From: Planctomycetota bacterium
Lineage (GTDB): Bacteria > Planctomycetota > Planctomycetia > Pirellulales > Pirellulaceae
Assembly (NCBI GenBank): GCA_014381825.1
Contig: JACNKX010000149.1
Location: 1-64,000, forward strand
Reading direction: 5' to 3'
DNA: 64,000 nt
Part shown: positions 1-64,000 of the stretch, piece by piece
How the letters are laid out: each line of letters starts with the position of its first letter
How positions within the stretch are numbered: position 1 is the first letter of the stretch
The notes under the pieces: model-generated
The model's database searches: none
What the model saw: the letters and a program-made list of their open reading frames with translations, nothing else
Told to the model about the DNA's origin: nothing
Made by a program: the position numbers and the translations under genes

Positions 1-1920
1 GGGCGGCGGGCCGGGGTCGGCGTGGCGTCTTTCCCGGTCCGCCAAGTCGTCCGGTGGGCGTGCGAATCCGGGGGGACGACGGCCGTCATGAGGGCGTTGG
101 CGGTTTTTCCGTCGATGCACGCGTCCGATCAGTACTTTGGCAGGACGCCACCGGCTCGACGCGCCTACGAAGACGACAAAGAGGGAACGCTCGCGGATGC
201 CGGAATCGTCGCGCCGGAGGGTTCGGTCGAGCGTGAGCAATTTGAGGACCGGCTCTATAGCACGGAGCCAATTGCAACATTTACACTGGCGAACTCGTTG
301 GCCGGTTTTCTCGCACCCTGGCTGCTTTGCATTGTCGGCATCGCAGTATTGAATTGGTCGAACCAAGAGCTGCGTCGTCGGTTAACACTATCAGCAGTTG
401 CGAGCATACTGTTGGTCGCGGGATGTTTTGTACTGACAAAGAGTCGAAGTGCGACGATCGCGGTTATTGCTGGTGTGGGCTTCCTAGCTGTTTACGGACG
501 TCGATGCGGTTGGCGACCGGGTTGGAAGTCGTTGGTCGTTGGCGTCGGTTCACTCGCGGTAATATTCAGTCTGGCCGTCTCGGTCGGTGGTTTCGACTTG
601 TTGGTGTTAACCGAGTCTTCGAAGTCACTGCTTTACCGAGTGCAGTACTGGCAGGCATCATTGGCGATGATCGCTGACGCCCCGTGGTTTGGCTGCGGCC
701 CGGGTAACTTTCAGCAATCGTACACGGCTTACAAACTACCAGCAGCGAGTGAGACGATTGCTGACCCGCACAACTTTCTTCTCGAGGTGTGGTCGACTTC
801 GGGTAGTTTGTCGATGTTGGCTTTCCTCGGCGTTTTCGTTTGCTTTGCTGTGCAATTACGCAACGGCCTCGCCGCGCTGCGATCTGATTCGGCGCAACGC
901 AACACGGAGGAAGTCGGATGTGTCAGGGCGGTCTATTGGGGAGCCTTAGCAGGCGTGCCGCTTGGGTTTATCGCTGGTTTGACGGTCAGCTACCTTCCTG
1001 ATACTGCATTGTTCATGGTTGGTTTGCCAGTCGCGGCTGGCATTGTTTTCAGTTGGCATTCGTGGGTGCTTCATGGGCGTTTGCCGATTGTTGTGTTGCT
1101 CGCTTCGGCGGGTGTCCTATTGATCAATCTGTCCGCAGCAGGTGGGATTAGTTTCGCCGGTGTTGCGCTGAGTCTATGGCTGTTGTTGGCCACGGCGCTG
1201 AATTTTGCAGAATGGCCGCGCTCGACACTTGTTTGGTCCGGTCGAACTGCTTGTGCGGCAGCGACGGCCGCCGTGGTGATCGCCGTTTCGTTTTGGTACT
1301 CGACTTTCGCACCGGTCTTAAACGTGAAGACTCACCTTGCGAGAGCTAACGGTTGGCAGGAGCAAGGACGATTTCTCGAGGCAGAAGACGCACTGCTTGC
1401 CGCGACCTCAGTTGATAGTTTCAGCGTCGAGCCGTGGCAAGCACTGGCCCGTTTGCGGTTGAGTAGGTGGCTCGATCATGGCGACTCCTCGCGAGAGAAA
1501 GCCTTTGTCGCAGCAGCGCGCGAGACGCTTCGGCGCGATCGCCGGTCAAGTGCGGCCCACCAAGCTTATGGCGACTGGTACCTCGCCGCATATCGGGCTA
1601 GGGACGACCAACCGCTATTAGAGGAAGCGATTTTTGGATACCGGCGTGCAGTCGAGCTGTATCCAAATTACAATTTTGGTCATGCTCAACTGGCGTGGGC
1701 TCTGCATCTGGCTGGACAGTCGGAGGAATCGGGACTTGTCGTTGCCGAAGCATTGCGTCTGAACCGTTTGAATCCTCATCAGGAGCAAAACCTTGCTAGG
1801 CGTAAGGTTTTCGACCCACCCCGCCGAGTCCAATCGCAAGAGCCGAATCCGACTTGCGACAACACAGAACAATTGATGGAGTCACTGCGTAGCAGCCCTG
1901 ATAGCGGACTTTCCCGTTGA
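1..1920 (+). CDS. O-antigen ligase-like membrane protein with C-terminal TPRs (5' partial)
   Basis: The frame is open from the first base, so the true N-terminus probably lies left of the window; a GTG at 22 is only the first start codon visible. The protein shows several hydrophobic helices and the Wzy_C/O-antigen ligase signature in the loop around DPHNFLLEVWSTSG (roughly residues 247-260 counted from the GTG), followed by more membrane segments. From about residue 430 it becomes soluble and contains TPR-like helical pairs (for example YRRAVELYPNYNFGHAQLAWA). Wzy_C proteins join or polymerise surface glycans at the outer face of the inner membrane, and TPR tails are common in bacterial homologues. 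The substrate cannot be told from sequence. The next gene begins 37 bp downstream on the same strand. The family call is good; polymerase versus ligase is open. Confidence 0.8.
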   Translation, partial: GRRAGVGVASFPVRQVVRWACESGGTTAVMRALAVFPSMHASDQYFGRTPPARRAYEDDKEGTLADAGIVAPEGSVEREQFEDRLYSTEPIATFTLANSLAGFLAPWLLCIVGIAVLNWSNQELRRRLTLSAVASILLVAGCFVLTKSRSATIAVIAGVGFLAVYGRRCGWRPGWKSLVVGVGSLAVIFSLAVSVGGFDLLVLTESSKSLLYRVQYWQASLAMIADAPWFGCGPGNFQQSYTAYKLPAASETIADPHNFLLEVWSTSGSLSMLAFLGVFVCFAVQLRNGLAALRSDSAQRNTEEVGCVRAVYWGALAGVPLGFIAGLTVSYLPDTALFMVGLPVAAGIVFSWHSWVLHGRLPIVVLLASAGVLLINLSAAGGISFAGVALSLWLLLATALNFAEWPRSTLVWSGRTACAAATAAVVIAVSFWYSTFAPVLNVKTHLARANGWQEQGRFLEAEDALLAATSVDSFSVEPWQALARLRLSRWLDHGDSSREKAFVAAARETLRRDRRSSAAHQAYGDWYLAAYRARDDQPLLEEAIFGYRRAVELYPNYNFGHAQLAWALHLAGQSEESGLVVAEALRLNRLNPHQEQNLARRKVFDPPRRVQSQEPNPTCDNTEQLMESLRSSPDSGLSR

Positions 1921-1957
1921 ACGAGCTTAAGTGCTGTGTTTTTAGGAGTATTACAGG

Positions 1958-3157
1958 ATGCGTCTGCCGGTCATTGTGGTCCTTTTAGTCTTCCTTGGGG
2001 TGGCTTTTGGAATTGCTCGCAGTTGGAGCGAATTGATTGGTGTCGAAGAAAAACTTGAGTTACCGCAGTCGGTTCGAGTTGGTGACGCGGGAACGGCCGC
2101 TGAGTCGGAAGTTGGCGACGAAACCGGCACATCGCTGGCGGTCGTTGTCGGTGAGGCGATGTATGACGTCGGAGTGATGAAGAGGGACGAATCAAGATCC
2201 CATACTTTCGTCGTACGCAACGACGGCAGTGTCGATTTGTTGATCGAAAAGCAAGATGTCAGTTGTGGATTGTGCGTAAAGACGCAATTCGAGAGAGCCG
2301 TTGTGAAACCCGGTGAAGTGGTTGAGATATTTGTTACCCTAATCGCGCGGAAGCCAGGCCCTGAATTGAGCGAAGGCTTGGAAGTGCGGACAAACGACAA
2401 AACACATGAGGTCATTCGGTTAGAACTAACGACTTATGTTACCGAGTCCGCAGGTGCTTCGGTCAACGAGTTAGCACTAGGAACTTTCTCGACGTCTGAA
2501 GGAGCGTCCGCGACTTTTAATGTTTACGGATTCGCGGGCGATCAACTTGATATTGTCCAATGCGAATCTGAAGATCAAGCGACTAAGCGATTCTTTGAGC
2601 TGGAAGTCAATGATTTGTCGCAAGATGCGGCTAAGGCTGGCCAGAAGTATGCGAAGTTCGGTAAGGAGATCAAGGTAACGATCAAGCCAGGCTTCCCGGT
2701 TGGCCCTTTGTATCAGGGCATCACGATTGTCGCTGACACTGGCGAAAAGGTAATTATCCAAATCCCACTCTCTGGTCGAGTGACTGGCGACCTCTCATTG
2801 ATTGGCGGTTTAAAGTACTCGCCTGCCAGAAGTCGATTGGCGTTGGGCCGGCAGCTTGCGGGTGAGGGGGCTTCTGCAACATTACACCTGATGGTCAAGG
2901 GCGAACATCGAGACGATGTGCAATTGACCGTAGGCGAATGCGATCCTGCCGATTACCTTACAGTCACCATTGGAGAGCGAAAGACTTTTAATGACGGTAA
3001 CGCGTATTTGATTCCACTTACAGTCGAAGTTAGCAAAGATACTCCCGTAATGAATCGCCTCGGAGGAGTTCAGACACCGACCGGAAGGATAGTGTTGAAA
3101 ACAACTCACCCGACAGCAACCGAAGTCGTGCTTTACGTGCGATTTGCTGTTGAGTGA
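1958..3157 (+). CDS. DUF1573 domain protein, membrane-anchored or secreted
   Basis: Translation of 399 residues starts at an ATG preceded by AGGAG at 9-base spacing. An N-terminal hydrophobic stretch (residues 4-18, VIVVLLVFLGVAFGI area) looks like a signal anchor. Residues about 60-155 match the DUF1573 pattern: a beta-rich Ig/MSP-like fold with the 'V..G.M..DE.RSHTFVVRNDG' type opening and a VSCGLC cysteine pair. The rest is two or three further beta-sandwich-like segments without recognisable motifs. DUF1573 proteins are abundant in planctomycetes and are thought to be periplasmic or extracellular; no biochemical role is established that I can assign. It lies between the O-antigen ligase-like gene and the heme protein on the same strand (99 bp to the next gene), so co-transcription is possible. 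Confidence 0.78.
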   Translation: MRLPVIVVLLVFLGVAFGIARSWSELIGVEEKLELPQSVRVGDAGTAAESEVGDETGTSLAVVVGEAMYDVGVMKRDESRSHTFVVRNDGSVDLLIEKQDVSCGLCVKTQFERAVVKPGEVVEIFVTLIARKPGPELSEGLEVRTNDKTHEVIRLELTTYVTESAGASVNELALGTFSTSEGASATFNVYGFAGDQLDIVQCESEDQATKRFFELEVNDLSQDAAKAGQKYAKFGKEIKVTIKPGFPVGPLYQGITIVADTGEKVIIQIPLSGRVTGDLSLIGGLKYSPARSRLALGRQLAGEGASATLHLMVKGEHRDDVQLTVGECDPADYLTVTIGERKTFNDGNAYLIPLTVEVSKDTPVMNRLGGVQTPTGRIVLKTTHPTATEVVLYVRFAVE

Positions 3158-3256
3158 GAGTGGTTAGCTGAATACCCTCGTTTTTACAGGCGGATGCAGG
3201 GAGCCTCTGCGGGAGGCGATTGGAATGCGAGCGACCACTCACGGAAGGACTAACTA

Positions 3257-4891
3257 ATGCGATCCTCAAGAGCGAGATGGAGGATTTGCCTCCTCGGATT
3301 GCTGCCTTTGTTGTCGGCTTGCGACTCAAGAACCACCTCGCCATCCGGGGCTGCAGCAACGGGAGATAGCTCGGACTCGATTGAGTCGGCGGCCGCCCCG
3401 GGCAACTCCGCCGCCGATGCAACTGAAACAACTGGCCTGCCGTCCAGGATGGACGAGCCGCGGGAACGCGATGCGGAGTTGTCGAGTGAACCGCTTGTCG
3501 ATGAACTTAAACTGTTTGATGGATGGGGCACGCCGGAAGTGGTTCTCTTTGTCACCGGCCAGCAAAAGGGGTACATCGAGCCTTGTGGCTGTGCTGGTCT
3601 GGCGAATCAGAAGGGAGGTTTGGCGCGTCGTCACACGCTTGTCCGTGAACTGAAGTCGCGAGGTTGGCCGTTGCTTGCTTTTGATGTCGGAAACCAAGTT
3701 CGCCGATTCGGGCGTCAGGCTGAGCTGAAGTTTCAGATTACGGTCGAGGGGTTGAAAACGATCGGTTACGACGCGATCGCATTTGGCGAGAACGACCTCG
3801 GGCTATCAGTTGGTGAAGTTGCTGCCGCGACGATGGCAATTGATGACGAAGTCAGCCCGTTCGTGGGTGCGAACGCAGCCGTGTGGGATCGCAGTTTTAC
3901 GCCTCAATTTCACATCTTGGAGGCAGGCGGCAAGAAGATCGGCGTCACTTCCGTGCTTGGCGCTGCCGAACGAAAGAAAGTCAGTAGCAGTGAAGTTGTC
4001 TTGCAGGCCGCAGCACAATCGCTCAGGGAAGTCTTGCCGCAACTGAAAGAGGCCAAGTGCGACCTGTTCGTACTCTTGGCTCACGCGTCGCTTGACGAGT
4101 CGCGACTGCTGGCTCAGCAATTCGAAGAATTCGATATCGTCGTCACGAGTGGAGGATTGGGTGACCCCACCTACACACCGGAAGCGATCGAAGGGAGCAA
4201 GGCGATTCTCGTTCAAGTCGGCGTGAAGGGGATGTTCGCGGGAGTCATCGGAGTTTTTGCCGACTCGGATGAGCCTCTGCGCTATCAAAGGGTGCCTCTT
4301 GACGCCTCCTACACCGATTCTTCAGAGATGCTTCAGTTACTCAAGTCGTACCAAGACCAATTGAAGACTACAGGATTGGACGGATTAGGCGTAAGGCCCT
4401 TGCCTCACGAAAGCGGAAATCAATTTGTTGGTTCCCGAGCGTGTGCCGAGTGCCACTCGACGGCGTTCGCTGTTTGGGAGAAAACGCCGCATGCTCATGC
4501 AACCGACACGTTGGTTCATCCGGGCGAGCGCTCACAGATCGAGCGACACTTCGATCCGGAATGTCTTAGCTGTCACGTGACCGGATGGAACGCGCAGAAA
4601 TTCTTTCCCTATGGATCGGGCTACTTGGGGCTCGAGCAGACTCCTGCGCTGGTCGGCAATGGCTGCGAAAATTGTCATGGGCCGGGCTCCGCTCATGTCG
4701 CCGCGGAGTCGGGAGACATCGATGCGTCGGACGAGATGCGCGAGACGCTTCGAGTTGCGATGCGACTGCCTTTCGAAAAGGCGGAGGACAAATGCCGCGA
4801 ATGTCATGACCTCGACAACGATCCCGACTTCCAAAAGGAAGGAGCCTTCGACAAGTATTGGCCGAAGGTGGAGCACATGGGGCTAGATTAA
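3257..4891 (+). CDS. Tetraheme cytochrome c554-type lipoprotein fused to a 5'-nucleotidase-like domain
   Basis: The 544-residue product starts with AAGGA 8 bases before the ATG. It opens with a lipoprotein signal ending in the lipobox LLSAC (Cys at about residue 22). Residues about 95-380 resemble the metallophosphoesterase/5'-nucleotidase (UshA-like) fold with an EPCGC motif at 108-112. The usual metal ligands are altered: GENDL stands where GNHE is expected, and the last GHxH is VTSGGLGD. Residues 390-544 carry four CxxCH heme motifs: CAECH 396, CLSCH 436, CENCH 470 and CRECH 513, in a cytochrome c554-like arrangement (CENCHGPGSAH). The product is therefore a likely periplasmic or outer-membrane electron carrier on a phosphatase-like scaffold. 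Similar fusions occur in planctomycetes and other anaerobe-rich phyla. The reaction is unknown. Confidence 0.82.
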   Translation: MRSSRARWRICLLGLLPLLSACDSRTTSPSGAAATGDSSDSIESAAAPGNSAADATETTGLPSRMDEPRERDAELSSEPLVDELKLFDGWGTPEVVLFVTGQQKGYIEPCGCAGLANQKGGLARRHTLVRELKSRGWPLLAFDVGNQVRRFGRQAELKFQITVEGLKTIGYDAIAFGENDLGLSVGEVAAATMAIDDEVSPFVGANAAVWDRSFTPQFHILEAGGKKIGVTSVLGAAERKKVSSSEVVLQAAAQSLREVLPQLKEAKCDLFVLLAHASLDESRLLAQQFEEFDIVVTSGGLGDPTYTPEAIEGSKAILVQVGVKGMFAGVIGVFADSDEPLRYQRVPLDASYTDSSEMLQLLKSYQDQLKTTGLDGLGVRPLPHESGNQFVGSRACAECHSTAFAVWEKTPHAHATDTLVHPGERSQIERHFDPECLSCHVTGWNAQKFFPYGSGYLGLEQTPALVGNGCENCHGPGSAHVAAESGDIDASDEMRETLRVAMRLPFEKAEDKCRECHDLDNDPDFQKEGAFDKYWPKVEHMGLD

Positions 4892-4902
4892 CCGCTCTAG
4901 CG

Positions 4903-4982
4903 ATCGCCCGACTTCCGTTGGGAACTCGTAACCTGCGAGTTGTGAAACTGCGAGTTAGCAACTGTCGAAGCTCACGGGCGAT
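4903..4982. terminator. Nested stem-loop between convergent genes
   Basis: An outer 8-bp stem (ATCGCCCG 4903-4910 with CGGGCGAT 4975-4982) encloses an inner hairpin AACTCG/CGAGTT (4923-4941) and a further copy of CGAGTT. It sits between the ends of the plus-strand heme gene and the minus-strand HTH gene, so it could terminate both transcripts. There is no T-tract, so intrinsic termination is uncertain. Confidence 0.35.
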
Positions 4983-5023
4983 GTCGGGGACACACAAACG
5001 CATCTTGTGTTAGAACAGTGAAA

Positions 5024-5254
5024 CTACCCAGGTCCGTGGCCGTAGATGTGCTGGATCGGTGTTTCGTGGCCCCAGGCGATGTCTTCTTTGGGGACGTCGA
5101 TTGCTGCTGAGATCTTTTCTCGTTCGCTGGGCGATGGTGTCCAGCGGTTCATGAAGATGGCGCGCAGCTTGGGCAGGTCGAGCCCACTTCGGTCTGCGAT
5201 TTCCAGAATCGAAATTGATTTCTCTTTGCAAAGGTCTTGAATGTTGGTGGGCAT
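5024..5254 (-). CDS. Small Cro/CI-like helix-turn-helix protein
   Basis: The 76-residue protein is preceded by a GGGAGAGA ribosome site. Its sequence has the XRE/HTH_3 layout: LCKEKSISILEIADRSGL forms helices 1-2, LPKLRAIFMNRW the recognition helix, and PSPSEREKISAAIDV helices 4-5, followed by a short tail PKEDIAWGHETPIQHIYGHGPG. It consists of the DNA-binding domain alone plus a His-containing tail. It is the last gene of the minus-strand run beginning with the two oxidoreductase chains (26 bp after the 106-residue gene), which suggests a regulator linked to that operon. DNA binding is inferred from the fold only, and a protein-protein role is possible. Confidence 0.7.
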   Translation of the reverse strand: MPTNIQDLCKEKSISILEIADRSGLDLPKLRAIFMNRWTPSPSEREKISAAIDVPKEDIAWGHETPIQHIYGHGPG

Positions 5255-5280
5255 GACTCTCTCTCCCGCTAGGGGACTAA

Positions 5281-5601
5281 CTACATAACTCGGTCTTCGG
5301 CCCAGGGATGGCGTTTGCCCGTCTTGAACTCTTTGTACTCGCCAGCGAACTCGTTGTGAATCGATTCCGGCTTGTACGACGTGTGAACTGCGTCCAGGAT
5401 CGGTTTGATCTCATCATCGCTGTATCCGATCCCGGTTACCTCGAAACAATCGCCGTTCACGTCGAAAACTCGAAAGTGATCTAACCACACACGAGCTTTA
5501 CGCAATGTCCGAAGTTCATTGCGCGTCCGTTTTAGAAACTCTAAAACGTCGGCAAGGTTAGCGACCTCGTAGTGAAATGTGGCAAGCGGTTCTTGCTGCA
5601 T
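5281..5601 (-). CDS. Hypothetical protein, 106 residues
   Basis: I do not recognise this family. The start ATG lies 6 bp after the stop of the upstream oxidoreductase beta chain, and the HTH gene follows 26 bp later, so it is almost certainly in the same operon. The predicted protein is soluble and mixed alpha/beta, rich in charged residues. It has an N-terminal helix (LADVLEFLKRTRNELRTLRK) and a later stretch (VFDVNGDCFEVTGIGYSDDEIKPIL) that reads like a small alpha-beta sandwich. There is no signal peptide, no metal motif apart from one cysteine, and no resemblance to known toxins that I can see. The close spacing supports it as a real gene despite the lack of family assignment. Confidence 0.65.
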   Translation of the reverse strand: MQQEPLATFHYEVANLADVLEFLKRTRNELRTLRKARVWLDHFRVFDVNGDCFEVTGIGYSDDEIKPILDAVHTSYKPESIHNEFAGEYKEFKTGKRHPWAEDRVM

Positions 5602-5607
5602 GACAGA

Positions 5608-7506
5608 CTACTGCAATGTAACAATCCCTACGGAAATCGCTTCTCGAAGAACATCTTTCGAGACGGCGATTTCGCTGTTGTCATCAAGGTCCAAGACCAC
5701 AGGTTCGACAGAACGAAGCACGCCGGACACCCATCCGCTACCGCCATCGTACTTGATCTTCGTACCGGCTGAGAATCCGCTGGGGAGGCCGTTCCCGCTG
5801 GCCCTAGCGGGTTTTGGTGCCGCCGCTTTCTTGGGGGCAGACTTTCCGGCATTCTTATCGAACAAACCTGCCAGCTCTTGGAGTTGCTTCCAGTTCTCCA
5901 GGCGTTCCTGCTTGGCCTTCAGCAGCAACTCACTAGGATTCCCTTCCTTGTCGAAGTGTTTGCCAAATCGGCCTTCACTACGGCAGAAGTCGACGAAGTC
6001 AACTTGCTCGCCGGACTTGGGATTCTTCCACCAGTCGTCGTTGACGGCTGGGTTACCTTGCAGCGAGAGACGCTCGCGAATCGTGTCGCCCTTGCGGGGA
6101 TCGTAGACCATCAGCGGGAACGCCCGCGTATCGACCGCCAATTGCGCTTGATCAGTCGCCATGTTGTCCGCGACTCCATGTTCAGGCTGGCAAGTCGTGT
6201 AACAGCACACGATCGCTGGACCATCGAACTCCATCGCATCAATACAGGCACGATAGAAGTGATTCACATGGGCACAGGTCGTTTGGGCCACAAATGTCCG
6301 GGGATGCATCATCGCGATTTGCGCGATCTCCTTGCGGCGTTCCGTTTTGCCTTGGATGGCTTTGCCGTGAACGCTCATCTTCGCGTTCTGTCCCATGTAG
6401 GTACTGGTCGAGGCTTGTCCACCCGTGTTTGAGTAAACTTGTGTATCGAGAACCAACACCTTGATGTTCATGCCACTGGCCAGCATCCGGGACAGCGATT
6501 GGAAGCCGATGTCGAACATTGCGCCGTCGCCACCGATGCACCAGATTGGCTTGTCCTGCCAACCCTTCTGATCCCACCGCACTCGCAATCCCATGGCGTA
6601 GGCAGGAGCGTTCTCGAACAGCGAGTTGCTCCACGGAACGAGATAAGGATTGTACGGGTACGTCGAGGTATAAACCGTATTGCAGCCAGTCGCTGCGATA
6701 ATTCCCCAATCGTTTCCGTACTTGGCGCCCGTCGCCGAACACATCATTCGCAAGGCACTTCCTTCGCCGCAACCCGCACAGCTGCCGGCACCGCCGACGT
6801 AGATGTGCGTTTCCTCTTTGAGCATCATGTCGATCAGCAGTTTGTCGCTGATGAAGCGATCGTCGGACGGACCGAACTCCTTGAACATGCGATGCACTTT
6901 GGAGATGTCGGTCATCATGTCGTCTGTCTTTTGGACCATCTTCAGAGCGTCGTCGTCGCAAACGGTAACGCACTCCGCGCAGCCCTTGCACTTACTCGGA
7001 TCGATGATGATCGAAAACTTGCCGCCCTCTCCCGTCTTTTTCTTGGGGCCAGCGTAGTATTTGGTCGGCTCGGACCAAGCCAACTTCTTGAACAGTTCGC
7101 GATCCGCTTCGTTCTCGATCTTTGCCAGTCTGGTATCAAATTCCTCTTCACCGACGACCTTGCCGAGGATGGCGGTGTCTGGGCAAAGCGTCACACAATC
7201 CATGCAGCCCGTGCATTTGTCGTTAATGTATTCGGGAATCTCTGGCGCCACGTAGCTGAAGTCACGCAGCGTGGCCGTTCCGGCTGGAATGAGTGATCGT
7301 GAGACGGACAAATCGGCCGGTAGATCTTTTTCGGCCGTTCCGTCTTCGTAAGCACGGATGATTCGCTCGTTGAAATCGTCGACATCCAGAACCGGCAGGC
7401 GGATCTTCTTGTAGCCATCGTCGACCAGTGTTCCGTACGAGTTGTTATTGAATGGATCGCGATCATTCGCATCATTCATCGATTTGTCTTCTGAAGCCGT
7501 GGCCAT
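5608..7506 (-). CDS. 2-oxoacid (pyruvate):ferredoxin oxidoreductase, delta+beta chain
   Basis: This 632-residue protein equals the C-terminal half of one-chain PFOR/NifJ. A ferredoxin domain carries two 4Fe-4S motifs: CTGCMDCVTLCP at C98-C108, and CKGCAECVTVC at C173-C183, whose last Cys is followed by Asp instead of Pro. The TPP-binding beta domain has CAGCGEG (C243, C246) and C275 for the proximal cluster, GGDGAMFDIG (325-334) and SNTGGQAS (359-366) for TPP-Mg. It would oxidise pyruvate or another 2-oxoacid to acyl-CoA and CO2 with low-potential electrons to ferredoxin, in the cytoplasm. After a Lys/Ala/Pro linker at about 550 there is an unusual extra C-terminal domain of about 65 residues (SGFSAGTKIKYDGGSG onward), beta-rich and absent from ordinary beta chains. 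The start has GAGG at 9 bases. It is co-transcribed with the alpha chain upstream (118-bp gap). Confidence 0.9.
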   Translation of the reverse strand: MATASEDKSMNDANDRDPFNNNSYGTLVDDGYKKIRLPVLDVDDFNERIIRAYEDGTAEKDLPADLSVSRSLIPAGTATLRDFSYVAPEIPEYINDKCTGCMDCVTLCPDTAILGKVVGEEEFDTRLAKIENEADRELFKKLAWSEPTKYYAGPKKKTGEGGKFSIIIDPSKCKGCAECVTVCDDDALKMVQKTDDMMTDISKVHRMFKEFGPSDDRFISDKLLIDMMLKEETHIYVGGAGSCAGCGEGSALRMMCSATGAKYGNDWGIIAATGCNTVYTSTYPYNPYLVPWSNSLFENAPAYAMGLRVRWDQKGWQDKPIWCIGGDGAMFDIGFQSLSRMLASGMNIKVLVLDTQVYSNTGGQASTSTYMGQNAKMSVHGKAIQGKTERRKEIAQIAMMHPRTFVAQTTCAHVNHFYRACIDAMEFDGPAIVCCYTTCQPEHGVADNMATDQAQLAVDTRAFPLMVYDPRKGDTIRERLSLQGNPAVNDDWWKNPKSGEQVDFVDFCRSEGRFGKHFDKEGNPSELLLKAKQERLENWKQLQELAGLFDKNAGKSAPKKAAAPKPARASGNGLPSGFSAGTKIKYDGGSGWVSGVLRSVEPVVLDLDDNSEIAVSKDVLREAISVGIVTLQ

Positions 7507-7624
7507 ATTATGCGTCCTCGATATTGAGGTGATGTATCGGTAACTGAATTCGTCGTGGGCTGTCTTAGCCCGAAACGTATGCGAGGATCAGGTGCGTCCT
7601 CAATAAGGCTTCGGGTCATCGAAG

Positions 7625-9631
7625 CTAAGGCGATGCTTCGATCATTTCTCGCGGCACTTCTTGTGATTCGCTGTAGCCGCGGTTGATACAAGTCATGTTA
7701 TCTTGCACGACACGTTCCCCGCGTTTTCCAAAGTACTTGCGTATCGCTTTCTCGACCCCTGCCATGACTTGCTCGTCCGAGATGCCGCTGTTCTTGGCAT
7801 AAGGTGTGAGTTTCAGAAACGCGCCAAGTGTGACGACTCCCTGCATTCGCATCTGCAAGTCGGCGACCGATGCGACCTCGCGAGCAATTTTGACGGTGTC
7901 GCAAAAGTAGAGGTGAATGTTCTTTTCGCGAATATATTGTTTGTGACGTTCGGGAATTCGTTGCCAGACATCTTCCGGATTGTCGTAAGCCGACTGCATA
8001 AAGATTGCACCGCCATCGACCATTCCTTTGAGCGGATTCGCGAGGATGGCGTTGACGTCGTTCAAGATGATCAAGTCGACGAACTCAAGTTCGCTATGAG
8101 TCTTGATGTGTGCGTCGCCGATCGTGAGATAGTACGTCGTCGGCAGGCCCTTCTTTTCCGAACCGTACTTGGGATATGCCTGCACGTCCTTGCCGAAAAC
8201 CTCTCCCGCGATGGTCGCAATGACTTTGTTGGTGGTCACCGAACCGAAGCCACCAACGGAGTGGCCTCGCATCGAGAATCCGCCATCAGGTCGCAGGTCA
8301 GGATCTTCCGTGCGAATCAGCGACAACGGATGATCGATCCCGACGCAGAAATAATCCTGACCATCGTTCTCCATATTGTCAAAGGCGGCGATGATGTCAG
8401 CCGGTCGTACGTCGCGGCTTCCGAGACCTGCCGCGCCGTGATAGATCTTAGGTATTCGATCTATCGGCTCGTGTCCCATCTGTCCGCTCACAGCGTCGCA
8501 GAAGGCTGCTTTGATCTCACGAGTCAGGTGGTTGCCCGTCGTCGACAGCGGATCGTCCATTCGCTCGAAAATGGTGATGGCTTTTGCGTTCTTCAACGCA
8601 TTTACGATCTGGTGCATGGGGAACGGGCGGAAGCAATAGATCGTGACGCACCCGGCCTTGATTCCCTTTTCGCGAAGGTAGTCGACGGTGACTTCTGTCG
8701 TTTCCATGTAACCACCGAGTCCGACGAGGATGTACTCCGCGTCCTCACAACGATGCGGCATGATGAAGTCGTACTTCCGCCCCGTCTTCTTCGTGAAGAG
8801 ATCGAAGGCTTCCTCAAGTGCTGGCGCAACTCGATCGTAGTACCAACGCTGGGCGATCTTGCCCTTCATGTATGAGTCTTGATTCTGAACGACGCCCGAC
8901 ATCATCGGATTCTCGGGGTCCATCAGATTAACGAGTTTCTCGTTGGGGTTGCCAACGTACTCCTTCATGAACTCGAGCTCCGGCAACCGAGCAGTCTCAA
9001 CAGTATGCGTCGTCAGAAAGCCGTCTTGGACGTTGAAGAAGGGTGTTTGAGTTGCCTCCGCAGCTCGTCGCGAGATCATGCAGAGATCCGCGGCTTCCTG
9101 GGCGTTCCGTCCGAATAACATTCCCCAGCCGACGTCTGCGCAGCTCATCACATCATCGTGACCAGCGTGGACGTTCAGCGAGTGACTGGTCAACGCGCGA
9201 GAGCCAATATTGAAAACAACGGGCAGTCGCTTACCAGAGATCGTGTAAAGAACCTCTTTCATCAGGACCAATCCCTGACCGGACGTGAAGTTGGTTACTC
9301 GACCACCAGCCAACGCAAAACCTTCACAAAACGAGGCTGACGAGTGTTCGCTTTCCGGTTCCATGAAGACGAGCAGATCGCCCCATAGATTTGCATTTCC
9401 ATTGTGGACTGCCGCGTTGAACCCCGAACCCATCGTCGTCGAACTGGTAATGGGATACGCGCCGCTGCCGTGACAGACCGCCGTTTCGACATGAACGACC
9501 GCCGCTGCTCCGTCGCAAGTGGTTGGGATGCCGGGATACTCGTATTTAGATTCGCCTTCCTGTTCCTCAGGAATACGTGTGAAATCTTTGTCTTGAGAGT
9601 CTTTGGCCTTTGGATCAACAATAGTACTCAT
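7625..9631 (-). CDS. 2-oxoacid (pyruvate):ferredoxin oxidoreductase, alpha+gamma chain
   Basis: The 668-residue product corresponds to the N-terminal half of NifJ-type PFOR. The pyrimidine-binding domain I covers residues about 30-290 (GDGAAAVVHVETAVCHGSGAYP; MGSGFNAAVHNG; FTSGQGLVLMKE). Domain II follows at about 290-420 (YILVGLGGYMETTEV; IYCFRPFP). A gamma domain (about 440-640) has RGHSVGGFGSVTTNK and the subunit-interface pattern typical of domain III. It contains no Fe-S motif; those are on the partner chain. Together the two chains rebuild a full PFOR split between domains III and the ferredoxin domain. This is first in a minus-strand run of four genes, so the promoter should be in 9632-9985. 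The substrate is most likely pyruvate, but other 2-oxoacids cannot be excluded. Confidence 0.88.
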   Translation of the reverse strand: MSTIVDPKAKDSQDKDFTRIPEEQEGESKYEYPGIPTTCDGAAAVVHVETAVCHGSGAYPITSSTTMGSGFNAAVHNGNANLWGDLLVFMEPESEHSSASFCEGFALAGGRVTNFTSGQGLVLMKEVLYTISGKRLPVVFNIGSRALTSHSLNVHAGHDDVMSCADVGWGMLFGRNAQEAADLCMISRRAAEATQTPFFNVQDGFLTTHTVETARLPELEFMKEYVGNPNEKLVNLMDPENPMMSGVVQNQDSYMKGKIAQRWYYDRVAPALEEAFDLFTKKTGRKYDFIMPHRCEDAEYILVGLGGYMETTEVTVDYLREKGIKAGCVTIYCFRPFPMHQIVNALKNAKAITIFERMDDPLSTTGNHLTREIKAAFCDAVSGQMGHEPIDRIPKIYHGAAGLGSRDVRPADIIAAFDNMENDGQDYFCVGIDHPLSLIRTEDPDLRPDGGFSMRGHSVGGFGSVTTNKVIATIAGEVFGKDVQAYPKYGSEKKGLPTTYYLTIGDAHIKTHSELEFVDLIILNDVNAILANPLKGMVDGGAIFMQSAYDNPEDVWQRIPERHKQYIREKNIHLYFCDTVKIAREVASVADLQMRMQGVVTLGAFLKLTPYAKNSGISDEQVMAGVEKAIRKYFGKRGERVVQDNMTCINRGYSESQEVPREMIEASP

Positions 9632-9985
9632 ATAGGCTCTCTTTCGGTCTGGAATTTGCTAGCTATTTGCTCGTATACGTTCTGCCGATGTGGTGGAGAT
9701 AGAGTTCTTTCGGTTGTTGGGGCGTCGCAGTTGAGTGAGAAGTTGCCTCACGCCAGCCGCTGAAGCGTCGAAGAACGTCAGCTCCAATCTCGATCGGCGT
9801 ACCGTGCGTTACTCATGCGATGCGAGATCCGCCAGCTCTCGCTGAAGGTATAGCACCGATAGGGTAACTGTTTCGCCCGCGACCTGCAAACGCGGATTGC
9901 TAGTTCCGCCGCTCATTGTAGGGGTGGTTAGGGGCAGCCGAGAGCGAATAAATGCAAGAGTCGTCGATCAACTTGCCTAGTTTAC
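9632..9985. other. Intergenic region upstream of the oxidoreductase operon
   Basis: This 354-bp region lies between the start of the minus-strand PFOR alpha gene and the 3' end of the minus-strand DUF1501 gene. It should hold the operon promoter. I see no convincing -35/-10 pair, no strong hairpin and no coding frame with a credible start and family match. Confidence 0.5.
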
Positions 9986-11434
9986 CTACGCCAGGATAGG
10001 CGCGACGACCTCGCCGTGAACATCCGTCAGGCGGAAGTTTCGGCCTTGAAATTTGAAGGTCAACCGTTCGTGGTCGATTCCAAGGCAGTGCATCATGGTG
10101 GCATGGAAGTCATGAACATGAACGGGGTCGGCGACAATGTTGTAACTGTAGTCGTCTGTTTGGCCGTGTGAGATTCCTGGTTTGATTCCACCGCCGGCCA
10201 TCCAGGCAGTGAAGCAACGCGGGTGATGATCGCGCCCATAGTCTTCGGCAGTTAACTTGCCTTGGCAGTAGGCTGTCCGACCGAATTCGCCGCCCCAGAC
10301 CACCAGTGTGTCTTTCAGCAGATCTCGCTGCTTTAGATCCTGGATCAACGCCGAGGAGGCTTGATCGGTGTCCTCGCATTGGATTTTAATCGCGGACGGG
10401 AGATTCGCGTGTTGATCCCAGCCGCGATGGAACAGCTGGACGAATCGAGTGCCTCGTTCGATCAGTCGGCGCGATAGCAGACAGTTATACGCGTAAGTCC
10501 CTGGCTGTCTAGCTTCCGCTCCGTACAGCTCGAATGTGTGTGCGGGCTCGTCGGAGATGTCAGTCAGCTCCGGAACCGAAGATTGCATGCGATAAGCTAA
10601 TTCGTATTGCGCGATCCGAGTCGCGATCTCCGGATCGCCGAACTCTTCCAGATTTCGCTGGTTTAGCAGAGCCAAGTCATCAAGCATGCGGCGCCGCGTT
10701 CGTTGGTTGAGCCCCGGTGGATCGGAGAGATACAGCACAGGATCTCCGACGGAACGAAACTTGACGCCTTGGTACTTAGTCGGCAAAAAACCGCTTCCCC
10801 ACAGCCGATCGTACAGCGGCTGCCCCGGCTTGCCTTTGCCAACCGAGACCATCGAGACGAAAGCTGGCAGGTCTTGATTCATCGAGCCCAGACCATATGC
10901 CAACCACGCTCCCATACTGGGCCGCCCCGCCAATTGTGCACCAGTTTGAAAGAACGTGATAGCTGGATCGTGATTGATGGCTTGTGTGTGAAGTGACTTC
11001 ACGAAGCAAAGATCATCTGCCACCTTTGCCGTATGCGGAAGTAACTCGCTCACCCACGCTCCGCTCTCGCCGCGCTGCTTGAACTGGAATTTGGTCGGCG
11101 CGACAGGAAAGCTATCTTGGGTCGCCGTCATTCCGGTCAGTCGCTGCCCCTGACGAATAGAATCGGGCAACTCTTCGCCTCGCTGATTCGATAGGCCGGG
11201 TTTGTAGTCGAACAGGTCCATCTGTGACGGCGCGCCGGACTGGAAGAGGTAGATGACCCGTTTGGCCTTCGGCGCAAAGTGAGGTAAATCTGGAAGGCCA
11301 CCAACTTGGGTTGGCGTTTCCGCCGACTGCGATTCGGCGTTCAGCATCGTCGCAAGCGCCGCACTTCCGACGCCGAGTTGCCGGAAGAATTGGCGACGAG
11401 TAGACGTTAATTGAGATTCCAGGAGTGGGTGCAT
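9986..11434 (-). CDS. DUF1501 protein (sulfatase-like fold), Tat-exported
   Basis: The 482-residue protein has GAGG 6 bases before its ATG. A Tat-type signal is visible: [13 protein letters not shown] followed by a hydrophobic Ala-rich stretch (residues about 12-32). The body matches the planctomycete DUF1501 family, with an early [23 protein letters not shown], later [21 protein letters not shown], and a C-terminal [19 protein letters not shown]. The family is related to the alkaline phosphatase/sulfatase superfamily but lacks the formylglycine motif. In planctomycete genomes it often pairs with a DUF1549/DUF1553 cytochrome-like partner, and no such partner is next to it here. The catalytic activity is unproven. 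The upstream divergent gene is a secreted protein, so 11435-11590 may be a shared promoter region. Confidence 0.88.
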
Positions 11435-11590
11435 CGCGAACCTCGTACATCAGCGGGGTGAGTGACGGCTTGTTATTCTAGGTCCGCGCAAACCGGACTG
11501 CCAGCTGATGTCTCATTAATCCCAAATCCTTCGTCCGTTCGGCTACAATATGGGCACGTTGGCGATCCCTTACGTCGAGTGGAGTTGAAA

Positions 11591-13459
11591 ATGCTGCGAA
11601 AACTGTTTTTGTTAAGTTGCGTTTTGTTGTTCGCGAGTCGCTCGGCGAATGCCCAGCACTTCAAGCTGGATCTTTCGACACCAATGTCGCCGCCGACATG
11701 GGCGCTGCTCGAACGAGAGTTGCTCCGCGCCAACACTGCGGCATGCGAGGAGTTCCATGCAAAATACTTCGACGAGCGAGGGTTCCTGCTGTGCGTCGAA
11801 CGATGGGGCGGCGATGATGGTCCCGACGACGCCATCGAGAACTGTAACGATTGGCCGATCTTGCACTCGCTCGGTGCGCCGGATGTCGTCTTGCAAATGT
11901 ATAAGAAAGCTTGGGAGGGGCACCTGCGGCAGTATACGCTGGCGAAGACGACGCACGTTCCCTTCGCAAAGGATGGGATGTATTACAAAGAGTTCCCTGT
12001 CTCATTTGATTGGTTGCACAACGGCGAGGGGCTGACCGTCTTCAACTTGCAGGGTCTTTCCGATCCTTACGACGACGGTTTTCAACAGAGAACTCGACGC
12101 TTCGCCGGCTTCTATATGAACGAAGATCCGGGTGCGCCGAACTATGATCCAAAGCACAAGATCATTCGCAGCATGTTCAACGGCAGCCGAGGGCCGTTAC
12201 TGCGAAAGGCCACGGCGGTTGACTGGGCTGGCGATCCGATTGAAGTCAAGAACCGCTTTCGCCCTGGTCACGGCGAGGAAAGCTACGAGCAGATGCTGGC
12301 TCACTTCGAGGACTACAACGACATTATCGGCGACTTGCCGCAGAATCTGTTGACGACCTCGTTGGCGCTGAACGGTTACATGATGAGCGGCGAGGAGAAA
12401 TATAAGGCGTGGTTGTTGGAATACGTTGACGCGTGGGTTGATCGCATGAAACAGAACGGATACATCATCCCGTCGAATATCGGATTGGACGGAAAAATCG
12501 GAGGCGCGACCAACGGCAAGTGGTACGGAGGTTGCTACGGCTGGGCCTTTACGGTAGTCGTTCCGCAGGATGGCAGCCTGGCTCATCGCAATACTCACAA
12601 CAAAGGCTTCACCGGATTCATGAATGCCTTCATGTTGACCGGTGATGACCGATATCTCGATCCTTGGCGTCGCCAAATCGACAAGATCAACGCACAAGTG
12701 AAGATCGTCGACGGTCGTGCGCTGTACCCCAAAATGTACGGCGACGACGGTTGGTATCACTACACGGCTGAGAAGTATAACTACGCGGCGCTCGAATTGT
12801 ATTACCTGTCGATGCGCGACGAGGACATGGCCGAGGTCCTGCCTCGCGAGTTCGTTTCCAAAAGCAAGGCGGGCTACCGAAACAACGAGCAATTCACGCG
12901 AGATCAAGGTTGGTTGCTTTATCTTCTCGGCAAAAATGCAGACTATCCCGAACAGGCTTTGCGAGCCGATCTGGCTCGCGTGCGTGAGCGAGTCGTCGGG
13001 ATGCGCTCCGATGAAACGACCCCTGACACGCGGCTTGCCGACGATCCGATGCACTTGAATCCAGCGAGCGTCGCATCGCTGATCCAGTTAACGCTCGGCG
13101 GGTTGCACCCTGGTCATCAAGGCAACGTGTTGCAGGCTCGTCTTCGTTACTTCGATCCAATTTCGCGGCGAGCGGGAATCCCCAGCGACATGGGGGCACT
13201 TGTTGACCGCCTGACCAATGACGAAGTCGCGGTTACGATCGTGAACACGAATCAGCTTGAATCGCGCGAGATCGTTATCCAAGCCGGAGGATACGCGGAG
13301 CACGAGTTTGTAAGCGTGTCGCAAGGCGCGGGACAGCCACAAGCTCTCCATACGAATCAGCTTGCGGTCAAACTTGCACCTGGTGCGGGTAGCCGTCTCG
13401 TGTTCAAGATGAAACGCTACGCCAACCAGCCCACGATGACGTTTCCTTGGGATCGATAG
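11591..13459 (+). CDS. Secreted protein of unknown function, probable alpha/alpha-barrel
   Basis: I place the start at the ATG at 11591: a ribosome site (GGAG) precedes it and it directly begins a good signal peptide (MLRKLFLLSCVLLFASRSANAQ, cleavage near Ala-Gln). The frame is open further upstream to a codon at 11462, but that would bury the signal. The mature part (about 600 residues) is rich in Trp, Tyr and His and in regularly spaced helical segments (WALLERELL, WLLEYVDAWVDRMK, YAALELYYLSMRDEDMA), resembling alpha/alpha-toroid glycosidases or polysaccharide lyases. A beta-rich C-terminal region starts near residue 540. I cannot name the family or a catalytic residue. It sits near a sulfatase and an aldolase, which would fit breakdown of a sulfated glycan, but that is inference. 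Confidence 0.75.
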   Translation: MLRKLFLLSCVLLFASRSANAQHFKLDLSTPMSPPTWALLERELLRANTAACEEFHAKYFDERGFLLCVERWGGDDGPDDAIENCNDWPILHSLGAPDVVLQMYKKAWEGHLRQYTLAKTTHVPFAKDGMYYKEFPVSFDWLHNGEGLTVFNLQGLSDPYDDGFQQRTRRFAGFYMNEDPGAPNYDPKHKIIRSMFNGSRGPLLRKATAVDWAGDPIEVKNRFRPGHGEESYEQMLAHFEDYNDIIGDLPQNLLTTSLALNGYMMSGEEKYKAWLLEYVDAWVDRMKQNGYIIPSNIGLDGKIGGATNGKWYGGCYGWAFTVVVPQDGSLAHRNTHNKGFTGFMNAFMLTGDDRYLDPWRRQIDKINAQVKIVDGRALYPKMYGDDGWYHYTAEKYNYAALELYYLSMRDEDMAEVLPREFVSKSKAGYRNNEQFTRDQGWLLYLLGKNADYPEQALRADLARVRERVVGMRSDETTPDTRLADDPMHLNPASVASLIQLTLGGLHPGHQGNVLQARLRYFDPISRRAGIPSDMGALVDRLTNDEVAVTIVNTNQLESREIVIQAGGYAEHEFVSVSQGAGQPQALHTNQLAVKLAPGAGSRLVFKMKRYANQPTMTFPWDR

Positions 13460-13462
13460 GCG

Positions 13463-14242
13463 CTATTGGTTGAACTGGTTACTGAACGATGATTGAAACC
13501 ACTCGATACCGCGACGAAGCACACCCACTTCGTTGCCCATCGTAGGCATGCGGCAGCCGTTCTCGACCGCGCGATCACAGAACTTCGGATCAGGAACGAC
13601 AGCACCCCAACCAATCCCGTGGTTCTTACAGGCGGTAGCAACTTTGCCGATCGCTTCCCACAACCTGTCGTCGTGGAACTGACCAGGAATGCCGAGCGCC
13701 AGTGACAAGTCGGCCGGACCGATAAACAGCAAGTCGACTCCGTCAATCGCGGCGATCGCGTCCGCTTCTTCGAGCGATCCCAGTGTCTCAATCTGAATCG
13801 CGACGAAATGCTCTCGGTTCGCGTCGTCGATGAATTGCGTCGGCGTCTTGTGTGTGTAACTGGCATCGCAACCGCTGAGGTTTAACCCGCGAGTACCTCG
13901 AGGCGCGAACTTCGTCCACTTCACGAACTCTTCGGCTTGTGCGGAAGAGTGAATCTGGGCAGCCATCACGCCGCCGACACCCGCTTCCAGACATTGAGTA
14001 ACCGGTGAGTAACCCGTCGGTGCGAGTCGGACGAAGCAGTCGAAGTTGTTCGCCTTGGCGGCCAGCGCCGCCATTACCAACTGCTCCGATGAGATGAAGG
14101 CGTGTTCCTGGTCAAGCCAGAACCCATGAAAGCCTCCAGCGAGTCCGTACATCTCTATCACAATCGGATGCACGACTCTTCCGATGGCAAACGTGCGAAT
14201 CAATTCGTCGGTCGCCAGTAGCTCTTTGAACGATGTTCTCAT
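13463..14242 (-). CDS. HpcH/HpaI family class II aldolase
   Basis: The 259-residue start is taken at the ATG at 14242, which has GAGG six bases upstream; a TTG in frame at 14254 lies on that ribosome site and is rejected. The family pattern is clear: FHGFWLDQEHA near the N-terminus, FVRLAPTGYSPVTQCLEAGVGGVMAAQ with the active-site Arg, the metal-binding Glu in VAIQIETLGS, and Asp in LLFIGPADLSLALG. These enzymes cleave 4-hydroxy-2-oxo acids to pyruvate (or glyoxylate) and an aldehyde using a divalent metal, in the cytoplasm; 2-keto-3-deoxy sugar acids are common substrates. The gene ends 3 bp after the convergent secreted-protein gene and starts divergently from the sulfatase. The exact substrate is unknown. 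Confidence 0.9.
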   Translation of the reverse strand: MRTSFKELLATDELIRTFAIGRVVHPIVIEMYGLAGGFHGFWLDQEHAFISSEQLVMAALAAKANNFDCFVRLAPTGYSPVTQCLEAGVGGVMAAQIHSSAQAEEFVKWTKFAPRGTRGLNLSGCDASYTHKTPTQFIDDANREHFVAIQIETLGSLEEADAIAAIDGVDLLFIGPADLSLALGIPGQFHDDRLWEAIGKVATACKNHGIGWGAVVPDPKFCDRAVENGCRMPTMGNEVGVLRRGIEWFQSSFSNQFNQ

Positions 14243-14443
14243 GCCAGTCCTCAATAGTTGCTGGTGGGGGGAACCAGCAGTTTGTCAGTAGCGCGTTGGA
14301 GGGTCAAGCTATTCAGGGTTGCGGCAGACGCGACATGATAATCGGACAGAAGTGGATTCCCAGTGTTTCAATCGGTTTTCGTCTCCTGGTATGCTTTGAC
14401 GATTCGAGAATCGGACATGACGCCAAACGGAGGTATTAAGGCC

Positions 14444-15817
14444 ATGAATATGACTCGGTTTATGAAGACGTTCGGAATTGCTGGCGTCGTCTCGCTCTTA
14501 GGTCCGTGTTTGGAAACTGCAAGGGCGGCGGAATTGCCTGAGAAGCCGAACATCATCTACGTCATGTGCGACGATCTTGGGTATGGCGACCTTGGGTGTT
14601 TTGGCCAAAAGACGATTAAGACACCGAACATCGACCAACTGGCGAGCGAGGGTATGCGGCTGACGAGCTACTATGCAGGATGCACGGTTTGTCGGCCGTC
14701 CAGGCTGGTCCTCTGGACCGGAATGCATACGGGGCACACAGCGATCAGCTCGAACGCGAAGTACACGTTTCGGCCAAGTGACGTGACCGTCGCCGAATTG
14801 TTGCAAGGTGCCGGCTACGTCACGGGGGGCGTTGGTAAATGGGCGATGGGGGGCGTTGGGACGACAGGTCATCCGAATCTGAATGGATTTGATTTCTGGA
14901 TGGGCTATCTCGATCAGAGTGAGGCTCATAATTACTATCCGTCGCATCTGTGGAGGAACGACCAAAGGGTGGCATTGGAAGGGAACATCCTGAGCGATCA
15001 TCCCAACGCGCGCGGCCGGGTCGCGGTCAAACGGACGACCTATTCGCACGATCTGATTACTGAAGCGGCGCTCGATTTCGTTCGACGGAATCACGAGCAG
15101 CCCTTCTTGTTGAATGTTCACTGGACGATCCCGCATGCAAACAACGAAGGTGGGCGGGTCACCGGCGATGGAATGGAAGTGCCGGACTATGGGATCTACG
15201 CAGGTCGGGATTGGCCCACGATGGCGAAGGGCCAAGCCGCAATGATCACCCGAATGGACGGTGATGTTGGGAGGCTCGTCAACCTCGTGCGGGAGCTGAA
15301 GATTGATCGCAAGACACTCTTTATCTTCACCTCGGACAACGGCCCCCATTCCGAGGGTGGTCATAAGCATGAGTACTTTGACGCGAATGGCCCACTCCGC
15401 GGCTTCAAACGCGACCTTTATGAGGGTGGAATCCGCGAGCCTACGATCGCTTGGTGGCCGGAAACGATTGAGGCGGGGAGCGAAAGTGACGAGCCGCTTG
15501 CATTTTGGGATTTCATGCCGACAGCTTGCGAATTGGCAGGTTTAGAGTCTCCAACAAACTCCGATGGAATTTCGTTCCTGCCAACATTGCGCGGAACACT
15601 CCAGGCTTCGCACGACTATCTGTACTGGAAGTATGACGCAAAAGAAGCGATCCGGATGGATAATTGGAAAGGTGTTCGCTTGGCACTTCGTAAACCTATA
15701 GAGTTGTACGACTTAGACGCAGACATCGGCGAGTCGAAAGACATTTCTGCCGACCATCCCGAGATTGTTTCTCGAATTATCGAGTTAATGGACGAGGCAA
15801 AACGTCCACGCGGCTAG
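14444..15817 (+). CDS. Type I sulfatase, exported
   Basis: I chose the ATG at 14444 (457 residues) because GGAGG lies 10 bases upstream and it begins a signal peptide (MNMTRFMKTFGIAGVVSLLG, then ETARAA). Earlier in-frame codons at 14363 and 14417 would put the signal inside the protein. The sulfatase signatures are clear. NIIYVMCDDLGYGDLG binds the metal, and the formylglycine motif C-R-P-S-R is at residues 83-87 (Cys type, needing maturation by formylglycine-generating enzyme). FIFTSDNGPHSEGGH supplies further metal ligands, and the C-terminal subdomain ends with ELYDLDADIGESKDIS. It would hydrolyse sulfate esters, probably on algal or other polysaccharides. Planctomycetes are known for many such enzymes. 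The HpcH aldolase is divergent, 201 bp away. Confidence 0.93.
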   Translation: MNMTRFMKTFGIAGVVSLLGPCLETARAAELPEKPNIIYVMCDDLGYGDLGCFGQKTIKTPNIDQLASEGMRLTSYYAGCTVCRPSRLVLWTGMHTGHTAISSNAKYTFRPSDVTVAELLQGAGYVTGGVGKWAMGGVGTTGHPNLNGFDFWMGYLDQSEAHNYYPSHLWRNDQRVALEGNILSDHPNARGRVAVKRTTYSHDLITEAALDFVRRNHEQPFLLNVHWTIPHANNEGGRVTGDGMEVPDYGIYAGRDWPTMAKGQAAMITRMDGDVGRLVNLVRELKIDRKTLFIFTSDNGPHSEGGHKHEYFDANGPLRGFKRDLYEGGIREPTIAWWPETIEAGSESDEPLAFWDFMPTACELAGLESPTNSDGISFLPTLRGTLQASHDYLYWKYDAKEAIRMDNWKGVRLALRKPIELYDLDADIGESKDISADHPEIVSRIIELMDEAKRPRG

Positions 15818-16314
15818 ACGCAGGTTGGCTCAATTGAAGCTGGCTCGGTGGAGGGGGATAAGCGTTTCAGGTGAATCCCAAAGGAACGCGCAGGGGTTTT
15901 GCTGCGTCAAATGCCACAGATTGGGTCTGGTTTCTCGGCTGTCTGATGCTGAAAACTCTCTGAGTTTGCTCAGTTGTTATAGCTCGTTGTGGTGGCTTGT
16001 CGGCCTAGTTGTTGGAGTCGAGTCCGAGAACCCTGATATCGAGGTGAGTGGTCGAAGACTAGCCTCGTAAAGGGGTTAACTCGCTTTTTAATTGCATTAG
16101 TTTCGGCAGCAATTACAATCCAAAAAGCGGCGAAATGCTGCGCAGATTGTTTTCCAAAACTCGTATTTTAACTAGATTTACATCCTGCTGTCTGGCATAT
16201 CGCCGATTGTTCCAGCGCTGCTCAGCCCTCTGAGTGGCCCTGTATTCTTGGTGGTTACGTGTCGTCGTAACCATCAGTCAGCGAATGCCTTGCAGATGAT
16301 CTAGGGGTTGGTTT
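15818..16314. other. 497-bp leader region before the giant gene
   Basis: This is the intergenic region between the sulfatase and the giant LEPR gene. Its second half is AT-richer than the surroundings. Visible structure: an inverted repeat CGCTTTTT (16082-16089) / AAAAAGCG (16122-16129) with a second AATTG/CAATT match inside, a small hairpin CTCAG/CTGAG at 16221-16234, and the hairpin listed separately. An 81-codon open frame at 15825-16070 has no family match and I do not call it a gene. Confidence 0.5.
16252..16273 (+). promoter_or_regulatory. Perfect 8-bp hairpin 41 bases before the giant gene
   Basis: TGGTTACG (16252-16259) and CGTAACCA (16266-16273) pair perfectly around a six-base loop. 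The position, just ahead of the AGGGG ribosome site of the giant protein gene, suggests a 5' leader structure or an operator. No function can be shown from sequence. Confidence 0.35.
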
Positions 16315-19300
16315 ATGCCTAATCGGCGTCCACTTCGATCGCATTGGAAGTTCTTTAACAGCCGCAAGCGAAGGGCCGAGCGTCTCGATCGACGTATTAG
16401 TCGTCGTTCGCTCCTGGAGCCCCTGGAGCAACGGCAATTGCTTGCGGTCGGCCCGCAACTGGCGGGCATTCAGCTCAATGATGGCGATTTGCTGCGCGAT
16501 GGCAGCGTGCGCCAGATATCCCCAAGTGAGTTGGTCTTTAGTTTCAACGACGGGGCGGCCATTGATCCGGACACGTTGAGCGGGATTCGCCTGACGCGAA
16601 GTGGCGGCGACGGCTTGTTTTCCACGGCCACCGCGACGAGTGACTTTAATACTGCAGGTCAGGTCGTTATCGACTTTACGGCCGCCAATTCTGGTGAATC
16701 TGGCAATGACATCTCGATCAGCGTGATCAAGAACGCAGTTCCAAGTTCTCCGTTGGTCAGCGTGCTGGGGAATAACATCTCGGTCGAACTGAATTCGACG
16801 ACGGGCACTACCGCCGCGGAGTTGGTTGACGCGATCAACAATGATCTGGATGCGAGCCGGTTGCTTGTCGCCAACATCCGACGCGGATCTGGATCGACGA
16901 ATCTCGCGACGCCCGCGATCAACTACTCTCCGATCGTGACGGGCGGAGCGAATGCCGCGTCGATCACCCATAACCTGAACCTCGGGACGTCTGTTGAGGT
17001 AAAGCTGACAGCGAATCAAGCGGGACCGGCTGGAGCGGGCATCGAGGTGGCGATCGCTCGCGTCGACTTTGGTGGTGTGGCACCTCCGCGCGTTACCGTG
17101 ACGGATCGGCTAGTTACCGTCGAGTTAAACTCGAACTCGGCGTCTCCGACGACCTTGGGCGAGTTTGTTGGTGCGATCAACGGGGACGCGGCGGCTAGCA
17201 ACTTGATCACAGCAACGTTGGAGGTTGGTGATCCAAACTTCGTGATCGGCAATCGTGTTGGTGCATTACGACTGCCGCTTGCCAATATTTCGGATATTCC
17301 AATTGTCGCGGGATTCGTGGGGCTAGGCGATTCCCCGCGTCAGGTCGTCATGCGGTTCAGCGAACCACTTCCCGACGACTTGTATCACGTTGAAATCATC
17401 GGTTCCGGTCCGTTCGCTCTTCGGAATGTGAACGGTGGGGCGTTCCGCGATGCCACGGACGATCTGGTTGACGATGGGGCGGACTTTGGTTTGAGTTTCG
17501 AGTTAGATCTCGGAGCCCAGATTCTTTCGGTCGTGCCGCAACCGGTACTTGTGAATAGCATTTCCAATGTTCGCTCTCAATTTCGTGACCGAATTAATGT
17601 CTACTTCAATGACGACGATCTACATCCTACTGAGACCTTCACGGGGCTGGAGGCGACAGATCCGACTGTAGTCGATCCTGCCTTCTATCAACTAATCTTC
17701 ACGAACGACACGGTTCAAAATACAGACGATGTTGTCTATTTTCCGACGTTGGTACAGTACAACCCTGCGTCCGACTTAGCCGTTCTGGTTTTTGATGAAC
17801 CGATCGATCAGTTGGGAAGTGGGCCAGGTACGTTTCGCTTACGGATTGGTACGGATGAAGTGCTGCCGCTTCCACCGTTGAGTAGCGCTGCCGGTTTCGC
17901 GACGACATCGACCGACTTTGGAACGCAAGGCGCTGAGTCGATCACGATTACTGCGAGTCAGGACTTTGCAACTCGTGTAAGTGTTGAGTTTACGAAGCGT
18001 GACTTTGGTGCCGCTGGGACGCCTGTTGTGTCGGTTGTGGGGCAAGAGATTTCTGTTGAGTTAAACACAAATGCGGGAAATGAATCGACTGCACAGCAAG
18101 TGGTTTCTGCGATAAACAGCAATGCTCAAGCATCGCAATTAGTGACTGCCTCGCTCGCAATAGGAACCGGTACCACGGACATTGCGACGACCGCGCTTGC
18201 GACCACGCTGACGCTAACTGGAGTTGGTTCGAGCTTTGAAACGGCGTCGAAGCTCGGAACTCTAGCTGGGCAAAGTCAGAGCCTTGTTGTTTCAGCTGCG
18301 ATTGACCCACAGGCGTTCGCATTGGACTTCCCAGGGGACGAAGACGAGCCAGGACATCGCGACCTTCGCCCCGAGCTTCAACGTCACTTCTTGACGGACT
18401 TTAACGCCGACAATCTCGATGGAATCACGACGGCGTTTTATAACTTCGAGAATCAAATCGGGTTCGATCCACAAGGAAACGCAATCCTTAACGCGATTAC
18501 GGAAGCACAGAAAGAACGAACCCGCGAAATCTATTCGCTTTACTCAGCGGAAATTGGGATCAATTTCATTGAGACCGCCAATCTTGGCATGACGGTCGCG
18601 ACGGGCGATTTGCGAGCGATCGATTCCACGGTGAAAAACGGTCCCGGAGGCACGATCGGATTGGCTTGTCCCAATCCGCCGATTCCTGATGGTTTAGGCA
18701 CCTACGCCTGTTTCGTTGGTAACAACGGTTTGCTGGACGGTCTTGCGATCATGGACCTGCAAGACTTCAGTGATCCGGGTGCCGACGCGTTTGGCGGGTC
18801 ATGGTTCTTGACAGCGATGCATGAGATCGGCCACATGCTCGGCTTAGGGCACACCGATGAACTTCCCGAACTCACGATATTGAATGGCGGAGGCTCCGCG
18901 AATCCGCTGGCCTTCCCGGAGAATACGGTCGAGCCGATTTTTCCAGGCGATCACGATATCGTTCATGGCCAGAACCTGTATCGACCAGACAGCAAGGATA
19001 TTGATCTGTTCCAATTTCAGCTGCCGGAAAATGGTCGATTGTCGATCGAGACGTTCGCCGAGAGATTACAGGACACGAGCCGACTTGACACCGTCGCCTC
19101 GTTGTTCCGACAGACCGCCGATGGCAGTCGCGAGTTGATCGCTCGTAATGATGACTACTACAGCAACGATTCCTATATTGAGCTTGATTTGCCGGCGGGA
19201 ACGTATTGGGTCGGAGTCAGCGCGAGCGGCAATGACGAATACGATCCGGCGATTGACGACAGTGGATTAGGCGGAACGACAGACGGGCCGTATGATTTGC

Positions 19301-22300
19301 GATTAAACTTCCGGCCAGACGCCGATCGCACGATCGTCGACGCCACGGGCGTTCGTTTGGACGGAGACGTCGACGGAGTTCCAGGCGGCGTCTACGACAC
19401 TTGGTTCCGTGCGACGGAAGTTTCGAAGAACATCTTCGTGGACAAGTCGGCACCATCCGCAGGTAACGGGACATTAGGAACTCCGTTTCAATTGATCTCC
19501 AACGCGCTAGCGTCGGCGCAGTCAGGTGACGTCGTTCGGATCTTAGCAAACGGAGGTGCTGACCGAAATCTCGCGACGCCGGAAGATAATCGAGCGTACG
19601 AGATTGGTTTCAATCGGCTGGGTGCCCCGTTGGCGGATGGCACCACCTTGGAAGTCCCGCAGGGCGTGACCGTTGTTGTCGATGCTGGGGCCGTTATCAA
19701 GTTGCGCCGGGCACGGATTGGAGTTGGCAGTTCGTCCGTGAACGTCGATCGAAGTGCCGGTGCGTTGCAGATTCTCGGTACGCCCGTCTTGCTGGACGCG
19801 TTCAATCAAGTCGCTCGCGATCCCCTGGGCGAGCCGATTCCAGGCAGCGTGTTTCTGACGTCGATTCATGATAGTGAGATTGGATTCGACACCAATCCGG
19901 ACAGCTTTCCGCCGGATGCTGTCGCTGGTGATTGGGGTGGGATCGTATTTCGCAACGACATTGATCAACAGGATGCGAATCGATTCAACTATGAACGCCA
20001 AGGCATCTTCTTGAACGTCGTGAGCAACGCGGCGTTGAGTTACGGTGGCGGCACGGTTTTGATTAACGGCGCTTCGCAGGTCGTGACTCCGATCCACATC
20101 ACCGACTCGCGACCGACGATCGCGTTCAACGATATTTCGTTCAGCGCGGACGCAGCCATGTCGGCGAGTCCCAATTCGTTTGAAGAGACGAATTTCGAGT
20201 CACCTCCGTTCCAATTCACTCCGTTCACGTCAGACTATGATCGAGTTGGTCCCAATTTGTTTGGCAACACGGCCATCGGAAATTCGATTAATGGTTTGTT
20301 TGTCCGTGTGACGACGCCGGCTGGTAATGCTCTGCAACCGTTGACAGTTCCCGCCCGCTTGGATGATACCGATTTGCCGTACGTATTGGCCGATCAATTG
20401 GTGATACAAGGTACACCCGGCGGTCACGAATTGGAAATCGACACGCCGACGGTGCAACTCGTCACGTCTACTCCGGTTGCCGGCGGGTCATTGGCAGCTG
20501 GCACGTATAACTATCGGGTTGTTTTTGTCGACGCGGATGGCAATGAAGGCGCGCCTTCCTCACCCACTGGTTCCGCCACAATTGATGCCAACTCCAACCT
20601 ACAGTCAATTCGACTTGACAATCTCCCCGTCGCGACCGCAGGATTCATCTCGCGCCGCATTTACCGCAGCCAGCCAACCGGTAACGCTAACGGAGCGTTT
20701 GTGTTGGTTGGCGAAATCAACATAAACTCGACAAGCTTTACCGATACTGGCGGCTCGTTGGGTCGGCAGTTGACCGGCAGTTCCTTCGGAACGCTGCGGG
20801 CCCGGCTCGACGCTCGCTTGGCAATTGATCCCGGCGTTGTCGTTAAACTGAACGGCGGTGGGATCGAATCAACCCTCGGCGGCGATTTCTATGCCGAAGG
20901 CGTTGACGGTCGCGAGATCGTTTTCACTTCAATCTACGACGATCGATACGGCGGAGGTGGGTCGTTTGATACGACAAGCGACCTCGATCAAGTCGTGGCG
21001 GCTCCTGGCGACTGGGGTGGGTTGACCGGCGGACACTTGACGAATTTCAGCTTAGACAACGTACTCGTTGCATTCGGCGGCGGGATTATCGATATCGAAG
21101 GATCGTTTGCGGGATTCAATCCGATCGAGCTTCAACAGTCCACGGCTCGGATCACTCACAGCACTTTTGAAGACAACGGTTCGGGCACAGGCGGCCAAGC
21201 GGGCTTCGATCGAGCTGGTCGCGGTTTCAATCGCCCAGGCACCATCTTCGTTCGAGGTGCGCAGCCGACTATCGTCGACAATGATATTTTTGGCAGCCTT
21301 GGACCGGCTATCAATATTGACGTCAACTCTTTGAATCGAGAAGCGGTTCGTGATCGCGGGCGGAGCAGCTTCAATGCGAATGCCGACAGTTTGATCGAGT
21401 TAGTAGACGTTGCGCTTGATAATCAAGGTCCGCTGGTTCGCTTGAATCGCCTGAGCAACAATAGTACTAACGGTATGCAAGTCCGCGGTGGGACGCTCAC
21501 CACGGAAGGCGTTTGGGACGACACCGATATCGTTCACGTTGTCGTCAACGAGAGTATTAACGTTTCCGAGTTTCATACGTTCGGCGGCTTGCGCCTTGAA
21601 AGCAGCGCGACGGAGAGTTTGGTTGTCAAATTAAGTGGCTCGAATGCCGATTTCACAGCCACTGGACTCCCGCTGGATATTGACGATCGAATCGGTGGCG
21701 CGCTGCAGATCATCGGTCAACCCGGCCACCCCGTTGTATTGACATCGCTCGCCGATGACACAGTCGGAGCAGGCTTCCAGCCGGATGGTCTCCCGCAACT
21801 CGACACCAACAACGACGGCATCGCTGATCTTTCTGCCGTCACTCCTACTGCGGCTGATATTCTCACAGTGACTTCGACGTCGATCGACGGTAACGCCTTG
21901 CGGGACGCCTTGCTAGGCCCCGGTGTGACGGCGATCGGCAACGCTACGCTGATTGGCGGTCCGACATCCGCCGGGTTCTTTAGCGGTGGCTCGACGGGTA
22001 TTGGAATTGAGAGTGGCATCATTCTGTCGAATGGTAATGCACCATTTGCTAGTGGTCCCAATATCTCGGACTTCTCGACTGGAATTGCGTCACTTCAGCC
22101 GGATGCAGATCTTGATGCCGCCTTCAATGTCGCGACCACAGACACCACTTACCTGCAATTCGATTTCAGCTCCGATTCAAGTGAGCTGTTTTTCAACTAC
22201 GTGTTTGCTTCTGAAGAATACAATGAGTTTGCGAATTCTGCATTCAACGACGTGTTCGGATTCTTTTTGGATGGGCAGAATATTGCTCTGCTGCCCGGCA

Positions 22301-25300
22301 CCACGACACAGGTATCGATCAATACCGTCAATGGCGGCGGTCCGATTTTTGGCCTGAATCCTCAGAATCCTCAATTCTACGTCAACAACGATCCCTCCAA
22401 CGCCGGGCTCTTTCTTAATGAAGTCGGATATGATGGCTTCACGGTTCGGCTAACCGCTCAAGTGACGAACCTGGCACCGGGTCCACATACGATTAAGTTA
22501 GCGGTCAGCGATGTAGTCGACACGGCTCTCGACTCAGGCATCTTTCTTGAGACGGGCAGCTTCTCGAACGAGGTAATCTCGCGCGGTGGACCCGGCGACT
22601 GGGGTAGCATCGCCCTCGAGCAATACAGTCACGACCGAAACGTCGAAAGTATCGTCGAAGCGGAACCTGCCGAGTCGGCGGCACCCGGCGTTAATGGCAC
22701 ACCACAACTAGCACAGGTACTGGGCCTGCTTGCTCCGAACGAGAAGGCTGGCGACGAAAACCTTCGTTTAGGCTTTGAGCTTCAAGGCAGTCTGACTGCT
22801 CCGGATGACATTGACGTCTATAGCTTTAGCGGACAGCCGGGAACAGAAGTTTGGCTTGACATTGATGCAACCAGAAACTCGCTCGACACGGTCGTCGAAT
22901 TAGTGGACGCGAGTGGGACCGTCCTCGCACGTTCTGACAACTCGCTGGACGAAGCGATTGATCCGGGATTGTTAGTCAAGTCCGCGTCGATGGGAGCGAC
23001 CGGCGTCAACCCGCTGCGGAAGAGCAGTTACGATCCACTCAACCCCACCGTACCGTCAGCACTAGAAATCCCAGATCGTTATTCGACTAATCCACGTGAT
23101 GCTGGTATGCGAGTCGTTCTGCCTGGCCAACCAGGTGTTTCGAATATTTACCATGTTCGCGTGCGAAGCAGCAGCGACAACCTAGCTGATATCACTGCTG
23201 GAAAGACGTTCGGAAATTATCAGCTGCAGGTTCGCCTTCGCGAGCTAGACGAGGTGCCTGGGTCGACCGTGAGGTATTCGGACATTCGTTTTGCGACAAC
23301 GGGCGTAGAATTATTCGGGCTGCCGGCTCACTCGCCAATCACCGGCGAGGCTGGTGAAATCGAAACGTTCGATCAATTCACCGGTACGTTTACGAATCCG
23401 AACGATTCGCTTGGCACAGCTCAGGATGTCGGAAACGTCGCTCAGTCTGATCGTGGGGTGATCGGCGTCTCAGGCGAATTGTCAGAAGAAGATGACGTCG
23501 ACTTCTATCGTTTGATTGTCGAATATGATCGAGTCCAGCCTTCTCCGCCGAACGATCACCTCGCGGCGATCTTTGACATTGATTACGCGGACGGTCTGGG
23601 ACGACCGAGTACGGTGTTATCGGTATTTGATTCCGATGGTGTTCTGATTCTCAGAAGCAAGGGCTCGAATGTCGCCGACGACCGATCGCCACCACTATCT
23701 GGTTCCGGTATTACTGAATTGAGCGCTGGAAGCGTCGGTACGGACGACCCATACATTGGTCCGGTCGAGTTGCCGGCTGGTCCAGAACTGGTTCCAGATG
23801 GATTGAACGACGCGTCCGATCGAGAGGTCTACTACGTTGCCGTTTCATCGAACACTCAGCTGCCCACGGAGTTACAGCAGTATCTCGACCCGAATCCAGC
23901 GAATCCTCTTATTCGCATGGAACCGGTCAATTCTATTCGGAGAATTGCGGAAGATCGTATCAGTTTTGGATTCGGCCAGACCGTTGCCGAGCCGCCAGAA
24001 ATCACGGTCTTGCTCGATCCAACCACCAGCGTTGTGCCGTTCACGCTTGGCGACGTTACGCTATTCGTCAGTCAAGATATCGGGCTGGTAGCTAACACAA
24101 CATCGACGCTCCACTACGTTGACCCATTCACGGGGGACGTTGAAGCGACGGCCGGTTCCTTCCCCGAACCGATCGCTGATATTGCAATACGAGGCGATGG
24201 AAATCTATTCGCCTTCGCGACCGGTCCAGATAACAACCGGGGACTCTTTAATGACGGCACCATTGGTAGCTATACTCAGATCAACACAGGTGATGCTACA
24301 ACCACGAACTTTAGCGACGATAGCATCACGACCAATGTCCAAACCGTTACTTTGGCGTTAGGTGTTGAGCGCGCCCCACTGGGGAATAATAACGCCGGTG
24401 TTGGCATCGAATGGGATGCGATAACGTATCAATCCGATGTGGATGTTCAATTTGGAAACGGCTTTGTAGTTGGGAGTACCGGTGACGCGAGAGACAACGA
24501 TCCAGATCAAGTTGGGCTCGCTGGAACGGACTATTTAGAGAACGTCTTATTCCACTTCGATACCAGGAACGGTGTCGTTGCGAATCAGGCGCCGAGTTCG
24601 CCGAACCGCATGGGGACTGCGCTGTTAAATGGCGTGGGAACGGACAAGAGAGAGTATGGCGAGATACTCACGTTTACTCGCATTGTGCCACTAAGTGCGG
24701 ATATCGGAGACACGTTTGTACTGACGATCGCTGGAGAAAGCATCAGCTATACAGTCGTGGGCGTTCCGATCGACCTCGGGAATCCTTTTGGCGTTGTTCT
24801 CCAGGGCAGAGATCAGGAGGTCGTTGCTGGACTTGCGAACGCATGGCAGGCAAAGGCGCTCACGAGCCCGGCATTTGCGGCGTTTGAAGTGCTGAATAGC
24901 GGCCAACTCAACTCCTTTATTCAGAACTCGGTCTTTGGTCTCGCCACTGAACTTCGCGTTCGATTGGTCGATCCGGCATTCGCCGATGTCGAAATCGAAT
25001 GGTCGGTAATCGAAGGATCCGTAAGTCCAAACTTTATTGGATTCAACTCGTTCGCGACTCCTACAGTCTTCATTGAGGGCAACGGACCGGGCGGACGCGT
25101 GACCGGTATCGACTTTGTGGGGAACGATATGTACGCGGTCACGGATCGCGGCGGACTCTACCAAGTCGACCTCTTTGGTGGCTTCGGCACGTTCATTTTT
25201 ACTGGAACTAGCTTCTTTAGCAGCAACAATCTTGCGACCTATGTAAGTTCTTCTGCGATCGATCTGATGACCGGGGATAATGGTCAGCCGATTGAGTTCT

Positions 25301-28300
25301 CCGGATTGACCGCTGGGCCAGAGAACGTCGCAAATGGTCAGTACGCTGATACGCTGTTCGGGATCACCGACGGCGGCGAACTCTACGCTTTCAACACGCG
25401 AGGCGAGTTACAGCCGATCTTTGTGAATGACCAAACGAGCGTTGATACGGGCTTGTTTGCCGTTAACGGGTTGGCATTCTCCAACCTCGACCGCAACTTG
25501 TGGGAAGTGACCGGTAATCGCGGCAACAATCCGGGACATGGGTTGAACGGTGGCCCGAACGCAGACTACGAAACATTCGATCACAGCCAGCAGGACCTGC
25601 CAACGGGCGGTTCGAGTTTCTTCTTTGGAAACGATCGTGATAGTAACGTAGGTGGCAACCAAAGGTTTCTCGGGGGTCCGTTTACCCGAGATTACAACTT
25701 CGCCGGTGGTGCCCACGGTACGGTCATCACGAATCCCTTTAGCCTTGAAGGATACGCGCCAGCGGACCTGCCAGTTCTGTACTTCAATTACTTCCTCGAT
25801 ACGGAAGGAACCGATTACGATCCAGCACCGAATCCAGACATACTGACGCGTGATTCGTTCCGTGTTTTCGTCAGTGACGATGACGGTGAGTGGACTCTGC
25901 TGGCGACAAACAACGTCTTCCAAGACGCGGTGCTAACCGACGAGTTTGATTTCGGCGAAGGTTATGATCCCAGCGTCTTCGATTTTGACGCATTGTGTCA
26001 GTACCCGTCGGCAGACGGAGAGCCCTGCGTTCAACCGTTGTTCGATAACACTGGCGGTTGGCGACAGGCTCGGATTTCGCTGGGCCGTTTTGCAGGGAGC
26101 GAAAACCTCCGCTTGCGTTTCGACTTTTCTACCGCGGGCGAAATGGATCTCGGACCGGCGGGAATTGATACCGTTGGCAGTGTTGGTAGCGAATTGCGAG
26201 CGGTCAGCGGGGCGATTCTCCGTGACGGCCAGAACTTCACACTCGATTTCTCGAATCGCCTCGAGTTTGACTTCGGATACACGCTCGACGCGCCGAACGG
26301 CTCACAAATTCAGGATGGTGATTCCTTTACCATCAGCCCTTCTAGCGGGCGAACGATCACGTTCGAGTTTGATAACGATAGCGGCTTTGCCCATGACATC
26401 GCCGTTCAAAATGGTATCGACTATCGCGACGGTCAGACCTTCACTGTCACCAGTGGCAATGTGACCGAAACGTTTGAGTTTGACAGCGGCGCAAGCCTGC
26501 TAGTACCGTTGGCCGGAGCGAATGCTCTGAGCGATGGTCAGACGTTTGAGGTCAACGGAGTCACGTTTGAGTTCGACGATGACGGTGTGTTTGCTGGTGG
26601 CAATAACATCGTGGAGTTAATCGTCGATCAAGGGATCAGAATTCCAGCAGTGGGAGGCGGGACAGGTGGCTTAAGTGACGGCGAACTGTTCACAATCAAC
26701 GACGGCGCGGGTGGCGCCGATATTAGTTTCGAGTTCGACGACGACGGTCTCGTGAATCCGGGATCACGTGCGGTCGACACGACCAACATTGAGTTGCAGG
26801 TTCCAATCGCAGGTTTCGGTTTCGGCGGAATCCAAGATGGCGACACCTTCTCAGTCGACAATGGCAGTGGAAACCAGCCAACGGTCTTCGAATTCGACAA
26901 GGACAACAGTGTCGGGATTGGCAATCGTGTCATTTCAGTGACGGATTCGAGCAGTCAGAGTGCAGTTGTCGGTGCGATTATCAATGCTTTAAACATCGCC
27001 AACCTAGGGCTGAATCCCGCAAGCCAAGGTGGCGGTGTGATTCGCATGGGAGTATTCCGACATACCGTCGATACTTCGGACACGGCGACGTTATCGGATA
27101 GGACAATTGCGGCGACGGCCAACGAGATCGCCGATCGTATGGTTGATCTAATTCTGAATTCTGGGTTGCGACTGACGCCGACCAATCTTGGCAACGGCCC
27201 GATTCAGCCCAACCCTGACAACGGATTGATTCAGTTGGGAAGTACGGTCCATGTGGTCACTACAACATCGGCCCCTAGCCTTACCGTTCAACTCGTGAGG
27301 GGCAATCAAGATGAAATCTCTGACTTAATGATCGCCGCCATCGTGAACGCGGCTGTGAATATCACGCCTGTCAATCTTGGTGGTGGAGAAGTCTTTCTCG
27401 GTGCGACGACCTCAGTTGACGTCACCGGCGCACCCGCCCTTAACATTAGCGGTACACCTGGCTTAAATGATGCGTCTGCCAACGCGGTTGTCTTCACTCC
27501 GACACAAAGCTCTGACGTAATTGCAAACTCGATTACTGTGGCGATTAACACCGTGTTTGGGATCAACGCTGTGACCAACGGTAGTGTTGTTGCCTTGCCA
27601 CCGGGTGTATCGTTCTCTGCGGGCGGTTCGGCGGTGAACCCGGCCGATGTGATATCCGTTACGTTTGACGCCGATACCAATCCAGAGGGAATCGCTCGAA
27701 ATATCGAAGATGCCATTCAAGGTGCCTTCACACCTGCCGTCTCGACAGTCGACCTCACGATTGAATCAAACGATCGATTTGCAACCGCTACGGACACGGG
27801 AATCACCGGCGGTCCAACGCTGTTCCGTAGCAGTGGAGTAATCGGTGATAACCCAGCGTTTCCATTTAAAGCTGGTTTGGATGTGGACTTCGTTCGGATG
27901 GACTTGGCGACTGGAGATGAAGTCTCGATTACTGCCGTCTCCTCCACGTTCACGCTGCAGCCGGCGATTCAGCTGTTTGACCAGCAAGGTCGCCTGATTC
28001 GTACATCGTCGGCTGGCTTCAACTTCCTAACCGGCTCCGCCACGCAAGCAAATATTGACTTTACTGCGGTCACGCCAGGAACTTATTTCGTCGGCGTTAG
28101 TAGCACCGGTAACCTTGACTACAACCCAGATTTCGCCGGCAGCGCTGATGTCACATTGCGAATTCCATTTCAAGGGAGCGCGATTGGTGGCTTGACGGAC
28201 GGCGAAAGCATCTCAATATCGCAGGGACTTGGTGGTACTCCCGTCGTGTTCGAATTTGATCGTAACAACGTTGTTGCGGCAAATGCGATATCAATCAGTC

Positions 28301-31300
28301 TTGATGACATTGTTCTCCAGGTGCCAGCTGCTGGTGTCGGACCCGGTGGCATCCAGGACGGAGACACTTTTACCATCAATGACAATGCGGGAAGCGGCGA
28401 CGTCGTCTTCGAGTTCGACACGGACGGCATCGTTAATACCGGCGCAACGAGTATCTTTGTCTCTCAAGGGCTGACGCCCCAAACGATCGCTTCCCAGATC
28501 GGTTTTGCGATATCGTCGAACCCTAGCGTGGGACTTTCTCCAACTTTTACCGGTACTAACACCGTTGAACTAAATACGACGATTCACTCCGTTGATATCA
28601 GCGGTACGCCGAATTTAGTTCAATTGACGACTCCTCGGACACAAGCGGAGTTGCTTACGCTACTTCGCGATGCGATTCGGACTGCGGGTCTTGGGCTCGC
28701 TCCTCAATTGGCGTCGACAACGTTTACATTCGGAACTTTTACGAGTACTTTCTTCACGGGCGGCCTAACACTTGATATCACAGACCAAGTCGTTGATGCG
28801 TCGCTCGCTCCGAACGTCACCGAAGTGATCCCAACGGCGACCGGAGGCTACGATCTGTCGATCGATATCGTTGAGTCATTCGACGTTTTCCGAATTGATA
28901 ATCGTGTTAATCTACCAAGTGCTCAAACGATCGTACAAAGTGGTTTACCAAGTTCGTTCATTTCCGGTCGTCCGGGCGTCACCGCAGGACGGACGGCTGT
29001 GAATGTAAATTCAGGAATGTCCAGCACGGACGTTGCACAAGTTACCGCGACGGCAATCGGTCAATCGATCGCGGGTTACACCGACCAGATCGTGGCAGTG
29101 AGCGGTGCCGACATCGCGGATGGCGAAATTTTCGCTATCAGTGACGGAAACACAACGGTCAACTTCGAGTTCGAAAGCGGCTACTCAATTCAAATTCCCG
29201 ATCCGGCTACCGATCCGAACGCTCTACTTGATGGCGAGTCCTTTACGATCAGTCGACCAGGTTCGTCGATCGACTTCGAGTTTGACAATAACGGAATCGT
29301 CTCTCCCGGTAATCTTGGTCTGCGGGTCAATGATCTGATCATCGAGATTCCGGCTGGTGGCGTGACCGAAGATCTTGATGGCGACGGTCGGCTAGACTTT
29401 TTCAACGAAGACGTGAACTTCAACGGGATTCTCGACCTAGGCGAAGATATTGACCTCGACGGTAACTTGGATCTCGGCAATGAAGATCGCAACTTCAACT
29501 TCGTCCTTGATGGCGGAATTGAAGACGGTGACACATTCACCATCGATCGCGGGCCTGGGACACCGACGATCACTTTCGAATATGATACGGACGCCGTGAC
29601 CACGTTTGGTAATGAAGTGATCAGCGTGACGCCGGTCTCGGACGAGACTCAAGTCTCCAATGCAACGGTTGCTGTGTTGAATAATGCTGGATTGGGTTTA
29701 GACGCCAGAATCATTGGCGTAGGGGGGGGTGGTAATCCCTTTTCCTTCTTCTTCGGCAGCTCTTCCTTGCTGATCCAACTTGGCATCACCGACCACAACG
29801 TCGATATGACGTTGACGCCGACCGTTAGCACGAGCACAACTCCGCGAACTCAAGATGAACTCGCCGAACTTATCGTCGATGTTGTCGGAGGATCGGGGCT
29901 CGGAATTCTGCCGACCTATCTAGGGAATGGGGCGATACATCTTGGCGGGACGGCCTCTCACAACCTGGACCTGTCGAACGTCGCCACCATCACCTCCACC
30001 GGCCTGCCTGGTGCATCGGATCCGAACGCCATTGTTATCCCAGTGTTTCCATCCAGCACGGTTTCGGCGGCCGATGTATCACAGTTGATCCTGTCAGCAA
30101 TAAACACCGCCCGGGTCAATCGCAACTTGTCAGTCGTCGCCGTGGCGGACGGGGCTCGTCGGGTCAATCTTCTTGGAGCGACGGTCCTGACGGACTTTAC
30201 TCAAGCGCCCTCGATACCGGTGCATCGGTCTGGTGCCACGGTCACGTCCTATCAAAATATTGTCAACGTCGTCGACCATACAGTGACGAATCCTGGTCCG
30301 TTGGGATTGGAAGAGGCTTTGGCCGGCGACGAGTTCGGAGCCTTCGAAGCGAGTGGTATACCTCCGGCAAATCCCTACCCTGGAGCATTACGTGGATTGG
30401 ACAACGCCCGCGAAGGCGTTTACGTGGATGATATCATTATTGGATTCGCGGAACGCGGCGAAGTAGTTATCGGTGCGACCGCGGATGCAACCTTTGTGCG
30501 AAATCCAGAGTTGTTTAACATCGAACTGCCGGTTGAATTTTTGCCGGCTAACGATATCCGTGAAGGTTCGTACGAACTTGAAATTCGACGAGCTGAAGAG
30601 TTTGGCAGAACAGTTGGCGATCTAGGCACCGAAATTTTTCTCCAGCGTTCGTTCGATACGAACGATCGAATCACTGATGCGGTGTCGTTTGTTGCTCCAG
30701 CAGGGCATGAGATTGTCGAAGGGCTAACGTTCACGCTGAGCGATGGTTCAGATACGGTGACGTTTGAGTTCGACGATCTGGCGATTAACGATGGTGTTGC
30801 GCTTACAACGGTTCGCATCCCATACAACGTTCGTGACACGGAATCAGTAATCGCACGTCGCATTCGCGATGCTATTAATTTGCCGATCTCCCAGTCCATC
30901 CTCGATATAACTGCCGCGATGGCGGATGGCGTCGTCACCGGGGCGCAGGCGTCGCCTACGAGTCCACTCAGCAGTAGCAGCGTTGTAAACCTATTCGGCA
31001 ATTCGCCGCTGTTGACGTTCCAGGCAACTTCGGGCAGTCGAAACGTGACTGCAGCGGAACCAAACGACGTTACGATTTCAGCCATTGATACGGGGATTGG
31101 CACCAGCGGAGTGTCAGACTTCACCGGTACGGGAACCATCGGCGATAACGCGAATATCGCGTTGTCGTCTGCGGATGTCGATCTCTTCGGAATGGAACTG
31201 ATCGCCGGGCAGACGATTACGATCGACGTTGACACACAACAAGGCACTGGGGCGCTTAGTCCCATCTTGTTGGTCTTTGACGCTCAGTTCCAAGGCTTCG

Positions 31301-34300
31301 TCTCGGGCATTATTGGCTCGTCGTTCCAGTTCACGGCCTTTTCGACTGGTGTGCATTACATCGGGCTGAGCGGCGCGTTCAACTTTAACTACAGCCCATT
31401 CATCGAAGGAAGTGGCGCTCAGTTTGCTGGTCAGTTTGGCAGTACGTTCTCAACCGGCGACTATGTGATCAACATCAGCACCGACGAGAGCAGTGGATTT
31501 GGTGTTACGGAGTTCACGGATACCGGCGATCGCAATGTTGTTCGCGAGCAGGGTCAGGTCCTGATCCACTCGAATAGCATTACCAATTCGCTCAACTTTG
31601 GTGTGGCTTCAGCGGCAGGCGCGCGCGACGGTTCGGGCGGAACCCCTCACGTCGGTCCACCTCGCACCACGCGAGAAGTGAATGCCGTAGGATTGACGAC
31701 CGGAGTCGTTATTGCCAACAACGTGATCGCGGGCAACGGACGTGGGGGAATTAGCTTTACTGGAGATGTGAATCCAATCGGTCTACAAACCGCTGCAACT
31801 CCGTTCGGTCGAATCGTTAATAACACGATTGTTGGCGATGGTAGCGGGACGGGTATTCTGGTCGCTGATAATGCGAGCCCGACTCTGTTAAATAACATCG
31901 TCGCTGATCTGGATATAGGCATCTCCGTCGATCCGACATCTGTTTCGACAATCATTGGCGGAACGCTGTATCGCGGCAATGCGACGAATGCGTCAGGTAC
32001 CAGTTTGGGTGCGTCGGCGATCCAGCTGACGGACCCGCTCGATCCTCTGTTTGTCGACGAGTCCACTGGGAATTACTATCTTGCCCCGGGCGCACGCGCC
32101 ATCGACAGCTCGATCGACTCGCTACAAGATCGTCCGGAAATCGTTGCCGTTCGTGCTCCGTTAGGTTATCCCACATCTCCGATCTTGGCACCGGATATGG
32201 ACGCGCTCGGGCAGCGCCGAGTTGATGATCCGTCGGTTTCATCGGGATCGGGACAAGGCTCGAATGTGTTCAAGGATCGTGGTGCTCTCGACCGGGCCGA
32301 CTTTGCCGGTCCGACGGCGACACTCATCTCGCCTCGTGACAACGATGCACTCGGCTTTGACAGCGATGGACGTACGACGTTCGTAAACCTCACGAATCAG
32401 ATCGTTCAGAACTTCTCGATCCAGTTACTCGACGGTATCGAACCGAATGACCCACAAGACGGTACGGGAGCGAGCGACGCGTCGGTTCGAGCTGATCGTG
32501 TTACGGTATTCCGCGATGACGAGAAACTGATCGAAGGCGTAGATTATAAGTTCAGTTATGACGCGACGAATAATATTATTCGTTTGACGCCGCTCGCTGG
32601 CATCTGGGAAATTGACCGCAAATACGACATTGAACTGTCGAACTCACGTGGTTTGCTGATAACCGCACCCAATGGGACGGAAGTCGTTGATGGCGACTCG
32701 TTCGGATTGACGGACGACTTTGGTAATGCCGTGAATTTCGAGTTTGACAGCGGATACGTTTTGGAAGTGCCGCAGACCCTAGCGTTGCAGGTTCCAGCGA
32801 CCGGTGGCATGACGATCAACGATCGAGATACCATCACCGTGACAAACGCGGCAACATCCGTTACGGAAATCTTCGAGTTTGATCTGGATGGATTCACTAC
32901 GGGAAGCAATATTCCGATTTCATTCACTCGATTCGATTCGGCAAACACGTTGGCTAATTCCATCGTGGATGCCATTCAGTTGGCTGACACGGATCTCGAG
33001 CTAAGCCCTGTTAATGTGCTGAACTTTAACGGTCGAGCTGTTCACCTGGGAACGAAGAGTACGCATCTTGTCGACCTTACCAACACGTCTTTGTTAGCAA
33101 CGGGACAATTGGACGGTATCGATGATGGCCAAACATTCAGCATCGACAACGGCGAGCGCCGCGTGATCTTCGAATTTAGCTCGTCAGGCGGTCTTACCGA
33201 TGGTGATCGCGCGATTCCGTTCTCCTTCAGCGAAACGCATGAACAGATTGCCGAGTCAATCGTTTCCGCGATCACGCTGGAAGGCTTGGACCTTAATCCG
33301 AGCTACGTCGCACTTAGTAGCGGTTTGATTAACGTCGGTGGAGAGTTCAAGCATTTGATTGACGTCACCAACAGTACGCTCATCTCGACAGGTACGCCGG
33401 GCGCGACACTAGAGTTTGGTATTCGAGTGCCGACGGTTGCTGGTGAGCTGGATCTCGAAACGATCATGGACAGCGAAGAGTTCACGATCAGCGACGGGAC
33501 GGACTTCTTGACGATCGAGCTAGACAATGATGGCATCGTCGCACCGGATGACCCAGATTCGCATCCGCGTGTTGTCGTCACTTTCAACGATTCAACAACC
33601 ACTGGCCAACTCGTGAACGCCATTGCCATCGCGATCCGAAACGGTGGAGTGGGGCTGTCCCCGAGCAACGCTGGCAACGGTGTTGTTCGTTTGGGAGGCA
33701 CTTTGTTGCACACGTTGGACGTCACCAATAGCAGCTTCACTCAGCTGGGTTCCCCCGGCATCGCCGCTTCGATCGCTGTGCCGTTCAAAGCCGGCAATTC
33801 GTTCACCGCAGGCGTTCCGTCGCGGACACCAATCTTCAGTGCGGATGAGATGGCACAATCAATTGCTGGTGCGGTCGATGTGGCCGGGGCGAGCAATCGT
33901 TTGCGGGATGCGATTGCGACCGTTCAGGGACCGGATATCAACATCGAAGGCATTTCTAATGTAACCGGCTTAGCGACATTCCTGCGATCGGACATCGTTG
34001 ATATTGCAGGAAATCCGCTGAAGCCGAATCGCGAAGACGGTACTACGAGGTTCACAGTAGCCGTTGGCAGCGGTGTTGACTATGGTGATGCTCCTGCTCC
34101 CTATCCGACTCAGTTGGCAGATGATGGGGCTCGTCATGAAGTGGTTGGTGACTTCTTCTTAGGGAGTGGCGTCGACGTCGACTTTGACGGACAGCCGACC
34201 GATTTAGCCGATGGTGATAACAACGATGGCTCGGACGACGAGAACGGTGTCGTATTCAACACCGTATTGACCGGCGGCTTCGGTGGAACGATCACCGTGA

Positions 34301-35118
34301 TGGCGTCGGCGAGTGGCCAGCTTGATGCTTGGATTGACTTTAACCAAGATGGCGACTGGAATGACGCTGGCGAGCAAATCTTTGCTTCGCAATTGTTGAG
34401 TGCCGCAGACACGGTCTTGACCGTGAATGTGCCGGGCAACGCATTGCCGGGTGACACGTTTGCGAGATTCCGCCTCAGTGGATCTGGCAATCTTCGTCCG
34501 AACGGTCCGGCCGCGGACGGTGAAGTGGAAGATTACCAAGTTTCGATTGTTGGGAACCCTTGGCATAATCCAGAGAATCCATTGGACGTGGATCGAAGTA
34601 ATTTCGTCGTTCCATTGGATGCGTTGATTGTCATCAATTATATCAATGCCAATGGCACTGGGCCGCTGCCTGCACTGCCCGGTCTAGACGATCACCGCGT
34701 CGACACGAATGGAGATGGTTCAGCGACCCCGATTGATGTCTTACGGATTGTCAACGCATTGAACGACCCATCGTTCCAGCCAGAAGGTGAGGCGAGCATT
34801 GACGTTCTGCCCATCGCGCAAAGTGACACTTCCGACGACCTTGCCGAGTCGTTCGCAACAGATGTCGTGATCGATCAGCGTATCGAAGTCTATGACCAGC
34901 AAGAAACGCAGCCGCAAGTTCGGCAAGCGATTCGCGAGGCGAAGTTTGTCAGTGCCAGCAACGAAGTGTTTGGAAGTGTTGATGCCTTCGCGGGAGCGGT
35001 TGATGGCCAGAGCGATTCGAGTGATCGTGGGCGTGGCGATGCTGACGAGTTGGATGACTTGACGCCCGATTCGTCTTGGGAATCAGGTGTCGACGACATC
35101 TTTGGCGACTGGGTGTAA
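16315..35118 (+). CDS. Giant LEPR-type surface protein with metalloprotease-like site, repeats, GEVED and dockerins (6267 residues)
   Basis: An ATG with AGGGG at 7 bases begins an Arg-rich N-terminus with the planctomycete LEPR-XLL motif LLEPLEQRQLLA (residues 33-44); there is no classical signal peptide. In order: Ig-like N-terminal domain; three 'VELN...AIN..AS' modules (about 110-650); metzincin-type zinc site HEIGHMLGLGH at 836-846; a PPC domain (about 867-1000); parallel-beta-helix-like stretches from about 1040; a choice-of-anchor L domain (about 1850-2090); a second PPC (about 2150-2310); about 16 'DG.TF.I...FEFD' repeats between about 3300 and 5820; a GEVED domain (about 5922-6080); two dockerin-type repeats (about 6091-6154); and an acidic tail ending GVDDIFGDWV. 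It is probably exported and surface-bound, and may be calcium dependent. Its N-terminal third is repeated in the gene starting at 59033. Whether the protease site is active is untested. Confidence 0.92.
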   Translation: MPNRRPLRSHWKFFNSRKRRAERLDRRISRRSLLEPLEQRQLLAVGPQLAGIQLNDGDLLRDGSVRQISPSELVFSFNDGAAIDPDTLSGIRLTRSGGDGLFSTATATSDFNTAGQVVIDFTAANSGESGNDISISVIKNAVPSSPLVSVLGNNISVELNSTTGTTAAELVDAINNDLDASRLLVANIRRGSGSTNLATPAINYSPIVTGGANAASITHNLNLGTSVEVKLTANQAGPAGAGIEVAIARVDFGGVAPPRVTVTDRLVTVELNSNSASPTTLGEFVGAINGDAAASNLITATLEVGDPNFVIGNRVGALRLPLANISDIPIVAGFVGLGDSPRQVVMRFSEPLPDDLYHVEIIGSGPFALRNVNGGAFRDATDDLVDDGADFGLSFELDLGAQILSVVPQPVLVNSISNVRSQFRDRINVYFNDDDLHPTETFTGLEATDPTVVDPAFYQLIFTNDTVQNTDDVVYFPTLVQYNPASDLAVLVFDEPIDQLGSGPGTFRLRIGTDEVLPLPPLSSAAGFATTSTDFGTQGAESITITASQDFATRVSVEFTKRDFGAAGTPVVSVVGQEISVELNTNAGNESTAQQVVSAINSNAQASQLVTASLAIGTGTTDIATTALATTLTLTGVGSSFETASKLGTLAGQSQSLVVSAAIDPQAFALDFPGDEDEPGHRDLRPELQRHFLTDFNADNLDGITTAFYNFENQIGFDPQGNAILNAITEAQKERTREIYSLYSAEIGINFIETANLGMTVATGDLRAIDSTVKNGPGGTIGLACPNPPIPDGLGTYACFVGNNGLLDGLAIMDLQDFSDPGADAFGGSWFLTAMHEIGHMLGLGHTDELPELTILNGGGSANPLAFPENTVEPIFPGDHDIVHGQNLYRPDSKDIDLFQFQLPENGRLSIETFAERLQDTSRLDTVASLFRQTADGSRELIARNDDYYSNDSYIELDLPAGTYWVGVSASGNDEYDPAIDDSGLGGTTDGPYDLRLNFRPDADRTIVDATGVRLDGDVDGVPGGVYDTWFRATEVSKNIFVDKSAPSAGNGTLGTPFQLISNALASAQSGDVVRILANGGADRNLATPEDNRAYEIGFNRLGAPLADGTTLEVPQGVTVVVDAGAVIKLRRARIGVGSSSVNVDRSAGALQILGTPVLLDAFNQVARDPLGEPIPGSVFLTSIHDSEIGFDTNPDSFPPDAVAGDWGGIVFRNDIDQQDANRFNYERQGIFLNVVSNAALSYGGGTVLINGASQVVTPIHITDSRPTIAFNDISFSADAAMSASPNSFEETNFESPPFQFTPFTSDYDRVGPNLFGNTAIGNSINGLFVRVTTPAGNALQPLTVPARLDDTDLPYVLADQLVIQGTPGGHELEIDTPTVQLVTSTPVAGGSLAAGTYNYRVVFVDADGNEGAPSSPTGSATIDANSNLQSIRLDNLPVATAGFISRRIYRSQPTGNANGAFVLVGEININSTSFTDTGGSLGRQLTGSSFGTLRARLDARLAIDPGVVVKLNGGGIESTLGGDFYAEGVDGREIVFTSIYDDRYGGGGSFDTTSDLDQVVAAPGDWGGLTGGHLTNFSLDNVLVAFGGGIIDIEGSFAGFNPIELQQSTARITHSTFEDNGSGTGGQAGFDRAGRGFNRPGTIFVRGAQPTIVDNDIFGSLGPAINIDVNSLNREAVRDRGRSSFNANADSLIELVDVALDNQGPLVRLNRLSNNSTNGMQVRGGTLTTEGVWDDTDIVHVVVNESINVSEFHTFGGLRLESSATESLVVKLSGSNADFTATGLPLDIDDRIGGALQIIGQPGHPVVLTSLADDTVGAGFQPDGLPQLDTNNDGIADLSAVTPTAADILTVTSTSIDGNALRDALLGPGVTAIGNATLIGGPTSAGFFSGGSTGIGIESGIILSNGNAPFASGPNISDFSTGIASLQPDADLDAAFNVATTDTTYLQFDFSSDSSELFFNYVFASEEYNEFANSAFNDVFGFFLDGQNIALLPGTTTQVSINTVNGGGPIFGLNPQNPQFYVNNDPSNAGLFLNEVGYDGFTVRLTAQVTNLAPGPHTIKLAVSDVVDTALDSGIFLETGSFSNEVISRGGPGDWGSIALEQYSHDRNVESIVEAEPAESAAPGVNGTPQLAQVLGLLAPNEKAGDENLRLGFELQGSLTAPDDIDVYSFSGQPGTEVWLDIDATRNSLDTVVELVDASGTVLARSDNSLDEAIDPGLLVKSASMGATGVNPLRKSSYDPLNPTVPSALEIPDRYSTNPRDAGMRVVLPGQPGVSNIYHVRVRSSSDNLADITAGKTFGNYQLQVRLRELDEVPGSTVRYSDIRFATTGVELFGLPAHSPITGEAGEIETFDQFTGTFTNPNDSLGTAQDVGNVAQSDRGVIGVSGELSEEDDVDFYRLIVEYDRVQPSPPNDHLAAIFDIDYADGLGRPSTVLSVFDSDGVLILRSKGSNVADDRSPPLSGSGITELSAGSVGTDDPYIGPVELPAGPELVPDGLNDASDREVYYVAVSSNTQLPTELQQYLDPNPANPLIRMEPVNSIRRIAEDRISFGFGQTVAEPPEITVLLDPTTSVVPFTLGDVTLFVSQDIGLVANTTSTLHYVDPFTGDVEATAGSFPEPIADIAIRGDGNLFAFATGPDNNRGLFNDGTIGSYTQINTGDATTTNFSDDSITTNVQTVTLALGVERAPLGNNNAGVGIEWDAITYQSDVDVQFGNGFVVGSTGDARDNDPDQVGLAGTDYLENVLFHFDTRNGVVANQAPSSPNRMGTALLNGVGTDKREYGEILTFTRIVPLSADIGDTFVLTIAGESISYTVVGVPIDLGNPFGVVLQGRDQEVVAGLANAWQAKALTSPAFAAFEVLNSGQLNSFIQNSVFGLATELRVRLVDPAFADVEIEWSVIEGSVSPNFIGFNSFATPTVFIEGNGPGGRVTGIDFVGNDMYAVTDRGGLYQVDLFGGFGTFIFTGTSFFSSNNLATYVSSSAIDLMTGDNGQPIEFSGLTAGPENVANGQYADTLFGITDGGELYAFNTRGELQPIFVNDQTSVDTGLFAVNGLAFSNLDRNLWEVTGNRGNNPGHGLNGGPNADYETFDHSQQDLPTGGSSFFFGNDRDSNVGGNQRFLGGPFTRDYNFAGGAHGTVITNPFSLEGYAPADLPVLYFNYFLDTEGTDYDPAPNPDILTRDSFRVFVSDDDGEWTLLATNNVFQDAVLTDEFDFGEGYDPSVFDFDALCQYPSADGEPCVQPLFDNTGGWRQARISLGRFAGSENLRLRFDFSTAGEMDLGPAGIDTVGSVGSELRAVSGAILRDGQNFTLDFSNRLEFDFGYTLDAPNGSQIQDGDSFTISPSSGRTITFEFDNDSGFAHDIAVQNGIDYRDGQTFTVTSGNVTETFEFDSGASLLVPLAGANALSDGQTFEVNGVTFEFDDDGVFAGGNNIVELIVDQGIRIPAVGGGTGGLSDGELFTINDGAGGADISFEFDDDGLVNPGSRAVDTTNIELQVPIAGFGFGGIQDGDTFSVDNGSGNQPTVFEFDKDNSVGIGNRVISVTDSSSQSAVVGAIINALNIANLGLNPASQGGGVIRMGVFRHTVDTSDTATLSDRTIAATANEIADRMVDLILNSGLRLTPTNLGNGPIQPNPDNGLIQLGSTVHVVTTTSAPSLTVQLVRGNQDEISDLMIAAIVNAAVNITPVNLGGGEVFLGATTSVDVTGAPALNISGTPGLNDASANAVVFTPTQSSDVIANSITVAINTVFGINAVTNGSVVALPPGVSFSAGGSAVNPADVISVTFDADTNPEGIARNIEDAIQGAFTPAVSTVDLTIESNDRFATATDTGITGGPTLFRSSGVIGDNPAFPFKAGLDVDFVRMDLATGDEVSITAVSSTFTLQPAIQLFDQQGRLIRTSSAGFNFLTGSATQANIDFTAVTPGTYFVGVSSTGNLDYNPDFAGSADVTLRIPFQGSAIGGLTDGESISISQGLGGTPVVFEFDRNNVVAANAISISLDDIVLQVPAAGVGPGGIQDGDTFTINDNAGSGDVVFEFDTDGIVNTGATSIFVSQGLTPQTIASQIGFAISSNPSVGLSPTFTGTNTVELNTTIHSVDISGTPNLVQLTTPRTQAELLTLLRDAIRTAGLGLAPQLASTTFTFGTFTSTFFTGGLTLDITDQVVDASLAPNVTEVIPTATGGYDLSIDIVESFDVFRIDNRVNLPSAQTIVQSGLPSSFISGRPGVTAGRTAVNVNSGMSSTDVAQVTATAIGQSIAGYTDQIVAVSGADIADGEIFAISDGNTTVNFEFESGYSIQIPDPATDPNALLDGESFTISRPGSSIDFEFDNNGIVSPGNLGLRVNDLIIEIPAGGVTEDLDGDGRLDFFNEDVNFNGILDLGEDIDLDGNLDLGNEDRNFNFVLDGGIEDGDTFTIDRGPGTPTITFEYDTDAVTTFGNEVISVTPVSDETQVSNATVAVLNNAGLGLDARIIGVGGGGNPFSFFFGSSSLLIQLGITDHNVDMTLTPTVSTSTTPRTQDELAELIVDVVGGSGLGILPTYLGNGAIHLGGTASHNLDLSNVATITSTGLPGASDPNAIVIPVFPSSTVSAADVSQLILSAINTARVNRNLSVVAVADGARRVNLLGATVLTDFTQAPSIPVHRSGATVTSYQNIVNVVDHTVTNPGPLGLEEALAGDEFGAFEASGIPPANPYPGALRGLDNAREGVYVDDIIIGFAERGEVVIGATADATFVRNPELFNIELPVEFLPANDIREGSYELEIRRAEEFGRTVGDLGTEIFLQRSFDTNDRITDAVSFVAPAGHEIVEGLTFTLSDGSDTVTFEFDDLAINDGVALTTVRIPYNVRDTESVIARRIRDAINLPISQSILDITAAMADGVVTGAQASPTSPLSSSSVVNLFGNSPLLTFQATSGSRNVTAAEPNDVTISAIDTGIGTSGVSDFTGTGTIGDNANIALSSADVDLFGMELIAGQTITIDVDTQQGTGALSPILLVFDAQFQGFVSGIIGSSFQFTAFSTGVHYIGLSGAFNFNYSPFIEGSGAQFAGQFGSTFSTGDYVINISTDESSGFGVTEFTDTGDRNVVREQGQVLIHSNSITNSLNFGVASAAGARDGSGGTPHVGPPRTTREVNAVGLTTGVVIANNVIAGNGRGGISFTGDVNPIGLQTAATPFGRIVNNTIVGDGSGTGILVADNASPTLLNNIVADLDIGISVDPTSVSTIIGGTLYRGNATNASGTSLGASAIQLTDPLDPLFVDESTGNYYLAPGARAIDSSIDSLQDRPEIVAVRAPLGYPTSPILAPDMDALGQRRVDDPSVSSGSGQGSNVFKDRGALDRADFAGPTATLISPRDNDALGFDSDGRTTFVNLTNQIVQNFSIQLLDGIEPNDPQDGTGASDASVRADRVTVFRDDEKLIEGVDYKFSYDATNNIIRLTPLAGIWEIDRKYDIELSNSRGLLITAPNGTEVVDGDSFGLTDDFGNAVNFEFDSGYVLEVPQTLALQVPATGGMTINDRDTITVTNAATSVTEIFEFDLDGFTTGSNIPISFTRFDSANTLANSIVDAIQLADTDLELSPVNVLNFNGRAVHLGTKSTHLVDLTNTSLLATGQLDGIDDGQTFSIDNGERRVIFEFSSSGGLTDGDRAIPFSFSETHEQIAESIVSAITLEGLDLNPSYVALSSGLINVGGEFKHLIDVTNSTLISTGTPGATLEFGIRVPTVAGELDLETIMDSEEFTISDGTDFLTIELDNDGIVAPDDPDSHPRVVVTFNDSTTTGQLVNAIAIAIRNGGVGLSPSNAGNGVVRLGGTLLHTLDVTNSSFTQLGSPGIAASIAVPFKAGNSFTAGVPSRTPIFSADEMAQSIAGAVDVAGASNRLRDAIATVQGPDINIEGISNVTGLATFLRSDIVDIAGNPLKPNREDGTTRFTVAVGSGVDYGDAPAPYPTQLADDGARHEVVGDFFLGSGVDVDFDGQPTDLADGDNNDGSDDENGVVFNTVLTGGFGGTITVMASASGQLDAWIDFNQDGDWNDAGEQIFASQLLSAADTVLTVNVPGNALPGDTFARFRLSGSGNLRPNGPAADGEVEDYQVSIVGNPWHNPENPLDVDRSNFVVPLDALIVINYINANGTGPLPALPGLDDHRVDTNGDGSATPIDVLRIVNALNDPSFQPEGEASIDVLPIAQSDTSDDLAESFATDVVIDQRIEVYDQQETQPQVRQAIREAKFVSASNEVFGSVDAFAGAVDGQSDSSDRGRGDADELDDLTPDSSWESGVDDIFGDWV
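26212..33770 (+). repeat. About 16 interspersed 'DG-TF-I...FEFD' protein repeats
   Basis: Within the giant gene a unit recurs about 16 times: a start like IQDGDTFTI or LSDGQTFEV, then a Gly/Asn-rich turn, FEFD, an Asp/Gly loop, then either a short link (LQVPAAG...GG) into the next unit or a longer tail with an amphipathic helix (T...IA..IV.AI) and an LG...H.VD beta pair. Units are 30-110 residues and are interrupted by a PPC domain near 27760-28170 and by other modules at about 30260-30660 and 31030-32690. DNA identity between units is low, so the duplications are old. Confidence 0.8.
29368..29517 (+). repeat. Four tandem Asp/Asn-rich 12-13-residue calcium-loop-like repeats
   Basis: Residues 4352-4401 of the giant divide into EDLDGDGRLDFFN, EDVNFNGILDLG, EDIDLDGNLDLGN and EDRNFNFVLDGG. 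Each has the D/N-x-D/N-G-x-L-D spacing of EF-hand or dockerin loops. The block sits between two FEFD repeats where other units have only a few glycine-rich residues. Calcium binding is inferred from the pattern. Confidence 0.7.
34585..34775 (+). other. Dockerin-type repeat pair near the C-terminus of the giant protein
   Basis: Two loop-helix repeats: a degenerate first copy (VDRSNFVVPLDALIVINYIN) and a better second copy (VDTNGDGSATPIDVLRIVNA). Equivalent pairs occur in the next three genes at about 37411-37605, 41710-41930 and 42861-43045, with the shared pattern DVNxDGxVSPxDALxVINxL. In dockerins this loop binds calcium and the pair docks onto cohesins. Confidence 0.78.
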
Positions 35119-35286
35119 CTCGACTGCGGGAACCGTAACGACCCGTACAATCAGCATTTACGTATTCACTTTGCGTAACACTTCTCGCCGTTTCCGGTCA
35201 TTTCGTTGAGGGATTTTCCGAATCGGATTAAGATCCGGTAAGGCCTTCTTCTCTTCACGCTATCGGAACACACAGGTTACGCGACG

Positions 35287-37947
35287 ATGCCGCGACAAAC
35301 CCGATCTATTCGAAAGTCTGCACGTCGCAAGGCGCGAAACCGGTCTCGGATACACTCTAACCGGCTAAACGGCTTCGAGCCTCTTGAAGAGCGAATCACG
35401 CTGTCAGCGACGCCGTTTGGAGCCCAGCCGAACGACACGGCCGAGTTTCTTCTCGGGAGCGTCAACGTTTCTGTTGTACTCTTGGAGTCGAACAGCGTTC
35501 TGAGCGCTGACAACCCGACGGTCGGGACGCCTCAGGAAGAGAATTGGACCCAGCAGAGTATCGATTCAGTTAAGCAGAAGGTTACTGACGGATTGCAATG
35601 GTGGGTTGATACGCTTGCTGGAATCACGGACAAGCATCAGTTGACGTTTAATATCGATTTTACGCACGCCGATTCGCCAGTTTCGACTCGGTTCGAGCCC
35701 ATTACACAACCTTCCACCGATTATCAGTTCTGGGTTTACGACCTTCTTAACACTGAGGTTAACACAACTGGTTCGTTCACAACCGACATAAAGACTTTCA
35801 ACAATGAGGAACGCGAGGCCAACGACACGAACTGGGCCTTTACGATCTTCGTGGTGAATGACGAGAACGACGCTGACCATCGCTTCGCAACTGGTGGGCT
35901 GGATCGAGCATTCGCATTCCCAGGCGGGCTGTTTCTCGTGACGTTGGCGAGCCGCCCGGCAAGCACGATCACTCACGAGACCGGTCACATCTTTTGGGCG
36001 TTAGACGAGTATCAGGGTGGAGGCCTTGGGTATACCGACTCTCGCGGTTACTACGATACGCAAAATACCAATGCTTGGAACAACCCGACGCCAGGCTATG
36101 TTCGTAATCCCAGCATCATGGACCGAGGTTCTTGCGGCGAAGGCGGTGGTCTGTTGTGCGACGCTTACCAGCAGCACACAAGTTCTGATTCGTCGCTCGA
36201 AATGCTTGGCTGGCGCGACTCGGATGGAGACGGGATCTTCGACGTTCTAGATGTTCCGCATACGCTCGAAGGCACAGGTTCCTACGATCCCGTGACCGGG
36301 ACGTATCGGTTCGTTGGCGAGTCTTCCGTTCAGACGCTTCCGAATTTGAATCCGCGTTCTTCTTCACTGCCCACTGAAAGTTTGCAGAACGATATAACGA
36401 TCAACCGAATCAGCCGTGTCGAATATCAGATCGACGAGCAAGGCTGGCAGACCGCAGCAACTCCCGATACGTATGTGGCGACATTAGACGTCAATTTCGC
36501 AGTGCCTTCGACCGCGAATCAAGTTGAGATCCGAACGATCGATGCAGTGACAGGCGTAACCTCGCCGGTCTTTTTAGCAGATCTAACCCGCCCCGCTTCG
36601 GTGCCACAAACTGGTATCACCGGTTTCGTGTTTGGTGACGAAAACAGCGATGGGCAGATCGAATCAGGCGAGGGCGGTCTTGCCGGACGAACTGTGCGCT
36701 TGGTTGATGCGTCGGGCCAGGCACTCAGCCTACAAAAGGGCATCGAGCCCGATGACTACGCGGCGAATGCGGTGATCGGGAACGTGAGTCCTGATGCAAC
36801 GCTGACGGCGATCGGAACAGCGACTTCCGGCGGGACGGTCTACGCCAGATCGGTCGGACAGAGTTCGACTGGAAGCCAAGCCTTCAGCGCGTGTAGTTTC
36901 ACTGGTAGCGGCGGTGCATGCAGCATCTACCAAACGGAGTGGACTTCGCGTACGAGGCAACTGCGTATCGATATTGCTTCACCAGCGAGTACGGTGAGCA
37001 TCGACGCCTTAAGCAACAACAACGACGACTATGGACGCCTTGCGATCTACGACGCGAACAATAACCTCCTCGCTCGTTACACGACGAATGCACTTGCGTC
37101 TGGGCAAATTGAGACCATGACGCTCAGCCGCCCAACGGCTGACATCGCATACGCAATTGCTGGTGGCCATGCCGACACAGGTGTGCGATTAGACAACCTA
37201 CGGTTTGGTCCTCAGGCGAGCACGATGACGGATGAATTCGGTGCCTACTCGCTTCCGTCGTTGGACGTGGGAACCTACATGGTGCAAGTGGAATCTCTGG
37301 CTGGTTCGCAAGCGACATCTCCTACCACCCAGACCGTTGCTCTGTCAGCGAACTCTCCATCGGCGACTGCCGACTTTGGTTTCGTAGCGTTCGTTAGCCC
37401 TTGGCAAAATCAATCAAACCGGTTCGACGTGAACAACGACGGCGTCGTTTCACCGATCGATGCTCTGCAGGTCATCAACGATCTCAACGCCAGAGGCTCG
37501 AGAACTCTGACGGTGTCAGATGCGACACCGCCGTTCATTGACGTCGACGGCGATGGGCACGCTGCACCGATCGATGTACTTCAGGTAATTAACTCGATCG
37601 AAGCGTCACTTTCCGAAGGGGAAGCGATGGGCGGGGGTGAGTCCGCTGTGGTTATCGTCGGTTCGCCCGAAGCAGCCGCTGAGGGTGAGTTTGTTTCGCC
37701 CATCGGCCAAAGCGAGAATAGCGCCGTTGGCCATCGCCCGATTCAGTTGGCGGACATCCACTCCTTGGACGGACCGACGGTCCTCAAGTCCTTCTTTTCG
37801 GAAGCGGTACTCACTGAACTGACCGATATCAGCCGAGAGCCTTCAACGGTCGAGACCGCGAGCCAAGAAGAATTGCTGGCAGGGTCGCCGTTGGACGATG
37901 CGATCGACGCGTTTGCCGACGAAGTCGCGGCAATTTGGGGCACTTAG
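35287..37947 (+). CDS. LEPR-type surface protein with HExxH metallopeptidase domain and dockerins
   Basis: The 886-residue protein has an Arg/Lys-rich N-terminus and the LEPR-like motif GFEPLEERITLSA at residues 29-41. Residues about 55-310 form a zinc-peptidase domain with HETGHIFWALDEY starting at residue 230; HExxH followed by a downstream DEY resembles the M64 (IgA peptidase) type. An SdrD-B-like domain begins at ITGFVFGDENSDGQIESGEGG (about 443) but is interrupted by about 165 residues of beta-rich sequence before its end (MTDEFGAYSLPSL). A dockerin pair follows at about 709-773 (FDVNNDGVVSPIDALQVIND; IDVDGDGHAAPIDVLQVINS), then an acidic tail ending DDAIDAFADEVAAIWGT. It is probably a secreted, surface-tethered protease. 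It lies 168 bp downstream of the giant gene on the same strand. Confidence 0.9.
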   Translation: MPRQTRSIRKSARRKARNRSRIHSNRLNGFEPLEERITLSATPFGAQPNDTAEFLLGSVNVSVVLLESNSVLSADNPTVGTPQEENWTQQSIDSVKQKVTDGLQWWVDTLAGITDKHQLTFNIDFTHADSPVSTRFEPITQPSTDYQFWVYDLLNTEVNTTGSFTTDIKTFNNEEREANDTNWAFTIFVVNDENDADHRFATGGLDRAFAFPGGLFLVTLASRPASTITHETGHIFWALDEYQGGGLGYTDSRGYYDTQNTNAWNNPTPGYVRNPSIMDRGSCGEGGGLLCDAYQQHTSSDSSLEMLGWRDSDGDGIFDVLDVPHTLEGTGSYDPVTGTYRFVGESSVQTLPNLNPRSSSLPTESLQNDITINRISRVEYQIDEQGWQTAATPDTYVATLDVNFAVPSTANQVEIRTIDAVTGVTSPVFLADLTRPASVPQTGITGFVFGDENSDGQIESGEGGLAGRTVRLVDASGQALSLQKGIEPDDYAANAVIGNVSPDATLTAIGTATSGGTVYARSVGQSSTGSQAFSACSFTGSGGACSIYQTEWTSRTRQLRIDIASPASTVSIDALSNNNDDYGRLAIYDANNNLLARYTTNALASGQIETMTLSRPTADIAYAIAGGHADTGVRLDNLRFGPQASTMTDEFGAYSLPSLDVGTYMVQVESLAGSQATSPTTQTVALSANSPSATADFGFVAFVSPWQNQSNRFDVNNDGVVSPIDALQVINDLNARGSRTLTVSDATPPFIDVDGDGHAAPIDVLQVINSIEASLSEGEAMGGGESAVVIVGSPEAAAEGEFVSPIGQSENSAVGHRPIQLADIHSLDGPTVLKSFFSEAVLTELTDISREPSTVETASQEELLAGSPLDDAIDAFADEVAAIWGT

Positions 37948-38200
37948 GAATCGTTGGGTTAGCGCATCGCTAACGGACTTGCCTCCCTCTCTCCACGCGC
38001 TCTTTCTGGATTCTTATTTCGAATCAGATTTTCTGGCTCCAATTCGTGGCATCGGATTTTGATCTTGCATAAAATAGCTTCGACGCGGGCCAGGCTTGGC
38101 GTTCGTACTGAATGCTTGTCCACGCAACGCCAATGCAACTAGGAACATCGTAACGGCCACTACCCTGTCGGGTGTGGTTCCAGGAGGAGAGCGCCCTGTT

Positions 38201-41200
38201 ATGAGCAAGCCCAAGCCGAATCGGCGACACAGCCGACCAATCTCTCGGTACGCGCGGCCCCGAGTATTTTCCAGACGTCGCGCGTTACAGATGGAATCAC
38301 TCCAGGAACGAGCCATGTTGGCGAGCGACTTGGCAATATTTGACTTCGCGGAAGGTGAAGGCGAAGACTCGTTGCTCGCGGTAACGTTGGATGCTGTGAA
38401 TCCTGAGACGTTTCAGCCGCTGTCCGAACTCCATCAAGGCGAAGAGTTCGTCCTGCTCGCGTCCGTCGAAGATCTGCGCCCGAACGGTTCCGGAGTTTTC
38501 GGGGCTTATCTTGACTTGTTGTATCCGTCGAGTTTTTTTACTGCGGCGGGAAACACACCGCTCGTTTACGGAAGCGGATTTGGCAATGGACGCTCTGGTG
38601 AAGTGTTGAATGGAGTGGTCGATGAATTGGGCACTTTCGCCGCGAGTACGAATCCACCCGGGCCAAGCACGCAGCCATTGGCGGGTATCCGGCTCGTCGC
38701 GACACAAGTGGGCGAAGTTCAGTTTTCGTCGAACGCTGCGGACGAATCACCAGCGCACGACATTCTGCTCTTCGACCGTGATGATCCGGTTTCAACGGAT
38801 CTTGTTAGGTACGGAGGTCTATCGCTCCAGATATTGGCTCCCTTGCCTGAAGCGACGGTTGACGCCATCGCCGATACACAAGCTGTGAATGAGAATAGCA
38901 CGGAGAATCTCTTCGCGGTCTTGGAAAACGATAAGAATACGACCGGCAGCCCACTGGTTATCACTGGTGTCGATGCCGCGACCGCACACGGCGACGTCAC
39001 AATCGCGAATAACGGTAGTTTGCTTGTCTATACGCCGGATCGAGGCTTCGTTGGGACAGATCAATTCACCTATACGGTTGCGGCTGGTGGTGAGCAGGAT
39101 TCGACGAACGTCACCGTCGAAGTCCAGCGAGTTGTCTCGCAGGAAGATCGTGTTGCTTACGACTTGGAGATCACGGACTCGGCGGGGAACCCGGTTTCGG
39201 CGGTCACAGTTGGCGACGACTTCGTTTTACACGTCTCTGCCGCAGATCTCCGCGATGTTCCAGCGGGTGTATTCGCAGCCTATTTAGATGTCATCTACAC
39301 GTCCGGTGCCGCCGACGTTACCGGGCCAATAACTTACGGTTCCAGCTATGCCAACGGTCAGCGCGGCGACGTTTCCGAGCCAGGCGAGATCGACGAAGTG
39401 GGAGCGTTTGCAGGTTCCACGCCGCTCGGTGGCGGCGGATTCGAAGTGTTTCAGATCCCGTTCCAAGCTACGTCCCCGGGCCGTGTGATTTTCGAAGCTG
39501 ATCCAGCCGATGATGTCCCCAATAGCGAAACGCTGTTGTACGACATCGACGCCGCCGTCGCGCTTGAAGACATTCGCTTTGGTCGAGTGGCTCTTACCGT
39601 CTTGCCGGCGGTTGTGGCTGTTGACGACACGTACGAACTGCAATTCGGTGGTTCGGCTCAGGTGTTCGCTGTTCTGGAAAACGATGTCAATTTCGGTAGC
39701 GGCACGTTAAGTGTTGTGTCAGTCGATGATTCTGGGTTGATTGGAGAAGTCGCGATCACGCCGGACGGACGGAGTGTGAGCTACACGCCGGCGGCTGGAT
39801 TCGGGGGCAGCGAGCAATTCCATTACACGATCTCGGGACCCGCCGGATCAAGTACCGCAGAAGTGACAGTTCATGTGCAACCGAACACGTCCGGCGATGA
39901 CGCGCTCGGCATTCGACTGGCCGCGACCGACTTGCAAGGAAACGTGATCTCGACGGTGGCCGCCGGACAAGAGTTTCTACTACAGGCATTCGTTCAGGAT
40001 ATTCGAGGCGAAGGCGCGAACCGTGGCGTTTATGCGACGTACTTCGACCTGCTCTATGAGCGAACTGGTGTCCATCCTGTTCAAACGCAAGTTAGCCCGG
40101 TTGGTCCCGTGATCGAGTTTGGACAGAACTATCAAAACGGTGTCCGCGGTGACGCCGCTGTTCCCGGGCTCTTTAATGAGATCGGTGCGTTTCAAACGGG
40201 TACAACACCGCTTGGAACGAGCGAATCTTTACTCTTTTCGGCCCGTTTCCAAGCCGCTCCTTCGCGAGGCGAATCCGATACGTTCGAGCTCTTCGAAGAT
40301 GGTGAAGCCGCGCTGCCGGTACTCAATAACGATATTCCGAATTCTGGGATGACCACTTTCCGTTCTGATCCGGCTGACGAGTTGCCGGTGTCGGACGCGC
40401 TGTTCTATGATCCCGTGCAATCAGTTCCGTACGATGAGATTCGATATGGCAATGCGACCATCGAAATCTCGACGGGAAGCGGAGCCGCAATTTCCGCCGT
40501 CAGTTCGACCAGCGCCGGCGGCACTGTTTCGATCGACGCCAGCGGGACATCGCTTCTCTACGAACCGGCTCGAAACTTCAATGGGGTCGAGACATTTACA
40601 TACACGCTCGACGGAGGATCGCCCGTTGAAGTGTCTGTCAACGTATTGCCCGTCAACGATGCGCCTGTGGCAGCAAGTGACACCTATCGAGCACGCGAGA
40701 ATCGGGTCTTGACGGTGGGCGCGAATGTCGGCGTTGCAGCGAACGATACAGATGTCGATCATGATGCGCTAGAAGCCTCGCTCCTAAACGACACATCGAA
40801 CGGGACGTTGCAGTTGGCTGCTGACGGCTCGTTCACCTACGCTCCCGACGAAGGTTTTCTTGGGCTTGATAGCTTCACTTACAGAGTGACGGATGGTCAA
40901 CTCGAATCTCTCGCCGCGACCGTCGAGATCGAGGTTGTGCCGCGTCCAGTGAGTATCCGATTGGAGGCCGTTGGCGAAAATGGCGAGCCGATAGGCGAGG
41001 TTGTGGCCGATGAAGTGTTGATCGTTCGCACGTTGGTGCAAGATTTGAGATCCGCAAGCGACGCTCAGTTGGGGCTCGGTGCGGTGTACTTGGATATCGC
41101 CTACGATGTCGACGATATCACGCCTGCAACATCAACGGATGGCCCTCTGGGGCTCGAGATCGAATTCAGTTCAGCCTATCAAAATGGCATTGGAGGTGAA

Positions 41201-42235
41201 TTGTTGCCGGAGGGTAAATTGAACGATATTGGCGCATTTCAAGGAGATTTCCAGGCACTCGGAGGCGACGAGTTGGAGTTGTTCACAGCCGCCTTTAATG
41301 TGAAAGGACCGCGAGCGATTGACGATTCATTCACGGTTGCGGAAGGCGCCTTGGTCAATCACTTGAACGCGTTGGATAACGAGCGTGATATTCGATGGAA
41401 CGTTACGCTTGACGCCCAACATGCTTCGAACAGCCCGGTTGCCGACGTTGCGTACCTTGATCCCGCCGAAGCCGTCCCAGAAGAAGACATCCGCTACCGT
41501 GACATCACACTTGGAGTTCGCAATGGGGCTTTGACGATCCAATCCGTTGGCGAGACGGTGAGTGGTGCCGCAGTTTCGATTCAGGCGAATGGCGTTATCG
41601 ACTACCAACCGGTCGCCGGATTCCTTGGGCAAGATTCATTCACTTACACCATTGCCGACAGTCTAGGTCGCACGAGTACGGCCACGATAACTGTTCAAGT
41701 AGCTGCCTCTTGGCAGAACCCAGTCCAGCCAACGGACGTTAATGGCGACGGAGACGACTCGCCACTCGATGCGCTGATCATCATCAATGTACTGAACACG
41801 TTGGGTGCTCATGAACTCGGTGACGGCGTGATCACAGCGTTTCTGGACGTCAATGGCGATGGCGTCGTTTCCCCGATCGATGCACTTTTAGTCATTAATC
41901 GGCTCATTTTGAGTGCGATCTCGGGCGAAGGCGAGCTTGGTTCGAAAGCGGTCGATGCACCGGTCCTCGCTTTCGACTCACCGGCGAGAACTCCACTTAT
42001 TGCAATGGATGTGATGGCGAGCAGCGTGGTTAGCGCTCCTGATGCAATTACGGAATTGCCCGAGCAAGTCGCCGTACTCTCGAAGTTCGAGCGCGCGTAT
42101 CCTGAGGCGTCCGGTTTGACAACACGTCCAAGAGCCGATCGCCCCCTTTCCGGAGACTCTGCGGAAGATGAGTTGCGTGGCTTGCTAGAGACGCTCGCGG
42201 AAGATATAGCACCCCGTTGGGATGCTTTTTCTTGA
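38201..42235 (+). CDS. LEPR-type protein with cohesin-like and cadherin-like modules and dockerins
   Basis: I start at the ATG at 38201 (1344 residues), just after an AGGAGG, where the basic N-terminus MSKPKPNRRHSRP begins; the frame is open upstream to a TTG at 38096 but nothing supports it. The LEPR-like motif is MESLQERAMLAS (31-42). Four cohesin-like modules follow, recognisable by VEDLR/AYLDLLY, a YQNGxxG turn, (N)DE(I/V)GAF and a DPADE..P...LL(Y/F)D end. They alternate with cadherin-like Ig domains (VLENDKN..., GFxGxDxFTYTI). In modules 3 and 4 the first half of a cadherin-like domain is embedded in the cohesin-like module. The C-terminus has a dockerin pair (TDVNGDGDDSPLDALIIINV; LDVNGDGVVSPIDALLVINR) and an acidic tail ending EDIAPRWDAFS. 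A likely role is cell-surface scaffolding. A hairpin GTTAGCG/CGCTAAC at 37958-37974 lies in the leader. Confidence 0.87.
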   Translation: MSKPKPNRRHSRPISRYARPRVFSRRRALQMESLQERAMLASDLAIFDFAEGEGEDSLLAVTLDAVNPETFQPLSELHQGEEFVLLASVEDLRPNGSGVFGAYLDLLYPSSFFTAAGNTPLVYGSGFGNGRSGEVLNGVVDELGTFAASTNPPGPSTQPLAGIRLVATQVGEVQFSSNAADESPAHDILLFDRDDPVSTDLVRYGGLSLQILAPLPEATVDAIADTQAVNENSTENLFAVLENDKNTTGSPLVITGVDAATAHGDVTIANNGSLLVYTPDRGFVGTDQFTYTVAAGGEQDSTNVTVEVQRVVSQEDRVAYDLEITDSAGNPVSAVTVGDDFVLHVSAADLRDVPAGVFAAYLDVIYTSGAADVTGPITYGSSYANGQRGDVSEPGEIDEVGAFAGSTPLGGGGFEVFQIPFQATSPGRVIFEADPADDVPNSETLLYDIDAAVALEDIRFGRVALTVLPAVVAVDDTYELQFGGSAQVFAVLENDVNFGSGTLSVVSVDDSGLIGEVAITPDGRSVSYTPAAGFGGSEQFHYTISGPAGSSTAEVTVHVQPNTSGDDALGIRLAATDLQGNVISTVAAGQEFLLQAFVQDIRGEGANRGVYATYFDLLYERTGVHPVQTQVSPVGPVIEFGQNYQNGVRGDAAVPGLFNEIGAFQTGTTPLGTSESLLFSARFQAAPSRGESDTFELFEDGEAALPVLNNDIPNSGMTTFRSDPADELPVSDALFYDPVQSVPYDEIRYGNATIEISTGSGAAISAVSSTSAGGTVSIDASGTSLLYEPARNFNGVETFTYTLDGGSPVEVSVNVLPVNDAPVAASDTYRARENRVLTVGANVGVAANDTDVDHDALEASLLNDTSNGTLQLAADGSFTYAPDEGFLGLDSFTYRVTDGQLESLAATVEIEVVPRPVSIRLEAVGENGEPIGEVVADEVLIVRTLVQDLRSASDAQLGLGAVYLDIAYDVDDITPATSTDGPLGLEIEFSSAYQNGIGGELLPEGKLNDIGAFQGDFQALGGDELELFTAAFNVKGPRAIDDSFTVAEGALVNHLNALDNERDIRWNVTLDAQHASNSPVADVAYLDPAEAVPEEDIRYRDITLGVRNGALTIQSVGETVSGAAVSIQANGVIDYQPVAGFLGQDSFTYTIADSLGRTSTATITVQVAASWQNPVQPTDVNGDGDDSPLDALIIINVLNTLGAHELGDGVITAFLDVNGDGVVSPIDALLVINRLILSAISGEGELGSKAVDAPVLAFDSPARTPLIAMDVMASSVVSAPDAITELPEQVAVLSKFERAYPEASGLTTRPRADRPLSGDSAEDELRGLLETLAEDIAPRWDAFS
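38374..41520 (+). repeat. Four cohesin-like modules
   Basis: Modules at about 38374-38840, 39150-39607, 39906-40470 and 40950-41520 share the same order of motifs: (L/I)xxxVEDLR, (G/A)VYxxYxDLLY, FGxxYQNGxRG, xxNE(I/V)GAF, DPADE and (E/D)(D/E)IRYG. They are clearly homologous at protein level. The fold assignment to cohesin is my inference from the pattern and the co-occurring dockerins. Confidence 0.65.
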
Positions 42236-42689
42236 CTCGCCGTACCAGCCGATATAACCGGCAGACTCGATCGAGGTGTTCTAGGGACAGCTCTTCCTAG
42301 CCGAGATCGACCCACCAATCCGCCACAATTCCGTTCGGATTCCATTGGATATTTGTGTTGGAATGGGTATGCTAGGTGGCTTGCGTCGGTGTGTTCCTGT
42401 GGCAGAGGCGACCATCACAGTCGTTTGTTAATGGGGTAAATAGGTTGTTTGAGACGGATTTGTTCCGTAAGTCGCAAATTATTTGCAAACGTCAGAATTC
42501 CTGACTACTCTGGACTTTAACTCTGCGGGAACTAGTTTTACCTCCGTCTTTGAGCCCCCTTCTCATTAAAGGTCACTACACGACTGGTAATAGTGGTTGT
42601 TTAGTGATCGAGGAGTTCGCCGGCGACGGCTGTCACGTACAGGTTTTCTGCCTCAAACCTCAAAAGCGATAGGTTTATTTGTAGGAAAA
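42236..42689. other. 454-bp intergenic region before the fourth LEPR gene
   Basis: No gene is seen. The second half (42420-42690) is AT-rich for this genome and holds a perfect 13-base palindrome GCAAATTATTTGC at 42474-42486. It probably carries the promoter and a long leader of the next gene. An upstream in-frame TTG at 42597 exists but the first codons after it look like leader sequence. Confidence 0.5.
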
Positions 42690-45600
42690 ATGAGCAAACA
42701 TATGAACAAGCTAAGTCGCCGATTCAGTGGTAATTGGGCCAAGATGTTACAAAACTCGCGCAAGCGTCAACAACGTCGGCGTCTAATGGCAGAGCCATTG
42801 GAAGATCGCCGGTTGTTGGCCGTCGACATCAACGCGTTCCATAACTACCAACATCCGACGGATACCAATCAGGACGAGGCAGTTTCGCCGCTCGACGCAC
42901 TGGTTGTGATCAACCATATCAACGGTGCATCGGGACTCGCGGAAGGTGACGGTGCTCCCGGGAATTCGGTAATGAAGCCGGACGTCAATGGTGACGGTTT
43001 TGTCAGCCCATTAGATGTTCTGAATGTCATCAACGACCTCGCCGAGGGTGAAGCGGGTAATGTCGTCACATTCAGCCATCAAGCCACTAACGTAGCGGGC
43101 GATCCAATCACGACCGTGAGCGTCGGCCAGACGTTCGTCTTCCAGACGCTCGTCGAAGATACGCGAGCGAGCGCACAAGGTCTCTTTGCTGCCTACTTTG
43201 ATTTGGATTACAACGAGAGCCTCGTTGGGGTCAATGAACGCGAGTCACAGACCGTTCAGCTCTCTGCAATTCCAAGTGCGCTTAACGCACAGAGAGGTAA
43301 TCCAACGGTCTCATTCCGATTGAGTCTTAACGGTAACGCCACGGCACCCATTGAGCTTCTCAAGGAAATCAAAGTTACAGATACTTTCTTTGTCACGGAT
43401 GCGAACTCTGTTGCACTGAACAATGCCGGTGCAGTGCAGAACGCATTGTTGGGCTTGCCGGGCGTTAATCCTGGCGATATCGAAGTCGTGCCATTGACCG
43501 GTGGTACTGTCAACGGTGGATTCTCGCTCAACTTTGAAGTGAAGTTTGGGGGGCAGTTTGCAGGGACGGACGTGAACAAGCTCGTTCCCTCCGAGGTTCA
43601 ATTGACGAGTGCGGCGTCCGGAACGACGACACCGACAGTCACCGTTTTCAATACGAGTGACGAGTTGCTGGTGCCGACTCTCGCACAGCTGCAGGTAGAT
43701 GAACCTACGACGACGCAGCAAGATCGTGACGCGCTGGTCGCTCGAAGTGAAGCAACGCGATGGTTCACGTTTGCGTTCCCGAAGTTTTCGAGTGGACATA
43801 GTGGCGGACATGGGACCCTCAGCGGCCCGAACGCGATCATTGACGAACTTGGTGCGTTCACGTCCAATCAAACTCCAGGTGACGGTACACCTGAAGTTCT
43901 CGTTGAAGTGCAGTTCACGGCACTGGCTGGCGGATCGGCGATGTTTATTGGCAATCCAGCAGACCAGGCACCAGATCATGACGTGCTCGTATTCGGACTC
44001 GACAATGCGGTCAGTACCGCTGACATTGGCTTTATGCCTTTGACCTTATCGGTTGTGAGCGATATCACAGCAGAGGCCGACTCGGGCAGCGTTAATGAAA
44101 ACGCTGGGCCGATTTTCATCAACGTCTTGGCCAATGACAGTATCAGCACTGGCAGCGGACCGACGATCACGAATCCCATTCCCACCACTTCCGCAAACGG
44201 CGGCACTGTGGCACAGTCTGGCAACAATGGGTTCAATTACACCCCGGCTACCAACTTTAACGGCACGGACACCTTCAACTACACGATCACAAACGGTTCG
44301 ACCACTGCCAGCGCGACTGTGACCGTGACCGTCAACCCAGTCGACGACGCCCCCGTGATCTCGGGTCCGACAGCCACTTCTACTAATGAAGATACGACAC
44401 TCGCTCTTAGTGGGTTCTCGATTGTCGATTCCGACAGTAATAACATTAGCGTCACACTGACAGCAAATGGCGCGCTAAGTCAGACATCCTTCTCGGGAAC
44501 GCCGAGCCAAGTCACGAACACACTTAACAGCGTGACCTACACGCCACTGTCCAATTCCACCGCATCGGACACGATCTCTATTAGCGCCAGTGACTCAAAC
44601 TCGTCGGATAGCCATACGGTCAACATCACGATCAATCCGATTAATGACCCGCCAGTTAACACCTTCCCCGGACCAGCGAGTTTGTTTAATACGGAAACCC
44701 TCGCTTTTACATCGAACGAGTTTCAGGTTTCCGACGTTGACGCCAGCACGCTGGAGGTGACTCTGAGCGTTGGCCAAGGCACCGTTTCATTAGGCACGAC
44801 CAGCGGTCTGCAGGTTAGCGGAAACAACTCGACGTCGCTGACTGCGACCGGCTCGATTTCCAATCTCAACACCAGTCTCAATAGCTTGCTTTACGATCCA
44901 ATCGATACATTCATCGGGACGGACACACTCACAATGACGACCAGTGATCTCGGTGCGACGGGTAGCGGTGGGACGCTGACGGATACGGACACAGTGTCGC
45001 TGACCGTTGCTCCGCCACAAGTTCCGTTTGCTGCCTCGGATACATACCACGCGGATGAAGGGACCGGATCATTCGTGCTGAGTCCCAATCCGTTAAGCAA
45101 CGATCTCATGGATCCAGGGGCGACATTGAACGTTAGTGGCGGGATTGTTGACGGGACGAACAATCAGGGTGGAAGTCTAAGTTTCAGCAACGGCAACTTC
45201 ACTTACACACCACCGTCGAACGTCGATTTCTTTGGCACCGAGACCTTTACCTACACGATCGTCCAGGATCCAGCGCCAAGCAGCACTGGAGACACGAGCG
45301 ATTCCGGCACCATCACGATTGAGATCCAGCCGATTAATGATGGACCGGTCAACTCCTTGGGCGGTTCGCCGATCAGCACCTCGCCGACCGTTACCGGTAG
45401 CGAAGACAACGTCTTGGCATTCAGCAGTTCCAATGCCTTGACCATTAGCGATATCGACGCCGGCACGGGAGACGTCACTGTCACGTTGACGGTCAACAGC
45501 GGCACGCTGAACGTGACCAATACCGGCGGAGTGCAAGGCAACAGTAGTGGCCAACTCACGATTGATGGTACGGTCTCGCAAGTCAACAACACGCTGGGTG

Positions 45601-46901
45601 GTCTGACTTACACGCCGCAAGACGACTTCTTTGGGGATGATTCACTGGTGATCAACACCAATGACAATGGCAATACCGGTGCGACTGCGCTCTCCGACAA
45701 CGACACCGTGAACATCACGATCAGCCCCATCAACGATGCCCCCACCTTGGTCGTGCCAGGCAAGCAATCGTTCTTTACGGATTTCGATAATCGCTTCTCA
45801 TCCGATCCAGCTCCGTTCTCAATTAACGATATTGATGCCGGCACCGAAGATGTTCAGGTTGATTTGACGATTGCCGATGGCACATTAACGATCGGCAGTA
45901 CCTCGGGCGTGACGGTAACGCCGAATCCAGGCGGCAGCAACGGCATCCGCATTACGGGGTCGGTATCGAACATTAACAACGCGTTGGCCAGTGGTCTCGA
46001 CTTCAGATCCGGCACGCCGAGTAGTAGCAATCCTCTTACGGCAGTCGTGAATGACTTGGCCAACACCGGCAGCGGCAATCAGCTGACGGCGTCGGCCACA
46101 GTGGATGTTGAAGTCCTTGACTTCGTGCCCGTCGATATCATTGGACGAGTGTTCGTCGACGACAATGCCGACGGACAGAAGGATAGCAACGAACCGGCGA
46201 TTGAAGGCGTTGATGTAACACTCACCGGTACCGACTTCCAGGGTAACAACGTCAGCATAACAGTCACCACAAACGCGCTAGGCAATTACTCGTTCCTTAA
46301 TCTTCGGCCCAACGCCGAGGGTCAACCATACACGATCACTCAGGAACAGCCCGTCTTCATTCAAAATGGACAGGGCGACAGCGATCAGGCGACGATCGAC
46401 CTGGATGTTAACGGAAACGTCATCGTCAGAAGCGGAGCGCTCAACTTCTCTGAAGCCGGCTTTGTTCCCGAGTTCGCGGATGTATGGAGATTATTCTCCT
46501 TGTCCGAAGAGGCACCGAATAATTCGGGAATTCTATTCGGCATGCAGGGTGCTCAAGAATGGTCGATGTTCCTCGGCTCCGGTTGGGACATGACGCGTTA
46601 TGGTAACGCCCGCTTCACGCCCGGACAGGACGGTAATTCCGGTGTGTTGACTGTCTTTGATAGTCAAGCTGGCGAAGACCGCACCGCGAATGTATCGACC
46701 CAGTCTGGCACGTTGAGTTACCGCGGCACCGGTTCGGATCGCGTCTATCGAATCATCGGCGGATCGTCGTTGCTGGGAACTGTCACCAATGGGGCAAATC
46801 CAGAAGGCGAGAGCGATGACGAGACCAAAGCTGATGCCACGAAAGATGGAGCCACTTACGCCTCTGGAGTTGATGCACTCTTCGCAAGTGGCGGGCTGTA
46901 G
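42690..46901 (+). CDS. LEPR-type protein with N-terminal dockerins, cohesin-like and cadherin-like repeats, SdrD-B-like domain
   Basis: The ATG at 42690 (about 1403 residues) has AGGA three bases upstream; ATG 42702 is a close alternative. The basic N-terminus leads to MAEPLEDRRLLAVD (33-46). Unusually, the dockerin pair follows at once (about 58-119: TDTNQDEAVSPLDALVVINH; PDVNGDGFVSPLDVLNVIND). Next comes a cohesin-like module (VEDTRASAQGLFAAYFDLDY ... IIDELGAF) split by an insert of about 173 residues, then about six cadherin-like domains rich in Ser, Thr and Asn (NEDTTLALSGF, NFNGTDTFNYTI, NDAP links), and an SdrD-B-like domain near 1148 (GRVFVDDNADGQKDSNEPAI). The tail ends SGVDALFASGGL, similar to the giant's tail. 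A likely role is a surface adhesin or scaffold. A strong terminator follows. Confidence 0.87.
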   Translation: MSKHMNKLSRRFSGNWAKMLQNSRKRQQRRRLMAEPLEDRRLLAVDINAFHNYQHPTDTNQDEAVSPLDALVVINHINGASGLAEGDGAPGNSVMKPDVNGDGFVSPLDVLNVINDLAEGEAGNVVTFSHQATNVAGDPITTVSVGQTFVFQTLVEDTRASAQGLFAAYFDLDYNESLVGVNERESQTVQLSAIPSALNAQRGNPTVSFRLSLNGNATAPIELLKEIKVTDTFFVTDANSVALNNAGAVQNALLGLPGVNPGDIEVVPLTGGTVNGGFSLNFEVKFGGQFAGTDVNKLVPSEVQLTSAASGTTTPTVTVFNTSDELLVPTLAQLQVDEPTTTQQDRDALVARSEATRWFTFAFPKFSSGHSGGHGTLSGPNAIIDELGAFTSNQTPGDGTPEVLVEVQFTALAGGSAMFIGNPADQAPDHDVLVFGLDNAVSTADIGFMPLTLSVVSDITAEADSGSVNENAGPIFINVLANDSISTGSGPTITNPIPTTSANGGTVAQSGNNGFNYTPATNFNGTDTFNYTITNGSTTASATVTVTVNPVDDAPVISGPTATSTNEDTTLALSGFSIVDSDSNNISVTLTANGALSQTSFSGTPSQVTNTLNSVTYTPLSNSTASDTISISASDSNSSDSHTVNITINPINDPPVNTFPGPASLFNTETLAFTSNEFQVSDVDASTLEVTLSVGQGTVSLGTTSGLQVSGNNSTSLTATGSISNLNTSLNSLLYDPIDTFIGTDTLTMTTSDLGATGSGGTLTDTDTVSLTVAPPQVPFAASDTYHADEGTGSFVLSPNPLSNDLMDPGATLNVSGGIVDGTNNQGGSLSFSNGNFTYTPPSNVDFFGTETFTYTIVQDPAPSSTGDTSDSGTITIEIQPINDGPVNSLGGSPISTSPTVTGSEDNVLAFSSSNALTISDIDAGTGDVTVTLTVNSGTLNVTNTGGVQGNSSGQLTIDGTVSQVNNTLGGLTYTPQDDFFGDDSLVINTNDNGNTGATALSDNDTVNITISPINDAPTLVVPGKQSFFTDFDNRFSSDPAPFSINDIDAGTEDVQVDLTIADGTLTIGSTSGVTVTPNPGGSNGIRITGSVSNINNALASGLDFRSGTPSSSNPLTAVVNDLANTGSGNQLTASATVDVEVLDFVPVDIIGRVFVDDNADGQKDSNEPAIEGVDVTLTGTDFQGNNVSITVTTNALGNYSFLNLRPNAEGQPYTITQEQPVFIQNGQGDSDQATIDLDVNGNVIVRSGALNFSEAGFVPEFADVWRLFSLSEEAPNNSGILFGMQGAQEWSMFLGSGWDMTRYGNARFTPGQDGNSGVLTVFDSQAGEDRTANVSTQSGTLSYRGTGSDRVYRIIGGSSLLGTVTNGANPEGESDDETKADATKDGATYASGVDALFASGGL

Positions 46902-46926
46902 TCGCTACGTCTGAATCTTAACAACG

Positions 46927-46967
46927 AAAAAGAGCCAGCCCTCGCTGAGAGCTGGCTCTTTGTTTTT
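46927..46967. terminator. Bidirectional rho-independent terminator
   Basis: AAGAGCCAGC (46930-46939) pairs with GCTGGCTCTT (46951-46960), with flanking A and T runs (AAAAAG before, TTTGTTTTT after) and an 11-base loop. It lies 26 bases after the stop of the fourth LEPR gene and before the end of the convergent BBP7 gene, so it can serve both. Confidence 0.9.
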
Positions 46968-47019
46968 CCCAACGATCTAGTTGCGAGCTGCGTTGGTTCG
47001 TGGACTGGTCGGCTGCCTA

Positions 47020-48384
47020 CTAGAAGCTAAGTAAAAGGCCGATGTCGATCGTTTGCACCCAGAAATCTGTGTCGTTGAAGGTGAACTCTGGATTCGGCCC
47101 GCCGCCCGCCAAGTACGGTCCGTCGAACAGCACGTCTCGGTTGACATTCGTATCGACCTGGTCCCCGGCCAGCGCCACGCGCGTCCAGTACAGAAGCGAG
47201 TAGCCGACCGTGACCGACAAGCAATCCGAAACACAATACGTTGCCTTGATACTGGCTTCTGGCGACCAAACGAGTAGGTCTCGCTGATAGTTTCCGATGT
47301 TAAAAGTCGGGCCGCCGTTTGCAGCTTGATCTTGAGCGAAGAGACCACCACCGGTCGGCACACCATTGACCGTGTTACTGCCGGAGATTGAAACTCGCTG
47401 GTTCATATTTCCAATGCCTACCTTGCCCATCATGTGGACGGTCAATGGCCCATTGTAGAACTCTCCCATTAAGCCGATCGTTCCGGCGTGATATTCGTTT
47501 TCAACGTCGAAGAGGTCGGTTGTGGTGAACGTCGGGTTGCCGCCGATATCGAATCGTTGTAACGCCGTATTCAATTCCAGGTCATCATCGATCCGACTCA
47601 TCTGATATCCGCCAAGTAGATCGATGCGGTAGTCTGTACCTTGATCAAGCAACGTTCGACCAAAAATCTCGCCGCCGAAAATGTCGTTTGAGGCCTTTGC
47701 CCCAACACTTCCTTGAGCATCAATGCCGGGTGTCAATCCACCAGCGTACGCCAGCACCAAGGCATTGTTTAGACCGCCGAGGGCCGCACTTTGATCGACG
47801 AAGGGAACGCCGAGAATTGGGTTTCCGACGGAACTGGCACTGAATTGCGAGTGATCGCCCTCGGTGCCGTAGGCACGTACGACAAGCGCTGATGTTTCAC
47901 AATCATCCAGCCAAAAGCCACCGGTCAACCGACCACCAGCCTTAAGATCCTGGCCCACATCGCCGCCACCGAAGAGTATTGGGGCACCGGGTAGAACACC
48001 AGCGGCGGCAAAAGTTGTCGCGGTTGGATTACCGCCAGTTACTAACGCTGGCAGCCTTCGCCCTTTGTTCCACCATTGAAGGTATTCGACGCCGAAGAAT
48101 GATCGGTTCACCCAACTATCGTGTCGACAGCGTGGGCACTCGCAATCGCCCTTGCAACCGGCGTCGCTGCCTTTGCCCTTGCCGTCGAATTCCTCGGAGT
48201 CTTCGCCGACGTAAGTGGCGTAGCCGGTTTGGCCGGGGGCGGAGTTGTATGCCTCCGTGGCTGCTGCATCGGTATAGACCGGCACCCAGGCATATTGCCC
48301 AAACGATTGTCGCGGCGCAAGTGCGGTTGCCGCGAGGAAGAGAGTCAGAATCGCAAATGTTGATTTCATAGTTACAGCTCGCAT
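47020..48384 (-). CDS. BBP7-family outer-membrane beta-barrel protein
   Basis: The 454-residue product starts MRAVTMKSTFAILTLFLAAT and has a cleavable signal ending near SFGQ; AAGGA lies 11 bases upstream, and a second ATG at 48369 would also keep the signal. After a Gly/Asp-rich linker and a cysteine cluster (CKGDCECPRCRH) the family signature appears: SFFGVEYLQWWNKGRRLPALVT. Repeated amphipathic strands follow (FWLDDCETSALVVRAYG, YRIDLLGGYQMSRID, LTVHMMGKVGIGN), ending with an IDIGLLLSF strand that terminates in the aromatic residue typical of barrels. BBP7 proteins are common in planctomycetes and are predicted outer-membrane porin-like barrels. The role here is unknown. Its gene is convergent with the LEPR cluster and divergent from the SecA-like gene. 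Confidence 0.88.
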   Translation of the reverse strand: MRAVTMKSTFAILTLFLAATALAPRQSFGQYAWVPVYTDAAATEAYNSAPGQTGYATYVGEDSEEFDGKGKGSDAGCKGDCECPRCRHDSWVNRSFFGVEYLQWWNKGRRLPALVTGGNPTATTFAAAGVLPGAPILFGGGDVGQDLKAGGRLTGGFWLDDCETSALVVRAYGTEGDHSQFSASSVGNPILGVPFVDQSAALGGLNNALVLAYAGGLTPGIDAQGSVGAKASNDIFGGEIFGRTLLDQGTDYRIDLLGGYQMSRIDDDLELNTALQRFDIGGNPTFTTTDLFDVENEYHAGTIGLMGEFYNGPLTVHMMGKVGIGNMNQRVSISGSNTVNGVPTGGGLFAQDQAANGGPTFNIGNYQRDLLVWSPEASIKATYCVSDCLSVTVGYSLLYWTRVALAGDQVDTNVNRDVLFDGPYLAGGGPNPEFTFNDTDFWVQTIDIGLLLSF

Positions 48385-48795
48385 GCGGGGAATAATCCTT
48401 CTTAGCCGTAAAGTGTGATCGACCGTCAGTTCCCGGAATTCAAGATAAATCGGTACAGGCGTTAGATCGGACGTAGATTATCCAGTTATCTTTGGTCGCC
48501 CAGTTGTTTGAATGCACCCGTGAAAGTGCGGTAGTTGCGGGTTGTGGGGATTCGTTCGGCTGCCATTCGAATAGATTGGCAGCCCACGTTGCCAGATGCA
48601 TCGCATAAAGTTTTGGAGTTGGTAAGGTAGATATAGAGCGGGCTTTTTGGCTGTTATCCCGATTGCTTGCTACTGTTCCCTGCCGGTTGGCGGGGTCGAA
48701 TCGTTCCCAAGTTCGCTCGTTAGAGATGGACCCTGTGCCTACGGCGCAACGGGCCAACTGGACAAGCCACTTCGTCAGACAGCAGGCACCAACAG
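48385..48795. other. Divergent intergenic region, BBP7 / SecA-like
   Basis: A 411-bp region between the starts of the minus-strand BBP7 gene and the plus-strand SecA-like gene, expected to hold both promoters. I see no clear promoter pair, no RNA gene and no strong hairpin. Confidence 0.5.
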
Positions 48796-50754
48796 ATGAC
48801 GGCAAGCAGAATTCCTAGTGGCAACGCGGCGAAGATGCTTTCATGGCTGGGCGGGCCGGTGCGACGGCGCGTGGCACGCTGGAGCGAGATGCTCGATCAA
48901 GTCAACGCGTTGGAGCCGATAGTTAAGGATGACACCGACCAGCAGCTGCGCAAGCGGAGCCTTTCGGTCCGCTATCGGCTGAAGAGTGGCGAACGCGTTG
49001 CACTGGTGATGCCCGAGGCATTCGCAATTGTGCGCGAGGCGGGGCGACGCGCATTGAATATGCGGCATTTTGACGTGCAAATCCTTGGCGGTGTCGCTCT
49101 GGTGAACGGTTCAATTGCCGAGATGCAGACCGGAGAGGGTAAGACCCTGACCGCCACGCTTCCACTTTATCTGCATGCGCTGGCCGGCAAGGGGGCACAC
49201 CTCGCGACGGTGAACGATTACCTGGCGGCTCGCGATGCAGAGTGGATGCGTCCGTTGTACGAATTGCTCGGCCTATCAGTCGGAGTAATTCAAACGAAAG
49301 ATACGCCCGATGAGCGCCGTGAATCTTACGCGTGCGACATCACGTACGGCACGGCGAAGGAATTCGGGTTTGATTTTCTGCGTGACCGCTTGTTGTTGCG
49401 ACGGCTCGGATTCCGGCAGGAAGATTTTGTGAGCGGGATGAGCGAACATCGTCTCGAAGGCGAGGGCGATAAGCCAGTTCAACGCTCGTCGTATTTCTGT
49501 CTCGTTGACGAAGCAGATAGCATCTTGATCGACGAGGCGCGAACGCCGTTGATCATCGGTTCGCTGGGAGACAAGATTCGCGAGCAAGTCGAAGCGACGT
49601 ACAAGTGGAGTGCGAAGCATGCGCCCAAGTTTGAGGAGGAAGTTACTCACGAAGTTGATGACGACACGAAGAAAGTTGAACTGACGGCTGAAGGACGCCA
49701 ACTCGTTCGCTCCCTGCCCCAACCTGACATTCTGCGTTCAGTCGGATTGATTGATCTGTATCAATACATAGAGCGAGCGATCAAGGTAAATCGCGATTTC
49801 CATCTAGATCGGCAATACGTCGTCCAAGAAGGTGAAATCGTAATCGTTGACGAGTTCACAGGGCGCTTGGCGGAAGGCCGCAAGTGGCGCGACGGGATCC
49901 ATCAAGCTCTCGAAGCGAAAGAGGAGATCGAGGTCACGGTTCCGACCGGACAAGCAGCGCGCATTACGGTGCAGGATCTCTTTTTGCGATACCAGAATCT
50001 TGCTGGCATGACCGGTACCGCGCGCAGTTCAGCTCGCGAAGTGTTGAAAATCTATCGGACGCGTGTTATCCCGATGCCAACGAATAAACCACCCCAACGG
50101 ACCGTGCTGCCCGATCGCGTCTTCCGTGATACGGAAGAGAAATTTCGTGCCATCGTTGGAGAAGTCCAGGATGTCAACACTGCGGGCCGACCAGTGCTGA
50201 TCGGCACTCGCTCGATCGACAAGTCTGAACTGCTCTCGTCGATGTTGACTGAGGCCGAACTGGTTCATCAGGTTCTCAACGCAAATGAAGTTGAGCGTGA
50301 AGCGGACATCGTGGCGCAGGCCGGACAGAATGGCAAGATCACGGTCGCTACGAACATGGCCGGACGTGGTACGGACATCAAGCTGGGCGACGGCGTTGCG
50401 GAACTGGGTGGGTTGCACGTAATTTGCACGGAGCTGCATGACTCGGCTCGCATCGATCGGCAGCTAGTTGGTCGTTGCGGTCGGCAGGGCGATCCAGGTA
50501 CCGTGCGCCAGTATCTCGCGCTCGACGACGAGATTTTGCTGAGTGGTCTCGGGCCTGACCGGGCAAAGAGCATCAAGCAGCTTGGTGAGGCCGGGGGTAA
50601 TCTCGATCAGTATGCCCGCCTACCGCGCCGGGCGCAGCGGAAGGTTGAGAAGAATCACTTCCGAGATCGAATGATTCTTCTTCACCACGAGAAGGAACGA
50701 AAGAAGGTGCAGCGTGAGATGGGCCAAGATCCATTTCTAGATACGCCGGACTGA
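48796..50754 (+). CDS. Short SecA-like translocase ATPase
   Basis: The 652-residue protein matches SecA over its motor: Walker A MQTGEGKT at residues 110-117, LATVNDYLAARDAEWM, the Walker B/DEAD box DEADSILIDEARTPL from residue 238, a preprotein cross-linking-type domain (about 210-360), IVDEFTGRLAEGRKW, NLAGMTGTA, TNMAGRGTDIKLG and the arginine-finger motif QLVGRCGRQGDPG. The sequence stops about 50 residues after QRKVEKNHF, so the helical wing, the two-helix finger region and the zinc-binding tail of a usual 800-950-residue SecA are missing. It is therefore unlikely to be the housekeeping SecA. It sits beside GAF, HlyD and M50 genes, suggesting a dedicated export motor (inference). The ribosome site is weak. 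Confidence 0.88.
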   Translation: MTASRIPSGNAAKMLSWLGGPVRRRVARWSEMLDQVNALEPIVKDDTDQQLRKRSLSVRYRLKSGERVALVMPEAFAIVREAGRRALNMRHFDVQILGGVALVNGSIAEMQTGEGKTLTATLPLYLHALAGKGAHLATVNDYLAARDAEWMRPLYELLGLSVGVIQTKDTPDERRESYACDITYGTAKEFGFDFLRDRLLLRRLGFRQEDFVSGMSEHRLEGEGDKPVQRSSYFCLVDEADSILIDEARTPLIIGSLGDKIREQVEATYKWSAKHAPKFEEEVTHEVDDDTKKVELTAEGRQLVRSLPQPDILRSVGLIDLYQYIERAIKVNRDFHLDRQYVVQEGEIVIVDEFTGRLAEGRKWRDGIHQALEAKEEIEVTVPTGQAARITVQDLFLRYQNLAGMTGTARSSAREVLKIYRTRVIPMPTNKPPQRTVLPDRVFRDTEEKFRAIVGEVQDVNTAGRPVLIGTRSIDKSELLSSMLTEAELVHQVLNANEVEREADIVAQAGQNGKITVATNMAGRGTDIKLGDGVAELGGLHVICTELHDSARIDRQLVGRCGRQGDPGTVRQYLALDDEILLSGLGPDRAKSIKQLGEAGGNLDQYARLPRRAQRKVEKNHFRDRMILLHHEKERKKVQREMGQDPFLDTPD

Positions 50755-50763
50755 GGCAGGGAT

Positions 50764-50801
50764 AAGAGAGTTGAGCAGTCCTGACCTCCGACAGCTCTCT
50801 T
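50764..50801. terminator. Hairpin between convergent genes
   Basis: AAGAGAGTTG (50764-50773) pairs with CAGCTCTCTT (50792-50801), one G-T wobble, around an 18-base loop. It lies between the ends of the SecA-like gene and the minus-strand GAF gene. It lacks a good T-tract, so this is a candidate only. Confidence 0.35.
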
Positions 50802-50815
50802 CTGGCCCTCGCTCC

Positions 50816-51742
50816 CTACACCGATCGCCTTCGCGGCGGTTTGGGAACCAATCTTACGCGAGGAAACGTCGATGGGCCGCCGTGAAACGTGCGACCAGTT
50901 TCGAGGTAGTGGTCGTACAGAAAGACGCCCGTTTTTGAATTGCCCGCAGACTGACAACGCAGGATTGACGGTGCGCCGCATTCCGCACATGCGATTCGCA
51001 GCCCGTTCTCTTCGAGCAGTTCATGCACTCCACGCATGAAAGTCTGGTTGTTTCGAAGAGAGCCGAAACTCATCCCGACATAATTGTTCAAGGTCACTTC
51101 AAGCGACCGGCGAATTGCTTCTTTGTAACCTTCGATTTCAGCTTTCGTTGCCGCCAGATTTACCAACGCCGGCTGGAGCGGCGCTGCGCTGCCAAGGAAT
51201 CTTAGCTCGACGCCTTGGCACAAATAACGCACAAGGTGGTCGAGCCACATTGCGTAACAATTGCGTTCGTCAACGGTCTTGCCTCGTCGCGGCGTGGGCC
51301 CGAGGTACAACTCGACGATTCCAAGTTGCTTCCCTCCGTCCTCGATTGGTGCGACGACGACGAACGAGTCTGTCGGATTAGCGACTCCGGAATCGGATGC
51401 CGGAGCCGAAAACGGTTTAACGACGAAGGCTTTGTTCTGCGACATCGCATAGCCGAGGAGTTCTAGATGAGCGTGCTCATGCCCGTTATTCATGCCAAGT
51501 CGCTCGAAACCAACCGACGATTTCAGTGACAGCGGTCCATCATTGGGGCCCCGAAACCAAATCGCTCCGGCCGTCGCCGCGTATAACCGGTGGCAGTGTT
51601 CCAAAAAGTCGTCCAAAAATTTCTGCAAGTCCGTCGCTGCGCCCGGCAGCTGGCGGATAGCTTCATAATCGCTCCGAAACGCTTGCCGATGAGATGGAGC
51701 GATCCGGTTGAGTAGTTCGTTGAGTATCGCGGTGTCTGCCAT
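50816..51742 (-). CDS. GAF-like domain protein with C-terminal cysteine motif
   Basis: I start at the ATG at 51742; a GTG at 51751 is possible. The 308-residue soluble protein has a GAF-like segment at about 35-185 (ATAGAIWFRG ... NPTDSFVVVAPIEDGGKQLGIVELYLGP). This closely parallels the first GAF domain of the plus-strand gene at 52506 (AVGGAIWLVE ... NPTRYLIVLSPLRNDGQVEGIIEIF). A helical middle region follows, then a possible half zinc ribbon (IACAECGAPSILRC) and a basic Pro/Arg end. Twenty-nine bases separate it from the upstream LEPR mini-protein gene, so the two probably form one transcript. A sensory or adaptor role is likely; no ligand is evident. Confidence 0.72.
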   Translation of the reverse strand: MADTAILNELLNRIAPSHRQAFRSDYEAIRQLPGAATDLQKFLDDFLEHCHRLYAATAGAIWFRGPNDGPLSLKSSVGFERLGMNNGHEHAHLELLGYAMSQNKAFVVKPFSAPASDSGVANPTDSFVVVAPIEDGGKQLGIVELYLGPTPRRGKTVDERNCYAMWLDHLVRYLCQGVELRFLGSAAPLQPALVNLAATKAEIEGYKEAIRRSLEVTLNNYVGMSFGSLRNNQTFMRGVHELLEENGLRIACAECGAPSILRCQSAGNSKTGVFLYDHYLETGRTFHGGPSTFPRVRLVPKPPRRRSV

Positions 51743-51771
51743 AGATCTCACTATAATTCGCTTCCGCTCTC

Positions 51772-52104
51772 TTAAAAGCTGAGAATTAGCAATCCGTTCT
51801 GAGTTGTTGCGACCCTACTCATCATCTCATCGGCGGCTTCGCACTCTGCGGCCGTCGGCGGCGTCGCGGGACGGTTTACCCGCTCGTTCGACGTTGTGTT
51901 TTCTTCGATGAAACGCAGCAACTGCTCTGTTCCGTACTGGTGTTGTTTGGCTGCCGACGAGTGTATCAAGACGGGATTGGCTGTTCCGTCAGGTAGCATC
52001 GCATCCGCTGCTCCCATCGGAAGCACGAGCAGAACCGAACTGGGCGCGGCCTTTTGCTCGAGTTGTTCGAATCCGAGCGGTCGATGGCGGTGGTTGCTCT
52101 TCAT
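51772..52104 (-). CDS. Small LEPR-motif protein
   Basis: The start is set at the ATG at 52104 (110 residues) because AGGAG lies 7 bases upstream; the frame is open further to 52203 but those codons lack a ribosome site. The N-terminus MKSNHRHRPLGFEQLEQKAAPSS is a divergent form of the LEPR-type motif found in the giant proteins (basic stretch, then FE-x-LE-x-K), followed by a hydrophobic strand VLLVLPMG. The remainder is polar, rich in Asn, Thr and Glu, and ends NGLLILSF. No domain is recognised. Its position among the SecA-like, GAF and HlyD genes suggests a small exported substrate or component of the same machinery (inference). It is divergent from the GAF/lipoyl gene. Confidence 0.65.
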   Translation of the reverse strand: MKSNHRHRPLGFEQLEQKAAPSSVLLVLPMGAADAMLPDGTANPVLIHSSAAKQHQYGTEQLLRFIEENTTSNERVNRPATPPTAAECEAADEMMSRVATTQNGLLILSF

Positions 52105-52505
52105 GCGGTAGCTCCTACTGCGCATTGAACCGGGATTCGAGAAATCCGTCGAGGAATTGGCGATCTGAGGACTCTTGGGGATCGTTTCCCAGCCGTGAAA
52201 CAAATTCCTTGACGCAATTCATGTTTATACTTAAAGTATGAGTTAATGGTTATACGTTAAGTATGAACGGTAGCGATTGAAGTGGCAAGTCAATTCGAGG
52301 AACGGAACGTGGGTGCTCGAATAATCGACAGAAACGCTAAATTCTCAGCGATTTCGCAAGAATACTCGCAGCTATCGTCCGTAAATTGTTGTGTCATCAC
52401 GCGGCACAAATACAGTGGAATCCATGAGGTGTGGGGCAAGTCTATCGCACCGCAGCAGGTCAATTTCCCTCTGTGTCACTTTTCTCTGGCAGGATCACGG
52501 TAGCT
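52105..52505. other. Divergent control region, LEPR mini-protein / GAF-HlyD gene
   Basis: A 401-bp region without a credible gene. It contains the duplicated palindrome at 52227-52264 and AT-rich sequence around it. TTGACG at 52209-52214 has a TATACT only 11 bases later, too close for a standard promoter. The plus-strand gene has AGGA 11 bases before its ATG. Confidence 0.5.
52227..52264. promoter_or_regulatory. Pair of similar palindromes, candidate operator
   Basis: ATACTTAAAGTAT (52227-52239) is a perfect 6-1-6 palindrome. A near copy, ATACGTTAAGTAT (52252-52264), begins 25 bases later; including flanks, 15 of 17 bases match. The pair lies between divergently transcribed genes, which fits a dimeric repressor or activator site. 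The regulator is unknown. Confidence 0.5.
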
Positions 52506-54563
52506 ATGTCTTCTGAACAGTCGTCTGTCAATGCCGAAACGATCGAGCAGACCAAGCAGCAGATTCGCAGCTTGGTGAGTGAGATCTCGCAACTCTCAAA
52601 AAGCGATATTGGTGCCGAAGAGTACTATGCCGCCTTTCTGCAGCGAGTCGTCTCGGCACTTGCTGCCGTGGGCGGAGCCATCTGGTTGGTCGAGGAAGGG
52701 CGTCGACTCCAATTGGCCTATCAAATCAATCTCAGTCAAACGCTGCTCGATTCGTCATCGGACGATGCAAGTCGGCATCTGCGGTTACTGAACCAAGTTA
52801 TCAACAGCGGTGAAGGCAACCTGTTCCCGCCGCTCTCGGGTTCTGTCGAGGAGGACGCTGGCGGCAATCCAACACGTTACTTGATTGTCCTTTCGCCTCT
52901 CCGCAACGATGGTCAAGTCGAAGGCATTATTGAGATTTTCCAGCGACCGGATTCGCCCCCTGCAACGCAACGTGGCTATCTGCGGTTCATGGAGCAGATG
53001 TCCGAGTTGGCGGGCGAATGGCTGAAAACCCAGAAGCTGCGACAGTTCAGCGACAAGACTTCACTTTGGGCTCAGGCTGATCAGTTCTCGCGACAGATTC
53101 ACGAGAGCCTGGAACTTCGCGAAACGGCTTACGCCGTGGCGAACGAAGGCCGGCGTTTAATTGGGTGTGATCGAGTCAGCGTCGCTATCAATCGCGGCCG
53201 CAAGTGTTACGTCGAAGCGGTCAGTGGCCAAGACACGATGGAGAATCGATCGAACATTGTTGCGGCACTGAGCAACTTGGCAACCAAAGTTGTCGCGACC
53301 GGTGAACCACTTTGGTACGAAGGCTCGACCGAGGATTTACCACCGCAGATCGAAGACGCAATCGAGCACTACGTTGACGAGTCGTACGCCAAGTCACTGA
53401 CCGTTCTGCCGTTGCGTCGGCCAGTCAGCGTTGACGCGGGACATCAGGCTTCGACCGGGCACGTCAATCGTGATACGGACAATCTAGGTGAAGTGATTGG
53501 CGCATTGATCATCGAACAAATCGAAACTGAGCTGCCTCGAAATATCGTGGCCCCGCGCATGGATTTGGTTTACGAGCACAGTGCCCTTGCGTTAACGAAC
53601 TCGATGGATCACAGCAACCTATTCCTGATGCCGCTGTGGCGGACCTTAGGAAAGGCGGCTTGGGTCGTACGGGCTCGGACACTGCCAAAAACGTTGACAA
53701 TCGCTGGTTTGATATTGCTCACATTTTGCATCCTTACGTTCGTGAAGAAGGACTTCTATTTGAAGGCGAAGGGGGCCTTGCAACCTTCCGTCAAGCAAGA
53801 TGTGTTTGTCGCCGTTTCTGGAATCGTGACGAAGGTACATGTCAAGGATCAGGATCCAGTCGAAGCAGGCGACCCGATCGTGACGTTGCAGAATACGGAC
53901 TTGGAGGTCCAACTGCAGGAAGTTCTCGGTCAAATTCAGACGACTCACGAGCAGTTGCTTTCGGCGATCGACTCGAAGTCTAGCAGAGGGAGTACGAATC
54001 TGACGGAGGACGAAAAGGTTCGTTTGGGTGGCCAGATCCGTGAATTGAAAGCTCGCATCGAAAGCCTTGAGAGGCAGCGTGGATTACTACTCAAGAAAAA
54101 CGAATTGCTCAAAATCAGGGCACCGATGAGCGGTCAAGTAATGCTCTCTTGGGACATCGAAGAGTCGATGATGAATCGAACGGTCGAACCGGGCCAGGTT
54201 TTAATGACCATCGCCGATCCGTCCGGTGAATGGGAGTTGGAACTGTTCATGAAGGAAACTCGCTCCGGAAAAGTTGACGTCGCTCGCCATGACCTTAAAC
54301 AAGACCTCGAAGTTAAATATGTCTTGGCCACGGATCCCGGAGTCGAGCGAGAGGGCACCGTCGCAGGCGTTGAAGACATCACACAAATGCACGACGAGGA
54401 AGGGCATACCGTCCGAATTCGTGTTGGGATCGATCAATCAGATATCACCCATCCTCGACCAGGAACGACCGTTCGAGGCAAAGTACTCTGCGGACGTGCC
54501 GCGATCGGCTACACGTGGTTCCACGAAGCCTTCGAATGGGTGCAAGCCAACATTCTCTTCTAG
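52506..54563 (+). CDS. GAF-domain membrane-fusion protein (HlyD-like lipoyl adaptor)
   Basis: The ATG at 52506 (685 residues) is chosen over the upstream in-frame GTG at 52431 because of AGGA upstream and the polar MSSEQSSVNAETIEQ start. Two GAF-like regions (about 45-190 and 210-365) precede one membrane helix at about 397-413 (LTIAGLILLTFCILTF). After that come HlyD features: a lipoyl half (AVSGIVTKVHVKDQDPVEAGDPIVTL), a coiled-coil hairpin (LGGQIRELKARIESLERQRGL), the second lipoyl half (IRAPMSGQVML) and a beta barrel. Cytoplasmic GAF sensing joined to a periplasmic adaptor is unusual. The adaptor would bridge an inner-membrane exporter to the envelope. It is first of three tandem adaptor genes. 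Confidence 0.85.
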   Translation: MSSEQSSVNAETIEQTKQQIRSLVSEISQLSKSDIGAEEYYAAFLQRVVSALAAVGGAIWLVEEGRRLQLAYQINLSQTLLDSSSDDASRHLRLLNQVINSGEGNLFPPLSGSVEEDAGGNPTRYLIVLSPLRNDGQVEGIIEIFQRPDSPPATQRGYLRFMEQMSELAGEWLKTQKLRQFSDKTSLWAQADQFSRQIHESLELRETAYAVANEGRRLIGCDRVSVAINRGRKCYVEAVSGQDTMENRSNIVAALSNLATKVVATGEPLWYEGSTEDLPPQIEDAIEHYVDESYAKSLTVLPLRRPVSVDAGHQASTGHVNRDTDNLGEVIGALIIEQIETELPRNIVAPRMDLVYEHSALALTNSMDHSNLFLMPLWRTLGKAAWVVRARTLPKTLTIAGLILLTFCILTFVKKDFYLKAKGALQPSVKQDVFVAVSGIVTKVHVKDQDPVEAGDPIVTLQNTDLEVQLQEVLGQIQTTHEQLLSAIDSKSSRGSTNLTEDEKVRLGGQIRELKARIESLERQRGLLLKKNELLKIRAPMSGQVMLSWDIEESMMNRTVEPGQVLMTIADPSGEWELELFMKETRSGKVDVARHDLKQDLEVKYVLATDPGVEREGTVAGVEDITQMHDEEGHTVRIRVGIDQSDITHPRPGTTVRGKVLCGRAAIGYTWFHEAFEWVQANILF

Positions 54564-54624
54564 TTCACAAGATCTCATTGAGAATAGACAACGCCTTTAA
54601 CGAGACTGACAGGAGTCGATAACC

Positions 54625-55557
54625 ATGCGGACGAAACTTAACGTATTCATCGCCGTGCTATTGGTTGCTCAGGCAGCGGCTGCGCAAACAGGCAGCGACC
54701 GGTTGCCGGTTGCAACGAAAGGACTGACACTATCTGATTGCCTCGTTTCCGCCAAAGACCATCTTCAGATCCCAGCTCAACAGGCTGGAGTCATCCTCCG
54801 TCTGGAGACAGAAGATGGGCTGACGGTGGAAGAGGGTTTCATCGTAAGTGCCGGTCAACTGATCGGAAAGCTCGATGATGAAGATCCCGCCGCACGTCGC
54901 GATGCCGCAATTCTCGATCATCAAGTGGCGATCGCCGAACATCTCAAATCACAATCTAACGTGAAAGCGGCGATTGCGACGGAGGGTGTGGCGAAGGCCG
55001 AGTTGGAAGAATCGCTTGACATTAATTCACGCTCTGCCAATGCGATTCCCGATACGCAGGTTCGCCGACAAGAGCTGACGGTTATGCGATCCGCCATGGA
55101 GAAGGATGTTGCAGACCGAGATGTCGAAGTTGCAGGACTAACGGCTGATCGGAGTCAGGCTCAGGTGACAGTCGCCGAGATTATTCTAAAGAAACATCGA
55201 ATCGTGTCGCCTCTGGATGGCATCGTGGTTCAGCTCTATCGCAAACCAGGCGAGTGGGTTAGCCCGGGCGAACCCGTGGCGCGAATCGTTCGCATGGACA
55301 CGCTGCGTGTTGAAGGCTTTGTCGATGCGGACCGCTACTTGCCAGAGGACGTCGAAGGCCGCGAAGTGACGGTGATCATCCGTCGTCCGAATCGTGAGCC
55401 CGAAGAGTTCAAGAGCACGATCAGCTTTGCGAGTCCGATCATCGAAGCTAGCGGCGACTACCGAGTTTGGGCTGAAGTCGAAAACCGCGCTTCCAAAGGC
55501 AAGCATTGGGTACTCCGTCCCGGCATGTCAGCCGAGATGCGAATCGACCTCCCGTAG
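54625..55557 (+). CDS. Periplasmic HlyD/RND-type adaptor
   Basis: The 310-residue protein has AGGAG 9 bases before the ATG and a signal peptide (MRTKLNVFIAVLLVAQAAAAQ). The mature protein begins with a lipoyl-like half (AGVILRLETEDGLTVEEGFIVSAGQLIGKLDD), then a long helical hairpin (about 95-185, with Ala/Glu-rich heptads), the second half (IVSPLDGIVVQLYRKPGEWVSPGEPVARIV), and a barrel domain ending PGMSAEMRID. Such adaptors link an inner-membrane pump to an outer-membrane channel; no pump or TolC-like gene is in view. It lies 61 bp after the GAF adaptor and 81 bp before the M50 fusion, clearly one operon. Confidence 0.86.
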   Translation: MRTKLNVFIAVLLVAQAAAAQTGSDRLPVATKGLTLSDCLVSAKDHLQIPAQQAGVILRLETEDGLTVEEGFIVSAGQLIGKLDDEDPAARRDAAILDHQVAIAEHLKSQSNVKAAIATEGVAKAELEESLDINSRSANAIPDTQVRRQELTVMRSAMEKDVADRDVEVAGLTADRSQAQVTVAEIILKKHRIVSPLDGIVVQLYRKPGEWVSPGEPVARIVRMDTLRVEGFVDADRYLPEDVEGREVTVIIRRPNREPEEFKSTISFASPIIEASGDYRVWAEVENRASKGKHWVLRPGMSAEMRIDLP

Positions 55558-55638
55558 AGTCACGCCAATGTAGGGTGACGGCGTAAGCCGCACCACTTGC
55601 TCAATAGAAACTCAAAACTCCATCTCTAATTTTCAACT

Positions 55639-57894
55639 ATGGCCACACTCGCGGACAGTTTGATCAGCAGCACCTCGCGTCCTTTGACGTTGCGGATGCG
55701 GCCCGACTTGACGTCGAAGCAGCAACGTTACCACGGAAGGTCGTACTGGGTGGTCAAGGAACCGGTGGGGCTGAACTACTTCCGCTTTCACGAAGAAGAG
55801 TATGCAATTCTCTGTATGCTCGATGGCCAGTCGAGCTTGGAAGACATCAAGGAACGCTTCGAGACGGAGTTCACTCCACAGAAAATCACCTTCCAAGATC
55901 TCCAACAATTCGTCGGAATGCTGCATCGTAGCGGCCTCGTCGTTTCGGAAGCGATGGGACAAGGCAAGCAGTTGAAGAAGCGACGCGACGAGAAGAAGAA
56001 GAAAGAGTTACTCGGCAAGTTTTCCAACGTCTTGGCACTCCGTTTCCGCGGTATCGACCCGGAGCGATTCCTCGCGAAAGCTTATCCTTATGTCGCTTGG
56101 TTCTTTCATCCATTTACGATGATGTTTTGTGTGATGATGGGGCTGTCGGCGTTGGGCCTCGTTGCGGTTGAGTTCGAGACGTTTCGCGCTCGGCTGCCTA
56201 CGTTCCACGAATTCTTTGGGCCGCATAATTGGATCTACCTCGGCGCGACAATGGGTGCGGTCAAAGTGCTGCATGAGTTTGGTCATGCGTTCTCTTGTAA
56301 GCACTTCGGCGGTGAATGCCACGAGATCGGGGCGATGCTGTTGGTGTTTACCCCTTGCCTCTATGCGAACGTATCCGACTCGTGGATGCTTCCGAACAAG
56401 TACCACCGGGCGTTCATCGGTGCTGCGGGGATCTACGTTGAAGCGATCCTGGCTTCCATGGCGACGTTCATCTGGTGGTTTAGCGAACCGGGGCTATTGA
56501 ACTACTTGGCCTTGAGCGTGATGTTCATCTGCTCGGTCAGTACTGTGCTGTTTAACGGAAATCCTCTGCTCCGTTTTGACGGCTACTACATCCTCATGGA
56601 TTTGTTGGAGATTCCAAACCTTCGTCAGAAGGCGACGGAAGTGATGAAGCGATTTATGCTTCAAACTTGTTTGGGAATCGAGCAGCAAGAGAACCCGTTC
56701 TTACCGCAAGAGCGACGCTGGATGTTCGGGATGTTCACGATCGCATCTGTTTTATACCGCTGGATCGTGGTCTTCTCGATCATGTATTTCCTGAACAAGA
56801 TTCTCGAGCCCTACGGCTTGAAGGTACTGGGCCAGGCGGTCGCGGTCGCTGGATTGTTCGGCTTGCTCGTGCAGCCGATGTGGAAGTTGATCAAATTCTT
56901 TATGGCACCCGGGAGTATGAGTAAGGTGAAGAAGCCTCGTCTAATCGCGACCGTCGGCGTGATCGCAACCGCGATCACCGTGGTCCTCTGTATTCCGCTT
57001 CCATATCATGTGAACTGCACGTTCGAGGTCTCGCCTATGGCGGCCGAATCGGTCTTTCCGGGCGTCCCCGGCCAATTGAGCGAGGTTGCCGTGAAGCCGG
57101 GCGATCTTGTTGCTGAAGGCCAAGTCCTGGCGCGAATGGATAATATCGACTTGCTGCTTCACGTCGAAGAATTGAACGGCGAATTGAGCCAACTTCGAGA
57201 ACAGTATAAGAATCTGCATCGACAGCGTTATCTCGATGGACGCGTCGCAATGCAGATCCCCGCTGTTGCTGCCATGATCGAAACCGTCGAAAAGCAGTTG
57301 AGCGACGAAACCGAAAAGCTCGGGCGGCTGGAAATCATCGCGCCAGTAACTGGAACGGTATTTCCGCCTCCAATGAAGCCGCATCGTGACACCAATGACG
57401 GGCGATTGCCTGGATGGTCTGGGTCTCCGTTCCACGCAAAGAATCGTGGAGCGATCATGCGAGAAGCGGATCAATTCTGTCAGATCGGCGACGCCAACAA
57501 ATTTGAGGCTGTCCTCGTGATCGATCAAGCGGATATCGATCTCGTCTTGCAGTACAACCAGAAACACAACGATTATCCGTCGGTCGAAATGAAACTCGAC
57601 GCCTTTCGGTGGACGACCAGCGATGGGCAGATCGAAATGGTTGCCTTGACCCCGATGGAAATCACACCTGTCAGCCTGGCCAGTCAAGGTGGCGGCGAGT
57701 TGAACGCTAAGACCGACTCGAATGGCATGCTGCGTCCTATCAGCACTTCGTTTCAGGCCCGCGTTCCGCTGGAAAACAACGAAGACTTGCTTCGCGTTGG
57801 CTTGACTGGACAAGCCAGAATTTATACCGGATGGCAACCGCTTGGTCGCCGCATGTACCGCTACCTCGCTCGAACGTTCAGATTCGACTGGTAG
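55639..57894 (+). CDS. M50 site-2-protease-like / HlyD fusion protein
   Basis: This 751-residue protein has an N-terminal PqqD-like winged-helix region (about 15-105: FHEEEYAILCMLDGQSSLEDI). A multi-pass membrane domain follows with zinc motif HEFGH at 212-216 and the third ligand Asp in FDGYY (Asp314), as in S2P/M50 proteases. After the last membrane segment (about 435-460) is a lipoyl/HlyD region: VFPGVPGQLSEVAVKPGDLV, a coiled hairpin LNGELSQLREQYKNLH, IIAPVTGTVF, then a beta domain ending in GLTGQARIYTGW. Planctomycetes encode such fusions near other adaptors. The protease could process exported or lipidated proteins, but its substrates are unknown. No clear ribosome site precedes the ATG. 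Confidence 0.87.
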   Translation: MATLADSLISSTSRPLTLRMRPDLTSKQQRYHGRSYWVVKEPVGLNYFRFHEEEYAILCMLDGQSSLEDIKERFETEFTPQKITFQDLQQFVGMLHRSGLVVSEAMGQGKQLKKRRDEKKKKELLGKFSNVLALRFRGIDPERFLAKAYPYVAWFFHPFTMMFCVMMGLSALGLVAVEFETFRARLPTFHEFFGPHNWIYLGATMGAVKVLHEFGHAFSCKHFGGECHEIGAMLLVFTPCLYANVSDSWMLPNKYHRAFIGAAGIYVEAILASMATFIWWFSEPGLLNYLALSVMFICSVSTVLFNGNPLLRFDGYYILMDLLEIPNLRQKATEVMKRFMLQTCLGIEQQENPFLPQERRWMFGMFTIASVLYRWIVVFSIMYFLNKILEPYGLKVLGQAVAVAGLFGLLVQPMWKLIKFFMAPGSMSKVKKPRLIATVGVIATAITVVLCIPLPYHVNCTFEVSPMAAESVFPGVPGQLSEVAVKPGDLVAEGQVLARMDNIDLLLHVEELNGELSQLREQYKNLHRQRYLDGRVAMQIPAVAAMIETVEKQLSDETEKLGRLEIIAPVTGTVFPPPMKPHRDTNDGRLPGWSGSPFHAKNRGAIMREADQFCQIGDANKFEAVLVIDQADIDLVLQYNQKHNDYPSVEMKLDAFRWTTSDGQIEMVALTPMEITPVSLASQGGGELNAKTDSNGMLRPISTSFQARVPLENNEDLLRVGLTGQARIYTGWQPLGRRMYRYLARTFRFDW

Positions 57895-58066
57895 CCCAGA
57901 ATCGTTCTTGTTGAGAGGGTTGAAACAATTCTGGTCGACACCGTCATCGAGCAATCCGAGTCCGATCGTCGGCTGTCACTGGAGTTGATCACATTTTTCG
58001 TGGCGTAATCCACGTTGGATTCGCCGATTCACGACTATAGTTTTCACTGATTGGGAGTCAAAACTG

Positions 58067-58441
58067 ATGGCAAAAGCAGCAGAAAAGGCAGCCGCCAAAG
58101 AAGCACCGAAGGCTGAAGAGCAAGCCGCAGCGCCCGCGCAGGCCGAGCAAGCTCAACAAATGGTCCAGGTTCAAGTCGAAGATGCAGGGGCGATCTCACT
58201 TTACGCGAACTTCTGCCGCGTTACCGGCTCGCCTGAAGAGCTGATTATCGATTTCGGCCTTAATCCACAACCAGTAGGAGTTCCGAAGGATCCGATTCAG
58301 GTGAAGCAGCGGATTATTGTTAACTACTATACTGCGAAGCGTCTTTTGGCCGCTTTGAACATGTCGGTTCAGCGTCATGAAGCCGTCTTTGGAGTTCTCG
58401 AGACTGACATCCAGAAGCGGCTTAAGGCTCGCCAAAGTTAA
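58067..58441 (+). CDS. DUF3467 protein
   Basis: The 124-residue protein has GGGAG 9 bases upstream of its ATG. Residues 1-35 are an Ala/Lys/Glu-rich, probably disordered tail. The DUF3467 core follows: QVQVEDAGAISLYANFCRVTGSPEELIIDFGLNPQP, then VKQRIIVNYYTAKRLLAALNMSVQRHEAVFGVLE. The family is small, cytoplasmic and of unknown function; the early YANF and IDFG patches are its hallmark. It lies 172 bp after the M50 fusion and is followed by a strong terminator, so it may be the last gene of that transcript. Confidence 0.87.
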   Translation: MAKAAEKAAAKEAPKAEEQAAAPAQAEQAQQMVQVQVEDAGAISLYANFCRVTGSPEELIIDFGLNPQPVGVPKDPIQVKQRIIVNYYTAKRLLAALNMSVQRHEAVFGVLETDIQKRLKARQS

Positions 58442-58481
58442 TATCCTCCGTACGAGTGGTGTCGTTTCAGCACTGTTCTCC

Positions 58482-58541
58482 AACCGGCTGTATTCCGACT
58501 GGCGAAATTGATTCGCCACAAGGGATACAGCCGGTTTTTTG
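58482..58541 (+). terminator. Rho-independent terminator after the DUF3467 gene
   Basis: AACCGGCTGTAT (58482-58493) pairs perfectly with ATACAGCCGGTT (58525-58536); a second hairpin TGGCGAA/TTCGCCA lies inside the loop, and a T-tract (TTTTTTG) follows. This ends the 52506-58441 gene run. Confidence 0.88.
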
Positions 58542-58545
58542 TTGT

Positions 58546-58838
58546 GTGAGCTGTTGAATAGAGCCTCACAAATCCCCTCCGAAGAGCTTCGTTTTAACGA
58601 CAAAGAGGGGCAGTCTGCCGCGAATGCGGTCTTCTCTCATTCTGCTTTCGGGCGGTCGCCTAAGGAACTCTCTAAGCCCTGACGCGTCCAATCAGTGCTG
58701 CCTCGATCGTCCAGGGACAGGTACGTGTGTACATGTGCAATAGTTAATATAAGGTATATGTCATGTATCGATCGGGCCATCTTTAAGATGTTAATCTAGG
58801 AAGAATGTCGCCGCTTATCGTGGTGGATTCCCATTTTC
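58546..58838. other. Non-coding stretch before the right-hand giant
   Basis: No gene is seen. The stretch from 58730 on is AT-rich and includes a perfect 13-base palindrome CATCTTTAAGATG (58778-58790), about 50 bases before the candidate promoter. Confidence 0.45.
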
Positions 58839-58866
58839 TTGCAATGGGTTCAGCGCCAACTATAAT
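58839..58866 (+). promoter_or_regulatory. Candidate sigma-70-type promoter of the right-hand giant gene
   Basis: TTGCAA (58839-58844), a 16-base spacer and TATAAT (58861-58866). It would give a leader of about 160 bases, which contains a GC-rich inverted repeat GAAAGGG/CCCTTTC at 58924-58938. Planctomycete promoter rules are not well fixed, so this is tentative. Confidence 0.45.
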
Positions 58867-59032
58867 CGATGAAATCTACGGAAACTGTGTACTATGACCG
58901 GATTTAGCGCAATTGAGAGGCCTGAAAGGGCCCCTTTCGGCGGCGGTATTGTCTAGTTAATGCATCTGTTTTTACTGAACTCTGCCAATCAATCGCGCTC
59001 TTAGGGCGCTCCCCTAATCTGAGGGTTTGTTC

Positions 59033-62000
59033 ATGACGATTGGACGTTCTCAAGAAACGCAATACGGCTTGAAACGCACACGCTTGAAGCGAAGGGCGGA
59101 GCACGAGCGAATGTCGCAACGGCGGCTTCTCTTGGAGACTCTGGAGGACCGTCGCTTGCTAGCGGCCGGTCCGCGCCTTGCGGGTATTCAGCCGAACAAC
59201 AGCGTTCTGTTCTCGTTCGAAGATCCAACCGCCAACGTGCGCAGTGTCGCGCCTCGAGAGCTAAATATTAGGTTCGACGAAGATCAACGGATCGACGCAA
59301 CCACTCTCGACTCGATACGCATCACACGTAGCGGCCTTGATGGAATCTTTGGGAATTCAAACGACCAGTTGATCACGCCAGGGTTTATCGGTGTGACCGC
59401 CGCCCCTGACGAGAATGAAGTCGTTGTTCGATTTGCCGAGACATTGCCTGATGATGTGTACCGGGTTGAGATCTTCGGGGCAGGTTCAGCGGCACCATTA
59501 AAGAATCTTCGAAATGAAAACTTCGTTGCGACGATTAATGATAACGATGGCGACTTAACGAAGGACACCGTCGAGTTCACGCTGGACCTTGGTGCGCAAG
59601 TGGTGGCGGTCGTTCCGCAGCCCGCGACCCGCTTGAACACAGGAGCTATTTCTCAAGCTCGAAATCAGATTGAGGTTTACTTCAATGACGACGACTTGTT
59701 CGTTGAGAACGACGACCTAGGGAATCCAACGCCGCGTTCTGCCGAGAATCCCGACTTCTATCAGCTTATCTTTACCGCCGATACGGTTCGTAACACCGAC
59801 GATATCATCGTCAAGCCTACAGATGTGGCTTACGACGCAGCCTCTGACCGCGTCGTTCTGACGTTTGCCCAGAACCTCGATAGGCTGGAAGATCCGAATA
59901 CGGGTACTATTATCGGGTCTGGCACGTTTCGGTTGCGAATCGGAAATACCGAGGCGGCTCCGCTCGCTCCCCTGCACTTAGCACCCGTCGTTACGGTTTC
60001 GTCGGACTTCAACTCGAATAACGATGTCGTACTGCAGTTCACCGCTGTCCGGCCTGACGAGCAGGACATCGACATCTTCGTTTCGGAAACAGCACTTGGT
60101 GACCGCTTGGCAGGCGCGCCTGCATTGCGAGTGAATGTTGTCGCAAATGCGGTGTTCCTTGATTTGAACTCGCAACTCGGACAAGAGGCGACGGCCGAAG
60201 AAATCATCGATGCAGTCAATTCACATCCGATCGCAAACCAGTTGCTCGTCGCGTCGATCAATGATGGCGATCCGCTAGCGAAGCTCGGCGATCGCTCGAT
60301 CAACTACTCACCTTTGCGACTGACGGGTGTTGGAAGCAGCTTTGACACGGCGACAGATCTGTCGGACGACACCGATCTGGGAGCGGCGTTGGTCGTCACC
60401 GGCAGCGGAACTGCCTTTGAAGATGGAGGCTTCTTCCATATCACGGACACTGGAGGCCAGACTCGTAAGTTTGAGTTTGACTCGAATGAACCACCGGTCG
60501 TCAACGATTCGGCCTCAATTCGAATTCCGTTCGCGTCGTCCTTGTCGCAAGCCGAGATGGGGAACGTCATCGCAGACGCCATCAATGGTGCGAGCTTCGA
60601 GACGTCGGCCTCTGTGGCGGGGAATCAAGTACGGCTGGAGGGCGATGGCTACGTTGACCTCGGTTTAGGGGTCGCTGGGATACTGGAACGATTTCAAAAC
60701 AAATTCGACAATGGCCAAGTTGTCGAAGTAGTGTTGGGCGGCAACGGATTCCGGGGTGATGTTGGCGCAGCTGATACGTTTTCGATCATCGACGGAAGTG
60801 GCACGAGTCACCTGTTTGAATTCGATTCGGGCTTCTTTCTGACGGTGCCGTCATCGGGAGCTGAGGTTGCCGACGGCGAGCAATTCAAGATTCGCTTCAA
60901 TGATCCTGCGAATGGGCCTCAGGAATCGGTCTTCGAGTTCGAGGACGTGGATAATCCTGATGGTCTCGTAGGAGCTCCAGGCACTGTCCAGATCGACTTC
61001 ATGGTGACGGACGATCAAGCCACGTTGACCGCCGCGATTGTTGCTGCGATTCAAGGCAAGGTCGATGACGGTTCGCTTCCGGGAATGCGACCTTTGGATG
61101 TTGGTAACGGCCAGATTCATCTGGGCGGAAGTCTTTTGCACGAAGTGCTCACGCGTTTCACTATCAGCGTGCCGAGCGATGGCGCGGCAATTTCCGATGG
61201 TGACACGTTTGAAATCCGGTTTGATAATCAAGTGGATCCGCCGACGGTTGTCGTCTTTGAGTTTGAAGACACCGCGGTCAACAATGGAGTTAGTGGAGCC
61301 AACGTCCCGATTGTCTTCGCCCAAGGCGATGATCAGATGATGCTGACGGCTGTGATTACTGCAGCGATTCAGAGCAAGATCACCGACAACACGCTTAACA
61401 ATGTCACGCTGCAATCAGGAAGTGGTCGAATCGAAGTTCAAGGGACTTCGTTTCACTCAGTCATTCAGGCTGGACCGGTGGGTGTTGGGTTGACCGGCCT
61501 CCCAGGTGCGGAGATTGTGGGCGCGATTCCGATCTCGCTTGTGCCGGACGTTTCGTTCACAGCTACGAATCTGGCGCGATCGATCGCTCAGGCAGTCAAT
61601 GCGAACCTCGTTGGTGTGACAGCAACCGCTCGTGGCAACCAAATCAGTTTTGCGGGCGAACGGTCGATCGAAGGTCTCGGATCGATCGCTGGTCTTCAGG
61701 AAACGATTCAGGCGAAGTTCGACGCTGGCCCTGTGTTGGTTGTTCGGACATCGGACATCAGCATGCTGCCCGACGCCTCGACGATCGCGATTCGGGATGA
61801 TCGAGGAGCCACGCTCGTCTTCGAAATTGATCGCGATAATCCGGTTGACTTGGTCGATCCGACCGCCATTCGAGTTGCGCTGGACGGGTCAGAAGATGGC
61901 GAGCAGATCGCCCAGAAAATCGTGGACGCGATCAACGGTGCATCGTTCCGTGTGGAAGCCGTTGCGCTCGGAGATCGAATCTATCTAACGAACGATCGTG

Positions 62001-64000
62001 AAGTGCGGATCGATGTGCAGGCGACGGCTCTTGAGGCAACCTCGCAAGGCTTAATTATCTCATCAGAAATCAGCGCTCGACCCTACTTGCTGGACCTACC
62101 GGGCGGGAACGACGAGCCTGGGCATCGCGACTTCCCTGCCGAGGTTGGCCAAGGCATCGAGGAGCACATCAACACGCAATTCGGTGACAACGGACACGAC
62201 GAGACGCCAGGTGTCACGACCGTGCTCTATAACTTCCAGCAATTCTATGGTGTCGACCCCCAGAACGTGCCCCTTAACAATGCGATTACCGAACAGCAGA
62301 AGATCCGGGGCCGCGAAGCGTTCCAACTCTGGGGCAACTACCTCGGCGTCCAGTTCTTAGAAACGGCGAGTGATGGCCTGACGATTGTCACTGGCGATTT
62401 GAATGTCATCGATCCCCTGCGATCCGATGTCCTCGAGTTCATAGCGAACGATTTTCGTGTCCGGATCGATCCTCTGTTCGCCAACGGCATGCTTGTCATG
62501 GACAGTGCTGTCCAGTGGAACGAGGATCTCGGCGGCGATTGGTTCCTCAATACGATGGTTAGCATTGGAAGCATGTTGGGGCTCGATTTAGCCAGCGATT
62601 TGCCGACAACTGAGTTGATGGCCCGATTTACAGCGCCGCTCGATCCGCTCACGTTGGAGAACACACCTTACTTCAACGCCCCCGACCCAGAGCCGATTTT
62701 TCCTGGCAATGCCGACATCCTCCACGGTCAGCAGTTGTATCGACCTGACGGAGTAGACGTCGATCTTTACCGATTCCAAGTCGATCTCGACCCTGGTCTT
62801 CTCGGTCTTGTCACTGCGGAGACATTCGCCGAGCGACTGCCGAACTCCAGTCTGCTGAATACCGTGATGTCGTTGTATCGCGAGAATCCAGATGGGACGC
62901 GCGAGCTGATTGCGCGGAACGACGATTACTTCAGTAGCGACTCGTATATCGAGTTGGAACTCGCCGCGGGCGTCTATTACATCGGCGTTTCGGCAAGCGG
63001 AAATTCGGATTTTGACCCAACGATCGGCGACACCGGATTTGGCGGCACTTCGCAAGGGAAATACGACTTGCGATTGAACTTCCGTTCGCAAGTCGATGCG
63101 GAAGACGCGATTCGCGATGCGGATGGCACACCGACCAAGCTCGACGGCGATGCTGACGGAGCGCCGGGTGGCGTCTATGATTTCTGGTTTCAAACACAAC
63201 CGCTGAATCGCGTGTTGACCATCACGGGGACCGGTGTCGACTATGTCGATGGCCAAGTCTTGACCCTGACGAACAATCAAGGCTTAGTGCGTCGGTTCGA
63301 GTTTGATAGTTCCCCAGACAGCAGCCCGACCGTCCAACCGGGAAATGTTCGGATTAAGTTCACACCGACGACTAGCGCAGCATCGCTCGCGACACAACTC
63401 GCCACAAAGATCACCGACGCGCTCAATGGATTCGGGACGACGATGGTGGCGACGCCATCTGGAAATCAGGTCATTCTGGGCGGCGCCGATGGGCAATCAG
63501 CGAGCGAACGAGCCATCTCGCTTAGTAACGGTTTTGTTGGCATCGACGTCGCCGGTCGGACGCTATTTGTCGACAAGCTTGCAGGTCCGAATGCCGATGG
63601 TTCAATCGCACGACCGTTTAACAGTATTGCGAAAGCCAGCGTGCCGAATGCCTTCGCTTCTGCCCAGCCGAGCGACATTGTTCGGATCGTGGGAAATGGT
63701 GGAGTAGACAGCGACATCGACTCGATCGACGACAATTTTGCATATGAAATTGGTGCCGGGGCGCTTGCTGGACAATTCCTCGAAGACGGCACTGAGATGT
63801 CTGTCCCTCGCGGTGTAACGGTGATGATCGATCCTGGTTCGATCTTCAAGATGCGTCGGTCGCGGATTGGCGTCGGCAGTTCGTCGCTGACAGTTGATCG
63901 AAGTGGCGGGGCGATTCAGGTTTTAGGAACACCCGATCGAAACGTGATCTTTACGTCATGGTTCGACGAATCAATCGGTCGTGACACGCACCAGCCACAG
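59033..64000 (+). CDS. Giant LEPR-type protein, 3' partial, paralogue of the 6267-residue giant
   Basis: An ATG with GAGGG 7 bases upstream opens a frame that stays open for 1656 codons to the right edge. The Arg/Lys-rich N-terminus has LLETLEDRRLLA at residues 33-44, exactly the position of the motif in the giant, followed by AGPRLAGIQ. The order then copies the giant: Ig-like domain, a 'LDLNSQ...DAVN' module, EPGHRDFP... with NNAITEQQKIRGREA, GGDWFLNTM, a PPC domain (PIFPGNADILHGQQLYRPDG ... SYIELELAAGVYYIGVSASG), and the beta-helix start (FKMRRSRIGVGSSSL). Differences: the zinc motif is replaced by VSIGSMLGLDL (residues 1176-1186), and extra FEFD repeats are inserted at 60416-62040. It is probably surface-exported and non-proteolytic. 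Confidence 0.9.
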   Translation, partial: MTIGRSQETQYGLKRTRLKRRAEHERMSQRRLLLETLEDRRLLAAGPRLAGIQPNNSVLFSFEDPTANVRSVAPRELNIRFDEDQRIDATTLDSIRITRSGLDGIFGNSNDQLITPGFIGVTAAPDENEVVVRFAETLPDDVYRVEIFGAGSAAPLKNLRNENFVATINDNDGDLTKDTVEFTLDLGAQVVAVVPQPATRLNTGAISQARNQIEVYFNDDDLFVENDDLGNPTPRSAENPDFYQLIFTADTVRNTDDIIVKPTDVAYDAASDRVVLTFAQNLDRLEDPNTGTIIGSGTFRLRIGNTEAAPLAPLHLAPVVTVSSDFNSNNDVVLQFTAVRPDEQDIDIFVSETALGDRLAGAPALRVNVVANAVFLDLNSQLGQEATAEEIIDAVNSHPIANQLLVASINDGDPLAKLGDRSINYSPLRLTGVGSSFDTATDLSDDTDLGAALVVTGSGTAFEDGGFFHITDTGGQTRKFEFDSNEPPVVNDSASIRIPFASSLSQAEMGNVIADAINGASFETSASVAGNQVRLEGDGYVDLGLGVAGILERFQNKFDNGQVVEVVLGGNGFRGDVGAADTFSIIDGSGTSHLFEFDSGFFLTVPSSGAEVADGEQFKIRFNDPANGPQESVFEFEDVDNPDGLVGAPGTVQIDFMVTDDQATLTAAIVAAIQGKVDDGSLPGMRPLDVGNGQIHLGGSLLHEVLTRFTISVPSDGAAISDGDTFEIRFDNQVDPPTVVVFEFEDTAVNNGVSGANVPIVFAQGDDQMMLTAVITAAIQSKITDNTLNNVTLQSGSGRIEVQGTSFHSVIQAGPVGVGLTGLPGAEIVGAIPISLVPDVSFTATNLARSIAQAVNANLVGVTATARGNQISFAGERSIEGLGSIAGLQETIQAKFDAGPVLVVRTSDISMLPDASTIAIRDDRGATLVFEIDRDNPVDLVDPTAIRVALDGSEDGEQIAQKIVDAINGASFRVEAVALGDRIYLTNDREVRIDVQATALEATSQGLIISSEISARPYLLDLPGGNDEPGHRDFPAEVGQGIEEHINTQFGDNGHDETPGVTTVLYNFQQFYGVDPQNVPLNNAITEQQKIRGREAFQLWGNYLGVQFLETASDGLTIVTGDLNVIDPLRSDVLEFIANDFRVRIDPLFANGMLVMDSAVQWNEDLGGDWFLNTMVSIGSMLGLDLASDLPTTELMARFTAPLDPLTLENTPYFNAPDPEPIFPGNADILHGQQLYRPDGVDVDLYRFQVDLDPGLLGLVTAETFAERLPNSSLLNTVMSLYRENPDGTRELIARNDDYFSSDSYIELELAAGVYYIGVSASGNSDFDPTIGDTGFGGTSQGKYDLRLNFRSQVDAEDAIRDADGTPTKLDGDADGAPGGVYDFWFQTQPLNRVLTITGTGVDYVDGQVLTLTNNQGLVRRFEFDSSPDSSPTVQPGNVRIKFTPTTSAASLATQLATKITDALNGFGTTMVATPSGNQVILGGADGQSASERAISLSNGFVGIDVAGRTLFVDKLAGPNADGSIARPFNSIAKASVPNAFASAQPSDIVRIVGNGGVDSDIDSIDDNFAYEIGAGALAGQFLEDGTEMSVPRGVTVMIDPGSIFKMRRSRIGVGSSSLTVDRSGGAIQVLGTPDRNVIFTSWFDESIGRDTHQPQ
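60416..62040 (+). repeat. FEFD-type repeats inserted in the giant paralogue
   Basis: Five units (starting FEDGGFFHITDTGG, AADTFSIIDGSG, VADGEQFKIRF, ISDGDTFEIRF and LPDASTIAIRDD), each with FEFD/FEFE/FEID and most with a helix (T.I..AI), lie between the first module and the protease-like region. The left-hand giant has only a short link here. A sixth unit (YVDGQVLTLTNNQG) follows at about 63232-63520. Confidence 0.75.

Follow-up and report, generated by a model that had tools for sequence, protein, structure and literature searches.

A planctomycete protein with two probable pairs of interleaved cohesin-like and cadherin-like domains

Domain organization of the protein

The window, by which we mean the whole 64,000-nucleotide stretch of DNA that was analysed, encodes on its forward strand a large planctomycete protein of 1344 amino acids that is probably secreted. 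The ATG at position 38201 was taken as the start codon in preference to the upstream TTG given in the open-reading-frame list. The protein consists of four modules, in each of which a cohesin-like domain (A) is associated with a Big_9/cadherin-like domain (B), a further Big_9 domain and a C-terminal dockerin. The first strands of the cohesin-like domain are denoted A1 and its last strands A2; in the Big_9 domain, B1 comprises the first two strands and B2 the remainder. The features are as follows.

38201–42235, forward strand: protein of 1344 amino acids with four cohesin-like modules, five Big_9/cadherin-like domains and a C-terminal dockerin
38372–39130, forward strand: module 1, ordinary order (cohesin-like A, 38372–38839; Big_9 B, 38855–39130)
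39149–39883, forward strand: module 2, ordinary order (cohesin-like A, 39149–39607; Big_9 B, 39611–39883)
39902–40255, forward strand: module 3 A1, cohesin-like strands preceding the insert (ends uncertain by ±3 residues)
40265–40348, forward strand: module 3 B1, Big_9 strands 1–2, within the cohesin-like domain
40349–40471, forward strand: module 3 A2, cohesin-like strands following the insert
40472–40651, forward strand: module 3 B2, remainder of Big_9, with no B1 immediately upstream
40661–40939, forward strand: a complete Big_9 domain that separates module 3 from module 4
40946–41311, forward strand: module 4 A1, cohesin-like strands preceding the insert, plus linker
41312–41398, forward strand: module 4 B1, Big_9 strands 1–2 (the final residues are possibly part of A2)
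41399–41518, forward strand: module 4 A2, cohesin-like strands following the insert
41519–41704, forward strand: module 4 B2, remainder of Big_9
41732–41905, forward strand: dockerin type I (PF00404, E = 5.4e-12, residues 1178–1235)

The dockerin scores 46.2 bits against PF00404, over the Pfam cut-off of 22.9. No match to the Pfam Cohesin family (PF00963) was found in the protein at E ≤ 1; the genome as a whole gave two weak matches to this family, none above the cut-off and neither in the 1344-residue protein, and a PDB sequence search with the cohesin-like profile returned one match, with an E value of 1.4.

Segment order in modules 3 and 4

Modules 1 and 2 follow the order A1-A2-B1-B2 and, as the first-pass annotation had stated, are uninterrupted in their cohesin-like part: module 2, which reads FQATSPGRVIFEADPADD, carries no insert, nor does module 1, which reads RLVATQVGEVQFSSNAADE. 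The extra residues described in that annotation were found at the same coordinates, 28 of them in module 3 (RGESDTFELFEDGEAALPVLNNDIPNSG, 40265–40348) and 29 in module 4 (RAIDDSFTVAEGALVNHLNALDNERDIRW, 41312–41398). Using HMMs of the individual parts, which were built without interleaved sequences, the order in both modules is A1-B1-A2-B2, with the first two Big_9 strands placed in a cohesin-like loop and A2 separating B1 from B2. The remainder of the Big_9 domain in module 3 starts only past the cohesin-like end (ISAVSSTSAGGTVSI, from 40490). Scanned alone, modules 3 and 4 match Big_9 at profile positions 32–78 and 31–88 of 89, with 34.2 and 46.6 bits, respectively (Pfam cut-off 23.6), so that about 30 positions are absent from the downstream piece; the Cadherin_5 scores are 24.7 (under the cut-off of 26.5) and 32.8. 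Big_9 is therefore not one continuous full-profile stretch in either module, the missing part lying upstream of A2, and the earlier claim that the second half of the cadherin-like domain follows the cohesin-like end agrees with both the sequence and the truncated Pfam matches. Interleaving would be the cause of the truncated Big_9 matches in such modules.

The proposal that the inserts are the first strands of a cadherin-like domain is supported by their match to the profile of ordinary B1 segments. Against an HMM of such segments only, the 24 inserts examined scored 13.4–35.6 bits, values to be read with caution because the 24 modules were classed as interleaved partly through a B1 match of at least 5 bits. 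None of 12,000 shuffled inserts (500 shuffles per insert) reached the real score, and ordinary loops used as a control gave a score against the same HMM in 41 of 48 cases, with a maximum of 2.0. In four of four comparisons B1 had a dN/dS of 0.135–0.369, with dS near saturation and B1 only 27–29 codons long. The A1–A2 spacing is bimodal: 47 of the 48 ordinary modules have a gap of 0–4 residues (18 in the remaining one), and in each of the 20 interleaved modules where A2 was detected the gap is 26–53 residues. Sequence comparison shows the segment order, its conservation and the relatedness of B1 to the B1 segments of ordinary modules.

Alternatively, the insert might be nothing more than an extended cohesin-like loop, and B2 a degenerate Big_9 domain that has lost its first strands. 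Inserts are tolerated in this setting, since a neighbouring protein has a different, larger one in its cohesin-like module, and the HMM did not recognize B1 in the counterparts of module 3 in two genomes (G433 and G073). This explanation is nevertheless very improbable, because the insert is B1 by profile and B2 lacks exactly that part; both changes also occur together in the 24 classified modules, although B1 matches were used in the classification.

Predicted structures and proposed arrangement

The AlphaFold2 models of modules 3 and 4 have pLDDT values of 79.1 and 85.4 and pTM values of 0.72 and 0.78, respectively. The alignments supplied to the prediction contained 16 rows, in which B1 occurred together with B2 only in modules 3 and 4 themselves; B2-only rows were used because full-length Big_9 rows and B1-only rows misaligned against the interleaved target. 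Compared with the cohesin 2vo8 (VIA-align), the model of module 3 gave a Z score of 13.0 (r.m.s.d. 2.6, 128 of 135 residues aligned, model residues 1–192) and that of module 4 a Z score of 14.9 (r.m.s.d. 2.0, 133 of 135 residues aligned, model residues 1–194), in both cases across the insert. A1 and A2 of both modules are thus predicted to adopt together the jelly-roll β-sandwich fold of cohesins. Cohesins were also among the best Foldseek rows, with low TM-scores when normalized by the model (≤0.44 in the rows listed).

Residues 121–250 of the module 3 model match an Ig-like domain (8fwc_0, residues 69–154) with a Z score of 9.1 and an r.m.s.d. of 2.4. Only 82 residues are aligned over this range, which fits B1 and B2 forming a single predicted domain with A2 skipped. 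The Ig-like matches of module 3 come from a single phage protein with three entries, and their Z scores of 8.9–9.1 are not far above the range of 7–8 that is typical of the tool for models without a clear match. For module 4, no Ig-only chain appeared among the best 50 rows, which are filled by cohesins, and the union of its B1 and B2 into one putative domain is supported by sequence. B1–B2 contact was inferred from the alignment ranges of the models, and the cohesin fold of modules 3 and 4, like the joined Ig-like fold of module 3, is seen in the models only. The modelling called for by the first-pass annotation thus gave, for module 3, a cohesin fold spanning the insert and an Ig-like match covering B1 and B2 and, for module 4, the cohesin half only. 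The refuting outcome, in which the insert would be a simple cohesin loop with no relation to the downstream half, was not observed, and the match of one Ig-like domain over both B1 and B2 of module 3 likewise argues against the loop explanation.

Each of modules 3 and 4 is probably a pair of domains that are interleaved, or mutually inserted, in the order A1-B1-A2-B2, so that neither domain could be excised as one intact segment. The claim of such an order occurring twice in one protein is upheld by the sequence and by the predicted structures. On this model, a cohesin-fold domain A and an Ig-like Big_9/cadherin-like domain B would share one chain: B1 would exit the loop between two late cohesin-like strands and complete B2, and the chain would go back for A2, finishing the cohesin fold ahead of B2. 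Three chain crossings would replace one short linker, which would fix the domains rigidly together, so that neither could unfold or swing alone. In a probably secreted protein that combines four cohesin-like modules with Big_9 spacers and a dockerin, the arrangement likely serves as a stiff joint orienting cohesin-like heads on a cadherin-like stalk or spacers.

B1 could also complete the B2 of another module or molecule by strand exchange, giving a swapped dimer or polymer. Donor-strand completion of this kind occurs in pili, which counts in favour of exchange; an exposed B1 could take part in it and the single-chain models are compatible with it. Completion within the module is favoured by the short A2–B2 gaps (3–8 residues in 18 of 20 interleaved modules) and by the confident single-chain models, and we regard exchange as very improbable. 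The same low probability attaches to interleaving as a polymerization device, in which B1 would complete the B2 of a neighbouring molecule to form fibres displaying cohesin-like heads.

Distribution, known systems and origin

Both interleaved modules are retained in the orthologues of three genomes (G001, G002 and G018), which represent two further species of the same genus and one of another genus. Interleaved order is present in at least 22 of 241 family genomes, in 13 genera, and also occurs in other proteins from other genera; the conservation of the order in homologues, which the first-pass annotation had proposed to examine, is thereby borne out. Separable order is found as well, both elsewhere in this protein and in numerous relatives. 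The first set of 18 fetched stretches contained four interleaved cases (L104–L107), the remainder, including G000:C136 (L093) and G373:C149 (L103), being ordinary or without a cohesin-like domain; the second set of 18 contained 15 (L157–L171) and three that were not interleaved (L172–L174). The genome sequence is a 238-contig draft, and an assembly or annotation artefact might be suspected; the same order in open frames of independent assemblies from other species and genera rules out an assembly artefact and leaves a negligible chance for an artefact of either kind.

Outside the family, no full-length match was among the matches listed for 392 phylum and 296 order genomes, sets that overlap and include family members and in which at most 11 and 15 candidates per genome, respectively, were scored. 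Two partial matches (G038:C4 and G740:C79) had no cohesin-like part in the fetched stretches; further partial matches are G114:C474 (profile positions 30–105) and G144:C2 (47–101). The viral contigs scanned gave nothing.

The domains themselves are known, and what is new is a variant arrangement of them. Cellulosomal and non-cellulosomal cohesin modules (PDB entries 2vo8, 2jh2 and 1aoh) share the predicted A1+A2 fold and the presence of a dockerin in the same protein, dockerin binding by the modules described here being putative, but differ in that they lack the B1 segment that splits A of modules 3 and 4. Big_9, Cadherin_5 and tandem-95 repeats (PF17963, PF17892 and NF012211) match the B domains of the protein; modules 3 and 4 depart from them in that A2 comes after the first two strands and before the rest. 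The paired β-propellers of DDB1 are an interleaved, or interdigitated, domain pair with alternating chain segments, and are alike in this respect although their folds are different.

Planctomycete proteins that carry cohesins and dockerins have been proposed to act as scaffolds of a `planctosome', in which cohesin–dockerin assembly would gather peptidases at the cell surface (PMC6461901); this is a parallel only, the word cadherin being absent from that text and the passages considered making no mention of interleaving. Among the matches listed, open-access literature on interleaved, interdigitated or intertwined domains and on cohesin or dockerin in planctomycetes does not describe the arrangement. 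Another paper (PMC13243795) concerns a trimeric phage fibre and is not relevant to it.

Domains are usually viewed as separable beads on a string or as nested inserts, but in this protein each of two common folds appears to be inserted into the other. The coexistence of ordinary and interleaved orders allows a change of chain order without loss of either fold, which can seldom be put to the test, to be studied, as well as any gain in stiffness or folding from the interleaved joint.

A quick tree of cohesin-like domains, with 127 left of 130 input rows once three interleaved rows too short after alignment had been dropped, required four changes of the ordinary/interleaved label, two of them forced by starred branches, compared with a mean of 19.8 when labels were shuffled. 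Constraining the 21 interleaved rows together cost 1.76 log-likelihood units (p-AU 0.484), and a single origin is thus neither shown nor rejected. No intermediate order A1-B1-A2-B1-B2 was present in the module tables. The order A1-B1-A2-B2 was most likely derived from A1-A2-B1-B2 by one segment moving past another, for which duplication combined with deletions in tandemly arrayed A-B units would be a possible route.

Order of segments in the cohesin-like protein

The protein at 38201-42235 (forward strand, 1344 residues) combines four cohesin-like modules (A) with five Big_9/cadherin-like domains (B) and has a dockerin in its C-terminal part. With A1 and A2 denoting the front and last strands of domain A, and B1 and B2 the first two strands and the rest of domain B, modules 1 and 2 display the ordinary order A1-A2-B1-B2 and modules 3 and 4 the interleaved order A1-B1-A2-B2. 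The first-pass annotation had read the inserts in the latter two modules as the first strands of a cadherin-like domain that is completed after the cohesin-like end; its insert positions are exact in the window sequence, so that the observation is confirmed, and this interleaved reading is supported as far as sequence and predicted structures go.

Inserts that interrupt the cohesin-like domains
40265-40348, forward strand: module 3 insert, 28 residues
41312-41398, forward strand: module 4 insert, 29 residues

When the modules are searched alone, the Pfam Big_9 match starts only at profile position 32 in module 3 and 31 in module 4. Part models were built from 11 ordinary cohesin-like domains (A1 and A2) and 17 ordinary Big_9 domains (B1 and B2), with no interleaved module among the sources; on the fetched loci they gave A1-B1-A2-B2 for window modules 3 and 4 and also for relatives. 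The module table, in which matches were collapsed on their first 60 residues so that a few ordinary modules may still be counted twice, contains 48 ordinary, 20 interleaved, four interleaved with A2 unscored and 63 other entries. A1 and A2 are separated by 0-4 residues in 47 of the 48 ordinary modules (18 in the remaining one) and by 26-53 residues in all 20 interleaved modules. The A2-B2 gap of the interleaved modules is short (3-8 residues in 18 of 20, with 17 and 18 in the remaining two), and therefore no second B1 is hidden there. The 24 inserts scored 13.4-35.6 bits against the B1 model and none of 12 000 shuffled inserts (500 each) reached the score of its own insert, versus a maximum of 2.0 for ordinary loops (41 of 48 gave a score); since classification required a B1 hit of 5 bits, this comparison gauges how strong the B1 signal is and does not serve as an unbiased test for discovering it. 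The module 3 counterpart inserts in two related genomes (G433 and G073) were not recognized by the B1 HMM and are readable by eye as degenerate B1.

Predicted structures of modules 3 and 4

Each AlphaFold2 model was built on a 16-row alignment whose sequences came solely from the window and one fetched stretch (L001). The ordinary B rows comprise B2 only, so that B1 is joined to B2 in modules 3 and 4 themselves and in no other row. The module 3 model has a mean pLDDT of 79.1 and a pTM of 0.72, with B1 strands at 126-131 and 136-138; the corresponding values for module 4 are 85.4 and 0.78. Cohesins are the top solved structures for both. Module 3 matches 2vo8 with a Z score of 13.0 (r.m.s.d. 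2.6, 128 of 135 residues, model 1-192) and module 4 with 14.9 (r.m.s.d. 2.0, 133 of 135 residues, model 1-194); given these spans, both A1 and A2 are required for the cohesin match.

Module 3 also matches 8fwc_0, the collar sheath of Agrobacterium phage Milano (Z score 9.1, r.m.s.d. 2.4, 21% identity over 82 residues, model 121-250, chain 69-154). Of the 130 model residues in this range 48 have no aligned partner, which corresponds in length to A2 with its linkers, and the chain skips four only. By this arithmetic on the alignment ranges, B1 and B2 of the model read as a single Ig-like domain that excludes A2. The matches to 8fwm_F (Z score 9.0, 85 aligned, model 117-250) and 8fxr_P3 (Z score 8.9, 82 aligned, model 120-250) are not independent, being further entries of the same phage, and a Z score of 9 is little above the level typical of models with no clear match. 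The predicted structure of module 3 is consistent with the proposed arrangement, with a cohesin match across the insert and an Ig-like match over the B1 and B2 ranges. The best 50 matches of module 4 are mostly cohesins and include no separate match for the Ig-like half; PrgB aligns over 1-253 (197 aligned, r.m.s.d. 7.7). In plain Foldseek the top-ranked structure for either model was 2w1n, a construct that joins a cohesin to fibronectin type III; the TM-score by model length was low (0.39).

Three chain crossings would take the place of a single linker. The joint would probably be stiff as a result, with the cohesin-like head held in a fixed position against the cadherin-like spacer and the two domains folding and unfolding together. 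Both domains are already known; no description of the interleaving as a conserved unit was found in the open-access literature searched.

Conservation, spread and origin

The order proved to be conserved in homologues: the orthologues in two further species of the genus, G002 (69% identity over a 603-residue query) and G001 (64%, front cut off by the contig end), and in another genus, G018 (52%), all retain both interleaved modules. Searching 241 family genomes with a junction profile (A1 tail-B1-A2; up to 18 candidates scored per genome) and reading fetched stretches placed interleaved modules in at least 22 genomes of at least 13 genera.

Genomes with interleaved modules, by basis of assignment
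Full HMM order (14): G000, G001, G002, G018, G016, G034, G066, G073, G085, G089, G102, G108, G433, G448
A1-B1-B2 by HMM, A2 by eye (3): G011, G023, G511
By eye, with A1, B1 and B2 hits (4): G035, G109, G510, G523
By eye, and also among the seeds of the junction profile: G003

The proteins vary in architecture: in G016, G102 and G034 the interleaved module lies near the N-terminus, followed by thioredoxin-like and cyclophilin-like parts read by eye. The proteins of stretches L105, L106 and L107 contain a single interleaved module near the N-terminus, then a thioredoxin-like motif (CPFC) and a region resembling cyclophilin (both by eye). Outside the family, no full-length junction match was present among the matches listed for 392 phylum and 296 order genomes (overlapping sets that partly comprise family members; at most 11 and 15 candidates scored per genome), which also gave some partial matches.

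Nei-Gojobori dN/dS of B1 is 0.341 for module 3 (G000/G002) and 0.135, 0.369 and 0.173 for three module 4 pairs; B1 therefore looks constrained, with dS near saturation, and in some other segments dS was undefined. In a quick tree built from 127 cohesin-like domains, 12 interleaved ones form a single group with a support of 90, comprising module 3 from the window's genus and G018 and module 4 from these and G066, G073, G089, G433 and G448. The remaining interleaved domains, among them the module 3 counterparts of G066, G089 and G448, are placed elsewhere, on weak branches. This tree requires the order to change four times, or twice by the starred branches, and monophyly of the 21 interleaved rows cannot be rejected (p-AU 0.484). 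We infer a route by duplication and deletion in a tandem A-B array such as is present in this protein; an intermediate carrying B1 twice was absent from the module tables of the fetched loci. We assume from cohesin topology that the last-strand end and the B1-carrying loop lie at the same pole, in which case the downstream domain could take its first strands from either site.

The cohesin-like family and neighbouring genes

The A domains adopt a cohesin fold in the models, yet the Pfam cohesin model does not recognize them. At E <= 1 the domain (for example 39149-39607) matches nothing in Pfam or NCBIfam and is, as judged by sequence, a family without a model in these libraries; the ordinary form has profile matches in 93 of 147 related genomes. 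Dockerin matches also occur in the neighbours 35287-37947 and 42597-46901, and Planc_extracel matches in two window proteins, the latter pointing to a planctomycete as the source. A scaffold built by planctomycete proteins with cohesin modules and dockerins, the planctosome, is proposed in PMC6461901.

The cohesin-like module of the next protein (43059-44060) carries an unrelated insert of ∼190 residues (43233-43811), with Big_9 then in ordinary order. The ORF at 16315-35118 (6267 residues) has GEVED and dockerin matches near its C-terminus and no Pfam family at 1e-4 in its first 3000 residues; farther on, the same contig contains open frames of 8591 to 11 105 residues. C-terminal tails of LLADDVxxLW type are located at 42164-42232 and 37894-37944, and in fetched stretches L087, L089, L091, L098, L099, L108, L110 and others. 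By a loose pattern devised after viewing the tails, and counting ORFs of both strands rather than only genes, they end 22 of the 59 complete ORFs in which a cohesin-like or dockerin-like motif occurs, versus two of 830 others, and could be a sorting or anchoring signal. Near the giant proteins, a SecA-like protein of 652 residues (48796-50754; DEAD, preprotein-binding and P-loop domains) adjoins proteins with HlyD- or biotin/lipoyl-type matches (52431-57894), possibly an export machinery.
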